Below, one piece after another: positions 1 through 64,000 of a DNA stretch of 64,000 nt. The number at the start of each line of letters is the position of its first letter. The stretch's first letter is position 1. This stretch comes from Sialis fuliginosa (lineage: Eukaryota > Arthropoda > Insecta > Megaloptera > Sialidae). Where the stretch lies: NCBI GenBank assembly GCA_961205875.1, contig OY540810.1, positions 29,388,001 to 29,452,000 of the forward strand. The letters are read 5' to 3'. The position numbers and the translations under genes are program-made. Under the pieces are notes generated by a model, which was given only the letters and a program-made list of their open reading frames with translations, was not told where the DNA came from and made no database searches.

Positions 1-1734
1 TAAATTATATATAAACTCCTTTATACTCCATATATACTTAGAAATCTATTAATTAAGTACCATTATCTGAGTTACGTTGTCGAAACTTTGTCTTAAACTT
101 TAAACGCTTTTTCTCGAAACTACTTTTTTCGACCTGGTTGACATGATATCTTGAGTTCTAGTCGAACGATTTACTTGAAATTTGGTGAAAATCTTCTTTA
201 TATATTCCTCTATATCCTGGAGCATGGATTTTGGAATTTTTTTTCCTATATTTAAAAAAACCGGAAAGGTCAAAAATTAATTTTTTTTCAAGGTTCGAGT
301 CATAGCGACGTCTTTACTAATCAAGGATTTTTTTTGTTTTTTTTTTGTTTCAGAACACTACAAGGGTTGGAAACAAGTCAACCAGAATGCACCTTTTTTT
401 TGGCCCCCACTTAGAATTTTTGATTTTTGTGTGTGTTTTTTGTATTCTTGAAACGCCAATAAACATCTTGTAAAAAATGAATAGTAAAAAATTTTCTAAT
501 TTTTTTTATCCTACTTGGAAAAACGCCTAATATTTAGATCAGAATACCCCCTTAAGTTACAGTTAAGTATATAGATTATGATTCAGTAATGGTAAAAATC
601 AAATATCAACAATTATTTCTTATTTAATATATTCAATTTATAAGAGTTGAACACTTGGGTGTGATCCAAGACTGGTGTCAGTACCTTATATTAGGTTATT
701 ATGAATAAACTTGTTAAAAATAAAATATTGTGTGCCTCATACACTTGGGCAACGATCCGCCACTGCTGAAATTAGTGGTTTAAAATGACACGAAACAATA
801 AAACTACAGATTTTCCAAATAGGTCCGTACGAGTGGTTAATATTATGTAAAGAAGTTGAACGCGATCCTTATATGAAGTAGCACAGTGTTGTTGCTGTGT
901 TCGTCATCTGCAAGCACAGGCAACCTGTGTCTATAAATACAGAACTCTTGTACATTATTATGCATGTTATGTAGATATTTATATCCATACTTGACACCTC
1001 CGCAATACGGTGAAGTAAGGCGGCGAAATAGGTATGTTCTTTAAGATATCAAATATGTCAATTGTATGATAAGTAAGATAAATCGTTTTGACTTTAGACT
1101 TAAAAAGTAAAGTTTACAAGTCGAAAATTATTTATTTTATTTCAGATGATTTTATAATTTTGATTGGATGTGATATGTTCGAAAGCCAAAAATAATTATT
1201 TTTTTATTTGTGGATTGTCAAGTTTTAATAAGTCAATATATACAGTAAAACTTCTATACAATGCACTCCGATGTAACAGCCTTTGGATGTATCAGACATT
1301 TTTTCTGATATACATATTTTTCGGAATTTGTTCATTTGGAACGAAAGAAATTTGATTATTGATAATTGAATTTTCCAGGAATTTTGTAAGTCAGTAGAGT
1401 AAACTATCAAATTTGTCTTTTTTTTATTCATATTTTTTTAACATTTTTTTTTATAACGTACTTTCAGCTTTATTGGAAACCTGCCCTTATCAGTTCGTTA
1501 TATTATTATCAAGATTTTACTGTATTTTCATAAAGTACTTCTTCAGAAACTGAATTTTTTTCTGATTTAGATATCTATGGAAATAAATGTTAGTTTTTTC
1601 AAGTAGTCCTAAAGAGAACCACTGCAATGTGATGAAATTTGGCCGAATCTACCTAAAGCAGCAAGCTTTTTACTCAGAAATCAAGAAGTACTCTAAAACC
1701 ACAATTTTAAATCATCAAAAAATTAAGAGACTAA
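1..1734. other. Intergenic, nothing recognised
   Basis: AT-rich with short poly-T runs. The short open frames on both strands near 1164-1431 have no recognisable protein features. A TACAGTAAAACTTCTATACA segment at 1241 resembles a pogo-like end without a partner. Confidence 0.5.
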
Positions 1735-2067
1735 TGCCCGGTATTATAAAGAATTTGTATGAGTGAAAATTAGCTTCCAGCTAACGCTATCTGCTAGGTG
1801 TCAAATTGTTATGAAATTACAAGATATTTTAAAGCAGTGGTAATAAATGTATAATAATGTAAATGCTATGCATTTTATGAGGTACACTTGGCTGCACTTA
1901 TAAGTCGCTGATTGTACTTATCGTGTATGCGTCAAGATTATCATATGTACGATTTCATTCACTTCATCTGTGAGTGTGTTGTCATTTATATTTAATATCT
2001 AGCAGATAGCGTTAGCTGGAAGCTAATTTTCATTTGAACTCTAGCAAATTCATTATAATAACGGGCA
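1735..2067. mobile_element. Harbinger-type MITE, family TGCCCGG, copy 1
   Basis: The terminal inverted repeats begin TGCCCGGTATTATAAAG and continue into an inner inverted segment (TTAGCTTCCAGCTAACGCTA). The left flank is TAA, and the right flank has decayed (TTT). Copies at 42962, 30551 and 62897 share the ends, and two of them share the internal stretch GTGTCAAATTGTTATGAA. It is non-coding. Confidence 0.85.
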
Positions 2068-4679
2068 TTTGTAATGTTTTCTATCGCTAAGAACAGACTT
2101 GCACACATTATACAAAAATCTTATAAATCAACCATAACTGAACCACCACACAACAATTGTTTATGTAAAAGGGCATGCCAATTGTGTTATGTAACTACGA
2201 CTTGTCGCTTGACCTGTTTCCAACGAGAGATCACTTCTAATCTTATTCATTTATTAAAATTTAAAGGAAACAATCGTATATTATTTGCAAAAGGTTTTTT
2301 GAGAAGATAAGTTGTTAAAACGATTAAATGTAAGTTTTGTTGAGTACTTATTAGATTTTGATATTTTACTAGATTACAAATCATACCTACTATTGAAAAA
2401 TGTTTTTCTATTTCCCATTTAACTGTATGTTAATTAGACTTAATCGCCTTGACTTTTGAACTGATTATTTTAGCGCCAGTCTTGGATATGGTCCTAGTAA
2501 TGACTATGTTTTAATTAAATGTACTGAATTAGGAATATTTGTTGATATTTGATTACTATCATTTCCAAATATTAATCTATGTACATTTAGGTGTCAAAAT
2601 GGTGGACATTTCAAATAATTATTAGTATAATTTATTTATTAATTACATATTATATTATCATACCAACTGCTTTACATTGATTCAAATTTGACGATTCTTT
2701 CTTTTATATCTTTTGTGTCGTAGTATTTATCATTTTGTAATCATTATCAAGTGTTCATCACTGCGTGCTCATTACTGATTTTACTTTATCCATTACTGGA
2801 GATAAAACATAAACAAAATAAAAGGCTATAATTTAAAAAACAAACTATATCTGTGTACTTTGGTAATTAAATTGATTAAATAAAGAGTTACTTGTTTTAG
2901 TAGTAATATGAGTTCATGATAATTACAAAAAAGTAGCCCGTCAATCACAAAAACAGTAAACCTTGTTCTTATAGCGGCCATAACTGGTGCCAGTATCTTA
3001 TTTCCAAACAACTAATATGTGTATATTGTATATGTACTACAAATATAAAAATCTATAAATAAAATATTGAATTAAAAATATGTAAAATATATAATGTAGT
3101 GTTGTTGCCATTAATTCAGTATTAATTTATAAACTATACTGACAATGAATAGAATTTCGAGTTGGTCCTGTCAGTCATAAATCAAAATCGAAAATAATTT
3201 AATCACGTTCTGACTATTAAACGTCTAACGTGATAACGTAGCCAAAGATCTGCTATCGACACCGTGTGACTAGAATGTATAATTATTATTTAAAATAAAT
3301 ATGAACACTTGTGTGAGTATGATGTCTGAATTAAAATCATTACAGACAGTAACACTGTAGCTATAACTATAACCAATAGGATATGGAGGAATTTTCGCAG
3401 GGTTGAACAACAATAATACGTTTTAATGCTACTATACTTTCAATTTAAACAAATCAAGTTATTTTAACATATCGTCATACCTGAATATTTGTTTGTTACA
3501 AGTCCACAAAATTACTTTTGTGGTAAACGAACTTTGAAAGTTTGAACAGCAATTATTTATAGATAAACGGACTTAATATAAACAATTATTGGTGATATGA
3601 AACCCAATCGTACTTTTTGTTACCTTCTGAATAGTAAAAATTATCAATTTTTAATAAAAATTAATTTTCTCTGCTTATCTCAACATTTTTCAAAAGTGGA
3701 CTTGTAAGAGACAAATATTCAGGTGACGATATTTGTCTTGTAAAAGCCAAAAAGGTTTAACGTAGACATTTTTTCCTATAATAATATTAAACATATTGAC
3801 TGTTAAGTGACTCAATTACTCAAAACACAATATCTAGAATGCTTCAAATAAGTTGTTAATTTAGAGAATAGTACCTACTATATTAATTTAATAATTTGTG
3901 TGAATGTAACATTGGATTTAATAGATTCTAAAGAATATAATATTCAGAAGAAAACCAGGAAATGTTAGTCGAAAAGTTAAGAATTATTTGTCATTGTAAT
4001 AAATAAATTGAAAATTATATTTGAATAAAACTATTGTTTTATTGAAGGTTTTTATATTAGGATTAAGCTTATAGTTTAATTTATAATTTAAACTGTATTA
4101 TGTAAAAATTTAAGCCTATGCAAGCCTTGAATAGTAATCGGGTCACATACAAACAGAGTTTGCATGAATGAATACCCACGTTTATGAATCAGAAAGTTTT
4201 ATCTATAAAAAGTGGATTTCTTAGTTTTTATAATCTATACTAGATTTGACGTATATTGACACGTTTTTGTTTTCTTAACATAATTGCACGCTTCATATTC
4301 TTCAGTTTTTACTTTAGAAAACATGTGTTTTCTATTATAAAACCGAAACCGAATTAGTAAACTGTTGAGTAATAAGGCTCAAACAAACTACAATGCCAAT
4401 TTTAATTGTCAGAATTGATAATAAATATTTTATGATTGGTATCATAAAGAATTAACTCTCGATCAAAATCGTACCAATTTTTTTTTGCAGGGTAGCGAAT
4501 TGCATCATGCAGTTTATGGATTTGGTCTGTGTAGAAACTAAATTGTGAAATATAAGACATATATCTATCGCATTACAAATTCATCGTAGAATGATTTTAG
4601 TATGATTTTACTTGCAATTCTTAAGAAAATTGAGCGGATGTAAGAATTAACACCATAAAACTCAAAAAAATATATCCGA
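2068..4679. other. Intergenic, AT-rich, no gene seen
   Basis: Nothing codes convincingly. A short repeat (GGCCATAACTGGTGCCAGTA region, about 2955-3005) has relatives near 660 and 40665. A degenerate copy of the GTATTATAAAGA repeat lies near 4437-4560. Confidence 0.45.
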
Positions 4680-5146
4680 TTGATTTTGCGGATGATGTAC
4701 AAGAAGAACGTGTTCTTTTAAAACAATGTCACATGAAAACAAAATGAGTTTAAGGCAACATAACCTATTTATTAAGCAAAATGATTTGAAGGAAGCATTT
4801 CCATATACGGAAATAGCATTACGTATGTTCCTGTGCTTTGCAGTGACAAATTGCAGTGCAGAACGTTCGTTTTCCATACTCAAAAAAATAGAAAATTATC
4901 TACGTTCCCGAATAAACAAAGAACGTTTGAACGGTTAAGCCATCCTTAAAAGCTGACTTAATAAAATCCGTTAATTATTACCGTGTTATTGACGAAGTTA
5001 TAATATTATTAAATATTAAATAAATAGTGTTTATTCTTTTGTGTGGCCTTTTTTCATTATTAAAAGATTTTTGCCTTTTTAAAGGTTAATTTATGCGGCG
5101 GCAAACCTTATAGGCCGAGGGCGCCAAATCTTAAAATACACCACTG
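4680..5146 (+). pseudogene. hAT transposase fragment with right end
   Basis: The open frame at 4726-4938 encodes about 70 residues containing FAVTNCSAERSFSILKKIEN and then YLRSRINKERLNG. This is the classic C-terminal dimerisation motif of hAT transposases (SAERSFS..K). About 200 bp later the sequence ends in GGGCGCCAAATCTTAAAATA then CACCACTG, which reads inward as a hAT end CAGTGG. The N-terminal domains and the left end are missing, so this is a dead 5'-truncated copy. Confidence 0.75.
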
Positions 5147-5380
5147 TTAATAACTACAATACAGTTGACATGTGTTTCGTCTTTATCAGTCTTCATCAAG
5201 AGTCCATCTTAATAAAAATTGTTTTCTTATTTCTCCAATTTCATCCCGTTATAATATCTAGTTAAGTTGAGAGAACCTTTATGATTCAACATAATATGAG
5301 CCAATTGTGTAATAGCACCAAAACAAAGTAAAAAATCTAATTATAGCAATACAGGGAAATACAAGTCGAGCATTGAGACC

Positions 5381-5512
5381 ATAACGGGGCCCCGTCACTG
5401 ACCATCACACGCGGTGAGTCATTAGGCGCGCCGCCCCCGTGTGCCCCCTATCGCCCCACTCTAAGTTTGCGGCCCGCCGCGCGGCCCACGCTGTAGCCTT
5501 GGCTGGTAATAA
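5381..5512. other. Isolated GC-rich, CpG-rich island
   Basis: About 130 bp with many GCGCGCC/CCGCCC motifs stands out from AT-rich flanks. It has no terminal inverted repeats, no open frame with recognised homology and no exon structure that I can join. It could be a transposon remnant, a promoter-like island or the edge of an unseen gene. Confidence 0.45.
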
Positions 5513-7379
5513 CACCGACTATAAGCAATCTAATAATTAACTCTGTTATTTCCAGTGTGTATTACCTTTTACTTTAAATTGGAGCGATAGTAGGTAACGT
5601 ATATTTATTGTAGATGGAAAAAAGTCGTGCAAAATGCGTGATTAATTAACTTATGGATTGGGAATAGAATTACATGATTGGAATGAATTAGTTATAGAAA
5701 AGTCAGTTTTAAACTGATTATTTTTTAAACTGTATGTAGGTATGTCCCTCCTTATTGATAGTATAATAACAAAATCAAAATTTACAATTTTTTGATTACT
5801 TCCACTTGACAAACATCAAGAAAAAAATAGAATTGAGGTGAAACATTTTGTAGCTGCAACTGTAGTCGCGTGCCAATGTAAAATTTTTGATCAAAAACAC
5901 TAAAAATGAGCTTGCTGTTTCAGTGGATGCAGTTTATTCCCGTAAGAATCGAAACAACAATAAACAATGTTTCTTATAAATGTTTCCTGAGTATAACTTT
6001 AATTTGGAAACAAAGATCAACATTTTTCAACAGAATTTTTGTTGAATAAATTCCAAAGGAATTGAACTTTTGTAAACACTTTTATTTAATCTCTATATAA
6101 GTTTACAATCGCTCTGTTGTACGTATAATTTTTTACAGCCCATGAAAGGTGCTAAAAATTAATTTTAAGTAAATATCTCCATTTCTATGACTAACATAGC
6201 TAGTGTCCAACATACTCGTACCTAAATACTTCAAACAAAAATCTTATACCTTTTTTCATACAAGTAATCGTTTTCACGTATTAAGGCTTACTTGGTTCAA
6301 ACCTTTACCTACAGGATGATTCAGGAATAGTGGATTGAAGAAGTTATTTTAACCAAAAAAGTTTATAAGTATACAAGTGTTAGGAAAATCTTCATGAGGG
6401 AGCTACATCCTCAAAACTATTATTAGTTTTTTTTTTAATATCTTGATTTTTAAAATAATTTGATAATTGGGTTAGTATTAATGAATGTTATCGACTTTCG
6501 ATGTTCAGTATAGATCAATAATTATTTAGACAATGAGTGCATGGGGCAAGTGGACCTATTGATTGAAAATGTGATAATGGATATTTTAATATGATGATAA
6601 TTTTTTTTCACATAATAATTTATGCAACTATTTTTAATATGTGAAAACTTTTCTCATATTAAGCAAAATACAAGTATGTATATATATTTGCCTAACTGCC
6701 AGCTTTCTGAATAACTGTACATACATCTATAATACAATCATTTAGCATTCACAACAGCAGCATCTTTAATTATATTTCTTTTCATTGACGTAACTTTTTT
6801 TTTGTTATCTTCATTCAATCATTGTATATAATATTTACAATGAGTAATACTTTTTATAGGTATATCCATGATTAAATTGCATTAACCTTCAAAATATCAA
6901 CAAAAACACATTCTTTAAATTATTTTAGTTTGTTTACTACCCTCTGACATCATAGACGCATATATCAATATTTGCCATCGCGTTGACATTGCTTTTGTTA
7001 AATCAACCTTCAATTTAGTAACAAACATGGTTTAAAAATAAGTTGTATAGCGAAAATTATTGACTTCACAAAATAAAAATTAGGAAAATAAATATTTGCA
7101 CACATATATTATTCTGGAATTATACATATAAATAGTTCAGGCAGTCTCAGCTAAAAATTATCTAAAATAGGAATTTTTAGGTGGTTTTGCTATTTACAAG
7201 ATTTGTTACAAATGTGGTTTAGAATAATACCGAAGTTTGCTCTGATTTTGGTTGTCCGCGTCGTGGGTAAAGCATGGTTCAGTTGCAAAATTCTTCAGAT
7301 TTTTGCTAAATAGCGGTCTAAATAAGTATTATACAAAAAAAAGTTTCAAATAAATGTTATTCGTAATAAAATTCCCTAA

Positions 7380-7760
7380 AAAAATATTTTTTATTTTTTC
7401 AAAATAGAGGTAACGGTTAGAGATATCAAGTTGAAATTAATATCAAATAATAAATTTCAAGATTCTAGGTCAACGGGAAGTAACCCTACAGGTTTTGATG
7501 ATCAGTGAGTCAGTCAATCTGTCAGTATCAAAATATGCTTTGAAAGGCAATATCTTTTTATTGTATTGAGTTAAAAACTTGACTTTTTACAGCATTATGA
7601 GGCTGTAGACCTTAGTATTTGATATTAATTTCAACTTGGTACCTCTAGCCGTTCCTGAGAAAAAGGATCTTGACGAACAGTCAGACAGACTGACGAACAA
7701 CAAAGTGATCCTATAAGGGTTACGTTTTTTCATTTTGAGGTACGAAACCCTCAAAACGAT
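7380..7760. repeat. Repeat with CAGACAGACTGACG and CCTATAAGGGTTACG
   Basis: It contains two related blocks (ATATCAAGTTGAAATTAATA and its inverted relative AATTTCAACTTGG) and ends near AGTGATCCTATAAGGGTTAC. The phrase is typical of insect interspersed repeats. Similar segments lie at 9170-9265 and 14860-14935. Confidence 0.5.
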
Positions 7761-7933
7761 CTCTACGAACGCACTGATAATAAAGTTTTGATACACAGAA
7801 AAATATACCTGCTTCCAAACTTTTGGACGGTAGTGTATGTATAAAAATGTTATACTTGTCAACATTAGTTCTTTCAGTTTAGAAATAAAGAAGAACATTC
7901 GTCAACAGAAAGTGTCTCACTGTTCCTGCATTA

Positions 7934-8196
7934 TGCCTCGGACACACATCGCGATGGCATTCACTAATTTTATTCGTTCGAATGTTGTGTGACCCAAATG
8001 TAGCGTTGGCACATCATAAACATATCAGTAATTTTTTTTGTCTTAGTATTCGGATCCTTTGATTTGGACCAAAGACTAATAACGGCCCGAATGATCCGAA
8101 AGTATACCTAATGAAGACAAACTAATACAAAGATACCGTCTACACATCGGCATTCCGATATATTTAACGAATATTCGGCTATGTGTGTCCGAGGCA
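7934..8196. mobile_element. Harbinger-type MITE, family TGCCTCGGACACACA
   Basis: The ends are TGCCTCGGACACACAT and ATGTGTGTCCGAGGCA, with TTA duplications at 7931-7933 and 8197-8199. It is 263 bp and non-coding. The start of the open frame at 8181 lies in its right arm. Confidence 0.85.
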
Positions 8197-9119
8197 TTAG
8201 ATCTGCACATTATATGTTTCGAATCACAATGAGGACATCAACCCGGAAACCAAGACAACAATTAATTCTACTTTTAACGAGGTTGAAATTTAAAAACCTG
8301 GACAGTGAAGTACTTTTCAGAAGCAAGAATATCATTTTTGGCGAAAATAATAATAAATTGAATTATGTGTCTAAAATGTGAAAGACATGATTGTCCGGGT
8401 ACTGTGTACAGTTTTTTAACTACTGCCATCATAACATATACAAACGTTGGTGCGTATGTATGTATATACCTACTTTCAAACTTTTGGACGGTACCTAGTA
8501 TATTAAAGAACTATTTATGATGAACATTTTAGTTTTGTTAATGGCTGTCTCGGTTTCGCATTGTTTCTATTTTTTTTTTTTTTGATGTTGATCTCTCCAA
8601 ATGGAAACAAGTAGCAAAATGCAACAAATACTAAACAAACAAATACACATTAACGTTAAAAGGCTGTCTAAAAGATCCTAGCGACTCGGTGGACAAAACA
8701 CACTAAAATAATTCGGGCAAGACATACACGAGTGTATGCTATAAGGGTTTCGAAGTACGTACTACGTAGAATGTTTGGAACCACTTACAGGTGCATTTTT
8801 AAGTTAGAAAAAAATATAAAAAAGTGCCAAGTTCTACTAACTGAGATCTATATTTTAACACCCCACTTACCTAGATATCAAAATAAAAATTTCTATGACG
8901 CCCCTCCCTATAATTCCAAAATTTAAAATTATATTGTTGACTTTAGTATTTGTCGTTGGTAGTCCCACCAAAACCTCGTTACCAAATTTTTTTCAGGCAC
9001 CATTTTTGATTTGGTTATACATTTTAACGTGCCACATGCCTTGGTATAAAAAAAAATTGTTTGACCTAGTTTTAGCTCCTTATTTCCCCCCTGAAAAATT
9101 ACTTATTCAATAAATTTGT

Positions 9120-9270
9120 ACATATTTTACTAGAGGGTGTCATTTTACATGTTCAGTAAAAATTTCAAGTTTCTAGCTTATATAGTTTACGAGCTATTTA
9201 GCTTTGAGTGAAATGGACGGACGGACAGACGGACGACAAAGTGAGATTAATAGGGTTTCTTCGGAACTTT
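9120..9270 (+). repeat. Repeat end with GGACGGACGGACAGACGGAC
   Basis: The ATGGACGGACGGACAGACGG stretch, then CAAAGTGAGATTAATAGGGT, matches the class of repeat also seen at 7640-7740 and 14860-14935. The class is not determined. Confidence 0.5.
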
Positions 9271-9693
9271 AAAAAACTAAACTATTCCTGGATAATTTTT
9301 AGTGGATCTTCACTCACAGATATGAGAGTAAACGACAACGTGGAGATCAGTCCGGAAATCAATTCAACATAGATAAAAGAAACTTAAGGCTGCAGAAGTT
9401 GAATTAATTTTCTTACGTAAATAAATACATTTTACTTTAAATGGTACTCTGAAATAGGTCAAAGATATTAACGAAGGATCAGTACCCATACACATATATA
9501 CATTATTCAACGACCTTTTCAAAAAGTATATACACCTTATGATTAACCAAATCCAGCCTTGATTTCTTATAATACAGTCATACATTATTATACACGTTGT
9601 TAATACAATAACAATCCTACCTTTACGTTGATTTCCAACAGGTCTATATAAGGAAATGCGAGGTGGACCACTTGTTTATCAAGTGTTAAGATA

Positions 9694-10035
9694 TCTAATA
9701 CCATTCGTACTTACTTTAACATCATATTTATCTTATAGTTTCATCTTTTTTTTCATTGTATTTTGGAGATGTTGTTAATACTTATCAAAACACACATTTT
9801 TGAGTATTTTTATTAATTCAAATCATTCGTACCTACTCTTTCTACATAGTAATTATATATGATTATCTTTTATTGATATATTTTAAGATGTTGTGAATAC
9901 TAATTCTTAAGTATTTTATATCGTCTGTACTTACTCTAGTTCATTTATTATCGTATATATTTATCTTTTATCTTCGGATTTTAAAGATGTTGATAATATT
10001 TGTTGAAATATACATTTTCGAGTATTCCTATATGG
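9694..10035. repeat. Degenerate three-copy tandem repeat, unit about 110-125 bp
   Basis: Each unit has TCGTACTTACT or TCGTACCTACT, then TTATCTTTTAT-like sequence, then AGATGTTG(T/A)(T/G)AATA and GAGTATT. Divergence is high. Confidence 0.65.
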
Positions 10036-10549
10036 GTTGTCGCAGTTTTTAATCCTCCTGAATTTAAAGTGTAACATATAATTCATTGAAAGACATTGGA
10101 TCAATGATTTATTATTTTTTTGTTTATTATACAAAGAGATTAAGTCTTCAAGGTAATTTCTGGATGAGTTTTGGCTTCAGGAAGTACATTACATCTTCTT
10201 ACACATGTTAGGTATTTAAAAAAATACCTATTGAAATTAACTGAAATTGATATGGCACTATATATTTTATGCAGTGATGAAATGTTAAAAAATTACGAAT
10301 TTAATTTTTTAAATATTCGACGGTTATTATTATGTCACAGTTAACACCCTAAAGTTGTATTTTCAATGTTACCAAATATGACCTATATCTATTGTCATTT
10401 AAAAAAAAGTTTCATGACATCATAACTATGTTTAGTCATATATGAAAAAGAAAAAATAAATGGCTGCCTAAAAATACGTTGGAATTACCTATTAAATTTT
10501 CACATAAAATATGTCATTTTTTTTGATATAAATGGTTATTATGCAAATA

Positions 10550-10965
10550 AGCCTTCCGATTCTTTTTTTCCACTTATCCCATTGAGTGGGGTATCTTTAG
10601 TCTCCCAAAATGCAACAAAAAATGTCAAATGACCTTTTGATTTTAATCCTTCAGTCAAGGTATATTTGCTTTTCAATGTCGTTATCAGAGCGTCCCCCTG
10701 TAATTTCTAAACTATTGATTCAAAAAATCTGAAAAAATTCCAAAATGTAGCTTTTAATTAGTACTTCCACTGAAAACTATAACGAACACTGTCAAATATA
10801 TTTTGAACCCTTCCCATAGACTGACATTTTTTTCACTTACCCCATTGAATGGGTTGTCTTTAGATAGGTCTCCTAAAATGCAACAAAAAATGTCAAATGA
10901 CCTTTTGATTTTAACCCTACAGTCACTACATATATTTGCTTTCAATGTGGTTATCAGAAAAAAAT
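10550..10965. repeat. Direct duplication of about 140 bp
   Basis: Segments 10550-10690 and about 10815-10965 share AAAATGCAACAAAAAATGTC, AAATGACCTTTTGATTTTAA and GGTTATCAG blocks in the same order, about 265 bp apart. Short frames on both strands across the second copy are not genes. Confidence 0.7.
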
Positions 10966-13092
10966 TGAGAAAATTTCAGAATGTTGTTTTAAAAATTAAT
11001 AACAGACATTAAGTATAGCAAAAATAGTTTATAAAACATTTTGGAATAACCCTTTTTTATAAATCGTAGTGAGAATGACTACGGAACCCTATCATGTACG
11101 TGTTCAACACGCACTTGCCCGTTTTATTTATAAATCACGCTCCTAAAAGATAAAAAAAATCTAACAAAATATTGAAGTTTAAAAATTGTTTAGTATAACT
11201 TCCAGGTTCGAGTTTTATAAGCCCGGCTGTATATTTACATATTTGTTCTCGATCATTCTTTGATGCAGTAGGCTGTGCGTATTGCGCATGCGTACGACTC
11301 AGCCCGCCAACGTATGAACTTAATATAGTAGTTGCATTGAACAGTCCGGCATTCTGTGGAAATATTCGCAAACGATTAGTTGTAACTCCGGTCGTACTCC
11401 GGGACTCGAACTGTTCAGTGATTGTGACGGTGTAGGATTTCTATTATTTTATTTATTTATATAATATGTAAGTATCAGTGCATATATTTATTTATTAATT
11501 AAATATTTAATTTGTATTATTATATTATTTTGAAATATTAATTATTATTAAAGGGTAGGACAATTTTGTTTAAAGTTATCGTCAGTAAGATTCGGTAACT
11601 TTTTAAAAGTTAGTAGGTGTCACTTTAAAGTTTTAAAGATGCTGGAATGCAAAACAACTACTTTGGTATTTAAATAATTTAAATTGTTTTGCCTTTTCAG
11701 CACTTAAATGTTTTTTTCTTCTTTAATCAGAGATGTCAATCAATTTTAGTTATTTGGTTTGTAGTAAAGTTTATTTCTACATATATAAATTGATTTAATT
11801 TATACCCTTTATAATAAATAAAATAACAAAGATAATATAATTTAATATTTAACTTATAGAAAGAAATTATTTCAGAAGGAATTATATCTTTTATAACTTA
11901 TATATTTAGTATGTTTGATATAGGTTGTATGATCATAAATAACTTGTTATTTAAGACATTTACAAATATTTATCTCCAAAAATACATTTTATCTTGTAAA
12001 TGTAAAGTTTAATCTAAATTTTTAAATTTTGCCCTCCGGCTAGGCCATAAACACCAACCAAAGATTTTGGAAATAATTAACAAATTGTAGAAAATTGTTT
12101 TACAATTATTAATTTCACTCACAATGTAAGGTCAGTTATTATCTGTAAATTATGTAAATACTTTTTCGGTGTTTACGCCTAAACTAAAAATTACAAAAAA
12201 TGTAGCTATGAGTTTTCCATCATATAAACAAGAGGGAGAATATTTGTATGTATCTGAATTGATATTGATTTGCTTATGTTCTATATTCTGAATTTTTATT
12301 TGTTTGTCGGTATAAAATATATAAAATATACTAATGAATTTCCCGCTGTTCATTAACCAAAAAGATTTTTCAAAAACTTTTACGTATTTTAAGATAGATA
12401 ATATCTTTTTACAAAAAGCAGATAAACAAAATTAAAAAAGTAACCCCCAATACCTACTTAAAAACGACAACCTGTGTATGAATATATCATATTTACATAC
12501 ATATCAATTATAATTAATGCATCGATAATTAAATAAGTCACCAAGTTTCCATCTATAGACAACTCTCATTTATTCTACTTTATGATCACTTCAAAAATAT
12601 TATACAAACATGTCTATTATAATTATTATTAAAATCACTCGCTATTATAATCTATTTATTTACGCCTACCTATTTAGCGACCTAAAAATAATATTATTTT
12701 AAAGTTTTTTGTTGTCTCGGAAATTGATACCTGCAGGTAAAATTAATTTGGATCTGGCCGTTTAAGGCAAGTGTGGCTACAAACACGGTTATATCAAGGT
12801 AATAATATCATTGAATGATAATTTACGAAATTGTCATACAGTTTAAATGTTTGGTGGTTATAATTATTATATTATACAGTGAAACATCGTTAAAACGAAC
12901 TAATTGGATTCAAGACTTGTTTGGAGAATTGAGTATTTGAATTAAATATATTTTTTTAGATAAGGGATACACCTGTCTAATATATGTATGATAATTGATA
13001 AAGTATCTTAATGTGAACTTTTCATTTTTTTTAACTCAATTATAGTAAGAATTTTATAATTGAGTAAAAAAAATCGAAAATCAATGATTCCT
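10966..13092. other. Intergenic, nothing recognised
   Basis: AT-rich sequence with a modestly GC-richer patch at 11200-11430 whose 78-codon - strand frame shows no homology that I recognise. Confidence 0.45.
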
Positions 13093-13260
13093 AAACTTAC
13101 ACCTGGTATTATAAAGAGAGAGTCTAGACTAAAACCAAACTAAAAACTTTCTACAGGGTATTGAATGTGTTGTATTGTCCATGGAGTTGGTCTATGTAGA
13201 AACTTAATAACAGAACTGCCAGTCGCACTAAAAATACTCCGTTGAAAGATTTTGATCGAG
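13093..13260 (+). repeat. Dispersed repeat GTATTATAAAGAG, second copy
   Basis: It shares GTATTATAAAGA, GGTCTATGTAGAAACTTAAT and the central TTGTATTGTC(C)ATGGAG segment with the copy at 33336-33515. Confidence 0.5.
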
Positions 13261-13864
13261 AACAAAATAAATACTTTTATAATTAGTGAAAAAATTGATT
13301 TTACAAAAATTTAAAAACCAATTGTAGTTCTTTTTGACACATCCACGACACTCTATTTCAGAATCACTGTCTTAGATAAAACAGTTTCTTCCTTTCAATT
13401 GTATCTACTTAAGTAGTTAGTAATGTTTTGCTGTATTTCATTAATTTTTTATGTGGTTTAAATTGTTTTTGCATGTATTTAGTAAATGTTTCGATGTACA
13501 ATACAAACGTCACCATAGATATAGAGACATGGACTGCGCATTCTGCATTAATATAATGTATAAAATTAGGTTCACAAAAGTGAAGACAGAGATATAACCC
13601 AATCAACACAACATCTTTGTTCACTTGTTTTTAAATAAAGACAAGTATAGACCCAATATAAACTCTATTTTTTATGAAGACTCGATTTTTGAATTAGATG
13701 CACAGTCCATGCTTCTACGTCTATGCTCAGTTCTATATTTTAAACGATATCCATTGAAATCTTCAGCGAGATATTAATGAAAAATACAATCAAGAATTCG
13801 TTTTGTACTGCAATGACAGCGAAAGCCTGAATTTACAAACAAAACACATATATGTTATAATATA

Positions 13865-14025
13865 CAGTGGAACCTCGTTAGTATATTTTGCTTTAGTACA
13901 TTTTTTTAGGTCTCAGCATTCTTCCATAAGACCCAATGTTAAAATAATTCGTTAGTATGTTTTTCTCGTTAGTACTAGTCCCCCCCTCCTAGTTTCTTCA
14001 AAAACGTACTAAAAAGGTTCTACTG
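13865..14025. mobile_element. pogo/Tigger-like MITE
   Basis: It runs from CAGTGGAACCTCGTTAGTA to TACTAAAAAGGTTCTACTG, with TA on both sides. This is the CAGT(A/G)GAACCTC end typical of pogo-like elements. It is 161 bp and non-coding. Confidence 0.8.
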
Positions 14026-14859
14026 TATATATATAAAAGATGCAACTTAAAAAAGATATTATTAATTTGCATTTTGAGTAAAAAACTACATATATTGCAC
14101 ATCAAATTTGCAACGATGACATTATAACAAGTATTTTAAAGGCCACTGTGCAATATGGCTGTATACGAATTAGCACAAGTGTGTGTATATTAAACATTAG
14201 AGATTACAAACTGTATATGACATCATCAATACTTTTGATCAGATGGCGTAGCCCTGACACGTCCAACCATGAACTTGTAAAATAAAATCATATTTTATAA
14301 GAACGTGTAGATATTCTGGTTTTAGTATATTTTATGCATTAAAGATTTTATGAATATTCAGTATGTTTTTTAAAATACGTTTTTGAAATGGTTTGGTTAA
14401 CATTTATGGTAGTTATGTCATTATAGTGTGTTCTTAAGAAATTCTTGGAATATTGACCGATCATTTAATACATTAGGTAAAATTTAAAACAAATATTGTA
14501 CCATTAGAACATTACATAACAATCTTTAAAATTAGCTGTTTATGCACCAAGTCACATATAACAAATTTAAGATTTTTGTAAAAAATCCTATAAAAGTAAT
14601 TTTTTTATTAAACTTCACCGATTTGAAAAAAATTAACAATCTAATTTTGAGATAAAATTGTTTTAAAAAATTACCGTAAAACAAACGAAATATAGATATT
14701 CAGTCCCTTTCTTCTTGTGAATATAAATCCATAAAAAAATAATCAATTACTTTTCTACTGCAGATGCCATGTATGTTATTTCGCTACAAATAATGAGAAA
14801 AAAATTACAAGGACTATAAAAGAATGATAAGGTGTTCAGATGCCAACGAGACTAGTATT

Positions 14860-14960
14860 TATTTTTAGGGTTCCGTATAGTAAACTAGGAACCCTTATAG
14901 TTTCGTTCTGTCCGTCTGTCCGTCCGTTTGTCTATACAAATTTTAAGTCCCACACGAGCA
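14860..14960 (-). repeat. Repeat end with AGGGTTCCGTA and GTCCGTCTGTCC
   Basis: It contains TTTTTAGGGTTCCGTATAG, AGGAACCCTTATAG and CTGTCCGTCTGTCCGTCCG, in the opposite sense to the copy at 9120. The 66-codon frame over it is not a gene. Confidence 0.5.
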
Positions 14961-16419
14961 GGTTAAAAATTATCTACACAGATTTGCTTCACGGTCGGGA
15001 TATAATATGTAATTGTATATCCCTTTCGGTCTTGTGGTAAAATTACTTATTTGAGAAAAAAATAGTTCGGTACTCAAAGGGTTAAGAAACTGCATGAACT
15101 CGTTTAGATTATTTTACTGTGATTAGAATTCTATTTTATTTTAAATTTATACAAGTACATACTTTAAAGAATATTCCTAGAAAATGACCTACATTTCAAT
15201 TGCATTTCATGACTAAAATAATGAAATTGTTATGTTAAAGTACAATACATATTTATAATTTACGTTCATATCAGTAATTAATTTTTCCTATAAATTTCTT
15301 GTTGATATGGATTTGAATAATTTAATAATAATAAGTAGGTAAAAGTTAATTCAAAGAGCACTATATTACTTTTTAAATGAATATTGATTCGAAAAATTAT
15401 AAGATATTGCAGTTTTTTAAAATTAGAATAAAAGATTTTATTGACGGAATCGTTTTGACTTCTGAAAAAGCCAAATGCTTATGTGTAAAAATAATTTTGT
15501 TTTAATTAAATTCCTAAACACATATTAATTCCAACATTCGATATTATTTATGCATAATCAACAAGTTAATAAATACTATGGTCATAATTTTTGATAGTAT
15601 TAATCCGAATTCTTTATTTTTAATGTCTATATCATTAGCATATTTAATTTTCTACATATATAAATACCATAATGGTTTTAATTTGCAATACAAATTTGTA
15701 TTGGAATCTCATCTTGTTTCGAAATTAAAAAGCGGTTTACATTTTGAAAGTTTACTTATAATAGTAAGCTTTATGAATAAGGTAAAACAACTTTCTTTGC
15801 AAGTGTCTTTTCAATTCAACAAAAAAGAATAGGGCCGTGATTGTTTCTTTGAAATTGACAGTGCCATTTTGAAGTAAACATTAACATTTTTGAATTGCAT
15901 AAAATACATTTTTTTAAGTGCATAATATTTATTTAAATATCTTTTCTATTTTTCTTTTTTATTTATTTCCTTTTTTGATAACAAGTAATTATCATACCAT
16001 ATACAAACCTTTAAATTATGATAAGACTTTCACAAATGATTTCTTTATATGGTATTGTATTTCAAAATTCATAAATTATCATTTTAGAAACGGTGAAGTC
16101 AGCAATTGTGTTTCGTTTCTTAAAAAAATGTAATTAGTGTTGTGTAATATTTGTTAATTATAATAAATTGGTGATTATTAGTTTCTACATAGTAAGATTT
16201 TAAGCTTGAACGATTTTTGTACATGTATTTGTTTTTTAAGTTGAAGTTTTCTCGTCCAATTTCTTGTAACACATCACCTAACTTAACTTAATAAATTTAG
16301 CAAATTATAAACGAATATTATTAAAAATCTCACAACCAAAACCTAATTTGAATCTTCAGCAAGGTATTTCCAGTGTGATTGACAGCTGTGTTATGTTAGC
16401 TATGAATTTTAACTATATC

Positions 16420-17005
16420 CAGGGACTTTATCCAGAATTTATTTATGGTTCGGGTTCAGGGGTGGGTTCAGCACGGTACAAACTATTTGAATTCAAAAAT
16501 AGTTATTTTTTCAGGGTTTAGGTGGAGTTCGGGTTCGAGTTTGTAATTGAAAGAATATTATTTTGTACGAAAAAAAAATTAACAAATAAAACATTTTTTG
16601 AAGAAAAAAAACAACATTAATAACCTTTAAAATATGGCAAGAAAAAAGGGCAAAAAAACATTTTAAAGATTGAAATCTCTACTTTTCGGATTTTTTTACA
16701 AATTGAAATGTAATTCAGTTATAGAATCAAAAAAAATCTAAAAATATTTAAATTTTAAAAGTGGACTTGATAAGTCACATCATACAATAAAATTCAACAG
16801 ATTTCTAGTTAGTACTTTTTATAATCTCTTTAAAATATTAAAGTTAATTTATTGAACCTTTTAAAAATATATGGTTACGGTTATCCATGAAAATGTTCGG
16901 TTTCAGAATCAGGTTCGTAGACTTTGAAATATAGCGGTTCGGTTCGATTTCAGGCTAATGAAAAATACGGGGTTTTTCAGGTTCGGGTTCAGGTTTAGGT
17001 CTCTG
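16420..17005. mobile_element. hAT MITE with GGTTCGGG arrays, copy A
   Basis: It begins CAGGGACTT and ends AGGTCTCTG, flanked by ACTATATC and ACTATATT (8 bp, one mismatch). GGTTCGGGTTCAGG-type repeats lie near both ends. The AT-rich middle has no open frame. Copies B and C align along their whole length. Confidence 0.85.
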
Positions 17006-18552
17006 ACTATATTAAAATTAAACGCAATTTGATAACTTATAAGATAATTTTTTAAGTCTTGGCGCAATTAAGAGACCTTTTCTGACACTTCAAAAACAAA
17101 ATTGTATTATTAACACCTATGAATAAAATTTTATTCCCATATATATATTAATCTTTAATCTTTGTTATATTTAATAGAACCTTCGCGAAAATTTCATTGC
17201 ATGTTTTGTAGAAATTGTTATACTTACAGGGAAAGTTTTTATCCCCATTGAATATTTGTATCGGTACCACGTAGTACCTGGCAGTTACAATGTCCTGATT
17301 TAAATCAATAAATACTTGACCGAGAAAACACGTGCGTAGATTTGACAATGATAAATTATATAGGTTTGTTGTATGATGGAAATGACATGTTCTATATTTA
17401 TATCGCATGTGCAGTTATGCAGTTTTATAATTAGAAAAAGTTTTTATAGATGATTTTGTATATTTGGGATATTTGATGATTTCGTGCCATAACAAAATTT
17501 AATAACTTATTTATAGAAGAGATGTCGGGAAGTCATACAAAGATGAAAAAAAATCGATGTTTTTATAAACAATTATTCTATTCTACATAATAATATTCCC
17601 AACTTTTTTTACACTGTAGATACGTTCCAACAAAAACCGCGTTGAAAAATTTTGCATTTTTATATTTAGGTATAAAATATGTAAAACACTAAAAATTTGA
17701 TTATTTTTTTGGAATTCGTGTTAGAACATAAAATACGTGTAAAAAAGTGTATTTGTTCCTATTTGTGGACCGTGTCATTTCAAAATCGTGTAAGAAAAGA
17801 GTTAGGTGTTCATTAATTTTTTTTTAATGTTCGTCAATAATCAAGTAATCAGGTATAGAAAAATAATACGAATTTAGTTGGTTTATGAACAGCATAAATA
17901 CTTCATTAGAACATAGCTTCGAATTCTTTGATAAAAGTGTTAAAAAAGTATAGATAATTTTAAGGACGTATTTAAAACGAGTATATCTATCAAATCAACA
18001 AGTGTTCGCAAACCAACCCTCCCAGAGGTATGAATGATTATGAGTCTTGAGAAATAAATGAGTTTATGAATTCAGAGCAAACATCATAAAATATATAGTG
18101 GTAATTAAATACTTGTTATAATTTTTTTATAACTTGCATAAGCTGAGAATCGTTCATATATAAACTATTTTATATTTTATCCATACTATTTGGACAATGT
18201 TATGCACAAATGTATCAAACCTGTATTTTGTAGTGTTGTTACTTATTTTAGAATGTAAATATATATGTTATAAGCTTTATTTTGAATGAAATTGTATTAA
18301 AACTAAAACATTTTATTTATTTGATACTCGTATTTTAAAATAAAGTAAAACTGGTTTTAATATTACTCTAATAAAAATAAATATATGTATACCTAGACAT
18401 CTTTTAAAATTATAGGATTACCATATTTATATATTTAAATCAGATCTCAGCTATCTATGAAACACAGATAATTTAGCAATTTCAGTAGAAATGTCAAAAT
18501 AAATTATCGTTTTATTATGATCATTAATGTAGATTTGGTGTGAATTTGAGAC

Positions 18553-18687
18553 ATGGGTGGATTAACGCAGCGACCATGGACCCCAACGAAACGTAGGGGC
18601 CCCATTGCGGCTGAGCACGCCAGTCCAGGACCGGCTTGCGTCACATTGCCCTCACTTATTGGAGGGAAAACTGCGCAAACTTCACAG
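18553..18687 (+). CDS. ODF3-like gene, coding exon 1
   Basis: This exon encodes residues 1-45, starting MGGLTQRPWTPTKRRGPI. It also holds a short SPGPA repeat, and it ends at CAG followed by a GTATAA donor, in phase 0. The ATG at 18553 is chosen because the family's conserved RP..P..RGPI block begins six codons later. The frame upstream of the ATG shows nothing conserved. A second ATG at 18575 is in another frame, so it is not the start. Confidence 0.85.
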
Positions 18688-21600
18688 GTATAACTAAAAA
18701 TTTTATTAAGACAATATTTTGCTATTACTATATTTTTACAACACTATTAATTTCAAAGAAAGAATATCGTCGTGTTAACAAAGAGTAATTTTTTAATTTT
18801 TCTGTTAAAATAACTTGTGTTTGGTCTCTGACAAATGCTAGGTTTTGTAAAAACGTTGAGTACATAAAAATTATGTTTTACTTAAAATTGTTACTACAGT
18901 TGTCCTTTTTTCAAATAGTTTTCCAATATTATCTACAAATGCTTTCAAATGTAAAAGCTGTTTTTTAATTAAGTGCTAGATTATTATAAAGCAAAATTTG
19001 GAAAAAATTTCAATAAAAAATTGTCGAAATAAAGACAAATATTAATATAGGTATTTACTTCGTGAACGAATAAATATATTTAAGTTTAATATTTAAACTA
19101 ACATTTTTATTAGTTTTTTATTATTTTTATTTTTGATTGCTTAGTTGTCCCGCGCACCCGCTTACACATTTGGTGGTCGACATGGTGACAAGACAGATAG
19201 CTTGGGTCCAGGTCCAGGTCAATACAATGTGACCGGTCTGAATGCCAAGGGGCGCGACAACCCTCCAGCAGCTAGTCTTCATGGACGTCATAAGGAGCTC
19301 AAGCCATTTAATACTCCTGCACCAGGCGACTACAACCCGGAGAAAGGGGCGATGGATGGATCTCCCTCGTACACATTCGGGCTGAAGCCTATTCACGACA
19401 AGCCCAGCGATACACCGGCTCCAAATGTTTATAATATACCGACTGTTCTTGGACAGACTAAAGAAGGTGAGTTAAATGTATTTTCTAATATTTTTTTGGA
19501 TTGGAATTTCATAAATTTTTCACAAAGTTAGTGTAGTAGTTAGTTTTTTTCATATAATTTTTTATTAGTAATTTGACATCAAAACAGAAATCGCCATTAT
19601 AAAATTTTGTTTAAATTGCTCTGAATGTTGTACAGTGGTTTATTAACTATTTAGTATGACATTAACAGACATTTGTTTGTACCTTTATAAAGCTCATAAA
19701 AAAACGTCTGCTAAGTAAATGCACAATGCTTCCTCGTGTTAAATTCACCAAAGGTAGTTAATTATTGAACAATTTAAATAAAAACCGGTAGTGTTCAGAT
19801 AAATTGCATGGCATTAGTTAAAATTTATGTAGGTAAACCTCAAAATGACATTTAATATGTCAAAGTAAATATCAATTTAAAAAAACAAAACACGATTTTT
19901 TAAAGCAAATTGAGATAAAATTGTAAAGGAATATTTAACAACAAACATTGTAGACCTATATTATAGAAAATTAGATGCTCTACAAAAAAGACTCTATATA
20001 ATATTTTCACGTAAAATGCGTCGTTCTTGAGATATCTTGAAAAAAATCATATTTTTGGATACCACCCCTCCCCCTTACACACGATTTTGATATAAGACCG
20101 TTCTCAAACCAGACCCAACCAACCAATCAAGTTTCAATAATATCGGTTCAGTGGTTCATGAGTTATGCGTGTGATAAGGATTCAGGGGACAGACACACCT
20201 ACAGATAGACAGACTCGAAAAGAAAAGATCAATTTAAAATTTTGTCTAGTTCTAAAACAACTACAAAGATTCTCGTATCTTTGAAATTACGAGAAAGCAA
20301 TTATACATTTTCTCGTAAAAAAAATTCAGCGAAAAATGAATGAAATTTCAATTTGCAAAAAGCATTGGGAAGTAAAAATTTAATCTTTTTTTATCGTTGT
20401 TTTTAACTTATTTATTATTGTTTAAAACTTTATCTAATCTTTATAATAATATTTCTTAATGCTCAATATTGCGAAATTTTGTTTTGTTTATTAAATTTCT
20501 TTTTTACTCTAGGTAACAAAAAAGCCGCACCGGCGTTCACAATGTCCGGTCGCCAGAAGGAGCCGATCGACGAGCGCGTGAAGACCCCCGGTCCCGGCGC
20601 GTACAACAACACCGTAGCCGATGGTGTGATCAAGCAGCGGTCTCCCGCGTTCAGCATCAGCGCCCGGTACACGCTGCCGTCCGACCACTCGCAGAAACCC
20701 GGACCCGGCGCTCACTCCCCCGAGAAGGTACGTTCAATGCTCGTGAGCAAGGTGACGTCTGCCTCTAGTACCACTACTACCCGCGCATATACTACCGCCA
20801 CTCACACTAACTACTAGTAGACTACTGCCCCCGTGTGACAGAGATAAGGTAGATCTATTTGTTGTTTATGTGTGTGTGTGTGTGAGTGAGAAGTACTGAT
20901 TTCGTAATAAGGATCGTTCAGATGCCAAAATAACTAATACTACATTCTTCATTTATGCCCTGTGTTACAAAGAATATGATTTAAACCAAAACCTTACTAC
21001 ATCAGACTATATATGAGAAGGTGAGTTCCAAAACTCGTTTGTTCCATTTAAAAAAAAAAATCTGTCATGGGAGCCACGAGACTTTCTTATAAGTAAATCA
21101 GACAGTGAACAGTGTACGCGATTTTTAATTTATTAAAACACATTTCTGACAAACTAGTAAAAGATAAAATAAAATGAATGGGACATAAAATATACCTAGT
21201 TAATATTATTCTCTACATTATATATGAAATGAATTTTTTGAATCTAATCTCTATTTTTGAAGTAAGAAAAATATGTTTTAGATAAAAAATATCGAGTATG
21301 TTATTATCCATAATTTATTTCCCATACATTTTTTCCAATATTTATGATATAGTCAGAAAGAATTTTTTTTTAATAAATGGGACGTTTTCTTCCCAGACAA
21401 AAATTAATCTAAAATATAAAATTTCATTCTTCTACGATTTGTCGTATTTGAGTAACAGCACTTATAGACAGACAGACAAACACACAGACATCATGGCGAA
21501 AATAGTCAGAATGGATTCAGGGAAGGTCAAAATGGATAATTCCATCAAAATCCGGAGTTCGAAAAAAATCGGCATCACTACACTGTATCTCGATTATTTT

Positions 21601-24600
21601 TTAAAATGGAACGAACGAGTTTTGGAACTCACCTCCTCATATATAGGTAGAATCTTATTCATTGTGCTAAATGGGTTATGGGTCATTCTATGGGAGATGA
21701 CACCTGACCAAGATAAATAAATTGTTAGAAATCACTTGAAATATTGTTAAAGTTCGAAAGTAGTGCGAAATATACAAATATTAAAAAAAATCATTTTTTA
21801 TATTTTGTCAGTTTAAAAAATGATTTTTACTCCAACCATGCTTGGTACATTTTTTTTGGTTAGGTTTTGGTCGAGACCATATTTAATATAATTCGGGCAT
21901 AAATGATTTTAATTTTTTGTTTCATATTTTCATTATTTTAGGAAATAGAAAAAGGTTAATGTAGTCAAATTGGCAAACGAATGTTTTATATAATAAATGG
22001 ATTAAATAGTAAATAGGCATAATTATTCTAGATATATGGTGTATTGCGAGATCAGTGGAGGGACGCTTGTTTTTTTCCACTAAACTGACAAAATCAAAAA
22101 CTCAATGTTTTTCAACCTGTTTTTAAATATTTTCAGTTTCCGTCAAATTGACTGTTCTTTTGAAGAAAAAATTTTTTTAGATAAAAATTGTCAGTTTGGT
22201 TGAAATACTGCTTAATAGAAATTAATTGATTCATACATAAGCCAAAGCAATTAAAAACATAACATTAACTTTATATACTATATAATATGAATAAAAACAA
22301 ACTTGTTTGTTTAAACGTCAAAAATTTATTAAAGAAAAGGTAACCGCAAGCTTTCGATTCACAGAATCATCGTCAGGCTAAAATATAATAAATAACAATT
22401 AAAAACAATTAATATAATGCAAAATATTGATATTTTAAAATAAAAATTCAGAAATATACCTATTAATAAAGATTTAAATTTTTAACTATTTGAGTTACTA
22501 AGAGATTTGTTATTTTTTCAAACATTTCCGTAGTCCCATGAATATTATTGAGATAACAACATCGTTCTCAAATTTAAATCTTTATTAATAGGTATATTTC
22601 TGAATTTTTATTTTAAAATATCAATATTTTGCATTATATTAATTGTATTTAATTGTTATTTATTATATTTTAGCCTGACGATGATTCTGTGAATCGAAAG
22701 CTTGCGGTTACCTTTTCCTTAATAAATTTTTGACGTTTAAACAAACAAGTTTGTTTTTATTTATATTTAACGTCACTACTATTATATTACTATATAATAT
22801 GTATACATTTCATAATTGGCATAACTTTTATCCTTAGTTTTATCAAAATCTCCTATTTGTAACAGCCATGTAAATCCCTATTTAATAAATGTGCACCAAG
22901 CTGTCAACTATTTGCTAATATAGATAAAAGAAAGACGAAGTCGAACATTAGCGATTGACAGTTTTTTTATAAAGGAATATATTTTAAGTTGATTGCTTTG
23001 GTTGCCAAATAACTTTTGTAGTGATAGTTTGAATAATTTCTTATTTAATTATGTAGTTCATGTTACTTTTTATTAAAAAAGAGGATACCATCATCAGGAA
23101 GAAGTAATTTATATTTATTTATTCATATAAGAAGTTATGAATCATGTAATTTAATTAATGAAATGTAATATATGTTTATATTTTATTAATTAGCTATGTG
23201 TTTTAGAAATAACTAAATTCTGATTTTCATGAAAATTATGCATGGAAATCAGTCAGCTAATTAACAAACATTAACTGTAATAACAATGATAATGATGATA
23301 GGTGACTGTGCACAAACGTACTGCGCCCGCGCATTCGTTTGGGATCAAGCACTCGCAGTACCTCGGCACCGCGACGGCTCACCTGCTCCACGAGCACCTC
23401 TAACTCACTAACCATCCTGTGTGTATGTCCGTCCGTCTAACTTATTGCTATCTAGTCTTCCTTTGTGCTGTTCGGTATGTTCTCCTACTTCTCTTTTCTT
23501 TGTTACTTATGCACTGCATAGGTGTCGATTTTTTTTGGAGAGATTAGATTAACTCTATTATTAAATAATTATTGGTTTCTGAGTGTAAGTCGTTTGTCAT
23601 TGTCTCCAGCCTTGGATAATGATTAAAACAATGTGGCTTATACACCCAGGTGTCAATTTTTTAAGTTTCCATAACCAAATATTATTATAATTTCTGCTGT
23701 AATTAATAATAGGTATATGTTTTAACAATACCCGAGAAAAAATAGATTAGATCTACATACGAAGATCTACACAGATCTACGTATATCTGTGTAGATCTAC
23801 GGAGATGTGCATTCATCGAAAAACCAAAGATGACCGAATGAAATTTTTGATTTACGTATACCTACATAGATCTATTCTAATCGACGAAGATCAAAATTTT
23901 GATCTAATTTGATATGCGTAGATCTAATCTATTGTTTCCCGGGTACTTATTGTTAGTTATTTATGCTCATCTCTTCCGTTAGTCGACGCCTATGCTATCT
24001 TGTGTTTACACCATGAGTTATTGTTGTCTTGCTTGATTATGTTAATTAAGTTATGAGTAGTTTTGTTTTATATTTGTGTTTGTTGTTTGTTATTAATTAA
24101 GTCAAATTTAACGAGTTAACTTTTTTATGTTATAATTATTTTAGTTGAAGGTGTATTTAATTAATTGGTCATTGTTTTTATTATTGCATTGTCTAGTTGT
24201 AATTATAGCCGTTTAGAACCCACATTGATAAATTCTATTAGTCGTTAATTTTCTAATAAATTGATAATACTTGAGTAACCTTAAACAAATTTACAGAATC
24301 ATCATTGTATTGGTTTCTAAATGGCACATTTTTGAAAAATAATCCATGGTGTATTTTTGCTAACATTACTATATTAAAACATATTTTTTATCAAGATAAA
24401 TTCTGATATATAGGTAGTGAATTTTTCATACATAGATGAATAAAAAAAAGTTTCTTCTTTGGCAATATAGCACAGAACTATAAGTAATAGAAACTTCGAA
24501 ATACAGTAGTATCTCGCAATAACGGCGCTGTTAAGTTTTATATTTCTATTACTTTTTCAGTTGTAAATCATGTACGTACGTATTAAATATACGAGTATTC

Positions 24601-25140
24601 AAAGGTAAATTTCCCTTTCTATCATTGTTTTATAGTTAGTGTTATTGTACACATAATATACATATATTAGTACACATATATAGTACGTAGTTTTGCTTGA
24701 ACAAGGCACTCGTGAGGCAGAAAAAAAGCTTTAATTCATTTACTGGCGTTTTTCAATTAACGGCGAGGGTCCGATCCCAATTACGCCGTTATTGCGAGGT
24801 ATTACTGTAGTTTTAAAATGTTTATTATTATTATGTAGTCTAGTATGAAATATGTATTCAAATAATTTCTCTGAATCATTTAATAGTTACGAAAAAATGG
24901 GAACAAATTTTAATATAAAAATGAAAATATTTAATAATTATTTAAAATTTTGATACGTAAACGTATAGATAAGTACTATATGTCATCAAATAGGAAAAGT
25001 ATATTAATCCACCCGGAACATTGAAATTTCTGATTGTTTATTAATAATTGTTTATTTCTACTCTGTTCCAGAATCTACAGGACTATACGCCAGCACATAC
25101 ATTTGGTATTAAACATTCTGTCTACTCTAATAATTATTAA
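18553..25140 (+). CDS. ODF3/CIMAP1-like SHIPPO-repeat protein, whole gene
   Basis: This four-exon gene encodes a 257-residue protein (135+322+215+102 coding bases), close to the usual ODF3 length of about 250. Members of this family (outer dense fiber protein 3 / ciliary microtubule-associated protein 1) bind axonemal microtubules of sperm flagella and cilia. Seen directly: an N-terminal RPWTPTKRRGPI block like the family start, PGPG-type repeats around residues 66-72, 102-108, 135-141, 177-183 and 214-220, a GAHSPEK motif at 218-224, and a terminal FGIKHSQY. All introns are GT-AG, with phases 0, 1 and 0. A second last exon at 25072-25140 gives a 246-residue alternative product. Introns carry several transposons (21007-21646, 22290-22788, 23730-23944, 24504-24807). 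A testis-biased role is inferred from the family, not shown here. The Drosophila homologues are several, so no single orthologue symbol is given. Confidence 0.92.
19145..19466 (+). CDS. ODF3-like gene, coding exon 2
   Basis: This exon encodes residues 46-152 plus the first base of codon 153. The acceptor is TTGCTTAG at 19144 and the donor is GTGAGT at 19467. It holds three SHIPPO-like units: LGPGPGQYN, TPAPGDYNPEK and TPAPNVYN. Each is followed by a YTFG or similar strand-forming motif, as in ODF3 proteins. An open frame on the opposite strand over the same bases is a shadow. Confidence 0.93.
19700..20190 (-). repeat. Dispersed repeat, copy in ODF3-like intron 2
   Basis: It is about 490 bp and matches 46802-47325 in opposite orientation. 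Shared landmarks include CATGAGTTATGCGTGTG, AAATTGAGATAAA, GACATTTAATATGTCAAAGT and the GCACAATGCTTCCTCGTG segment. It is a non-coding repeat of unknown class. Confidence 0.7.
20513..20727 (+). CDS. ODF3-like gene, coding exon 3
   Basis: This exon completes codon 153 and encodes residues to 224, ending PGPGAHSPEK. The acceptor is TTTACTCTAG and the donor is GTACGT at 20728, leaving phase 0. It contains two SHIPPO repeats, TPGPGAYNN and KPGPGAHSPEK. Codon third positions are strikingly G/C-rich compared with exon 2 and with the distal last exon. The frame stays open for another 29 codons past the donor to a TAG at 20815. Open frames on the - strand here are shadows. Confidence 0.93.
21007..21646. 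mobile_element. Inverted-repeat MITE GAGTTCCAAAACTCGTT, copy 1
   Basis: The arms CTATATATGAGAAGGTGAGT and ACTCACCTCCTCATATATAG continue inward through CCAAAACTCGTT. It lies in the third intron of the ODF3-like gene. The 140-codon frame starting at 21298 falls inside and just past it and shows no transposase motif. A shorter copy is at 31759-31923. Confidence 0.78.
22290..22788. mobile_element. Penelope-like palindromic retroelement remnant
   Basis: Two arms of about 188 bp (22293-22480 and 22571-22757) are near-perfect inverted copies around a 90-bp spacer. The 13-bp duplication ACTATATAATATG flanks it (22277-22289 and 22789-22801). Each arm carries CTGACGA, a GATTC-TGT-GAATC hairpin and GAAA, which is the order of a hammerhead ribozyme core. 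The right end AACGTCACTACTATTATATT recurs in the element at 28875. Penelope-like identity is inferred from the hammerhead-like core, variable-length duplication and inverted structure. No reverse transcriptase is present. Confidence 0.6.
23302..23403 (+). CDS. ODF3-like gene, proximal alternative last exon (4a)
   Basis: This exon encodes 33 residues beginning VTVHKRTAPAHSFGIKHSQY and then a TAA stop. In ODF3 proteins the segment after SPEK reads VT...(A)P..(T/S)FGIKHS.Y, so the match is clear. The exon is in phase 0 with exon 3. The acceptor is weak: the bases before AG are purine-rich (aatgatgatag) with almost no polypyrimidine tract. A possible ATTAAA poly(A) signal lies at 23622-23627. This exon gives the 257-residue isoform. 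Confidence 0.88.
   Translation: MTVHKRTAPAHSFGIKHSQYLGTATAHLLHEHL
23622..23627 (+). terminator. Possible poly(A) signal for last exon 4a
   Basis: An ATTAAA hexamer lies about 220 bases after the stop of the proximal last exon. No AATAAA is closer. In DNA this AT-rich such hexamers are common by chance, so this is a suggestion only. Confidence 0.25.
23730..23944. mobile_element. Palindromic MITE between the alternative last exons
   Basis: The inverted arms ACCCGAGAAAAAATAGATTA and TAATCTATTGTTTCCCGGGT flank repeated AGATCTAC units in both orientations. It is about 215 bp and non-coding. TA lies at both edges. Confidence 0.75.
24504..24807. mobile_element. pogo/Tigger-like MITE in the ODF3-like intron
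   Basis: The ends are CAGTAGTATCTCGCAATAAC and GTTATTGCGAGGTATTACTG, with TA on both sides. It sits between the two alternative last exons. Confidence 0.82.
25072..25140 (+). CDS. ODF3-like gene, distal alternative last exon (4b)
   Basis: The 22 codons read NLQDYTPAHTFGIKHSVYSN and then NY-stop, a diverged copy of the C-terminal motif in exon 4a (PAHSFGIKHSQY). The acceptor (TTTCTACTCTGTTCCAG) is strong and in phase 0, so exon 3 can splice here without a frame change. Its codons are AT-rich, unlike those of exons 3 and 4a. An AATAAA at 25557-25562 could serve as its poly(A) signal. It is most likely a mutually exclusive alternative last exon that arose by exon duplication. A decayed relic is less likely, because frame, splice site and motif are all intact. 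Confidence 0.75.
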   Translation, partial: NLQDYTPAHTFGIKHSVYSNNY

Positions 25141-27408
25141 TTTTGTATTTTATTTCATCACAAATTGCGTTAGCTGCCTGTCACTCTATAAACAAGCGGT
25201 TTCTAACATTTTATGACTCGAGAGAAGCAAAATATATACACTCATAACTTGTTGAGAATCACTGATCTAGAGTAACGTGATAAAACTTTTTGAAAGCTTT
25301 TTTTTTAATCTTGCCAATCATTAACAAACTCAAAAGCTTGTCGGTATAGTTCCTTATACTGTTTTTGTGGATTTTTTTTATGTTTGGATATAAAACGACA
25401 ATTAAAATTTATTGATTGAATATTTTATATTTATTGTTCAGTAGTTAATATTTTGATTGCTAATATTTACAAATGTTGCTATTATATATTTTAGTCAGGG
25501 CCGTTAAAATTGTTTTAAGATATAGATTATATTTATATACTAAAATATAAAATTTTAATAAAAAAATGAACGATTTTTTTTTACATATTAATTATATTTT
25601 ATTATTATTTTTAGTTTTTCTATGTTTAAAAGGTAAGGTGAAAAACAAAACTTCATTTGCATTTTCATTTTTCTATTTTGTGATTAACATAAATATATGT
25701 ATAATAATAAAATACATGTATACGAGTTCAAAAATGAAAATAATTTAAAAAAAGTCATTAAAGTCATTGGGAGTAAATTATCATCTAGATTGACTACATA
25801 AATATACCCACATTACCCACTCCTACGTTCATCTCGTCAATCTTTATCTTCTTTATGATTAATTTTTACACGTGAGATTTTTTTTAATATTGAAATCGAT
25901 TTTATTTTAGCGAGTTGATGAGTAAATTCCTTAAAAAGTCCTCGTCTCTAAAGGTTATTTGTAGCTTGATGATATAAATTTATCGCATTAGCGAATGTAC
26001 ACTGTATAATTGTATCCAATTATATTTATGTAATTAATTATAACATTTCATTTTGAATGAAAGAAGTTCTGTGCATAGATCTCATAAAGTTGTTCTTATA
26101 CAATTTCTAAGGCCGGTCCTGGCTATATGAGTAGGTTATAATGAAACATCGAGTAATATATTCTTTATTTAACATTTATTGCGACGGTTTTTATATTTTT
26201 TATAATTTTTACACACTTATATCTACATACAGAAGGCTTGATTCGTACAATAATAAAACAATGATTAATGTACACTGTTAAAAAATATATATCCGTAAAA
26301 ATATCAGTGTAATACAAGAAATTGAAAATGATTTTAGGGTAGGTAATATTTTATATATTTTAGTATAGTTAATTATATAAAGAAGAAATGTCAGAGATAA
26401 AAAAATGTTTTTCAATTTAATGACAAATAAATAAGATTGAATTTTGATATTCTGGTACTTTTAGAATTTGAATTAGGCGTATTTGATATATAATGTAATG
26501 TAATCGATTTAGACTTTTATACAATTTTTTAACAGTGTAATCTTTTAGATTTCTTACATAGTAGTTTAGCACCTCTATCTGGATATTTCCATATTATTCT
26601 ATTAACATAAATAAATACATTTCATGATCTAACAATTTATGTTACAATTACCATTAAAAATACAAATTTTTATTGTTATCTTGAGAGGAATATAACAGTT
26701 TGATGTATGGTATTATAAACAACGAATAAATAAAATTAAATAAGTAAACTAACTCAATTAAATACAATTGAAATAACATTGTTCTTACACATAATCTTAA
26801 TAATTTTTGGTAATATATCGATATTTTACTTTTTAGAATTTTTATAATACTTGGGAGCTTTTATCGTACAGTTAGTTATTCGTAGATTTATTCGTCGTTT
26901 TTAATACCAGACATGTACAAATAAAATAATTTGTTAAACACAACTGTACACAGAACACTAATAAAGAATAAGTGTTAGTAATTTATGTTTTTTTTATTTT
27001 ATAAATTTAGAAAAAATGTAAGAGTAAGTATGAATTTCTTATATATTATTATAGATCTTATAAATTTCAGAAAAACTGTATATGAAAATAATTCTATTAG
27101 TGGTTATCTACAACAATTACTAGGGCTACAATTTTTGTACAGTCTTTCAAACTGATTCACATAGTAAAATTGATTCTAAATATCTATTTTGTAAATATTT
27201 AGCAAAGAAAATTTTCAATTGAGTGGTTTTATTAATTGAGCTATCCGGAGGATAAAGTCATTAACTACATATTGATTTTTTTTGAAATAAGAATATCAAT
27301 CAACTGTTTCTTTTGTGGAAATAGTTCTTTGGACATCTGAATAACACATTTCAAAAAAGTCATTTTCAAAAGTGGCAGTGTTGGATAAAATATATTATAT
27401 AACATATA
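25141..27408. other. 3' flank of the ODF3-like gene, no further gene seen
   Basis: Very AT-rich, with many AATAAA/ATTAAA-like words and no coding signal. GGCCGGTCCTGG near 26112 resembles a lone hAT end. Confidence 0.45.
25557..25562 (+). terminator. Possible poly(A) signal for last exon 4b
   Basis: This AATAAA lies about 415 bases after the stop of the distal last exon, in an A/T-rich stretch. Chance occurrence is likely enough to keep confidence low. Confidence 0.3.
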
Positions 27409-28236
27409 CAGGGTGTTCGCCAGAATCGAATGATCATTGCCAACTTTGTTATTATTGGAGCTAGAAGATCGGTTTATTGGTCAAAGTATCAGTATTTTTT
27501 CCGGGATGATTAATGGTGGTCTCAAAAAACAATTGAATTTCGAATTTCAGAGATATATTGAAATATACCGTTTTTTAAATGGAATACTCTGTATATTGTT
27601 ATTGGATTTTATAGCTAAGAATGTACTCTTATACATGTATTGTGGTAAAATTATTATAAAATAAGATGTAACAAGTAATAATAAACTAATAGAAATATCG
27701 AAAATAGTGTGCTATGCAAATTTAATAAAAACAAACAAATGATTAAATTTTTTAAAACAATAATTTTAGATATTTATGCCATTTTTTCGAAGATTTTTAA
27801 CGTTTTTGAATTTTATTGGTAAACAAAATATTATTATTATAATTAATTATAAGTTTTTATCAATGATACTCAAAAACGTTAAAAATCTGCGAAATAAGGC
27901 ATAAATACATGAAATTATTGTTTTAAAATGTTTTATCATTTGTTTATATTTTATTAAATCCGCATGTCACACTGTTTTTCGATATTTTTTATTAATTTTA
28001 TATCTGTAATAACTTGTTTTCTGTCCATTTCACCACCATGCATGTATACACTTTTATAAAAGAATATTCTTAACTATAAAATACATTAATAATATATAAG
28101 TTATTCCAATTGTTTTTTAGAGATCGCCATTATCTATCCCGGAAAAATACTGATACATTGGCCATTTAACCGATCTTCTAACTCCAATAATAACAAAGTT
28201 AACAATGATCACTAGATTCTGGCGAACACCCTACTG
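27409..28236. mobile_element. Fully palindromic Tc1/mariner-like foldback element
   Basis: The left arm starts CAGGGTGTTCGCCAGAATC and the right arm ends GATTCTGGCGAACACCC. Arms of about 400 bp match imperfectly right to the centre near 27830. TA lies on both sides. The frame at 27437-27664 lies in the left arm and is not a gene. Confidence 0.75.
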
Positions 28237-28874
28237 TAGATCTTTTAATTAAATCATTCAGAAGTCAAAATGACTATCACAGCGAAATCAATATTTTATT
28301 ATTAAAAAAAGATAGGTATATATTGAGCGATCGTTTATATTTATTGAAAAGTACTTACGTCCTACATTACTCTAGCTAGTAGGAAATTGTTACAAATGTA
28401 ATTAGTTACTTTGATATCTGAACGACTCAATTCATGTCATGTAATAATGATTTTTTTTATTAAATGTAGTAGGTAATAAAATACATAATTTAAAAATTAT
28501 TGATTTCTATAATAGAATAATACAAGACCACCACATAAGCCTTAAAGAATATACATACCTATCATTGAGCTTTCCAATGAGTATAGAATCAATCTTACTA
28601 CATTACACATATAGGTAATATATATGCATTTTTAGATAATATTAAGTGTTAGGTCCGTGCTTTTTAACGCATCTACTCAGGATGTGACGAAACTGGGTGT
28701 TCAGAAACAATAAACAAGTCCCAACAAGTATCTGCGCCATGTCTATTTGCGTCCAAAATTAGTTTACTTTACTCAATTACGTTGTTTGGAACGTGTAAAT
28801 ACAGTAGAAGTTCGATAATTTGTTACTGGTCAAAGTAAATTAACACCAGGACCGGAATAGTTGAAAATAATTAG

Positions 28875-29266
28875 TGGTGTATCGGAATTCCGACCCGAAA
28901 CTCACGATGTAGAATTAAAGTGAATATTTTAACGTTACTACTATTATATTTGAAATGCTTTATACATAGATTATTATCTTAAATTAATATAACATTATTT
29001 TATATGGTATTTCTTTAAGAGAATACATTAAATTATAAAAAATAGTGTTCTACATATTCTGTAATTTTTACAGCTTCGTAAAATTATCTGTATAGCATTA
29101 TTTTCGTTAAATTATTTGTGTAGCATACGTTCTTTTCGATCGAATCTAATTACATTTCTAGGGTCAATAATAATATAATATAAAAATAATAATAATAGTA
29201 GTGACGTTAAAATATTTACTTTAATTCTACATCGTGAGTTTCGGCCGAAATTCCGATACACCTCTA
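28875..29266. mobile_element. Second palindromic element with 11-bp duplication
   Basis: The inverted arms GGTGTATCGGAATT...CGAAACTCACGATGTAG (28876-28950 and 29182-29262) are flanked by the identical 11-bp AAAATAATTAG (28864-28874 and 29267-29277). Each arm ends inward in AACGT(C/T)ACTACTATTATT, shared with the element at 22290. It has no coding capacity. Confidence 0.65.
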
Positions 29267-29461
29267 AAAATAATTAGAGTACTGTATTAGATAATTTCAT
29301 AAGAAAAAACTAATGCCAAGAATACATAAGATCAATATTTAAAAAATCCTCCCCCCGTGTATCTGAAAACGATATTTCAGTCAATACCCTACGCTTGGAT
29401 AATTCATGTTATAAAATTAGATTTGAAATAATAAATTATAGCTACAAACAGAAATTCCTCT

Positions 29462-29698
29462 GGGGGTCTTCCATAAATTACGTCACACGTTAAGGGGGTG
29501 AGGGGGGGTCTACAAAGTGTCACAAGGGGGGGAGGAGTCAAAGATTCGTGAATTTTTTTGTGTTGATTTTGAGGACCTAATTATTGTTTAGAAATTTGTA
29601 TGACATCACAACATGGGGGGGTGTGACAACCTGTGACACCGTGGGGGTGGGGGTAAAAAAACAATGAAATTTGTGTGACGTAATTTATGAATGGTCCC
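29462..29698. mobile_element. G-rich MITE ending CATAAATTACGTCACAC
   Basis: The left end has CCATAAATTACGTCACACG and the right end has TTGTGTGACGTAATTTATG, with GGG(G)TC/GGTCCC at the tips. The interior has four runs of five to eight G on the + strand. This end sequence belongs to a widespread invertebrate MITE type, which is recognised from memory only. Confidence 0.65.
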
Positions 29699-30550
29699 TT
29701 GGTAGTAATTTTTGGTACTGTTGTTAAATATATAAACATTTTTGTCCAAGTTGGTCCGGTCCTAGTTATAAATATTGAGGCTATACTGCATTTTACGATA
29801 TTAGTTGAAACGCATTTTGAATGTTAAAAAATAAGCATATTTTAACAAAAGTGAATATTTTTATGAAAGTATAAAAATGAAATAAATGAATCTTATTTAA
29901 TTTTAAATATTAATGTTATTTTGATTAATTTATTTTCGTTTATCTTTTCGGTCCCAATTACATAGATATGTAAAATATTTAAATTCTACATAACAAAAAT
30001 TAAACAAAATATTTAATTAAAATAGCGAAGCTAAGCATCCATAAAGAAGATAAGAAATGCAATTTTTTTCGAAACATGTTTATATTTTAGTATGTTAAAA
30101 AAATCTGAATTTTTGAGTTGGAATGACTAGTTAATACTGAAAATATATTATTAAAACTTTTCTTATATTTGAAAATTTAATGATTATTTTGAAAATATAT
30201 ACACATATTTTCTTCACAAATTAATTCATACTTCAATGAACATTTATTAACCAGTTAGTGCCACTAAATTCAAATGTAAAAAAATTCAAATACATATAGT
30301 CATTTGTGGAATAGATATATATTATATAGTCAACAAATATTACAGTAGAGCCTCGAGTTATTGAAATTTAACGTACGCGATCTTTAAATTTTTTTATTTT
30401 TATATGTATAGTATAGGTATGTGTTTTAATTTGTTTTCAATATAATATACTCAAAAATACTTAAAAAAACGGGGAATGATTATTATGAATTTTTATTTGT
30501 AGGTATAGTTTATTTCATAACTCGAGAGACTTCTGATTTTAAATATTTTA

Positions 30551-30815
30551 TGTCCGGTATTATAAAGGAACTAGCAAATTTTCTAAATAGTAAACACTTT
30601 CAAATGGGGTATTAATTCTGTATTAATGGATTAGCTATGAAATTTAGAGCAGTGATTCTTAAACTTATTGTAACACAGTTGGCGACTCTGACGCGAAAAT
30701 TGTCAAACACTTCATAAAACTAAAGGAGAACTGTTAGATAGGTTCGAAACCTAATTTGAAAGTGCTTGTTAGCTAGCAAATTTTGCTAGCTCGTTTATAA
30801 TACCGGAACCGGACA
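30551..30815. mobile_element. Harbinger-type MITE, family TGCCCGG, copy 3 (diverged)
   Basis: The ends are TGTCCGGTATTATAAA and ACCGGACA, with TTA on both sides. The interior differs from copies 1, 2 and 4 and includes a nested GCTAGC inverted repeat. The right end is partly duplicated (accggaaccggaca). Confidence 0.8.
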
Positions 30816-31758
30816 TTAAACTTAAATTATACACTAGAAATTATTATACATCATTTATGATTCAACAATTATAAATAATTTTAAACAACAATGCATATTT
30901 ATATGCTTTGGCTTCAAACATACAAAAAATCAATAAAAAAGTGATATAAAATACTAACTTATGAAATCTACATTTTATAGATATTAAAAAAATATCGGTA
31001 TTTTAAGTTTCGCAATTCCGTTTTACTTTTTTTTCAATTTTTATATACACATACATACATATTTATATAATTTGGCAATGTGTATATACTTTAGTTTGAT
31101 ATTTCAAAGATTTGGTCTTTTCATGAGCAAACGTTTAATTTTTTTATACTAGTTTCACAACATTGCAAAATACATAACTTTTTAAGAATATTCTCTATCT
31201 TTTTGATATTCCATTTGGTATAATTTTCAAATTGACAATAAATAAATCTGATTAAGAAAAACTGATATAGAGAGTCAGATAACAATTATATGGTTAACCT
31301 TTAGTTTGCTCATTGAAAGAAAATTGATATATTTTTCCAAATTTAGTTAAATTGTAAATAAATACCCAATTTTTTTTAAATCACAGGTATTTTTCTGTAA
31401 ATAAATTATTTATCAAAAAAATAATATTGAAAGAAGAAACCATATTTCGAATTTATTTGAGGATAGAACAAATTAAAATACTTGTATTGGTCAATGTGAG
31501 CTATTATACAGTGCGCTCTCCGTTATTTGAAATTACACAATGATTCAAGTAAAATCATAACAAAATCCCCCTTGCCTACATATAAGAAAAAAAATTAAAG
31601 TTATTTTGAAAATTAAAATTTCACATAGAAAAAAAATGTGAGTGCCGGGCACTCGTGCTGTGATGTGTAAACAAATGTTACGCATTTGTTCCGCATTTTA
31701 AAATGATCCATGATAAATGTACCTACTATTTAAAATTGAAAATATATGTTATGTATAT

Positions 31759-31923
31759 GTATATGAGGAGGTAAGTTCCAAAACTCGTTCATTCCATTTT
31801 AAAAAATAATCCAAATGCAGTGAATTTTGAAAGAATTTTTGGCATTCTTTCAAAATCCACTGTATTTCGATTATTTTTTAAAATTGAACGAACGAGTTTT
31901 GGAATTCTCCTCCTCATATATAG
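31759..31923. mobile_element. Inverted-repeat MITE GAGTTCCAAAACTCGTT, copy 2
   Basis: It is an almost complete palindrome of 165 bp with arms GAGGAGGTAAGTTCCAAAAC and GTTTTGGAATTCTCCTCCTC, centred on GGCATTCTTTC. It shares its ends with the element at 21007. Confidence 0.75.
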
Positions 31924-32365
31924 TTTCAACCGATAATGCTCGTTGAAAATAGAGTTGACGTGCGACATCGCCCGCATTTAATATACACAAAATATTTTTA
32001 TGTAGAAACTAATTGAACTCTACAAAATGTACGTACATAATTTTGATGTATCTCTTATAGTTTTATCTCTATATAATCTTTTGAGTGATATCGTAGTTAT
32101 AATATATATAACGTATAGCACTTCTGAGACTTCAAGGAACACCTTGCTGCGGGTTTAATCATAATCGGTCCAGTATTTTTTATGTTAATAATATAGACCC
32201 AAGCAAGAGAAAAATGTCTCAAGAAGCATTATATTTGATAAATTTACTTATGTATACGATTTTGCTCTATATGTTTACACATCAAAAATATTGAGTCCTA
32301 TTTTAGCAGGTCATTTTGATTTATAAATGAACCGAAAAGAAAACTTAGATAAAAGTACAATATTT

Positions 32366-32890
32366 GACTGAATGAGTACGTTTACACAACGCTGTTATTC
32401 CGATTTTACTGTAACCGATGTAGTTAAACCGTTTTAAGCGGTACTGTTTACACATACGAGAATAAGTAATGCCAGCTAGAATTATAATTCCGATTTGAAG
32501 TACACTATAAGTTCCTAAAAAAGAAATCCCAATAATACAAAGTCCCACGAATCACGCTTTCTTTTGTTTCTTTGTCTCAGGTGTTTTACTCATATTTTAA
32601 CTAACGACGCTTTTTCAAATGTTAATGCAAAGTGTATTACGATAAAATCCCTATACACCGTAGATACTTTTTTTGGGGTTGGCGAAATAGATATAACTAT
32701 GTCCACGCAGTTTACACGCGTCTTTATTCCGTCTCAATTCCGGTTTAGTTATGTTATGCCTGTAGGTCAAGAGAAATAGCATGATTAAACTTGATTAATT
32801 ATGTCGGGTGTAATGCGCCATCTACACGAATTTTTACTACACCGGTTACAGTAAAACTGTAATAAGAGCGCCGTGTAAACGTACTCAGTG
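32366..32890. mobile_element. Inverted-repeat MITE GAGTACGTTTACAC
   Basis: The left arm GAGTACGTTTACACAACGCT and right arm GCGCCGTGTAAACGTACTC match, followed inward by TTTTACTGTAACCG(A/G)TG. GTTTACAC-type motifs recur inside. It is about 520 bp with no convincing coding sequence, although two short frames cross it. Confidence 0.72.
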
Positions 32891-33335
32891 ATAAAAATAC
32901 GTACATAAAAAAATGATATTGATCATTAGGTAATTTCATTGACAATGATTGATAAATTTCCTATCTATAAGTAATAAGGCTGAAGATGCGACATTCTGAA
33001 TTATAACGATCGAGTATATACTGAATGTAATCGGCAACCCTACCCTGTAGTCGTGTATCACTCTTTATTGTGCGTTGCCGTCGTAATGTCCATCTCACTC
33101 TTTATATCAATTGATTCAATATTAGAAACACTTAACAACCATCACTAACTGCTATTTTGTTATACACTAAATAAACGTCTGTACTAGTTACATAACATTG
33201 GAGTCGCTATTTGATACGGGTCTACGAAAACTTGCAGCAACCTCGTAAAAATTCACAGATGGTGAATTTACTCAAATCCTCGACGTTAATTTACAATAGT
33301 TTTGACTGTAAATTTACCGTCTGTTAGTTCACTGA

Positions 33336-33515
33336 CTTGAAAGAATTTGGTCTAACCCAAAAGTGCGATTGATAGCTGTGTTGTATCGTCTATGGATTTT
33401 AGCAATTAAGTTTCTACATAGTTTAAATCTATAGATAATATAATACATTTCAACTGTCCCTATACAGATTTTGGGTTGATTTTGGTTTAGATAAAATTCT
33501 TTATAATACATAAAT
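33336..33515 (-). repeat. Dispersed repeat GTATTATAAAGAATTTT, best copy
   Basis: On the - strand it reads GTATTATAAAGAATTTTATC onward, with internal CTATGTAGAAACTTAAT. Related copies lie at about 13093-13260 (+), 4437-4560 (+, diverged) and parts of 16164-16411. It is probably another Harbinger-like MITE family. Confidence 0.5.
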
Positions 33516-34372
33516 TTATCGATAGTCAACTGCAAACTCCTTAACAATACTGACAGTTACTTGTCACTAAATTATGTAATGACGGTTAATATACCGCGAG
33601 TTTGATATATTACATTATAATATCCTGATTTATTGATATTTAAAAAAAGACAATTCTTCAAAAAAGTGAAATTATGTATTAAAAAAAAGGAGAATCAATT
33701 TTTAATTTATTTTTAATGGAGTTTGTATTGGCAAATTGTCGTAGACCCTTTTAAATATTGGAGTCACTATTTCATTAATGAAGAACACAAATTTTTCGAT
33801 TACAGAATAACACATTTTTATACAACCAACAGATATATTAAAGTATTTTCTAGATTTTATGTTTTTTTGTTCCAAATTTCAAATAATTTCGGCGAGTTTA
33901 AAAAAAACTTATGCACACACACTTGATTTTTAACACTTTTCCAAAATTTCAATTAATATAATTTTTCCACATATTAAATAACATTTTTATAACTTTTCCA
34001 TAACGTTACAATTATTTTTTATAGTCTTATATTGACACATTTAATTTATTATAGTTATTTTCTGTATTGTTAATGATGACTATGTTTTTTTATATTTATT
34101 CAGTCAGTTGAAAATTATATATTTTTTCACTGTTTTTATTTAATATGTAATAAATAACATTCAACAATCCTAATGAAATGCACATTGATCTTATTTAGAT
34201 TATTTTATATTGAAAAGGTATATTTTGTCTAGATTTACCTATCACAAAAAAAAATACAGTCGTCCTGAAGTCATAACGAAAATATTTCAAAAAAATTAGT
34301 TATTTTTTTTATTTGTTTTTACTGATTTGGTATTTGTATGATATTTGTCGCTGTTGCTTTTGAATTACTATA

Positions 34373-34378
34373 TTTATT
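34373..34378 (-). terminator. Likely poly(A) signal of the membrane-protein gene
   Basis: An AATAAA on the - strand (TTTATT on +) lies about 104 bases past the stop codon, a typical distance. In AT-rich DNA it may still be chance. Confidence 0.45.
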
Positions 34379-34481
34379 CAATAACAAGAAAAATCTAAAT
34401 CTAGATTGTTGAACGTTAAAAACAAAACACAAACTATATAACAAGATCAACATTATAATTTTAAACACACAGAGGCACCAT

Positions 34482-34943
34482 TTAGAAAAGAGTTTCCTGT
34501 GAACGCGCTGCCATTTCGATATTGTTCAAAGACACAGTTCTCCCTGCTCTCCTGCAAGCGGCATCGCGTTCAGACAACTGTATTACCGACGGCACTTGAC
34601 TGGTCAACGTCTTTTCCGAGGCGTCATTAGACGCGTTCAGTCTTGGCGCAGTTACAGTTGTTACGTTCGAGTAGAAAGAAGATCCCGGAACAAGGAGACT
34701 GTTACAGTTGAGGAGATGGAATGACTTGGAGATCTTCATCGGTTTGGGCTCCGTGGTTTTAGTCTCCTCTTTACGGCGTACCGGAGGTGCGCTGGCACGT
34801 CGTCGCCACGCGTGCTCTTCTTTGGTTGTGTTATTGGTTTCGTCTTCCTCAACCTCCTCCAGAGTGCAGCTATCGTCGTTTTCGTCTTCTTCATATTCTT
34901 CGTCTTCCTCGTCTATTTCGCTGTCAGTGCTGAACTGGGTGAT
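34482..34943 (-). CDS. Membrane-protein gene, last exon E (acidic block, ETLF end)
   Basis: The acceptor is TTCACCGTAG, and 153 codons run to a TAA. The exon opens ITQFSTDSEI and moves into a block that is mostly Glu and Asp, then an Arg-rich WRRRASAPPVRRK segment. A Ser/Thr/Asn-rich tail ends QETLF. The last residues fit a class I PDZ-ligand pattern (T at -2, hydrophobic at 0), which is an inference. The + strand frame at 34708-35073 is a shadow of the acidic block. Confidence 0.85.
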   Translation of the reverse strand: MTQFSTDSEIDEEDEEYEEDENDDSCTLEEVEEDETNNTTKEEHAWRRRASAPPVRRKEETKTTEPKPMKISKSFHLLNCNSLLVPGSSFYSNVTTVTAPRLNASNDASEKTLTSQVPSVIQLSERDAACRRAGRTVSLNNIEMAARSQETLF

Positions 34944-37900
34944 CTACGGTGAAGTTATTATTATTAGAGTTATAAAAAATTATAATCATTGGTATATGGA
35001 AGTGTTTCCTAAACTTAGGACTGGATTAAGTATTATAATTTATTCGTGGGTCAATAGTCTTCGTTTACATTAAATATTCGTGGACAGTTTTGTTTGGAAA
35101 TTTTCACCTTCTCAGCGATTGAGAAAAACATACTTTCAAAATATAAAAAATTTTGAAATGAACAAAGAAATCAATAAATGATTTTGTAGGACTTTACGAG
35201 TAATCAGCTCTACAAATTAGAGTTAATTGTAATCCAAATATAGTTGCAGTCCGGATGTAGTACGTGGGCTGGCCTTTGAGTACGCTTGGTCGATAATTAT
35301 AAATTATACTCTTACAAGAATTATAAAAGTATTAAGCCTAATTTACATGAGACAAGCACTCGGTCGAGCACCAATATTGACCGAGTAAACGTCTACTTGC
35401 ATTCTATTCGCTGGCCCGAGTGTTCCCCCCCCACTGGAATTACAGTACATTCTAGTGGGGGGTTTAAACCGCCAGCCGAGTACAGTACAGTACATTTTAG
35501 TGGAGTGGGGGTGGGGAGGGGGGGATAGCACTCGGTCCAGTGAATAGAAACGGGTTTTATTCACTCGTTCGCTCATTTCACTCGTCTGATCTCTCAGTAC
35601 AGTACTGTGTGTTTAGATTGGTCAAGTACTCGACCCAGCTTACTGTCTCGGACAAGTGCTCGTCCCATATAAACTAGGCATTACAAACGAACCTCATCAT
35701 CCGTATCTGGCCCCTCGTCAACAAACACTGAATCTGAACCGAATGTGTGTGCCTCGATTTCGTGCGAGCAGTCGAGCGCTGAGCTGGCGCAACTACTGAT
35801 TGTGGCAAGCGGTGCTAGTCGTTGGGGCACTGCCAAGCCTACCACTCCCACAGGACCTACAGGATCGTTGTACAGGGTACGCTCGCTACCGCACGGTGAT
35901 GCATCTGGTGTAGGTTGGATCACCTGTAGAAAAATATAAATACTTGTCATAATATGGAACACAGTAGATGTATTCAGGGTGGTATATTTTCTCAGTATGA
36001 TACAAGTCGTCGAAATGCCGCCCCTTAAATGTTTTTTTTTTAAATAACCTTTGCTTGTGATTTAAAAAAAATTGCACAAAAAGTACGAATACTATTTGTA
36101 TTTTGAAAATATAAACAACTTTAAAATAATGATATCAATGATCAACTACAACAATCTACTACAGTTTTATCCTTTTATAACTTTAACTTTAGCAAATTCG
36201 TTAATTATGGATGTGTAGTTTAGAGTGGCAGTCAATGTAGATTCAATAGAAATTAAGGACAGATTTCTAAATTTTGTTTTAGTACAGTTAGGTTTTAATA
36301 AGGAAAAATGGAAAGAAAAGAAATACCTTCTGAAATGGCCTCAGAAATAATTAATCTTTAAGAAACCGAAGAATCCCTAGTCGGTACTGGGGAGCTTTAG
36401 CCAGTATTTTGATTTAAAGTGGGGCGCGCCAAATAAGCGACGAAGCTAGTGTTGATTTTGATCACTTACCGGCTTATCGTGTTCTACAAGCAAAGTTTAT
36501 GAAAATCGGATAATATATGTATGAAAATCGGATAATATATGTATGTCTCATATAATGTCAACATGTAATTTTTTTAATTATGAAGGAGGGAAACTATCCA
36601 TAAACAGCTTTGAACGGTCGCATATTGCTAATGCTTTAAAAAATAGATTGGTTTTTCTAGTAGGTTATATTTACTATTGTTCATATGGGCAGGCCCGGAC
36701 TTAGAAATTTGCCGCCCCTAGGCAGTTGCAAAAATTGCCCCCCCCCCCCCCCCCCCCTCGAAACTAACAGTTTAAGTCATAGATGTCAAAATATAAAACT
36801 CAGGATCATTTTTTTTTGGTTGCGTCAGTTTCAAATTTTGTAAATTTTTATCAAGTTACATTAGGAAACATAAAAACTGAATACCTTTTTTATTTTTTTG
36901 TCATGCTTGAGTTACATGTATCAGAGTTGGGCATCAGACGATTAATTTTTTTAGTCGATTGAAAAATTGACGAATAACGAATAAACCGCACATTATTCGC
37001 AACTAACGAATAAAAATATAGTTATTCGTAATCACGAGTACTCACGAATAACGATTGATTAGTTTTTATTCGTAAGATCTTCGATTAACGAATAATCATT
37101 CGTTAGTTTCAGATTTTTCTAACTAAAAAAATACGAATAAACTATTACTACCTGTACTTTGGCGTAATAATATAATTATGATGCATGATGGGGGTTATTG
37201 TCACTTCTTGAATTAATTTTTTTTTAAGTCCAGTCACGTATTTAGTGATATTTTAGACCCGTATTGTTAAAATAACAAATAATACACATATACTAAATAG
37301 AAACCTTGCTTATAATTTAATAAATTAAAAAAAAATTGTACAGAAGAGTATTGAGTGATATTTGAGGCCCGTGTATTAAATTAATTAATAAACTCACAAC
37401 TCGCCCCCTGTCACAGATGAAGGGTTGCAACTGGTTTCATTCGATCCGGCGGGAAAAATACTTCGGGATTCTAGGGGATTGGGGGGCAAAACAACCCTCT
37501 ATCTAGCACAGGAGTCGAGATATTTACGATTTTCTGTAATGAATACCATAAGTAGCGAAACAGAAAATTTCAATATTTACAATAAATACAGCATAGAAAC
37601 ATAAGATATTATTATTAAATTTAATAAAATGAAAAAAAAGTACAGACACGTATTTAGTGATATTTTAGGCCCGTATTGTTAAAAGAACAAATACACATAT
37701 ACTAAATAGAAACCTTGCTTATAATTTAATTAATTTAAAAAAATTGTACAGAAGCGTATTAAGTGATATTTGAGGCCCGTGTATTAAATTAATTAATAAA
37801 CTCACAACTCGCCCCCTGTCACAGATGAAGAGTTGCAACTGGTTTTATTCGATCCGGCGGGAAAAATACTTCGGGATTCTAGAGGATTCTATTAAATTAA

Positions 37901-40900
37901 ATAATAATATCTTATGTTTATATGCAGTATTTATTGTAAATATTGAATTTTTCTGTTTCGCTACTTATGGTATTCATTACAGAAAATCGTAAATATCTCG
38001 ACTCCTGTGCTAGATAGAGAGTTGTTTTGCCCCCCAATCCCCTAGAATCCCGAAGTATTTTTCCCGCCGGATCGAATGGAACCAGTTGCAACCCTTCATC
38101 TGTGACAGGGGGCGAGTTGTGAGTTTATTAATTAATTTAATACACGGGGGTCTAAAATATCACTAAATACGTGTCTGGACTTAAAAAAAAATTAATTCAA
38201 GAAGTGACAATAACCCCCATCATGCATCATAATTATATTATTACGCCAAAGTACATGTAGTAATAGTTTATTCGTAATTTTTTAGTTAGAATAATCTGAA
38301 ACTAACGAATGATTATTCGTTATTCGAAGATCTTACGAATAAAAACTAATCAATCGTTATTCGTGAGTACTCGCGATTACGAATAACTATATTTTTATTC
38401 GTTAGTTGCGAATAAGAACTGCGATTTATTCGTAAATTTTTATTCGCAATCACGATTGAATTTTGCCCAACTCTGACATGTATAGAGAAATTATTGCTTA
38501 TGGGTTGAAATTTTTACGTCTCGATTTTCGGATGGCAAACTCATCGATAATGGAATCAAAATCAAATTCAATTCCCACGAATATAACAAGTTTTCAAAGT
38601 TTCCACCAATATTTGCCGCCCTTCAATTCTTGCCGCCCTAGGCAGCTGCCTACTCTGCCTACATGGTAAATCCGGGCCTGCATATGGGGATATTAAGTAG
38701 TATTTTGTCAATTTTAATTTGGAAAAACTTCTTTCCCCACTAGTTACAATGACAGGGAGTGTAAATAAAATTCCTAGAACTGCAACAGTATTCGGATACA
38801 AAGTAATTAAGTTATTTTGCTACAGATTATTTAAAACATTCAAAGATTTCAAAGAACATTATAAAAAAGTGCTGCGTAAAGATTTTTAATTATTGAATGG
38901 TTCAAATTGTCATTTGATTTCGTTGCTTATGCCGTCTTTCTACGGTGCTGCCTGACGTGACTGCCTCTCTGTGTCATAGCACAGTACGGCCCTGGATGTA
39001 TTTATTTAAACTTTGATCGTTATGAAATTTAAGGTCTCAAGAATTCTAGATTTTAGATTATTATTAATGGATGAAAAAATATCATAAAAATATGTATGTT
39101 TGGCTGCTGCTATCTTAAAAGTTTGATTATCACTGGTGTAATGTTTTATAATATATTATTGATCAATATGTGTTAAAAATAACAGAATATGGATTCAGTA
39201 AAGGAAAAATAATGTATATTGAAGAATAACAAGATAAAATAATATTTCAATAAACTAATACAAGAAAAAAAAATGTTACTAGGCAATTTGTTCCTACAAA
39301 GTGCTGAATTGTGTTTATGTTATTTATAGATTGCGCGTTGTATTGAACGTATCTACATTATTATCTAACATAACACAAATGTCGAACATACTTACGACAA
39401 CTAGATTATACAGAGATTAGAATTGATTATATAATTTACTAATAACAATAATTGTTTCTTGCCATTTTTCTGCCCCATTTTAATTTCCCCAAGTCAATAT
39501 CTTGAAAACTAAGTAAGATGGTGAAAAATGTTTTGGTTCAAGTTATAGCATTTCAAGGTGGATATGTATTATTGCTATGGATTTTTATAATTCATAGGGT
39601 CTTATAAAATCGTAAAAAATTGATGTTTTCTAAAAAAATGTTTATTACAAAAGTTACGTATTTTTTCCCGTAGATTACGAATTAACGTTACCATTTGAAA
39701 AAAAATGCTACCCTATAAAACCTCAATAAACAATAAAAACCCATAGCAATAATAAATGTCCTCCTCGAAATGCTACAATTTTCGTCTAAAACATTTTTTA
39801 CCATCTTGTTTAGTTTTCGAAATATTGGCCTGGGGAAATTAAAAGGGAGAACCCGGTACATTGTTGCAATATCATTTAGGCAAAAATATGCATTTTAATA
39901 ATTTCAAAATCTATAACCTGTATATCAATGGGGTAGTAGAATTCCCAGCTGCACTTATCGGCCGAGCTCCTGCGTCTATTAGCCGATGGCAAGAGCGGTG
40001 GCGGCGGTAGTGAAGTGATCGCGGATCCTCGCCGCTCCAGGTACGAACTCTCAGAGCTGGAGCACGTGATGTTGCTACAACGTCGACTCGCTGCGCGTCT
40101 GTGTACCGCCAGGTAATGCAGATCGTCAACGAACTCGTCAAACGTATCGCCGTCTTCGGATACCATGTTACCGACGCCGGGAGCTACAACTGTTTAATGA
40201 ATTATAACAACTAACGGCCAAGAGAATTGATCATTTATAAACATACTTTAGAAGAATATTTGGGAAATATTTTTTTTAGTAACTAGATATTTGTTTTTTC
40301 TAAAAAGTACTATTGTACCAAAATGATAACGTATTAAATTGAAAACAACTAACCGCACACGAAAAAAAGTGGGAAATCCAATATTTCCTTTCAAATGAGG
40401 TATCACTTGCCCTATCATGCTATTTAAAATTTTAAGGGTTGTGCTCATAGCGTAGAGGGTTGAAAAGATTCTTGCAAAAATTGTATTGCCTTGAAAGCAA
40501 AATCGACGCGTTCGAGCGTTTTTACAAAATCTTATTTTAATTGACCAAAAACTCGACCGTTTCGTTTTCGTTGCGCCACCCTGTATATTAATATTCAGAA
40601 ATGGTAGTAATCAAGTATTAACAAATATTTCTAATTCAGTAGATTATAGATTAAAAAATAGCCATGACTGGGGTCATATTCAAGACTGATGTCAGTACCT
40701 TATTTAAATTGAGTTAGCTTGACAAAATTTAATGAAGACATCTTTATAAATATGCTTATATAAATAAAGCTTAAATTTTTAATAAAAAAAGGTATAACAC
40801 ATTCATTACTGTACATTTTTTTATATTTTACAACATTCAATGTCTGTCATACTTTTGTGGATATAACAAACATTAAGTATTCATAATTAAAACATTTTCG

Positions 40901-43900
40901 TGCCTACATTGCTTGGAACTTGATGAAGAAGTAAAAATTGTATGAGGATATAAATCACACAGAACATAGAACGCAAAAGAAACGAGGAAAAAGTTGAAAG
41001 TGGAATGTAATGTTAAAATAATACTATATAGTATCTCGGGATGGGTATAACAGTGTTTCTGATTATTTTAGTTTGTTATATACATATTTTAAAGGTGTAA
41101 TAAGCAGGGACTTGGTTCGGAATTTATTTATGGTTCGGGTTCGGTGCGGGTTCGGGTTTAGGTTTAACATCTTCCAAACTATTTGGGTTCAAAAACCGTT
41201 ATTTTTTTAGTGTTCAGGTTCGGGTTAGGGTTGAAGTTTGTAATTGAAAGAAAATTATTTTGTTCGAAAAAACAATTTCTAAATTGGAGGAAAAAATATT
41301 AATAGCCATTAAAATATTTCTGGAAAAAGGGGACAAAAAATTTTACATTTAAAAAATTGAAATCTCTATTTTTCAGATTTTTTTTGTAAATTGAAATGTA
41401 ATTCAGTTATAGAAATAAAAAAGAAAGTAAAAAATATGTGAACTTTAGTAATTGACTTGATAAGTCACATCATACCATAAAATTAAAGCAGATTATCAGC
41501 ATTAGTATCTACATTTTATAATCTCTTTTAAAAATTATTGGAAAAAATATTAAAATATTAAAAATAATTTATTGAACCTTTTAAAAATATATAACGGTTT
41601 GATTCGGGTTCAGGTTAATGAAAAATATGGGTTTTTTCGGGTTTATGGTTCGGGTTCGGGTTCAGGTTCAAGTCCCTGGACTAATAAGTACTTTTTTCTT
41701 CTAGATTGAATAGTTGAAGTAGATACATAAATAACAGACTAGATCACTGTACATCTTAACTAGAATAAAACAATGTCACTCGATACGTGTTTTGATTTCA
41801 CAAGAAGTCCGCAACTCGAGCCTAATAGTCTCTATTAACTATTAGTCTGGTATTATTAGGCTCATGATAAAGATTTTTTGTGAAGTAGAAACACGTATCA
41901 AGTGTATTTATTTAGTTTTAGTGACAAAAAACCACAGTTTTTTCATTTCCCAGTAGTAACGGACTAGTTGCCAAAATTATAACGTGGATATTTAAAAAGT
42001 AATTTATAATTAATAGGCTATTAGTTAGAGGTTTTTGAAAGTAACAATTAAGGGTTTTTATTGTTTCATATATTTATTTGACACCTACAAATGATGAAAT
42101 CACAAAGTGCTACTAAATTCATCCTTGTGTCTTTGAGGAGAGCGGGGGGGGGGGGGGGTATACGTCACTTTTCAATGTTTTAAATATAATTCGAAAACTA
42201 AGCAGAATTGGACAATTTTACAAAAATAATTTTTTGTAGAAAATTAAATTTCCCATGAAAGTAGTTGATTTAAAAAATAAAAAATTAAAGTTTATAGAAG
42301 AAATAAGTATATAAAAAAACAAATCAAAAAAATATCAAAGAATCACAAAATTTTTACTAAATTGCTCATAATTTTTTTCTGAGTAAAGACAGGTATAGGA
42401 GATGTTTTGGAGAAAAAAGTAGAGGTCACACCCGTCAAAATGGCTGCTCGAAAAAGTTTTCTTAATGAAAATTGGCTGAGATATAGCCATTCAAATTTTA
42501 CCATTTTACTGCATTTATGATTTTTAAAATCATCTTGAAAGCTATCTTTCAAAAGAAACCTTGAAGATGTTAATATTTTTTGTAATACTTACTATGATCT
42601 CGAGGAAACCTTAGCGCCGATCCCGGTAAGCTACGTCTATGCCCATGTGGGCGCGTTGGGGGCGCTAATAGGGCTCCGTAACCACCGCCTACTGACGAGA
42701 ACCTAGGACTGGTCCTCGCGAACCAGCCTGGCGCACTCACGTTACCTAGGGACCGTCTCGAGGCGCGCGCAGCTCTCGCGGCAGTCGTCCACGCGGCTGT
42801 CGCCTCTAAAGCCGCCTGAAAAATGCCATATAAATTAATATTTGATTGGACAATTATTACAAGTTAGGTATTTAGTATTTACAAGTTTATATTATTGGCG
42901 ACTGCGAGCAAAGCGAGAAGAAGAGAAAAGTTCGTGGTATTTATTTATTCTAAATTTCTTATGCCCGGTATTATAAAGAATTTGCTTGAGTGGAAATGTA
43001 AATTAGTTTCCAGCTAACGCTATCTGCTAAGTGTCAAATTGTTATAAAATTTCTCGATATTTTAAAGCAGTGGTAATAAATGTATAATGATATTATTATT
43101 AGACATTTATTTATTCATTTATTTTATGAGGTATACACTTGGCAGCACTTATTTTAAGTCGCTGATTGTACTTATCTTCTTTCGTTACAACTGTGAATGT
43201 GTTGTCATTTATATTTAATGCCTAGTAGATAACGTTAGCTGGAAGCTAATTTGCTTTTGCACTCAAGCAAATTCTTTATAATACCGGGCATTAGTTGTTT
43301 TTGTCCGTAAAATACTTTTTAAATCGATATTTTGAAGATATATTTCAATAGTACGGCATGTACAATGTACATTAATGAAATAACTAAAAATAACTGTACA
43401 ATATCGTAAGAATCACATTTTCTCATTTTACGAGTTAATGTTAGGTACTAATTAATTTACATATAAAAATGAATTCAAATTACGATCTAAAAGTGTTGCT
43501 TAATGAATAATTATTTCATTTTAAATCGATTAACAGTAAGAAATACTTTTGATTTATATAAAAATATTTGATATTTTATACCAAGTAAATATATTGTCCT
43601 TGAGTCTTGAGTATAGTATTTGTAAAGTCTTATTCATAATATTATATTAACTTATTTATGAGATAATTTACAAAAATCAATAATTATATAAATTAAAAAT
43701 AGTAAGATATTCGCTTAATTTAATTTGATAGCCAACCAAACACGGTTATAACCAATTCCAAATAATTACATTGATTAAGTTTACTTTAATAAAGTAAATG
43801 ATATTGTAATTAGTGATTGTATTAAACGGACCTTTAAGCAAATTAAAATTTTGATTTAAGTATATTTCTTCTTAAATATTTATTATTAATGGTCGATCCA

Positions 43901-45711
43901 GATATAGTAAAATATATAACACATATATATACCACATAGCTTTTCAATGCTGGAAAGCTAAATATTAATAACTTATATTAAATATTTTTCTTTTATATAT
44001 GTACATCATAAATTTAAAAACCATTTTTATTTTTATTTATTTTATTCTATCTAACAGCCTACAAGCATCTCCAATACAACAAAAAAATACTTACCATCAC
44101 ATGGATACTCTTGGTTACATTCGATTGTAAGGAAAACGTAGAGAAAAATTCAATTATTTGAGTATTCTAGTAAATAGAACGAACATATCGGTATTTTGGA
44201 GTAAATTGCATTTTTACGGTGAATAATTGGCACTACTTCAATGTTAACAATAAATTACTGAATATTTGGCAAAGCTATTACAAAAAATCAATCAATAGAA
44301 CGTAGCTGTTTGTATTATTTTCAATTAGTTTTGTTTAAGTGACGATAATGGAGCATAAATGATTGCAGAATCATATTTTACTGACTCAGTCAGCGTGACA
44401 AAGTTTATTATAAAAAAGATGATTCGCACTAACACAGATTCTTTTATATTTCAGCCATAGAGATAGTATCATATAGAGCAAGTGAGCCATAGCATTTTAT
44501 TAAGTGGACACCAATCATAAATAATAAGAGAAAGCGATATTTCGTCAATTTCGTGTACTTGTGTCTTTCTCTTTTGACGTATTCTTAAATCTTCTTTAGA
44601 TAATGGCGTAAAATCATCTCTATGGAAACATGCATTGTTTCACAAAGATAGATAAAGGTCCACAGTTTTTTTTTCTATTTCTACCGACAGTTATTGTTTC
44701 CAGCTGTCTCACTTTCTCTATGTCATATTAATTCTATGATTTTAGCACGTAGATCACGAGAATATCGTATAAATTTGTATTTAATACAGATATGTATACA
44801 AAAATTACAAGTTCTGCTCGACGTTCAAAGCTAAATGTTATAAAATAACTTATAAAATACATATTAAACATTTTTGTCTGGATAAAAACACCTAAACTAT
44901 AGATAGATTTGGATCCAGTGGCAGACTAAGGAAGATTGGCATCCGGGGCAGAATATTAAATATGCACCCCCCTCAATTGCCAGTGAATGACCATGTTCTA
45001 TTTTTGCGCACTCCTGCAGTTTATGAGGACCATTTCTTTTTTCAGTCCTCGTGTCACTTTTCAATCATCATCAAGCTTTTCTACCTTATTTTGGCACCCA
45101 GGACGCCCCCCCCCCCCCTAGTGCATCACTGTATGTATCTGTTTTTTTTGTTTGGGTATATAAAAGTTTTTTGAACATATTAGTATAAAAAATAGTAGTC
45201 TCTAGTTCCATTCTGTGATTTTAAAGACATATATATATATATTTTCCCATAAAATAAATAAATTGAAATCTAATATCCTCGGCATCTCGTTTGAGAATCA
45301 CTGCTCTAGACTCAAGATAATATTAATATTATTAATGTAATTTTTGCCTAATTAAATGTTACTTAATGAAACTGACCTGTAAGGCGAGTTCCTCCTCTTC
45401 CATATCAGCCTCTTCTTCGGCGACGGCTTCGGCCGCGACCGCCGCCAAGTGTGGGTCGTTGAGCGCTTTCTGGGTCTTGGACTTGGACTTGCAGACGATG
45501 AGGACAATCATTAGGCCGAAGAAACCGCCGAGTGTCGCTGCGATCCGTATACCGGTCATGACGTCGTACGTCGCGTAGAACTCGATCTTGTCCCGCTCGC
45601 GCTGACTCAGCAGCGGAGCGGTCGGTTTCGGGGGCGCCAATGTCGAGGCGGCGCTGCCCCGGATCGACGGCACCGTCGGTTTCATACCGGCCCTGTTGTA
45701 ATGGCCGGCTT
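34482..45711 (-). CDS. Unrecognised single-pass membrane protein gene (3' five exons)
   Basis: Five exons join in frame on the - strand (335+223+272+231+462 bases; internal junction phases 0, 1, 0, 0). They encode 506 residues up to the TAA at 34482. The first exon seen begins with two bases of a split codon, so at least one 5' exon is missing. Counting from the first internal Met (45685), the chain has 498 residues. One hydrophobic span lies at about 46-65 (IRIAATLGGFFGLMIVLIVC), followed by a basic KSKSK stop-transfer. An Ala/Glu-rich stretch follows at 81-103, then Ser/Arg/Pro-rich low complexity with basophilic kinase-like sites (RRRSS, RRRAS), an acidic block near 352-380, and a C-terminal ETLF. 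I infer a type I plasma-membrane or endomembrane protein with a cytoplasmic tail. I do not recognise the family and assign no function. Confidence 0.8.
35335..35680. mobile_element. Harbinger-like MITE next to a splice donor
   Basis: The arms are AGCCTAATTTACATGAGAC and GTCCCATATAAACTAGGCA, with TTA on both sides. The interior is GC-rich with repeated GTACAGTA and CACTCGGTC units and a G-run block near 35507-35524. It lies in the last intron of the - strand gene and ends 12 bp from the exon D boundary. Small open frames on both strands inside it are not genes. Confidence 0.82.
35693..35923 (-). CDS. Membrane-protein gene, exon D
   Basis: Seventy-seven codons run from VIQPTPDASPCGSERTLYND to VDEGPDTDDE, in phase 0 at both ends. 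The acceptor is TTTCTACAG and the donor is GTTCGT. The donor lies 12 bp from the end of a MITE (35335-35680) inserted in the following intron. No domain is recognised. Confidence 0.85.
36300..36681 (-). pseudogene. hAT transposase relic, downstream part
   Basis: This is the piece downstream (on the - strand) of the element inserted at 36690-38680. Only a short degenerate continuation can be seen: after the target site the frame reads two residues and hits a stop, and other frames hold fragments. Its left edge is not determined; a hAT-end-like GGGGCGCGCCAAATAAG occurs near 36420. It is inferred to belong to the fragment at 38682-38810. Confidence 0.4.
36690..38680. mobile_element. hAT MITE, outer member of a nest
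   Basis: The ends are CAGGCCCGGACTTAG and TAAATCCGGGCCTG, with the perfect 8-bp target duplication CATATGGG at 36682-36689 and 38681-38688. Without the nested element it would be about 430 bp. The left arm holds a run of 19 C; both arms carry GCCGCCC(C)TAGGCAG. An 8-bp duplication and a CAGGCCCGG end are typical of hAT. Confidence 0.93.
36922..38475. mobile_element. hAT-type palindromic element nested inside another hAT MITE
   Basis: The ends CAGAGTTGGGCA and TGCCCAACTCTG are flanked by the perfect 8-bp duplication ACATGTAT (36914-36921 and 38476-38483). The arms are long inverted repeats full of ATTCGTTA-type motifs. Inside, a block of about 410 bp is present twice in direct order (from about 37235 and 37647) and partly again inverted (about 37930-38185). 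It has no coding capacity. Confidence 0.92.
38682..38810 (-). pseudogene. hAT transposase relic, dimerisation motif
   Basis: On the - strand the frame reads LYPNTVAVLGILFTLPV and then TSGERSFSKLKLTKYYL, the conserved C-terminal hAT motif found in ZMYM/TTF-type hAT transposases. It is cut at its downstream end by the insertion of the element at 36690-38680. No intact upstream transposase is present. Confidence 0.8.
39468..39855. mobile_element. Palindromic repeat near exon C
   Basis: The arms TTTTAATTTCCCCAAGTCAA and GGCCTGGGGAAATTAAAA continue through AAGATGGT...ACATTTTT and GAAATGCTA motifs to the centre near 39655. It lies in the intron after exon C, 62 bp from that exon. Confidence 0.65.
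39918..40189 (-). CDS. Membrane-protein gene, exon C
   Basis: The exon completes the split Ile codon and encodes VAPGVGNMVSEDGDTFDEFV onward for 90 residues, ending EFYYPIDIQ. The acceptor is ATTAAACAG and the donor is GTTATA. It contains an acidic EDGDTFDEFVDDLHYL helix-like patch, Arg/Ser clusters (RRAASRRCS, RRRSSADK) and a PPPPLLP motif that could bind SH3 or WW domains; this last point is inference. The Met at 40166 is internal. Confidence 0.85.
41105..41678. mobile_element. hAT MITE with GGTTCGGG arrays, copy B
   Basis: The ends are CAGGGACTTGG and CAAGTCCCTG, with the same GGTTCGGGTTC arrays at both ends. The flanks resemble each other (TAATAAG) but are out of register, so the duplication is imperfect. 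It lies in the first visible intron of the - strand gene. Confidence 0.82.
42593..42815 (-). CDS. Membrane-protein gene, exon B
   Basis: The exon encodes 74 residues (AALEATAAWTTAARAARASR onward) plus one base of the next codon. The acceptor is TTTTTCAG and the donor is a strong GTAAGT. It is GC-rich in an AT-rich setting and is found by joining frames. The composition is Ala/Arg/Ser/Pro/Gly, suggesting a disordered cytoplasmic tail. It ends FPRDH, and the split Ile codon joins it to exon C. Confidence 0.82.
42962..43290. mobile_element. Harbinger-type MITE, family TGCCCGG, copy 2
   Basis: The ends TGCCCGGTATTATAAAG...CTTTATAATACCGGGCA are perfect, and a TTA duplication lies on both sides (42959-42961 and 43291-43293). 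The element is 329 bp and non-coding. It lies in the first visible intron of the - strand gene and is the best-preserved copy. Confidence 0.9.
44456..44738. mobile_element. Degenerate inverted-repeat element
   Basis: The left arm CATAGAGATAGTATCATATA and right arm TATGTCATATTAATTCTATG match loosely, continuing through GAGCAAGTGAG/CTCACTTTCTC and AGTGGAC/GTCCAC. It is about 283 bp and non-coding. Confidence 0.5.
44916..45131. mobile_element. Short hAT-like MITE
   Basis: It begins CAGTGGCAGACTAAGG and ends CCCCCCTAGTGCATCACTG. The terminal CAGTG match and C-rich right arm are usual for hAT MITEs. The flanks (TTTGGATC, TATGTATC) are only similar. The open frame at 44962-45174 overlaps it and is not a gene. 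Confidence 0.55.
45377..45711 (-). CDS. Membrane-protein gene, exon A (transmembrane segment)
   Basis: The acceptor (ATCGTTTCAG) precedes 45711 and the donor (GTCAGT) follows 45377. The exon starts with two bases of a split codon and then AGHYNRAGMKPTVPS. It continues with a Pro/Ala-rich linker, the charged SQRERDKIEFYATYD, the 20-residue hydrophobic span, and a tail rich in Ala and Glu ending EEEELALQ. The Met at 45685 is open in frame on both sides, so it is probably internal. An overlapping + strand open frame (45366-45578) is a shadow. Confidence 0.85.
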
Positions 45712-48203
45712 CTGAAACGATTGTAATTATTACATTATGTCAAGTATTATAAAACAAATTGCTTTCCTGCAAAATCTTTAAAGTTAAGTATATATGTATA
45801 TTATAAATCTTTCTGTTTATATGACAGTTTTACGATGTAGTAGCACATGTGTTGTGAGTAGAAAAGTAGTATTAAAACAGTGAGGATATATGAACAATAT
45901 TTTGTACCGTCAGGGTTACCAACTGTGGCTTATTAACTTTATGTACCACTGTTCTAAATTCCAATCGAAAACTTTAAAAGTTTAATACCTTGTTTAAAGA
46001 TTTTGCTGGAGAGAAAATTTCTTTGTAATGCCATTTCTATAAGTTGTATTTTCCAAATTGTACGCCTAATATTACCGAAAATTTAGGGCATTGAGTAAAA
46101 AATAACTATTTTTTTATTCAATGATTATATTTATACATATATGTTACAATTGTAAATTTTGTTGGCGACATTAGAAAGAATTATTCTCTGACTTAACATG
46201 AATGTTGATTACAGTAATGATAAAAACTCATAAATAAATGAAATTTTCTAATGAATTTATGTTTGATTACAAAATAAGCTATATACTTACATGTGAAACT
46301 ACATGAACACTACTAAATTACCCGAATCTTAAAAACTTGTAGAAAATAATAAAAGATTGGATAAAGGATATACATTTCTTTTGTTGGCCGTCTTCCAAAA
46401 AATAATCTCTAACAGAAGATATTTTTATGAAATATTGGTTTTTAGTGTCATTGCAAATGAGACGGAAAATTTATGTAATTTATCAAATGGAATGTAAATC
46501 CTGAATGGTCTAATAAATTATAAAAAATTATCTTATCAGAACATGAGTTATGCCTATATTTATTTTTTAACATTTTGTTTGGGATAAACATTATAAAACT
46601 GATGACAATGTTTTACCAATACTAAGAAATCATTTTAATATTAATAGCTATAGTTATTATTTTTATTTTTCAGTAAACTATTTGTATTTTGTTGATTCTT
46701 TTCGATATTTTGCTTCTTCGCCATATCGAAGATATGAGAAACTTTGTGATCGTTTTAAAAAGAGAAAAAAATTGTTCTCAGATTTCAAAATTTTAACTTA
46801 ATCATTCCGTTTCAGGTCAATACAAACACTTTTCATGCTGTGTCTGTTTGTCCCCCAAATTCTTGTCACACGCATAACTCATGAACCACTAAACCGATAT
46901 TAATGAAACTTGGTTGGATGATTGGGTCAGGCTTAAGGACGATCCCATTTCAAAATCATCAAAATCGTGTGTAAGAGGGAATGGCGACATCCCAAAATAT
47001 TTATTTTTTCAAGATATCTCAATAACGATACATGTTACGTGAAAATTTTAAAGAATCTTTTTTGTAGAGATTCAATTTCCTATAATATAGAACTACAACG
47101 TTTGTTGTAAAATATTCTCGTATAAAGATTTATCTCAATTTGCTTTAAAAAATCGTGTTTAGTTTTTTAAATTGATATTAACTTTGACATATTAAATGTC
47201 ATTCTGACGTTTCCATAACAGAAAAAAGATTTAGATTGAAACTGTAAAAATTGTCTGATTATTAACTCTCTTTGATGAATTTACCACGAGGAAGCACTGT
47301 GCATTCACTTGGCAGATGTTTTTTCAATTCCTATTAAATATTTAGTCCGTTTCTAGGACATGGTTATTTTATATACTTACCTATAACGAACGACTTGCAT
47401 GTCACTCTCTTTTAAATTTTACTAAATTATTCAATTTATATTAACATCTTCAGTAATTATTAGTAACAAGTTAAGACGATTCCATCCCTTGTGTGTCTTA
47501 TACATAACCATAAACTTGTTAAGTTCGGTTGAAAATTAAATGAGCAACTATGTACACACAATACACGCCGCTAGACAATGAGATGAATCCGCAAAATCCA
47601 ACACTAACAATTGTGTTAATTTATTTGTCAGTAAATTTTCACCAGCTAGTTTTCAGGTGTATCCAATTGTACACGCATTGTTCATCATATCTTGCCATAA
47701 ACATGCAATTTGCATCTCTCATATTTCGAAATAACATGCACAGTGTAGTGCATACTAATTCTTCATTAACCGTTCTTCTAATTTTGGTGAAAACTTTTCA
47801 GTAAACAAAACTTGAATTTATTTTCCACTATTTTAAAGTACAAACACATTCAACCTTCTTCGATGAACTGTAAATTATATTAATGGCATTTGGGTGTAAA
47901 CTTTATTTCATATAGTCTTAAAGATGTGTAGATGGAACATTTGCTGAATTAATAAACGTTTAAACAAGAATCACCATTTAATATAAGTTAATGTATTAGT
48001 ACCTACGTATAATTAGCGAATACGGTTTTAGAATATTTATGAAGCCCTGGGAATAATTGAAAGTACGAGTCTTCCATAAGTATCTATAGTATAAAATCTT
48101 ATTAAAGCGATAATTAAGTAATGGTATTTTGCAGAGACCTGTTGAGAAAAAAATATAGACTAGACTTTATAAATAAATTGATAAATGTGTTTTTTTTAAA
48201 TAA
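45712..48203. other. Upstream of exon A, no exon recognised
   Basis: The missing 5' exon(s) of the - strand gene must lie here or further right. No exon ending in phase 1 with a signal-peptide-like sequence could be identified. The dispersed repeat at 46802-47325 is the only recognised feature. Confidence 0.4.
46802..47325 (+). repeat. Dispersed repeat, second copy
   Basis: It matches 19700-20190 inverted and shows about the same length and order of landmarks. No terminal repeats or open frame were seen. Confidence 0.7.
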
Positions 48204-48650
48204 CATTGAAATGACAGAACTGCTTGCAAGGCTTTAAGCAAAGATAAGCCTAATTTCGCCTCAGATGTAAAATGATCAGTTTTCGAATGACTCTAATTTC
48301 TTAAATACTATTTTGATTTTATCGTTTTATAGAAGTTAATGTGTTTTTTAAAATATTTCACATTGTAATAAGAACTGCTTGCAAGGTTCTAAAGAAATGT
48401 ATATAGATAAGTCTAATTTCACCTCTGGCGTAAAATGATCATTTTTTGAATGACCCTAATTTTCATTTTATCGTTTTATAGAAATAGATGTATTTAAAAA
48501 AAATTATATTTCACATTGAAATGGTAAAACTGCTTGCAAGACTCTAAGCAAATGTCTGTAGATAAGCCTAATTTCGCCTCTGACGTAAAATTGTCAGTTT
48601 TCGTATGACTCTAATTTTTTAAATACTATTTTCATTTTATCGTTTTATAT
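48204..48650. repeat. Three-copy tandem repeat, unit about 155 bp
   Basis: Units start at 48204, 48361 and 48514, each with GAACTGCTTGCAAGG-like, TAATTTC(G/A)CCTC and TTTATCGTTTTATA blocks. The copies are diverged by small indels, so the array is old. Confidence 0.85.
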
Positions 48651-49869
48651 GGAGTTATTTGCTTTATTCATATACGTTTGATTAAATCATTTAAATCAGA
48701 ACCAGTTCAAGGTTAAGGGTGATCATTTATGTGTCTGACACATCTAATAATATAGACTCCATTACCCCTTGGGACCTGCTCTGGTTGTAACTTCCAAACT
48801 TCTCCTGTCTTATTTACTGCTCCAGTAAGGGAATAATTAAGTGTAGAGATTATATTACATTAAATATGTCTTTGAGCATTTATAAGATATTATACTTGTT
48901 ACATTATTCTCGATGTTAACTCTGACACATGTAGATATATAAGAAAAGAGATAGAATACTACGTATGGTATGTATATCAACCTTTCTCTTACCCCACGAG
49001 AATATAAATTTTACATGCGCTTGGTTTGAAATATATAGGTTTAGTTCGTATATTGTACAGAATTATACGGAGGAAAAATTATAAGAAATATGTTCATTGA
49101 AACGAGGAATAAAATCCTTCGAGCATTCTGTGTAATATAAGTTCAAATTTATTTAATAAAAATTATTTATAATGTTTATTTTACAATATCGGTTTCGAAA
49201 AGTTTTCAAACCGCAAAAATATTCATATATACTAATAACGTACTGCATACTATGCTAAAATGAATGTTTTAGGTAAACTTCGTTATTGAAACTACTGTTA
49301 ACTTCGTCTGTATGTATTTCGATATGGATTGAATAATAATAATCGGTGACTTAGAATAGCACAATGTCATTTACCCAGGTTTCTGCTAAGCATCTTGATG
49401 GATAAGCATAATGATATCTATTCCAAGCTAATATTAATTCTAACGGTGAAAATTCTATCAAAATAAGTTCAGCAGTTTCGACAATAAATGTCGGTTGAAA
49501 ATTTTTAATATGCATATAAATTTATAAGAGATAAAATGGTTCTACAGAGACGTTTCTCTGTTAAATTCATGAATTATCACTGAAACACATTTAGCTAGAG
49601 GTAATAATACACTTGTTATTATTTTATATTAATTTTACAATTTATTCCAAACTGGTAGAGTAAAGTTACAAACCAATAACTAATTATATTAGAGTATTAG
49701 CAAACAGATAACAGATGGCGTTATTCTTGCGGTTCAGCTGTGATCCCATGTGGCTGAGAGAGTTCGTTTCCGAATTTTGCCGTGGACGGAAGGTCTGGGG
49801 CATTTATTGAAGATGAAATTTAATTTGAATCTTTGATTAATGGTTTATATATATTAATTGTGTTGAAAT

Positions 49870-50475
49870 CAGGGACTTATTTATAGTTCGAGTTCAAATA
49901 TAAATTTTACTTCGGGTTTGGGTTTGGGTTCAGCATGGCGCAAACTATTTAGGTTCAAAAACGGTTATTTTTTAATGGTTCAGGTTCGGGTTCAACTTTG
50001 TAATTGAAAAAAAAATTATTTTGTTCGAAAAAAAAATTATAATTAACAAATAAAACATTCTCTGAAGAAGAAAAAACATTAATAGCCTATAAAATATTGC
50101 TAGAAAAAAGAGTAAAAAATTATAAAATTACATTTTAATGATTGAAATCTCAACTTTTGGAATTTTTTTGAAAATTGAAATGTAGTTCAGTTATAGAATT
50201 AAAAAAGAAAGTAAAAAATATGTAAATTTTAGTAGTCGACTAGATAACTCACATCATACCAAGATTTCTAGTTAGTATATTTTATAATATCTTTTAAAAA
50301 TCATTGAAGAAAAATATTAAAAATACAAAAAATATATGGTTACCGGTTTTCCATGAAAAGGTTCACGTACGTTAACTTTGAAATATAGTGGTTCGATTCG
50401 GGTTCAGATTAATGAAAAATAATAATAATACGGGTTTTGTCAGGTTTCGGGTTCAGGTTCAGGTTCAAGTCTCTG
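49870..50475. mobile_element. hAT MITE with GGTTCGGG arrays, copy C
   Basis: The ends are CAGGGACTTA and CAAGTCTCTG. The 8-bp flanks GTTGAAAT and TTTGAAAT differ by one base. The array motifs are more degenerate than in copies A and B. Confidence 0.83.
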
Positions 50476-50494
50476 TTTGAAATATTATCTTACG

Positions 50495-50888
50495 ACTATA
50501 TTATACTCGTATAAGTTAAGTATTAGTTGTTATTACCTAAGCATCTACTTCCATGTGTAGTGTGGTTTTTAAGTATATTTCATTTACTGAATTATTTTGT
50601 ATAAATATTATTTATTCTTAACCTCTTAATACTATATTATACTCGTATAAGTTCAGTATTAGTTGTTATTACCTAAGCATCTACTTCGATGTGTAGTGTG
50701 GTTTTTAAGTATATTTCATTTACTGAATTATTTTGTATAAATATTATTTATTCTTAACCTCTTAATACTATATTATACTCGTATAAGTTCAGTATTAGTT
50801 GTTATTACCTAAGCATCTACTTCCATGTGTAGTGTGGTTTTACTGAATTATTTTGTATAAATATTATTTATTCTTAACCTCTTAATAC
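50495..50888. repeat. Three-copy tandem repeat, unit 136 bp
   Basis: Units start at 50495, 50631 and 50767 and are almost identical. The third lacks about 16 bases (near GTGTGGTTTT). Low divergence indicates recent amplification. It begins 20 bp after the hAT MITE ending at 50475. Confidence 0.92.
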
Positions 50889-53425
50889 GTCTACTACTAG
50901 TCGGTAGCAACATAAACAATTGATATTTATTTTAAGATCCAAATGATACGCCACTGACTTTACGGAGCACATTTTTTGCGGAGTACACTGGCTTCAATGT
51001 CAAGTAGCGTGTTATGATTCCTATATTTTTCTCTTTTAAGATTCAATAGACGAAAAAATAAAATAGAAGCAATTTCAATGGAAATAATTAAAACATTGTT
51101 CAAAGGTTATACATTATACATTTTATATAGAAGTCCATACAACGCGCAGTGCTATATATCATTAATAAAACAATTTATAGATTTACAGCTAATTTTGTTC
51201 TTTTATGTGTCGAGTGTAAACATTATTCTATATAAAATAGGAACATAACATTAATGGAAATTAGTGCGATCACTATTATAGAAAATCCAAAACACATAAA
51301 ATAAATGTTATCTATGTTTATAAGAGGCTGTATCATCATGAAAATAAACGACCATAGTGATTTTACTGAACACGTTTTTCTGGCGTTTCTTGTTAGTTCG
51401 GGAAAAACGAAAATTGTGGTTTGGAAAATTTTAACGAACAGTAAAGAATCGTATCGATTTTTTTTTCAATTTGAGATATTACATTATTGTGCAATGTACA
51501 TACTATTATTCAGACTTTACCTTTTGAATTTAAATATAACAAAATTAAGGCAACATAGAGGATGTTCCACTATGTTATACGCCCAAACTATTGAAGATAG
51601 AGTTTTATGATAAAAAATGTATTATACATTATGTCTTATATATCGACCCTAAAGAATTTCAGGAAAATATTTTCAACTCACTAAAACTTTTAAAATAGTT
51701 TGAGGGGTACATGCCCGTTTCCCAGCAAAATCCGGTCCATTTAATTTTGTTGAGAAACGGGCATGTATCTCTCAAACTACCCCTCAAAGGCGGATTTTAT
51801 GGAGTTGAAAATATTTTCTTGAAATTCTTTAGGGTCGATATATATAATAAATTTTTTATCATAAAACTCTATCTTCAATAGTTTGGGCGTAAAACATAAT
51901 AAACGGGTGGTTTGGAACATCCTGTATAGAATAAAGTTCAAAATCGAAACCAATTAGTATCACAAAACAATATTTCATCGTTTTCAATAATTTTCTGATA
52001 TGTCGGTTTCTTATAATGGCATAAAAGTTATTGGTATGTTTGATCTTATCTGACATTCCAGTAATTTTATTTTTATTATAATATTATGATTAAAATTTTT
52101 GTGGTGGAGATCGAGTTTGGCTATTGGAGATTAGGGTAGTATAGATTGTCCTACTTGAATAATAATTTACGTGTGGACTGTGTTTTCATTTTTATTTTAT
52201 CTTTATTGAAATATTTAAAATTATAATACATAATTCATTTTGCAACTATATTACCTTCTTGTTTCTAGATAAATCTTACAATATTTCGTTCAATTGTTGT
52301 CGATAAAATATTTCAGAACCCTAACGTAATTTCAATGTTCGCTTCTTTTTTCTATCTTAAATAAATAAGTTGAGCGTCACTGTGCGTATAGGTTAGGTCG
52401 TGTGTTTTTTGTGTCTGTAGATTTTATGCGTTTGAATACACACATATGTGTGATATATGTCTACAGGCTGATCTTTATACAAAGTTTGTTGAAAGTAAGA
52501 ACTGAGAAATCGTTTTATTTGTGTAGCTATCAATTATATCAAACACATGTCTTATTAAAAAACTTCAATGAGAAATTCCAGTGTACTCCATGAAACCTTT
52601 TTATAAAGTCATATTTAGTATCATTTTTTCCACAAATTATATCCGGGAAAAAATGAGAAAGTTATTGAAACAAATAAATAATAAAATAGGCACTAAATTA
52701 AAATTTTACACTAACGAACTCCATACATAAAAAACTTTTATAATATAATAATTTTTTTCTATTATTAGTTATTTTTATAAATGGCTATATAGGTCATATT
52801 TAGTATCATTTTTCCACTTTACAGTTAAAAATTACATGGGGGAAAATGAGAAAAATGTTCTATTATTAATTATTTTTCATGTTGGTTTTATGCTTAATTG
52901 TTCAATCAAGTGCATTAGTCATTTTTAAATTCTTTTCTAATAATTGACAATTTATTTATTTTTTAAATTATTTTATTCAGGCTTCTGAACAATTCAACTA
53001 CGAACGTCTTTTTATTTATATTACTATTTTTATTTCTTTATGTATGATTTGGTAGTAAACAAAACGTAGTAACTTATACTAAAACAAATAATTTATTATA
53101 ATTATTATGTTAATAATTTATCACGAGTGATATTTTTACATTAAACTCTCAATAGATAACTCTGACGTAACCAGCCTTTATATGGATGTATATGTATATG
53201 TACATATGTATGTATATTGTATACATACATGTATGTATAGAGGTCTGTACAACGCACACGGGTAACGTAAAAAAGCTACCGTTTGTTTTTACGACGCGGC
53301 CTATGGAAGCTTCTTTCAAATTAGTCCGCGATGACTTATGTATGCTTCACAAAACTTAGTATGTGTTCCTAGAGGAGTCATCCGGGGGACACAGTCATGA
53401 TATGTATATTGGAGTGGTTCTTATA
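50889..53425. other. Intergenic, repeats only
   Basis: Apart from the foldback at 51558-51924, a direct repeat pair (GTCATATTTAGTATCATTTT at about 52609 and 52793) and a (GTATAT/ATGTAT)n stretch at 53190-53240 are present. No gene is seen. Confidence 0.45.
51558..51924. mobile_element. Foldback element GAGGATGTTCCA
   Basis: The ends GAGGATGTTCCA and TGGAACATCCTG have TA on both sides. The arms match to the centre (ATGCCCGTTTC / GAAACGGGCAT near 51710-51755). Both arms encode the same short string YAQTIEDRVL on opposite strands, which explains the paired open frames at 51305-51610 and 51859-52056. Confidence 0.8.
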
Positions 53426-54736
53426 TTGGGTTGGAACAAATTTTGACTGGGCCACCCCCCAAATCAGCTCCAAATAATTGATCATCCACACATGGCGTTC
53501 AAACTTTATTCGACAAATAATACATATGGACCAGTAAAAAATTATTAATGTTTTAATTGCAATAAACTTATTATTAGAAATAAAATAAATAAAATTACCC
53601 CCCCCCAAAAAAAAACTACCTAGCATCCCTCCTAAAAAATCTTTCTAGCACCAAAAAAAATTATTTACCCCCCACCCCAAAAAATTCCGCCCCGCATTAC
53701 TTTCTTAAAAAAGGGTCACCCTATTCGAAACCAAAAATTATAATAACGATTATGTTTTATTTATTGAACCCCTTTGATGCGCGCTCAAAAACCGACTTTC
53801 GACGGATTGATATTTGCGTATTGGCCATGTTTGGCAATACATAGCAAACTAAGCCAATATGACCATCTACACATTGATATAATTGTACAAACATGACAAA
53901 TATTTGTCTCGTATCACCATGTGAAGGGCCGCCTTTAAAAATTGACCATTACTAGATGGGGGTGATTTTCCCATTTAAAATATATGGTTTTTTTCGAATT
54001 TTCAGACCTGCATACTAGAGCGTCTTAAACTCTTTCTAAAAATCTAGAATACTCATGAATGCATTCCTGGTACTCATATTCCATATTTAGATGGATAAAT
54101 TAAACTTGTAATTCAACGTTAACAGCTGTATGGGTCATTAGGTCATTCCATCAAGGGAAAATTTAATTAATTCATTTTTTCTATAATTACTGGATAATTT
54201 TGTCAAAAAAACGTTTAACAATGAAAATATTGATCTTGAAATAAAACATTTTGGTTCTAAAATTAAAATTGAAGAAAATAAAATGGGTCACGCCAATTAG
54301 AAATTGATATGGAATGATCTTTTTTAATTTCAGAATCAATTTTTTTCATTTGACTATCAATAATTTCATTGTCAAACGTTTTTCTGACAAAATTATACGA
54401 AAATTATTAAAAATAAAAAAATCTCTTCATGGAATGACCTAATGACCTATACAGCTGTCAACGTTGAAAGACAAGTTTAATTTATCCATCTAAATATGGA
54501 ATATGATTACCAGGAATGCATTCATGAGTATTCTAGATTTTTAGAAAGAGTTTAAGACGCTCTAGTACGCAGGTCTTTGAAAAATCGTAAAAATCCGTGT
54601 ATTTCAAATGGGCAAATCACCCCCCTCTGGTAATGGCCAATTTTTAAGATAGAGGGCTAAATCTTTTACTAAATTTTTTTTGAATTATTTGGAACTGATT
54701 TGGGGGGCGGCTCAATCAAAATTCGTCCCAATCCCA
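53426..54736. mobile_element. 1.3-kb inverted-repeat element
   Basis: The outer arms (TTGGGTTGGAAC... and ...GTCCCAATCCCA) and the inner arms (about 53940-54180 and 54425-54650, sharing TATGGAATATGA-type sequence and GAATGCATTCATGAGTATTC) pair end to end. The left arm carries an extra segment of about 400 bp (53500-53940) with C-rich tracts that the right arm lacks. It has no long open frame. Confidence 0.72.
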
Positions 54737-56747
54737 TCTAAGAATATAACTATGAGTTAATTCCAATTTTAATTGTAGTAGTTTTATTTTGATTCAATTT
54801 TCATGTATTTCATACTATCAAAAATAAACATTAAAAAATATGTATAATTTAAAAATAATTTCCTTGAGTTCATTTCTACGACAGTTATACTAACGTAACA
54901 GTGATAACAGCCATGGGAGCGAAACATATCTATATTCATCATATACTTATTATTTTATAACGGCCATGATGAAGATCAAGGAATGAAATAAGTAGACATG
55001 AAGTTTAATTGCTGAAGTAATAAATGATTTATTTTATGTAGGTACGAAAAACAATAAAAACAGCACTAGCACATGTTCGATAAAACGATAGGGAGGTCAT
55101 ACGTTCGATACTTTCTCTCTCTCTCTCTAAAACTGCTGCTGGTAAAAACCCACATTCACTAAACTAATAGTTAATTTGATAGATTTTTGCAATTACTTTG
55201 TTTATTGAATTAAGAATATAATATTGTCTCTCATCACTTTGGATGGGGTTAATCATTAGTAAAGAACTAATTATTTGATAATTAAATATAGCCAAACAGA
55301 TCTAAAGAATGAAAAAAAACAAGAGACTCGACTTTTAGGAAAAGATGGAAGAATTCATTTAAGTAAATTAGAGACGATTAATTTGAATTAAGATATATAA
55401 TTAAATAACTATGTATAATAATATAAATTAATTTTACCAGTACTGTATAGTTTTTATTGTATATTTTAAACCTTCACCTGCTAAAATTTATAAATGTTAT
55501 ATACTGATAAAAAATTGGCATTTAAATATGCAGTAGACGCCCTTTTATTGAACGTTTTGGAACCCCTAGTTATGTAATCATTCACAATTTTTGTACGACT
55601 GGGGTAATGATGACGCGCGATGTTACATGCTTGGCTTGTCATTTTTAATACTTCCAATGGCAAACATACACAAAAATACATACAAACTCACGTATGTAAA
55701 GTGTGTTTGTATCATGTACATGAAAACATGTACTGTAATATTGATTTAAAAGAAGATGCTAAAAATATCTGGACATATTTCTTCTTTTCTAGAAAACGGT
55801 GTAAATAAAACGGGAAAAAGTTTCCTATTAATGGCAAGTTTATTCTGTTGTTTTTTTAAAGAAAAGTTTTACCTTCTTAATTGTTCCAAGAGATGTTTAA
55901 TCTTAAAATTTAGTACCTGTACAGTAAACCTTTGTAACTCTAAATTATGAGATTTATTTTTACTTTATTTTTTATTGTTAAATCGATTTTTTTTAAATCG
56001 AGATTTTGATGGAAATATCCATTCTGACTATTTCCGACAAAACATAGGAAGGTGAAATTTAATATTTAGAATCACTTTATTCAAGGAAGAAAACACTTAC
56101 TTTTAAAATTATCTTACAACTGGAATTGGATGTTTACTCTGGTTAATTTGGATTTTTTCGAATTATTTTTTATGTGCGTATTATTATTTTTATTTTTATA
56201 AGTCAACCAAGAAGATTTGTTATATATAATTAGACAAATGTACAATGTAAACTCAGTACTGCGTATAAGAAAGTTCCATGGCATTCATAGCAACTTTTTT
56301 TTAGATAAGATTTAACTATGATAATTGCAATTTAATTAAATTTAACATTATAATTAATCTGGGTGAAAATCAGAGGGTTTGATTATTTTTTTGGTGTTAA
56401 ATATAAAATTTATTGTTGGATAGTATATAGAGGAGGGTTACTCATGGACCCCCCCCCTATCACCACCATTCCGACATTACTGATAACGACAATTTTTTGT
56501 CTATGTTTGACAAAATGTGTTTGGTCTAGGTTTATCAAATGGTAATAAAATTTTAGCAGAGTGGTTGTTTTCAGATAAAATAATGGTATTACCAAGTTTG
56601 ACTAAATGCTCCTTTAACTAACTGTTGAACTATCAACAGAACCAAGCATAATACATTTAACTAAAGGGATTTTTAATTTTCTGCACTATGTTTTTACAAC
56701 ACATATTATGTACATTTTTCATTGAGAGCTTAAATATTGATTTTAAT
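54737..56747. other. Intergenic, nothing recognised
   Basis: AT-rich with a short CT repeat at 55112-55128. Several 60-66-codon frames on both strands lack protein features. Confidence 0.45.
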
Positions 56748-57639
56748 TAGGGATGTAACGAATGTCGTTTTAGTAGATGAACATGTAGATTCGGATATTG
56801 GCAAGGTAAGGTTTAGGGATGCGGATGTGAATTATTAATTTATTTGATAAATAAGATTTTATAGTTTTTTTGTGTAGATGTTAATTTAGAAAAAAATTAG
56901 TACTTAAAATTAAGCAAGGTAAATTAAATTTAATGAGAAGTAATTTACAGGCTTTTTCACCTTCCAAACGACTTGTCAATTCACAAAAAAATTGTTCACT
57001 AGGATCACTAGCAGGTGGAGGTGATAAGAATTTCCGTACGACATATATAATTTTTCGAATTTGAAATGAAAACTCACACTAAAATGAAAATAATGACACG
57101 GCAATGGCTCATTTTAAAATTCGCTACAATAGATAATTTAAAAAACATATTTACAATAATAATCACTTAAGCGTCGATTATATTGAGCGAGTTTACTAGC
57201 TACAAGCCGGCGAGTTTACAAGCTGCTAGTAAACTCGCCCAGTGTAATCATGTTAGCTAGTAAACTCGCCGGCTTATAGCTAGTAAACTCGCTCAATGTA
57301 ATCGACGTTTTATTGAAAGTCAGTTAAATATTCAAGATTATACAAAATTTTCCAAGAATATTAATGAGATATCAATTTTTATAACAAGTATAGAACCATA
57401 TTTCAATTTTATTAAAATTCATTAAATCAAAATTTTTATTGTTGTCACAAGTTATCTAACTACATTAGTTTGTAGTTTTATAGAACATATCCGTTATAAT
57501 AACCTCATAGAAAAATAAGGAAGCCGATAAGGATGCGGATGTTTTTAAATTCAAAGTTGCGGATAAGGATGTGGATGAGGATATGTAAAATAATGAGGAT
57601 AATCCGCAGTTGCGGATGCGGATATCCATTACAACTTTA
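56748..57639. mobile_element. hAT-like element with GCGGATG repeats
   Basis: The left end is TAGGGATGTAACGAATG and the right end is ATCCATTACAACTTTA, an imperfect inverted match. Repeated GGATGCGGATG-type motifs lie near both ends, especially 57510-57625. A smaller MITE (57172-57307) is inserted inside. The target duplication was not resolved. Confidence 0.55.
57172..57307. mobile_element. Small palindromic MITE
   Basis: The inverted ends CGTCGATTA and TAATCGACG enclose four copies, in both orientations, of GAGTTTACTAGCT-like units and two GCCGGCGAGTTTAC units. The 136-bp palindrome is nearly complete. Confidence 0.75.
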
Positions 57640-58029
57640 ATTTAAATTATATAAGTAATACACCAAATTTACTTTAGCATTTAGGTCTAAAGGGACATTA
57701 AATTGGTTGATAATACTGGGCAACGGCCCTGTATGGAGATCAGGTCACGGTCAGGCCGCAGCGCAGTATTGAAACTGTGATTTGCTTGCATTAGTTAATT
57801 TGAACGATTGGAGTTATTCATAGTAGGTATTTGCTATTTTTAAATACCCTCTACAAATGCCTTTACAGAGAAAATGAATAGACTACAGTTGCTAACGTTT
57901 TTAGTTTTAAAACCGTGTAACATTTTAATTACATATTAAATCAATAAGATATATTTCCAGTGTTTTATATTACATCTGTAAAATATATAATCAAATAAAT
58001 AAATGTGAAATCAATATTTTTCATTGATA

Positions 58030-58434
58030 ACACAGCCACATAAAAAAAGTGTGCAATACCAAATAAGCGACCTATGTACATATATTGTAGTATTGGTCGA
58101 GCATAGTCAAAATCCAATTTTTTGGAATTTTCTGTTAACGTTTATTTTTATTTTGTTCTTTAATTTTGGGTTTAGCAGACTTCAACCTAAACCCAAAATT
58201 GAAGCTCAAATAAAAAAAACTGGTAAGCAGAAATTTCCGAAAAAATTTATTTCGACTGCTCGACCAATACTACAATGCTATATAAGTCGATTTTTTGGTA
58301 TCGCGTACTTTTTTTGGAAAAATTCAACCTAAACCCAAAATTCAAACTTAAATTAAAGAAATAAGAAAACAGCAACAATGCTATATATGTAGGTCGCTTT
58401 TTTGGTATCGCTCACATTTTTTTTGTGACTGTGT
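58030..58434. mobile_element. Foldback element ACACAG(C/T)CAC
   Basis: The arms ACACAGCCACATAAAAAAAG and TTTTTTTGTGACTGTGT continue through GGTATTGC/GCGACC motifs. The right half contains the CCTAAACCCAAAATT segment twice and a second GGTATCGCG end, so two copies may be fused. The 102-codon frame inside is repeat-derived. Confidence 0.7.
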
Positions 58435-59591
58435 AATTGGTACGTCAGGATAACAAAGCCATAATATATGCTGGTACATATTAATAATAACAGATTAAGA
58501 ATATTGTCCTTTGACCCCCCTTCTTTAATTTTTTTCATACTATTTGAAGTAACGCCTATATTGTGAGTGGTGTATTTAAAAAAAAAGGTTTAAGATTTCG
58601 AATTTCCTGCTCTGATTACCCCAGGGCACATTCCCTTCCTATATGTCATCCACGTTGGGAGAAGTTTGTGTTCGTCCGGTTATAACTGGCTGCATCTAAT
58701 TATAGTAAAGCCAAAAAGAGAAAAAAAAATTTCGAATTTTTACTTATAATTCCATAAAAAACATAAATCTATCACATAACGTTCTTTTATGCGTACCAAG
58801 AAAAAAAAATTCTGTCAGTCATAAACAAAATGAACAGCTAAAGTAGATACTATAAAATGTATAAATAGAACGCATAACTAAATAGATAATTCTATTCATT
58901 TACATATCAGATCTATAATTCATATTTATACATACTCATTTCGAGGAACCAGAAACAAGACGTCAGAAAATAGTAACGTTTGAGAAATATTTTTAAGATT
59001 TTTTTTATACAAGTCTGCCATTACATACATACATCAAGCGCTCCGTGACCGCAATACAATAAAACTTTTATACCCTGCGGATGAGCGCGCTAACCATTGA
59101 TCTAACACACATCCTTCTTCGCGAACTTGAATATTTTATCCGATTTGTTTTATTGACCATTGAAACAGATACCGCAACTTTGTATGTACTGTAGAGTCGC
59201 ATGCTCGCATGTAGAAGTGGTCGTCCAGTTTTCATTCAAATTCGCTTATCACAAAAGTAGGCTCCTCCCATTTGATCATTATTAATACTTAAAAAATTCC
59301 TCCATGTACCAAACATACATTTTTTTTAAACTCATTTGCTACATAAAGAAGTCTATTGAAAATTGTATAAGTAAATTTTGTGGCAATACATTTTTAATAT
59401 TCCGAATTTTAGTATTTAAATATGTTAAACTTTAAATGAATTACTGAAATGGACGTTTTGTGTTTTTATTTAAAATGATGTAACTATATAAGCTCCGTCC
59501 TAGAAAAAGATAACCGATGATGTTTGTTTTAATATTTGTTGTTGTTGTAAGCGATTCTGATCTTTAGGGAGGCAGCCGACTTCTGAAGCCC

Positions 59592-60138
59592 ATAGGGTAT
59601 TAGAAAAGTCTGGAAACGTTTCTGAGAAAAATGTTTCGGACCAAAGTTGTAGGATTTTAAAAGTTCTATTCAATAATCATATTTGTTTGACCTTGAAGGG
59701 AGAGGTCAGGACGAGGTCAAGGTCAATATGATTTTTTTAATGAAACACCCCATTTTTATCAATCATTTTTAAAGACGACAGCAAGACGTTTCAAAACGTT
59801 GCAAAAAACTACTTGACTTATTTATTATATTATCTTTGGTACATTCTGGATAATATAAATATAAATTATAAAATTTAGACAATTCTCAACAAAAATAAGT
59901 CATCAAGTAGTGTTTTAGAAACGTCTTGCTGTCTTAATATTATTTGATAAAAAATGGGGTGTTTCATTTAAAAATCATGTTGGCCTTGACCTCGCCTTGA
60001 TCCTTTCAATTAGGGTCAAACGGATATAATCATTGAATATAACTTTTAAAACTCTACAACTTTTGTCTGAAACATTTTTCTCAGAAACGTTTCGTTTTCG
60101 AGATATTAGACCGTTTCCATATTTTTCTAACACACTGT
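59592..60138. mobile_element. Foldback element GTGTTAGAAAA
   Basis: The left arm GGGTATTAGAAAAGTCTGG matches the right arm CCATATTTTTCTAACACACTG inverted. Pairing continues through GAAACGTTTC, TTGACCTTG/CAAGGTCAA and GAAACACCCCAT/ATGGGGTGTTTC to the centre near 59860. TA flanks are probable. It is non-coding; the frame at 59975-60199 is a by-product. Confidence 0.72.
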
Positions 60139-61034
60139 ATACATATATGAATACATAATAATATGTGTAGACTCCAACAACAGTACATTGGAAAAACAAT
60201 GTTATTTTAGATACTATGATGGCAAAATTTTGTTATCTTGTTAATATTACCTACTGTAAATTTGTGGGTGCAAGTAATTCCTGCCTTTTTACTTGTATTG
60301 GTTCATAGAGTAGGAACTTGCAATATAGGTTATTATGGTTGAATCATGGTTATCTACTGCATACTGATGTTTACATATTAACAAGGAGCCAAATCTGCAT
60401 GTTCAGGGAAACTAGTAAAACCGACAACGGTAAATAGGGGAGATTCGCCATGAGAGAATCACTTTTATTAAAAAGAAAAACTATCATTAATTTTATAAAA
60501 ATTATAAAAATAACAACACCTTATACTTGCAATTTGTTTATCCGTTAATGTAATTGAACAGAAAGAATAATCAAAATGAATTGTAAAATTAGTGATTTTT
60601 TCTTGAAAAAAAAACGACGTAGAATGCACTCTTTCAATACTATGTTGCGATTGCGACCTCTAGCCCCGACTCTGATTTTAGTTCGATTCTATACAGTCTG
60701 TATTTGGATATGTGTGTATAAATTTAGCAACATTGAAGCTTCAATCATTCCTCTTCACATAAATAAACGCATAGGAATTCTAATTGACTTATGTAATTAA
60801 GTATAATAGGTATTATAAAAACGTTAAGGATTAGGTTATTAATAGATGTAGAATATGTGGTTGTATTTCATACAAGTTTAAATCTAATTTTTGACTTAAA
60901 AAAAGGCATTACATTTTCTCTAGATAAAATCGGTTTTATGTTTTAGGTTTATTTTTGAAATCTTGAAATTCATAACATACATATTATTATATTAGACTTT
61001 TTTTTACATAATATATATTTATATATAAATAAAT
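60139..61034. other. Intergenic, nothing recognised
   Basis: AT-rich. The 74-codon frame at 60576-60800 has no start context or homology that I recognise. Confidence 0.4.
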
Positions 61035-61323
61035 TAGAGATTGGAAAAATAGTTTTTCAACTATTGCGTAAAAATGCATTTATTGTAATTTTTATTACAT
61101 ATCTCCACCGTTTTAAGAAAATTGGTTTGATTGAACATGATTTGAAATCAACTATTTGCAACTACGTTTCCAACTATTTTAAAACTATTTGCGACACTTT
61201 TTACTGCTTCGTTTGCACTTATTATTATCAAATCGTAAAAAAACTATTTACCAACTATTTTCCGAAAAAAAATTCAACTAGTAACTATTTCATTGAAAAT
61301 AATAACTATTTTTCCAATCTCTA
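61035..61323. mobile_element. hAT-like MITE with AACTATTT repeats
   Basis: The ends TAGAGATTGGAAAAATAG and CTATTTTTCCAATCTCTA are perfect inverted repeats. AACTATTT or its complement recurs about ten times, mostly in the right half. Flanks are AT-rich (TAAATAA on both sides) and the exact duplication is unclear. The 88-codon frame inside is repeat-derived. Confidence 0.75.
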
Positions 61324-62088
61324 TAAATAATTAGTGCGTCGATACAATTCATTGTCTTTCTACCTGCATAGTTTTTTGTAATTTAGGTATTTTAATATAT
61401 TTTTATAACTCTTCAACGGTGAAAAGCTAAACCAAATAACCGACATATCGTCGGTGAAAAAGTGAAAAGTGGTATCTCCGAAGTTTCAAGTTTGGAAATA
61501 CGACTTTTCACTTCTTCACCGATGATACACCAAATTTTACAGAGATTGTAGCAATATTTTGTTCAGTTTTTCGTCAGTAATTTGTAATTTTTTTTCTTAT
61601 ATTTACTAAAATTAGTCACGTTTAGTAACTTTAAGTTTTATTTAATGAAATAATGTCTGTTGTGATATATGATGTCACCTGTGAGAATTTTCTTTGATTT
61701 TAGTCAAAATTACAGTCGTTTTAATGAAATACAAGCGGCATATTTCTCATCGTAGGTATACATACATATATAGCTATGGTCAACACCATTCGGCGTGATT
61801 TGAAATACTGATTTTAATGGCGCTGTACTCGTATATCGGCCAAAATGTCGTTTATTTGGTTCCAGTTTTCCACCGTTCGAGTCGATATATAATTATATAT
61901 ACCTATTTTTAGTCTTTATTTTGTATGATATTAATTGCTCTGGAAAAATGAAACTTTGTATGGATTATGATTGAACAATAATTTTACAAGTTTCTCGATC
62001 TATCTTCTATAAATTATATGTGATCTTACTAAAAAAGATAAAACTTATTTCTTCTCACAAAGTTGGATATATACAATATACATATATA

Positions 62089-62459
62089 CAGTGTGTCCCA
62101 GCAGGATTCAGGATAGATGTAACAAAAGGTGTAATGAATGAAAAAAATTCGAATTTCGAAATGATATTTGGGGATCGAGTCCTGCTTGATATAAAACTAA
62201 TGCATCCCAATAATCAGTCTATTTTATCTTCTATAGGTTGTTTTATAAGCAAAGTTGTAGAAATAATATTTTAATATTTTTAAAATATGAAAACAATCCA
62301 CTATTTTTTCAAACAACCTGTAGAGGGCCGACCGGCTTGATTATTATTATTGGTATTCCTTAGTTTTACATCAAGCAGGACTCGATCCCCAAATGTCATT
62401 CCGAAATTCAATTTTTGTTTTCATTACACTTCTTGTTACTCCTATCCTGGTACATATTG
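62089..62459. mobile_element. Foldback element CAGTGTGTCCCAGCAGG
   Basis: The left arm CAGTGTGTCCCAGCAGGATT matches the right arm (ATCCTGGTACATATTG) inverted. The inner pair TTGGGGATCGAGTCCTGCTT / AAGCAGGACTCGATCCCCAA is nearly perfect. TA lies at both edges. The frames at 62020-62274 and 62350-62574 are arm artefacts. Confidence 0.75.
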
Positions 62460-62896
62460 TATACATATATTGAACTGTTTGATAGCCCGGAAACAATTGT
62501 CTTTCATAGCATGTAATCATAATAACAATAACTTTACCGAAAATTATATAAAGAGTAGGTACTTACAAATTTAATTAAATATTTGATATCTATGAATATA
62601 AGTCATCTCGTATAAGATGACAAAAAGAAACGACAATTGTGTTGAAGGTAATGAGCACTTGCACGTGTTCTACTGATACAATGTTCCTAAATATTGCGTC
62701 GTTTAAACATGGTGGTTGTCTTTCTTTACGTGTGCTGACAACATGTATTTGTGTCAAAACATTACATTACGAATTCTTTTGTGTTATACTTGATAGTTAT
62801 ATGCATGAGCGTCTCTAGAATTTTATCTAAGGGAGGAAGCTGTACTACTTCTTCCTCCCGATATTATAATAAATTATAACTAGCACTTATAATTAA

Positions 62897-63218
62897 TGTC
62901 GGGTATTATAAAAAAATTGCTCTAGTTTAAAAACTATACAAGCTTACGCTGTCTGCGAGGTGTCAAATTGTTATGAATTTGCTCAGGAGTTTAAAGTAGT
63001 GGTAATAAATTAATAATAATGTATTATGAGTTTTATGATGTATACTTGCCACCACTGCTTTTAGATTGATGATTTTTACTAAACCCGTATATGCCAAGGT
63101 CATTCATAGAAACCATACCACTATTTAGAACTCAGTGGTCTGTCATTTATATTTAAAACCCCGCAGATAGCGTTAGCTTAGCTTTTTCTCAGGAGCAAAT
63201 CCTTTATAATACCGGACA
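62897..63218. mobile_element. Harbinger-type MITE, family TGCCCGG, copy 4
   Basis: The ends are TGTCGGGTATTATAAA and TTTATAATACCGGACA, with TAA on both sides. It shares GTGTCAAATTGTTATGAA and the inner GATAGCGTTAGCT segment with copies 1 and 2. Confidence 0.85.
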
Positions 63219-63221
63219 TAA

Positions 63222-64000
63222 GAGAATTTATATCGTCACGGGAGATTGTGCTGTAATTGAAATTCGTTTCCAGAGACTTTGAAATACAGACGATATTTAG
63301 ATTATAAAATGCACTTAGCATTATATGTATGTATATTTTACTAAGGATATTTCATTTATTGTTCGTTTTTTTCAGATTTTCATCGAATATATTAAAGTTA
63401 TGTTTTAACATCACTAATATACATATATGACACAATTCTATCTCCCCCTTGCTTACGCCAATGTTTTAACGCATACATTAACACGTATAAATGCTATGTT
63501 TGTTGTACCTATGGCATTTTACTTCTGGATTATGGAGAGTCGCGTTTGATTAATGTGGATTTACTGTACTTTTTGAATTGAAAATATTCACTTTGAGTAC
63601 GCTATATATGTTTCGCTATTACCCAGTAAGTGTTATCGGATATATTTTTAATTATGTTAAGATATTTTAATTTGTTTTAATTGATATAAAGTGTATACCA
63701 TTTCGATACTAATTATTTGGATAAGTAAGTAATTGTATTTGTATTAAATTACTTTTCAAATGTAAGTAATTATATTTTTATTTAATTTACTTGTACTTAA
63801 GTACTTCTACTTATATACTTATAAACGTACTTAATTACTTTTTAAAAGTATTTACTTAACTTTGTTTAATTAATTAAGAATTTTTTATAAATATTATTTA
63901 TATTTGTACATAAACACATTTTTGGGTATAAACTTGAACCTACTTAAGTAATATTTTTCAGAGTTATTGTATTCTTGTTTTAAAAAAAATCGTATTTAAA
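63222..64000. other. Right edge, nothing recognised
   Basis: AT-rich, with a degenerate TTACTTAAGTA-like short repeat at 63740-63860 and no coding signal. Confidence 0.4.

Follow-up and report, generated by a model that had tools for sequence, protein, structure and literature searches.

The proteins of the CIMAP1/ODF3 family form a coat on microtubules in sperm tails and motile-type cilia. In the available parts of the published reports, CIMAPs are located close to the outer doublet surface (PMC11779644), and in Tetrahymena consecutive tubulins are bound by PG motifs (PMC10105768); against this outer position, another report counted mouse ODF3A with the microtubule inner proteins (PMC10663601). 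We took CG8086 as the fly counterpart, an assignment made through published tables and not through sequence comparison. In the portions of these sources at hand it appears for mechanosensory cells and cap cells of the ear (PMC10898740), and it is also listed in transcriptome tables of the ear (PMC7198581) and in a table of testis phosphopeptides (PMC10224340); one table gives CG10252, not CG8086, for Odf3l2 (PMC10898740). Splicing is known to diversify another axonemal gene, CG17150/DNAH3, whose splice isoforms are described, in the excerpted text, as differing between chordotonal neurons and sperm (PMC6367277). Among Drosophila alternative last exons, according to the sections available, neurons favour the distal exon and testis the proximal one (PMC9470587, PMC8055025), but three genes of the fly testis switch oppositely, from proximal to distal (PMC9470587), and the tissue rule therefore has exceptions. 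In the partial texts of the literature searched we found no alternative terminal exon in the CIMAP1/ODF3 family, in line with the original prediction, which knew of no described case, and a text search of the literature for the terminal motif did not find it.

The window analysed here (the whole 64-kb stretch of DNA) holds a gene that, judged by its predicted protein, is a member of the CIMAP1/ODF3 (SHIPPO-repeat) family. Its predicted exons are as follows.

18553..18687, + strand: exon 1 (coding part), from the start codon to the donor CAG/GTATAA; 45 codons
19145..19466, + strand: exon 2, SHIPPO (PG-rich) repeats
20513..20727, + strand: exon 3, SHIPPO repeats; phase-0 end ...PGPGAHSPEK, donor AAG/GTACGT
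23302..23403, + strand: alternative last exon 4a, encoding VTVHKRTAPAHSFGIKHSQYLGTATAHLLHEHL and a stop; by alignment the ancestral end
25072..25140, + strand: alternative last exon 4b, encoding NLQDYTPAHTFGIKHSVYSNNY and a stop

Exons 1 to 3 contribute 135+322+215 = 672 coding bases, a common part of 224 codons, and exon 3 therefore ends in phase 0 at 20727, as had been predicted. An AG precedes both 23302 and 25072 and the frame continues into each exon, so that the predicted phase-0 acceptors were also found, and both exons encode a version of FGIKHS.Y followed by a stop, again as claimed. Two in-frame last exons, each with its own stop, can thus be reached from one donor. The predicted isoforms would be 257 amino acids long with 4a and 246 with 4b, and would be told apart by the end-specific peptides TAPAHSFGIK and HSQYLGTATAHLLHEHL for 4a, and NLQDYTPAHTFGIK and HSVYSNNY for 4b.

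Family membership was evaluated for each isoform. At a cut-off of 20 bits, PF07004 (sperm-tail PG-rich repeats) matched six stretches in both the 4a isoform (E 7.8e-30, 102.2 bits) and the 4b isoform (E 7.3e-28, 96 bits). Residues 8-245 of 257 of the 4a isoform matched the PDB ODF3 chain 8snb (E 2.3e-50), as did residues 8-243 of the 4b isoform (E 1.3e-42), the alignment of the exon 1-encoded N-terminus with CIMAP1/ODF3 chains beginning at residue 8. Six distinct PDB sequences were matched per isoform, every one of them ODF3/CIMAP1, and both isoforms combine near full-length CIMAP1 similarity with a C-terminal FG[IV]xHSxY. The chains are presumably those of sea urchin (8snb), mouse (8iyj) and cow (8otz). 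Rfam gave no match anywhere in the 64-kb window. A PF07004 search of the gene's own genome gave at least seven matches, five above the cut-off (at least three on C2 in this gene, and at least two on C12) and two below it (one on C12 and one on C1). Searches for relatives in viral_contigs and genome_contigs (viruses, prokaryotes) gave 8 and 42 pattern matches, zero of which were confirmed.

The two last exons differ in their 3' splice sites and in their composition.

23282..23301, + strand: 4a 3' splice site, weak, AACAATGATAATGATGATAG, ending in TAG, a stop in this frame
25052..25071, + strand: 4b 3' splice site, strong, TTATTTCTACTCTGTTCCAG

The pyrimidine fraction at positions -20 to -4, ranked against the 2837 AGs that the window has on its + strand, was 0.29 for the 4a acceptor (3rd-9th percentile) and 0.82 for the 4b acceptor (99th percentile and above); the acceptors of exons 2 and 3 stood at 0.76 (97th-99th percentile). 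GC3 was 26/33 in 4a, 58/71 in exon 3 and 5/22 in 4b, whose AT-rich codons resemble its flanks (25% GC). The original prediction of a weak acceptor for the proximal exon and a strong one for the distal exon, with GC-rich codons in 4a and AT-rich codons in 4b, was accurate on each count. One of the two ends could be seldom used, given the weak 4a acceptor and the low GC3 of 4b, and this speaks against dual use. Because the in-frame TAG lies directly before 23302, an exon 4a extended upstream is excluded in this frame.

The relationship between the two endings is best seen in their shared core. Exon 4a aligns without gaps to animal ODF3 C-termini, the best ODF3 chains among them, and on this alignment we regard it as the ancestral ending; 4b retains P-A-H-x-F-G-I-K-H-S-x-Y, without the conserved VTVxK leader and two residues. 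Among the eight pieces compared, the best match of 4b was 4a (score 58, next 46), consistent with copying of the terminal exon rather than of an internal repeat. With scores of 38 in exon 2 and 21 in exon 3, an origin of 4b as an internal SHIPPO repeat copy is less likely. Over the 14 aligned codons of 4a and 4b, pS was 0.95 (saturated) and pN 0.20, with a Fisher test on rounded substitution counts giving 5.4e-6, values flattered by a tested core (12-14 codons) that was picked for its similarity. This saturated pS with low pN argues against a dead copy. The core residues were identical at 10 of 12 positions, a retention that none of 200,000 neutral simulation runs matched; 49.7% of these runs gained a stop. 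Both last exons thus appear to be homologous and under protein-level constraint, as far as a core chosen for its similarity indicates.

A second ending drawn from a chance open reading frame was rejected by motif simulation: when the window is translated in all six frames, FG[ILV][KR]H appears at two places, exons 4a and 4b, and a first-order Markov simulation of 60 windows of 64 kb produced FG[ILV][KR]H 12 times and FGIKHS 0 times. Among direct repeats in 18400-26100 (eight families of at least 30 bases, AT-rich pairs of 70-83% identity), no shared flanks from a recent duplication stood out. A search of the same genome with the 4b tail returned three places, namely 4b and parts of exons 2 and 3; as it missed 4a, this search cannot exclude further diverged copies.

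We weighed these data against other uses of the two exons. That only 4a is used, with 4b a relic of the duplicated exon that is decaying or rarely spliced, is unlikely; the AT-rich, flank-like codons of 4b and its missing leader and residues would fit such decay, but its strong acceptor would not, and neither would a core kept this closely while synonymous sites became saturated. Conversely, the position of the 4a acceptor within the bottom tenth of AGs for pyrimidine content might suggest that this species uses only 4b and that 4a is on its way out. We consider this improbable, as 4a has retained its ancestral sequence, an intact AG and stop, and a GC3 as high as that of exon 3.

Donor sites bear on whether both exons could enter one mRNA. 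On an approximate consensus matrix, the exon 3 donor scored 6.04 (99.6th percentile among GT sites in the window), that of exon 2 8.35 and that of exon 1 only 0.12. On the same matrix, no donor scoring above 5 was found in 4a together with about 600 further bases, nor in 4b together with a further 160. A single mRNA in which 4a is an internal exon carrying the stop and 4b lies in the 3' UTR is very doubtful, for although the two exons share a strand and the 118 GTs that separate them include 10 with scores equal to or above that of the weak exon 1 donor, those ten reach at most 3.28, well short of the exon 2 and exon 3 donors, and the low pN and kept frame would be unexpected for an untranslated 4b. 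These weak donors do weaken the case for mutual exclusion. Of the duplicated, mutually exclusive terminal exon originally proposed, the duplication is supported by the DNA (intact frame, AG and stop, low pN), whereas mutual exclusion of 4a and 4b is likely but more weakly grounded.

Each ending is followed by candidate signals for its own 3' end.

23560..23565, + strand: candidate poly(A) signal for 4a, ATTAAA; a second candidate at 23622
25401..25406, + strand: candidate poly(A) signal for 4b, ATTAAA; also AATAAA at 25557, with a T-rich stretch after it

Poly(A)-type hexamers are frequent in this region, and the signals of both exons are listed as candidates. ELAV bypass is a known route to neural distal last exons. 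The T fraction after the two nearest candidate 4a signals (0.39 and 0.41) was hardly above that of the window (0.36), and an ELAV bypass of 4a is therefore not supported by the sequence.

The reading that we favour, and hold to be probable, is that 4a and 4b are two mutually exclusive alternative last exons derived from an old exon duplication in a CIMAP1/ODF3 gene. The last exon of this gene would have been duplicated long ago, and exons 1-3 would be joined to one of two ends: proximal 4a, with the ancestral ending preserved, or distal 4b, a shortened ending retaining the FGIKHS.Y core. The choice of exon may be set by competition between the weak proximal and the strong distal acceptor. The sequence suggests that both endings have long been retained and that one gene could supply two protein versions; we infer that both ends are expressed, as two axonemal isoforms. 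By analogy with the mammalian and Tetrahymena relatives, which the papers above place on the outer surface, the product would be an extended PG-repeat protein on doublet microtubules, where the two endings may alter the last contact with tubulin or with a neighbour. In the most speculative step, one isoform would serve sperm and the other the chordotonal (mechanosensory) cilium, in keeping with the ear and testis listings of CG8086 and with the cell-type isoforms of CG17150/DNAH3. It is a tentative idea, more likely wrong than right, that terminal-exon duplication yielded one form for sperm and another for the chordotonal cilium, with different last microtubule contacts, and that last-exon choice, not separate genes, tunes two motile-type axonemes.

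Alternative last exons are an ordinary type of gene regulation. If both ends are used, this gene would offer a natural experiment on the role of the CIMAP1 C-terminus at the doublet microtubule, with two endings, and possibly two axonemes, for one and the same protein body, and it would be a splicing counterpart of the gene duplications behind mammalian CIMAP1A, B and C.

With the animal proteins CIMAP1A/ODF3, CIMAP1B and CIMAP1C this gene has in common the PG repeats and the FG[IV]xHSxY ending; it differs from them in the 4b ending, shortened and without the VTVxK leader. Like CG17150/DNAH3, as far as the excerpted account of that gene goes, it would be an axonemal gene with cell-type isoforms made through splicing, but CG17150/DNAH3 encodes a dynein heavy chain and the gene here a PG-repeat protein; the two are likened by splicing in general. 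Neural ELAV-type last exons, bypassed through U-rich sites directly downstream of the proximal poly(A) site, may differ from this locus, where such a signal is not clear after 4a. The Drosophila alternative last exons, in the sections available, have the same layout of proximal and distal last exons with their own stops (PMC9470587, PMC8055025); those published cases are compared with this gene by layout, whereas its two ends appear to be homologous copies of each other.

The two alternative last exons of the CIMAP1/ODF3 gene, proximal 4a and distal 4b, were each found to continue the frame of three common exons and to carry their own stop, as had been predicted, and the gene model comprised the following features.

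18553-18687, + strand, exon 1
19145-19466, + strand, exon 2
20513-20727, + strand, exon 3
23302-23403, + strand, exon 4a, alternative last exon, in frame with own stop
25072-25140, + strand, exon 4b, alternative last exon, in frame with own stop

Exons 1 to 3 sum to 672 coding bases, so that exon 3 ends at 20727 in the phase 0 that had been claimed for it. The resulting proteins (257 aa with 4a, 246 aa with 4b) each contained six stretches of the sperm-tail PG-rich repeat (PF07004), 4a and 4b alike, and either isoform matched six distinct sequences among solved ODF3/CIMAP1 structures. The best match was 8snb (E 2.3e-50 for the 4a isoform, 1.3e-42 for the 4b isoform), which we take to be from sea urchin. 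Four further frames, 105-153 aa long and protein-like in sequence, had no Pfam match over the cut-off; they may be exons belonging to other genes.

34482-34943, - strand, reading frame
35681-36061, - strand, reading frame
39876-40193, - strand, reading frame
45359-45739, - strand, reading frame

Over 14 aligned codons, 4a and 4b differed by 9.5 synonymous changes at 10 sites (pS 0.95) and by 6.5 replacement changes at 32 sites (pN 0.20); Fisher's test on the rounded counts gave 5.4e-6, a value that flatters the case for constraint because the core was selected for its similarity. We also simulated neutral divergence, letting the 12-codon 4a core accumulate AT-biased substitutions up to the observed difference of 12 in 36 bases: none of 200,000 runs retained 10 of 12 residues, and 49.7% acquired a stop. 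On these figures, the pattern of 4b is not what would be expected of a neutrally evolving copy whose synonymous sites are saturated. The motif FG[ILV][KR]H occurred in the window only in 4a and 4b; across 60 simulated windows it arose 12 times, and FGIKHS never. The sequence evidence for two last exons under constraint is good.

The 4a tail, VTVHKRTAPAHSFGIKHSQYL, aligned without gaps to that of 8snb, VTVNKRMAPKFSFGVPHSQYT, and likewise to two CIMAP1A chains, while among the alignments listed the 4b tail needed a two-residue gap against each of two chains and lacked the leader. Local scores against these three C-termini were 74, 64 and 61 for 4a and 38, 46 and 42 for 4b, and the nearest of 8 pieces compared with 4b was 4a itself (score 58). 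Because of these alignments and scores, 4a is the ancestral ending and 4b, most simply, its copy. A search of the species' own genome (392,097,322 bases, 20 contigs) placed exons 1, 2, 3 and 4a all on contig C2, and a separate search recovered 4b. The genome also holds a second SHIPPO-repeat gene (L012, ~3659-4498, G000:C12), whose frame terminates in FGVRHTPCEAQLILPDDNFPC; no second FG[ILV][KR]H was found in the 9 kb covered at that locus.

The predicted difference between a weak proximal and a strong distal acceptor was evident: the pyrimidine fraction was 0.29 for 4a (3rd-9th percentile of 2837 AGs) and 0.82 for 4b (99th percentile), with 0.76 at the acceptors of exons 2 and 3. No donor scoring above 5 lay within 4a and the next 600 bases, or within 4b and the next 160. 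Splicing onward from 4a to 4b is only unlikely, since the exon 1 donor itself scores 0.12, a value reached by 10 of the 118 GTs between the two exons, the best at 3.28 versus 6.04 for the exon 3 donor. The original prediction of a duplicated, mutually exclusive terminal exon was partly supported: there are two constrained last exons (pS 0.95, pN 0.20), probably mutually exclusive, which may be expressed as two isoforms. Poly(A) hexamers follow both 4a and 4b, in a region where they are common (AATAAA 2.4, ATTAAA 1.9 per kb). A near-perfect fold-back lies in the intron that separates exon 3 from 4a, at 22284-22767 (two 198-base arms, 98% complementary, 88 bases between), which could form a long pre-mRNA hairpin, any influence on last-exon choice being speculation. 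Inverted repeats of 53 bases at 21007-21646 in the same intron (92% complementary, 534 bases between) look like the bounds of a small mobile element.

GC at third codon positions was 21/45 in exon 1, 47/107 in exon 2, 58/71 in exon 3, 26/33 in 4a and 5/22 in 4b, in agreement with the GC-rich and AT-rich codons originally ascribed to 4a and 4b. Within the AT-rich surroundings of 18553-25140 these amount to ~80% for exon 3 and 4a, 44-47% for exons 1 and 2, and 23% for 4b; flanking GC was 28.5% (4a) and 25.2% (4b). In codon habit 4a thus resembles exon 3, and 4b resembles its surroundings; the two exons may differ in this way because they are used to different extents.

Alternative last exons that encode different endings are a familiar class; none was described for the CIMAP1/ODF3 family in the largely open-access literature searched, and isoforms of this sort may already be present in automatic annotations. 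With a different ending, a strand identical everywhere else would make its final contact differently. Two motile-type axonemes are expected in an insect, those of sperm and of chordotonal neurons. One source places CIMAP1 proteins in all mammalian motile cilia examined, near the doublet's outer surface (PMC11779644), and another groups mouse ODF3A with inner proteins (PMC10663601). Fly CG8086 is listed in the ear (PMC7198581), there in mechanosensory and cap cells (PMC10898740), and in testis (PMC10224340); for mouse Odf3l2, a table names CG10252 instead (PMC10898740). No clear U-rich mark, of the kind expected 3' of a proximal site, followed 4a, so we ascribe the choice to acceptor strength, which would set the use of 4a or 4b. 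In Drosophila, splicing of CG17150/DNAH3 differs between chordotonal neurons and sperm (PMC6367277), and testis tends to proximal last exons, three genes doing the opposite, while neurons tend to distal ones via ELAV/Hu proteins (PMC9470587, PMC8055025). Applied here, the tendency would make 4a the isoform of sperm and 4b that of neurons, an assignment by analogy with the fly that we regard as possible but doubtful.
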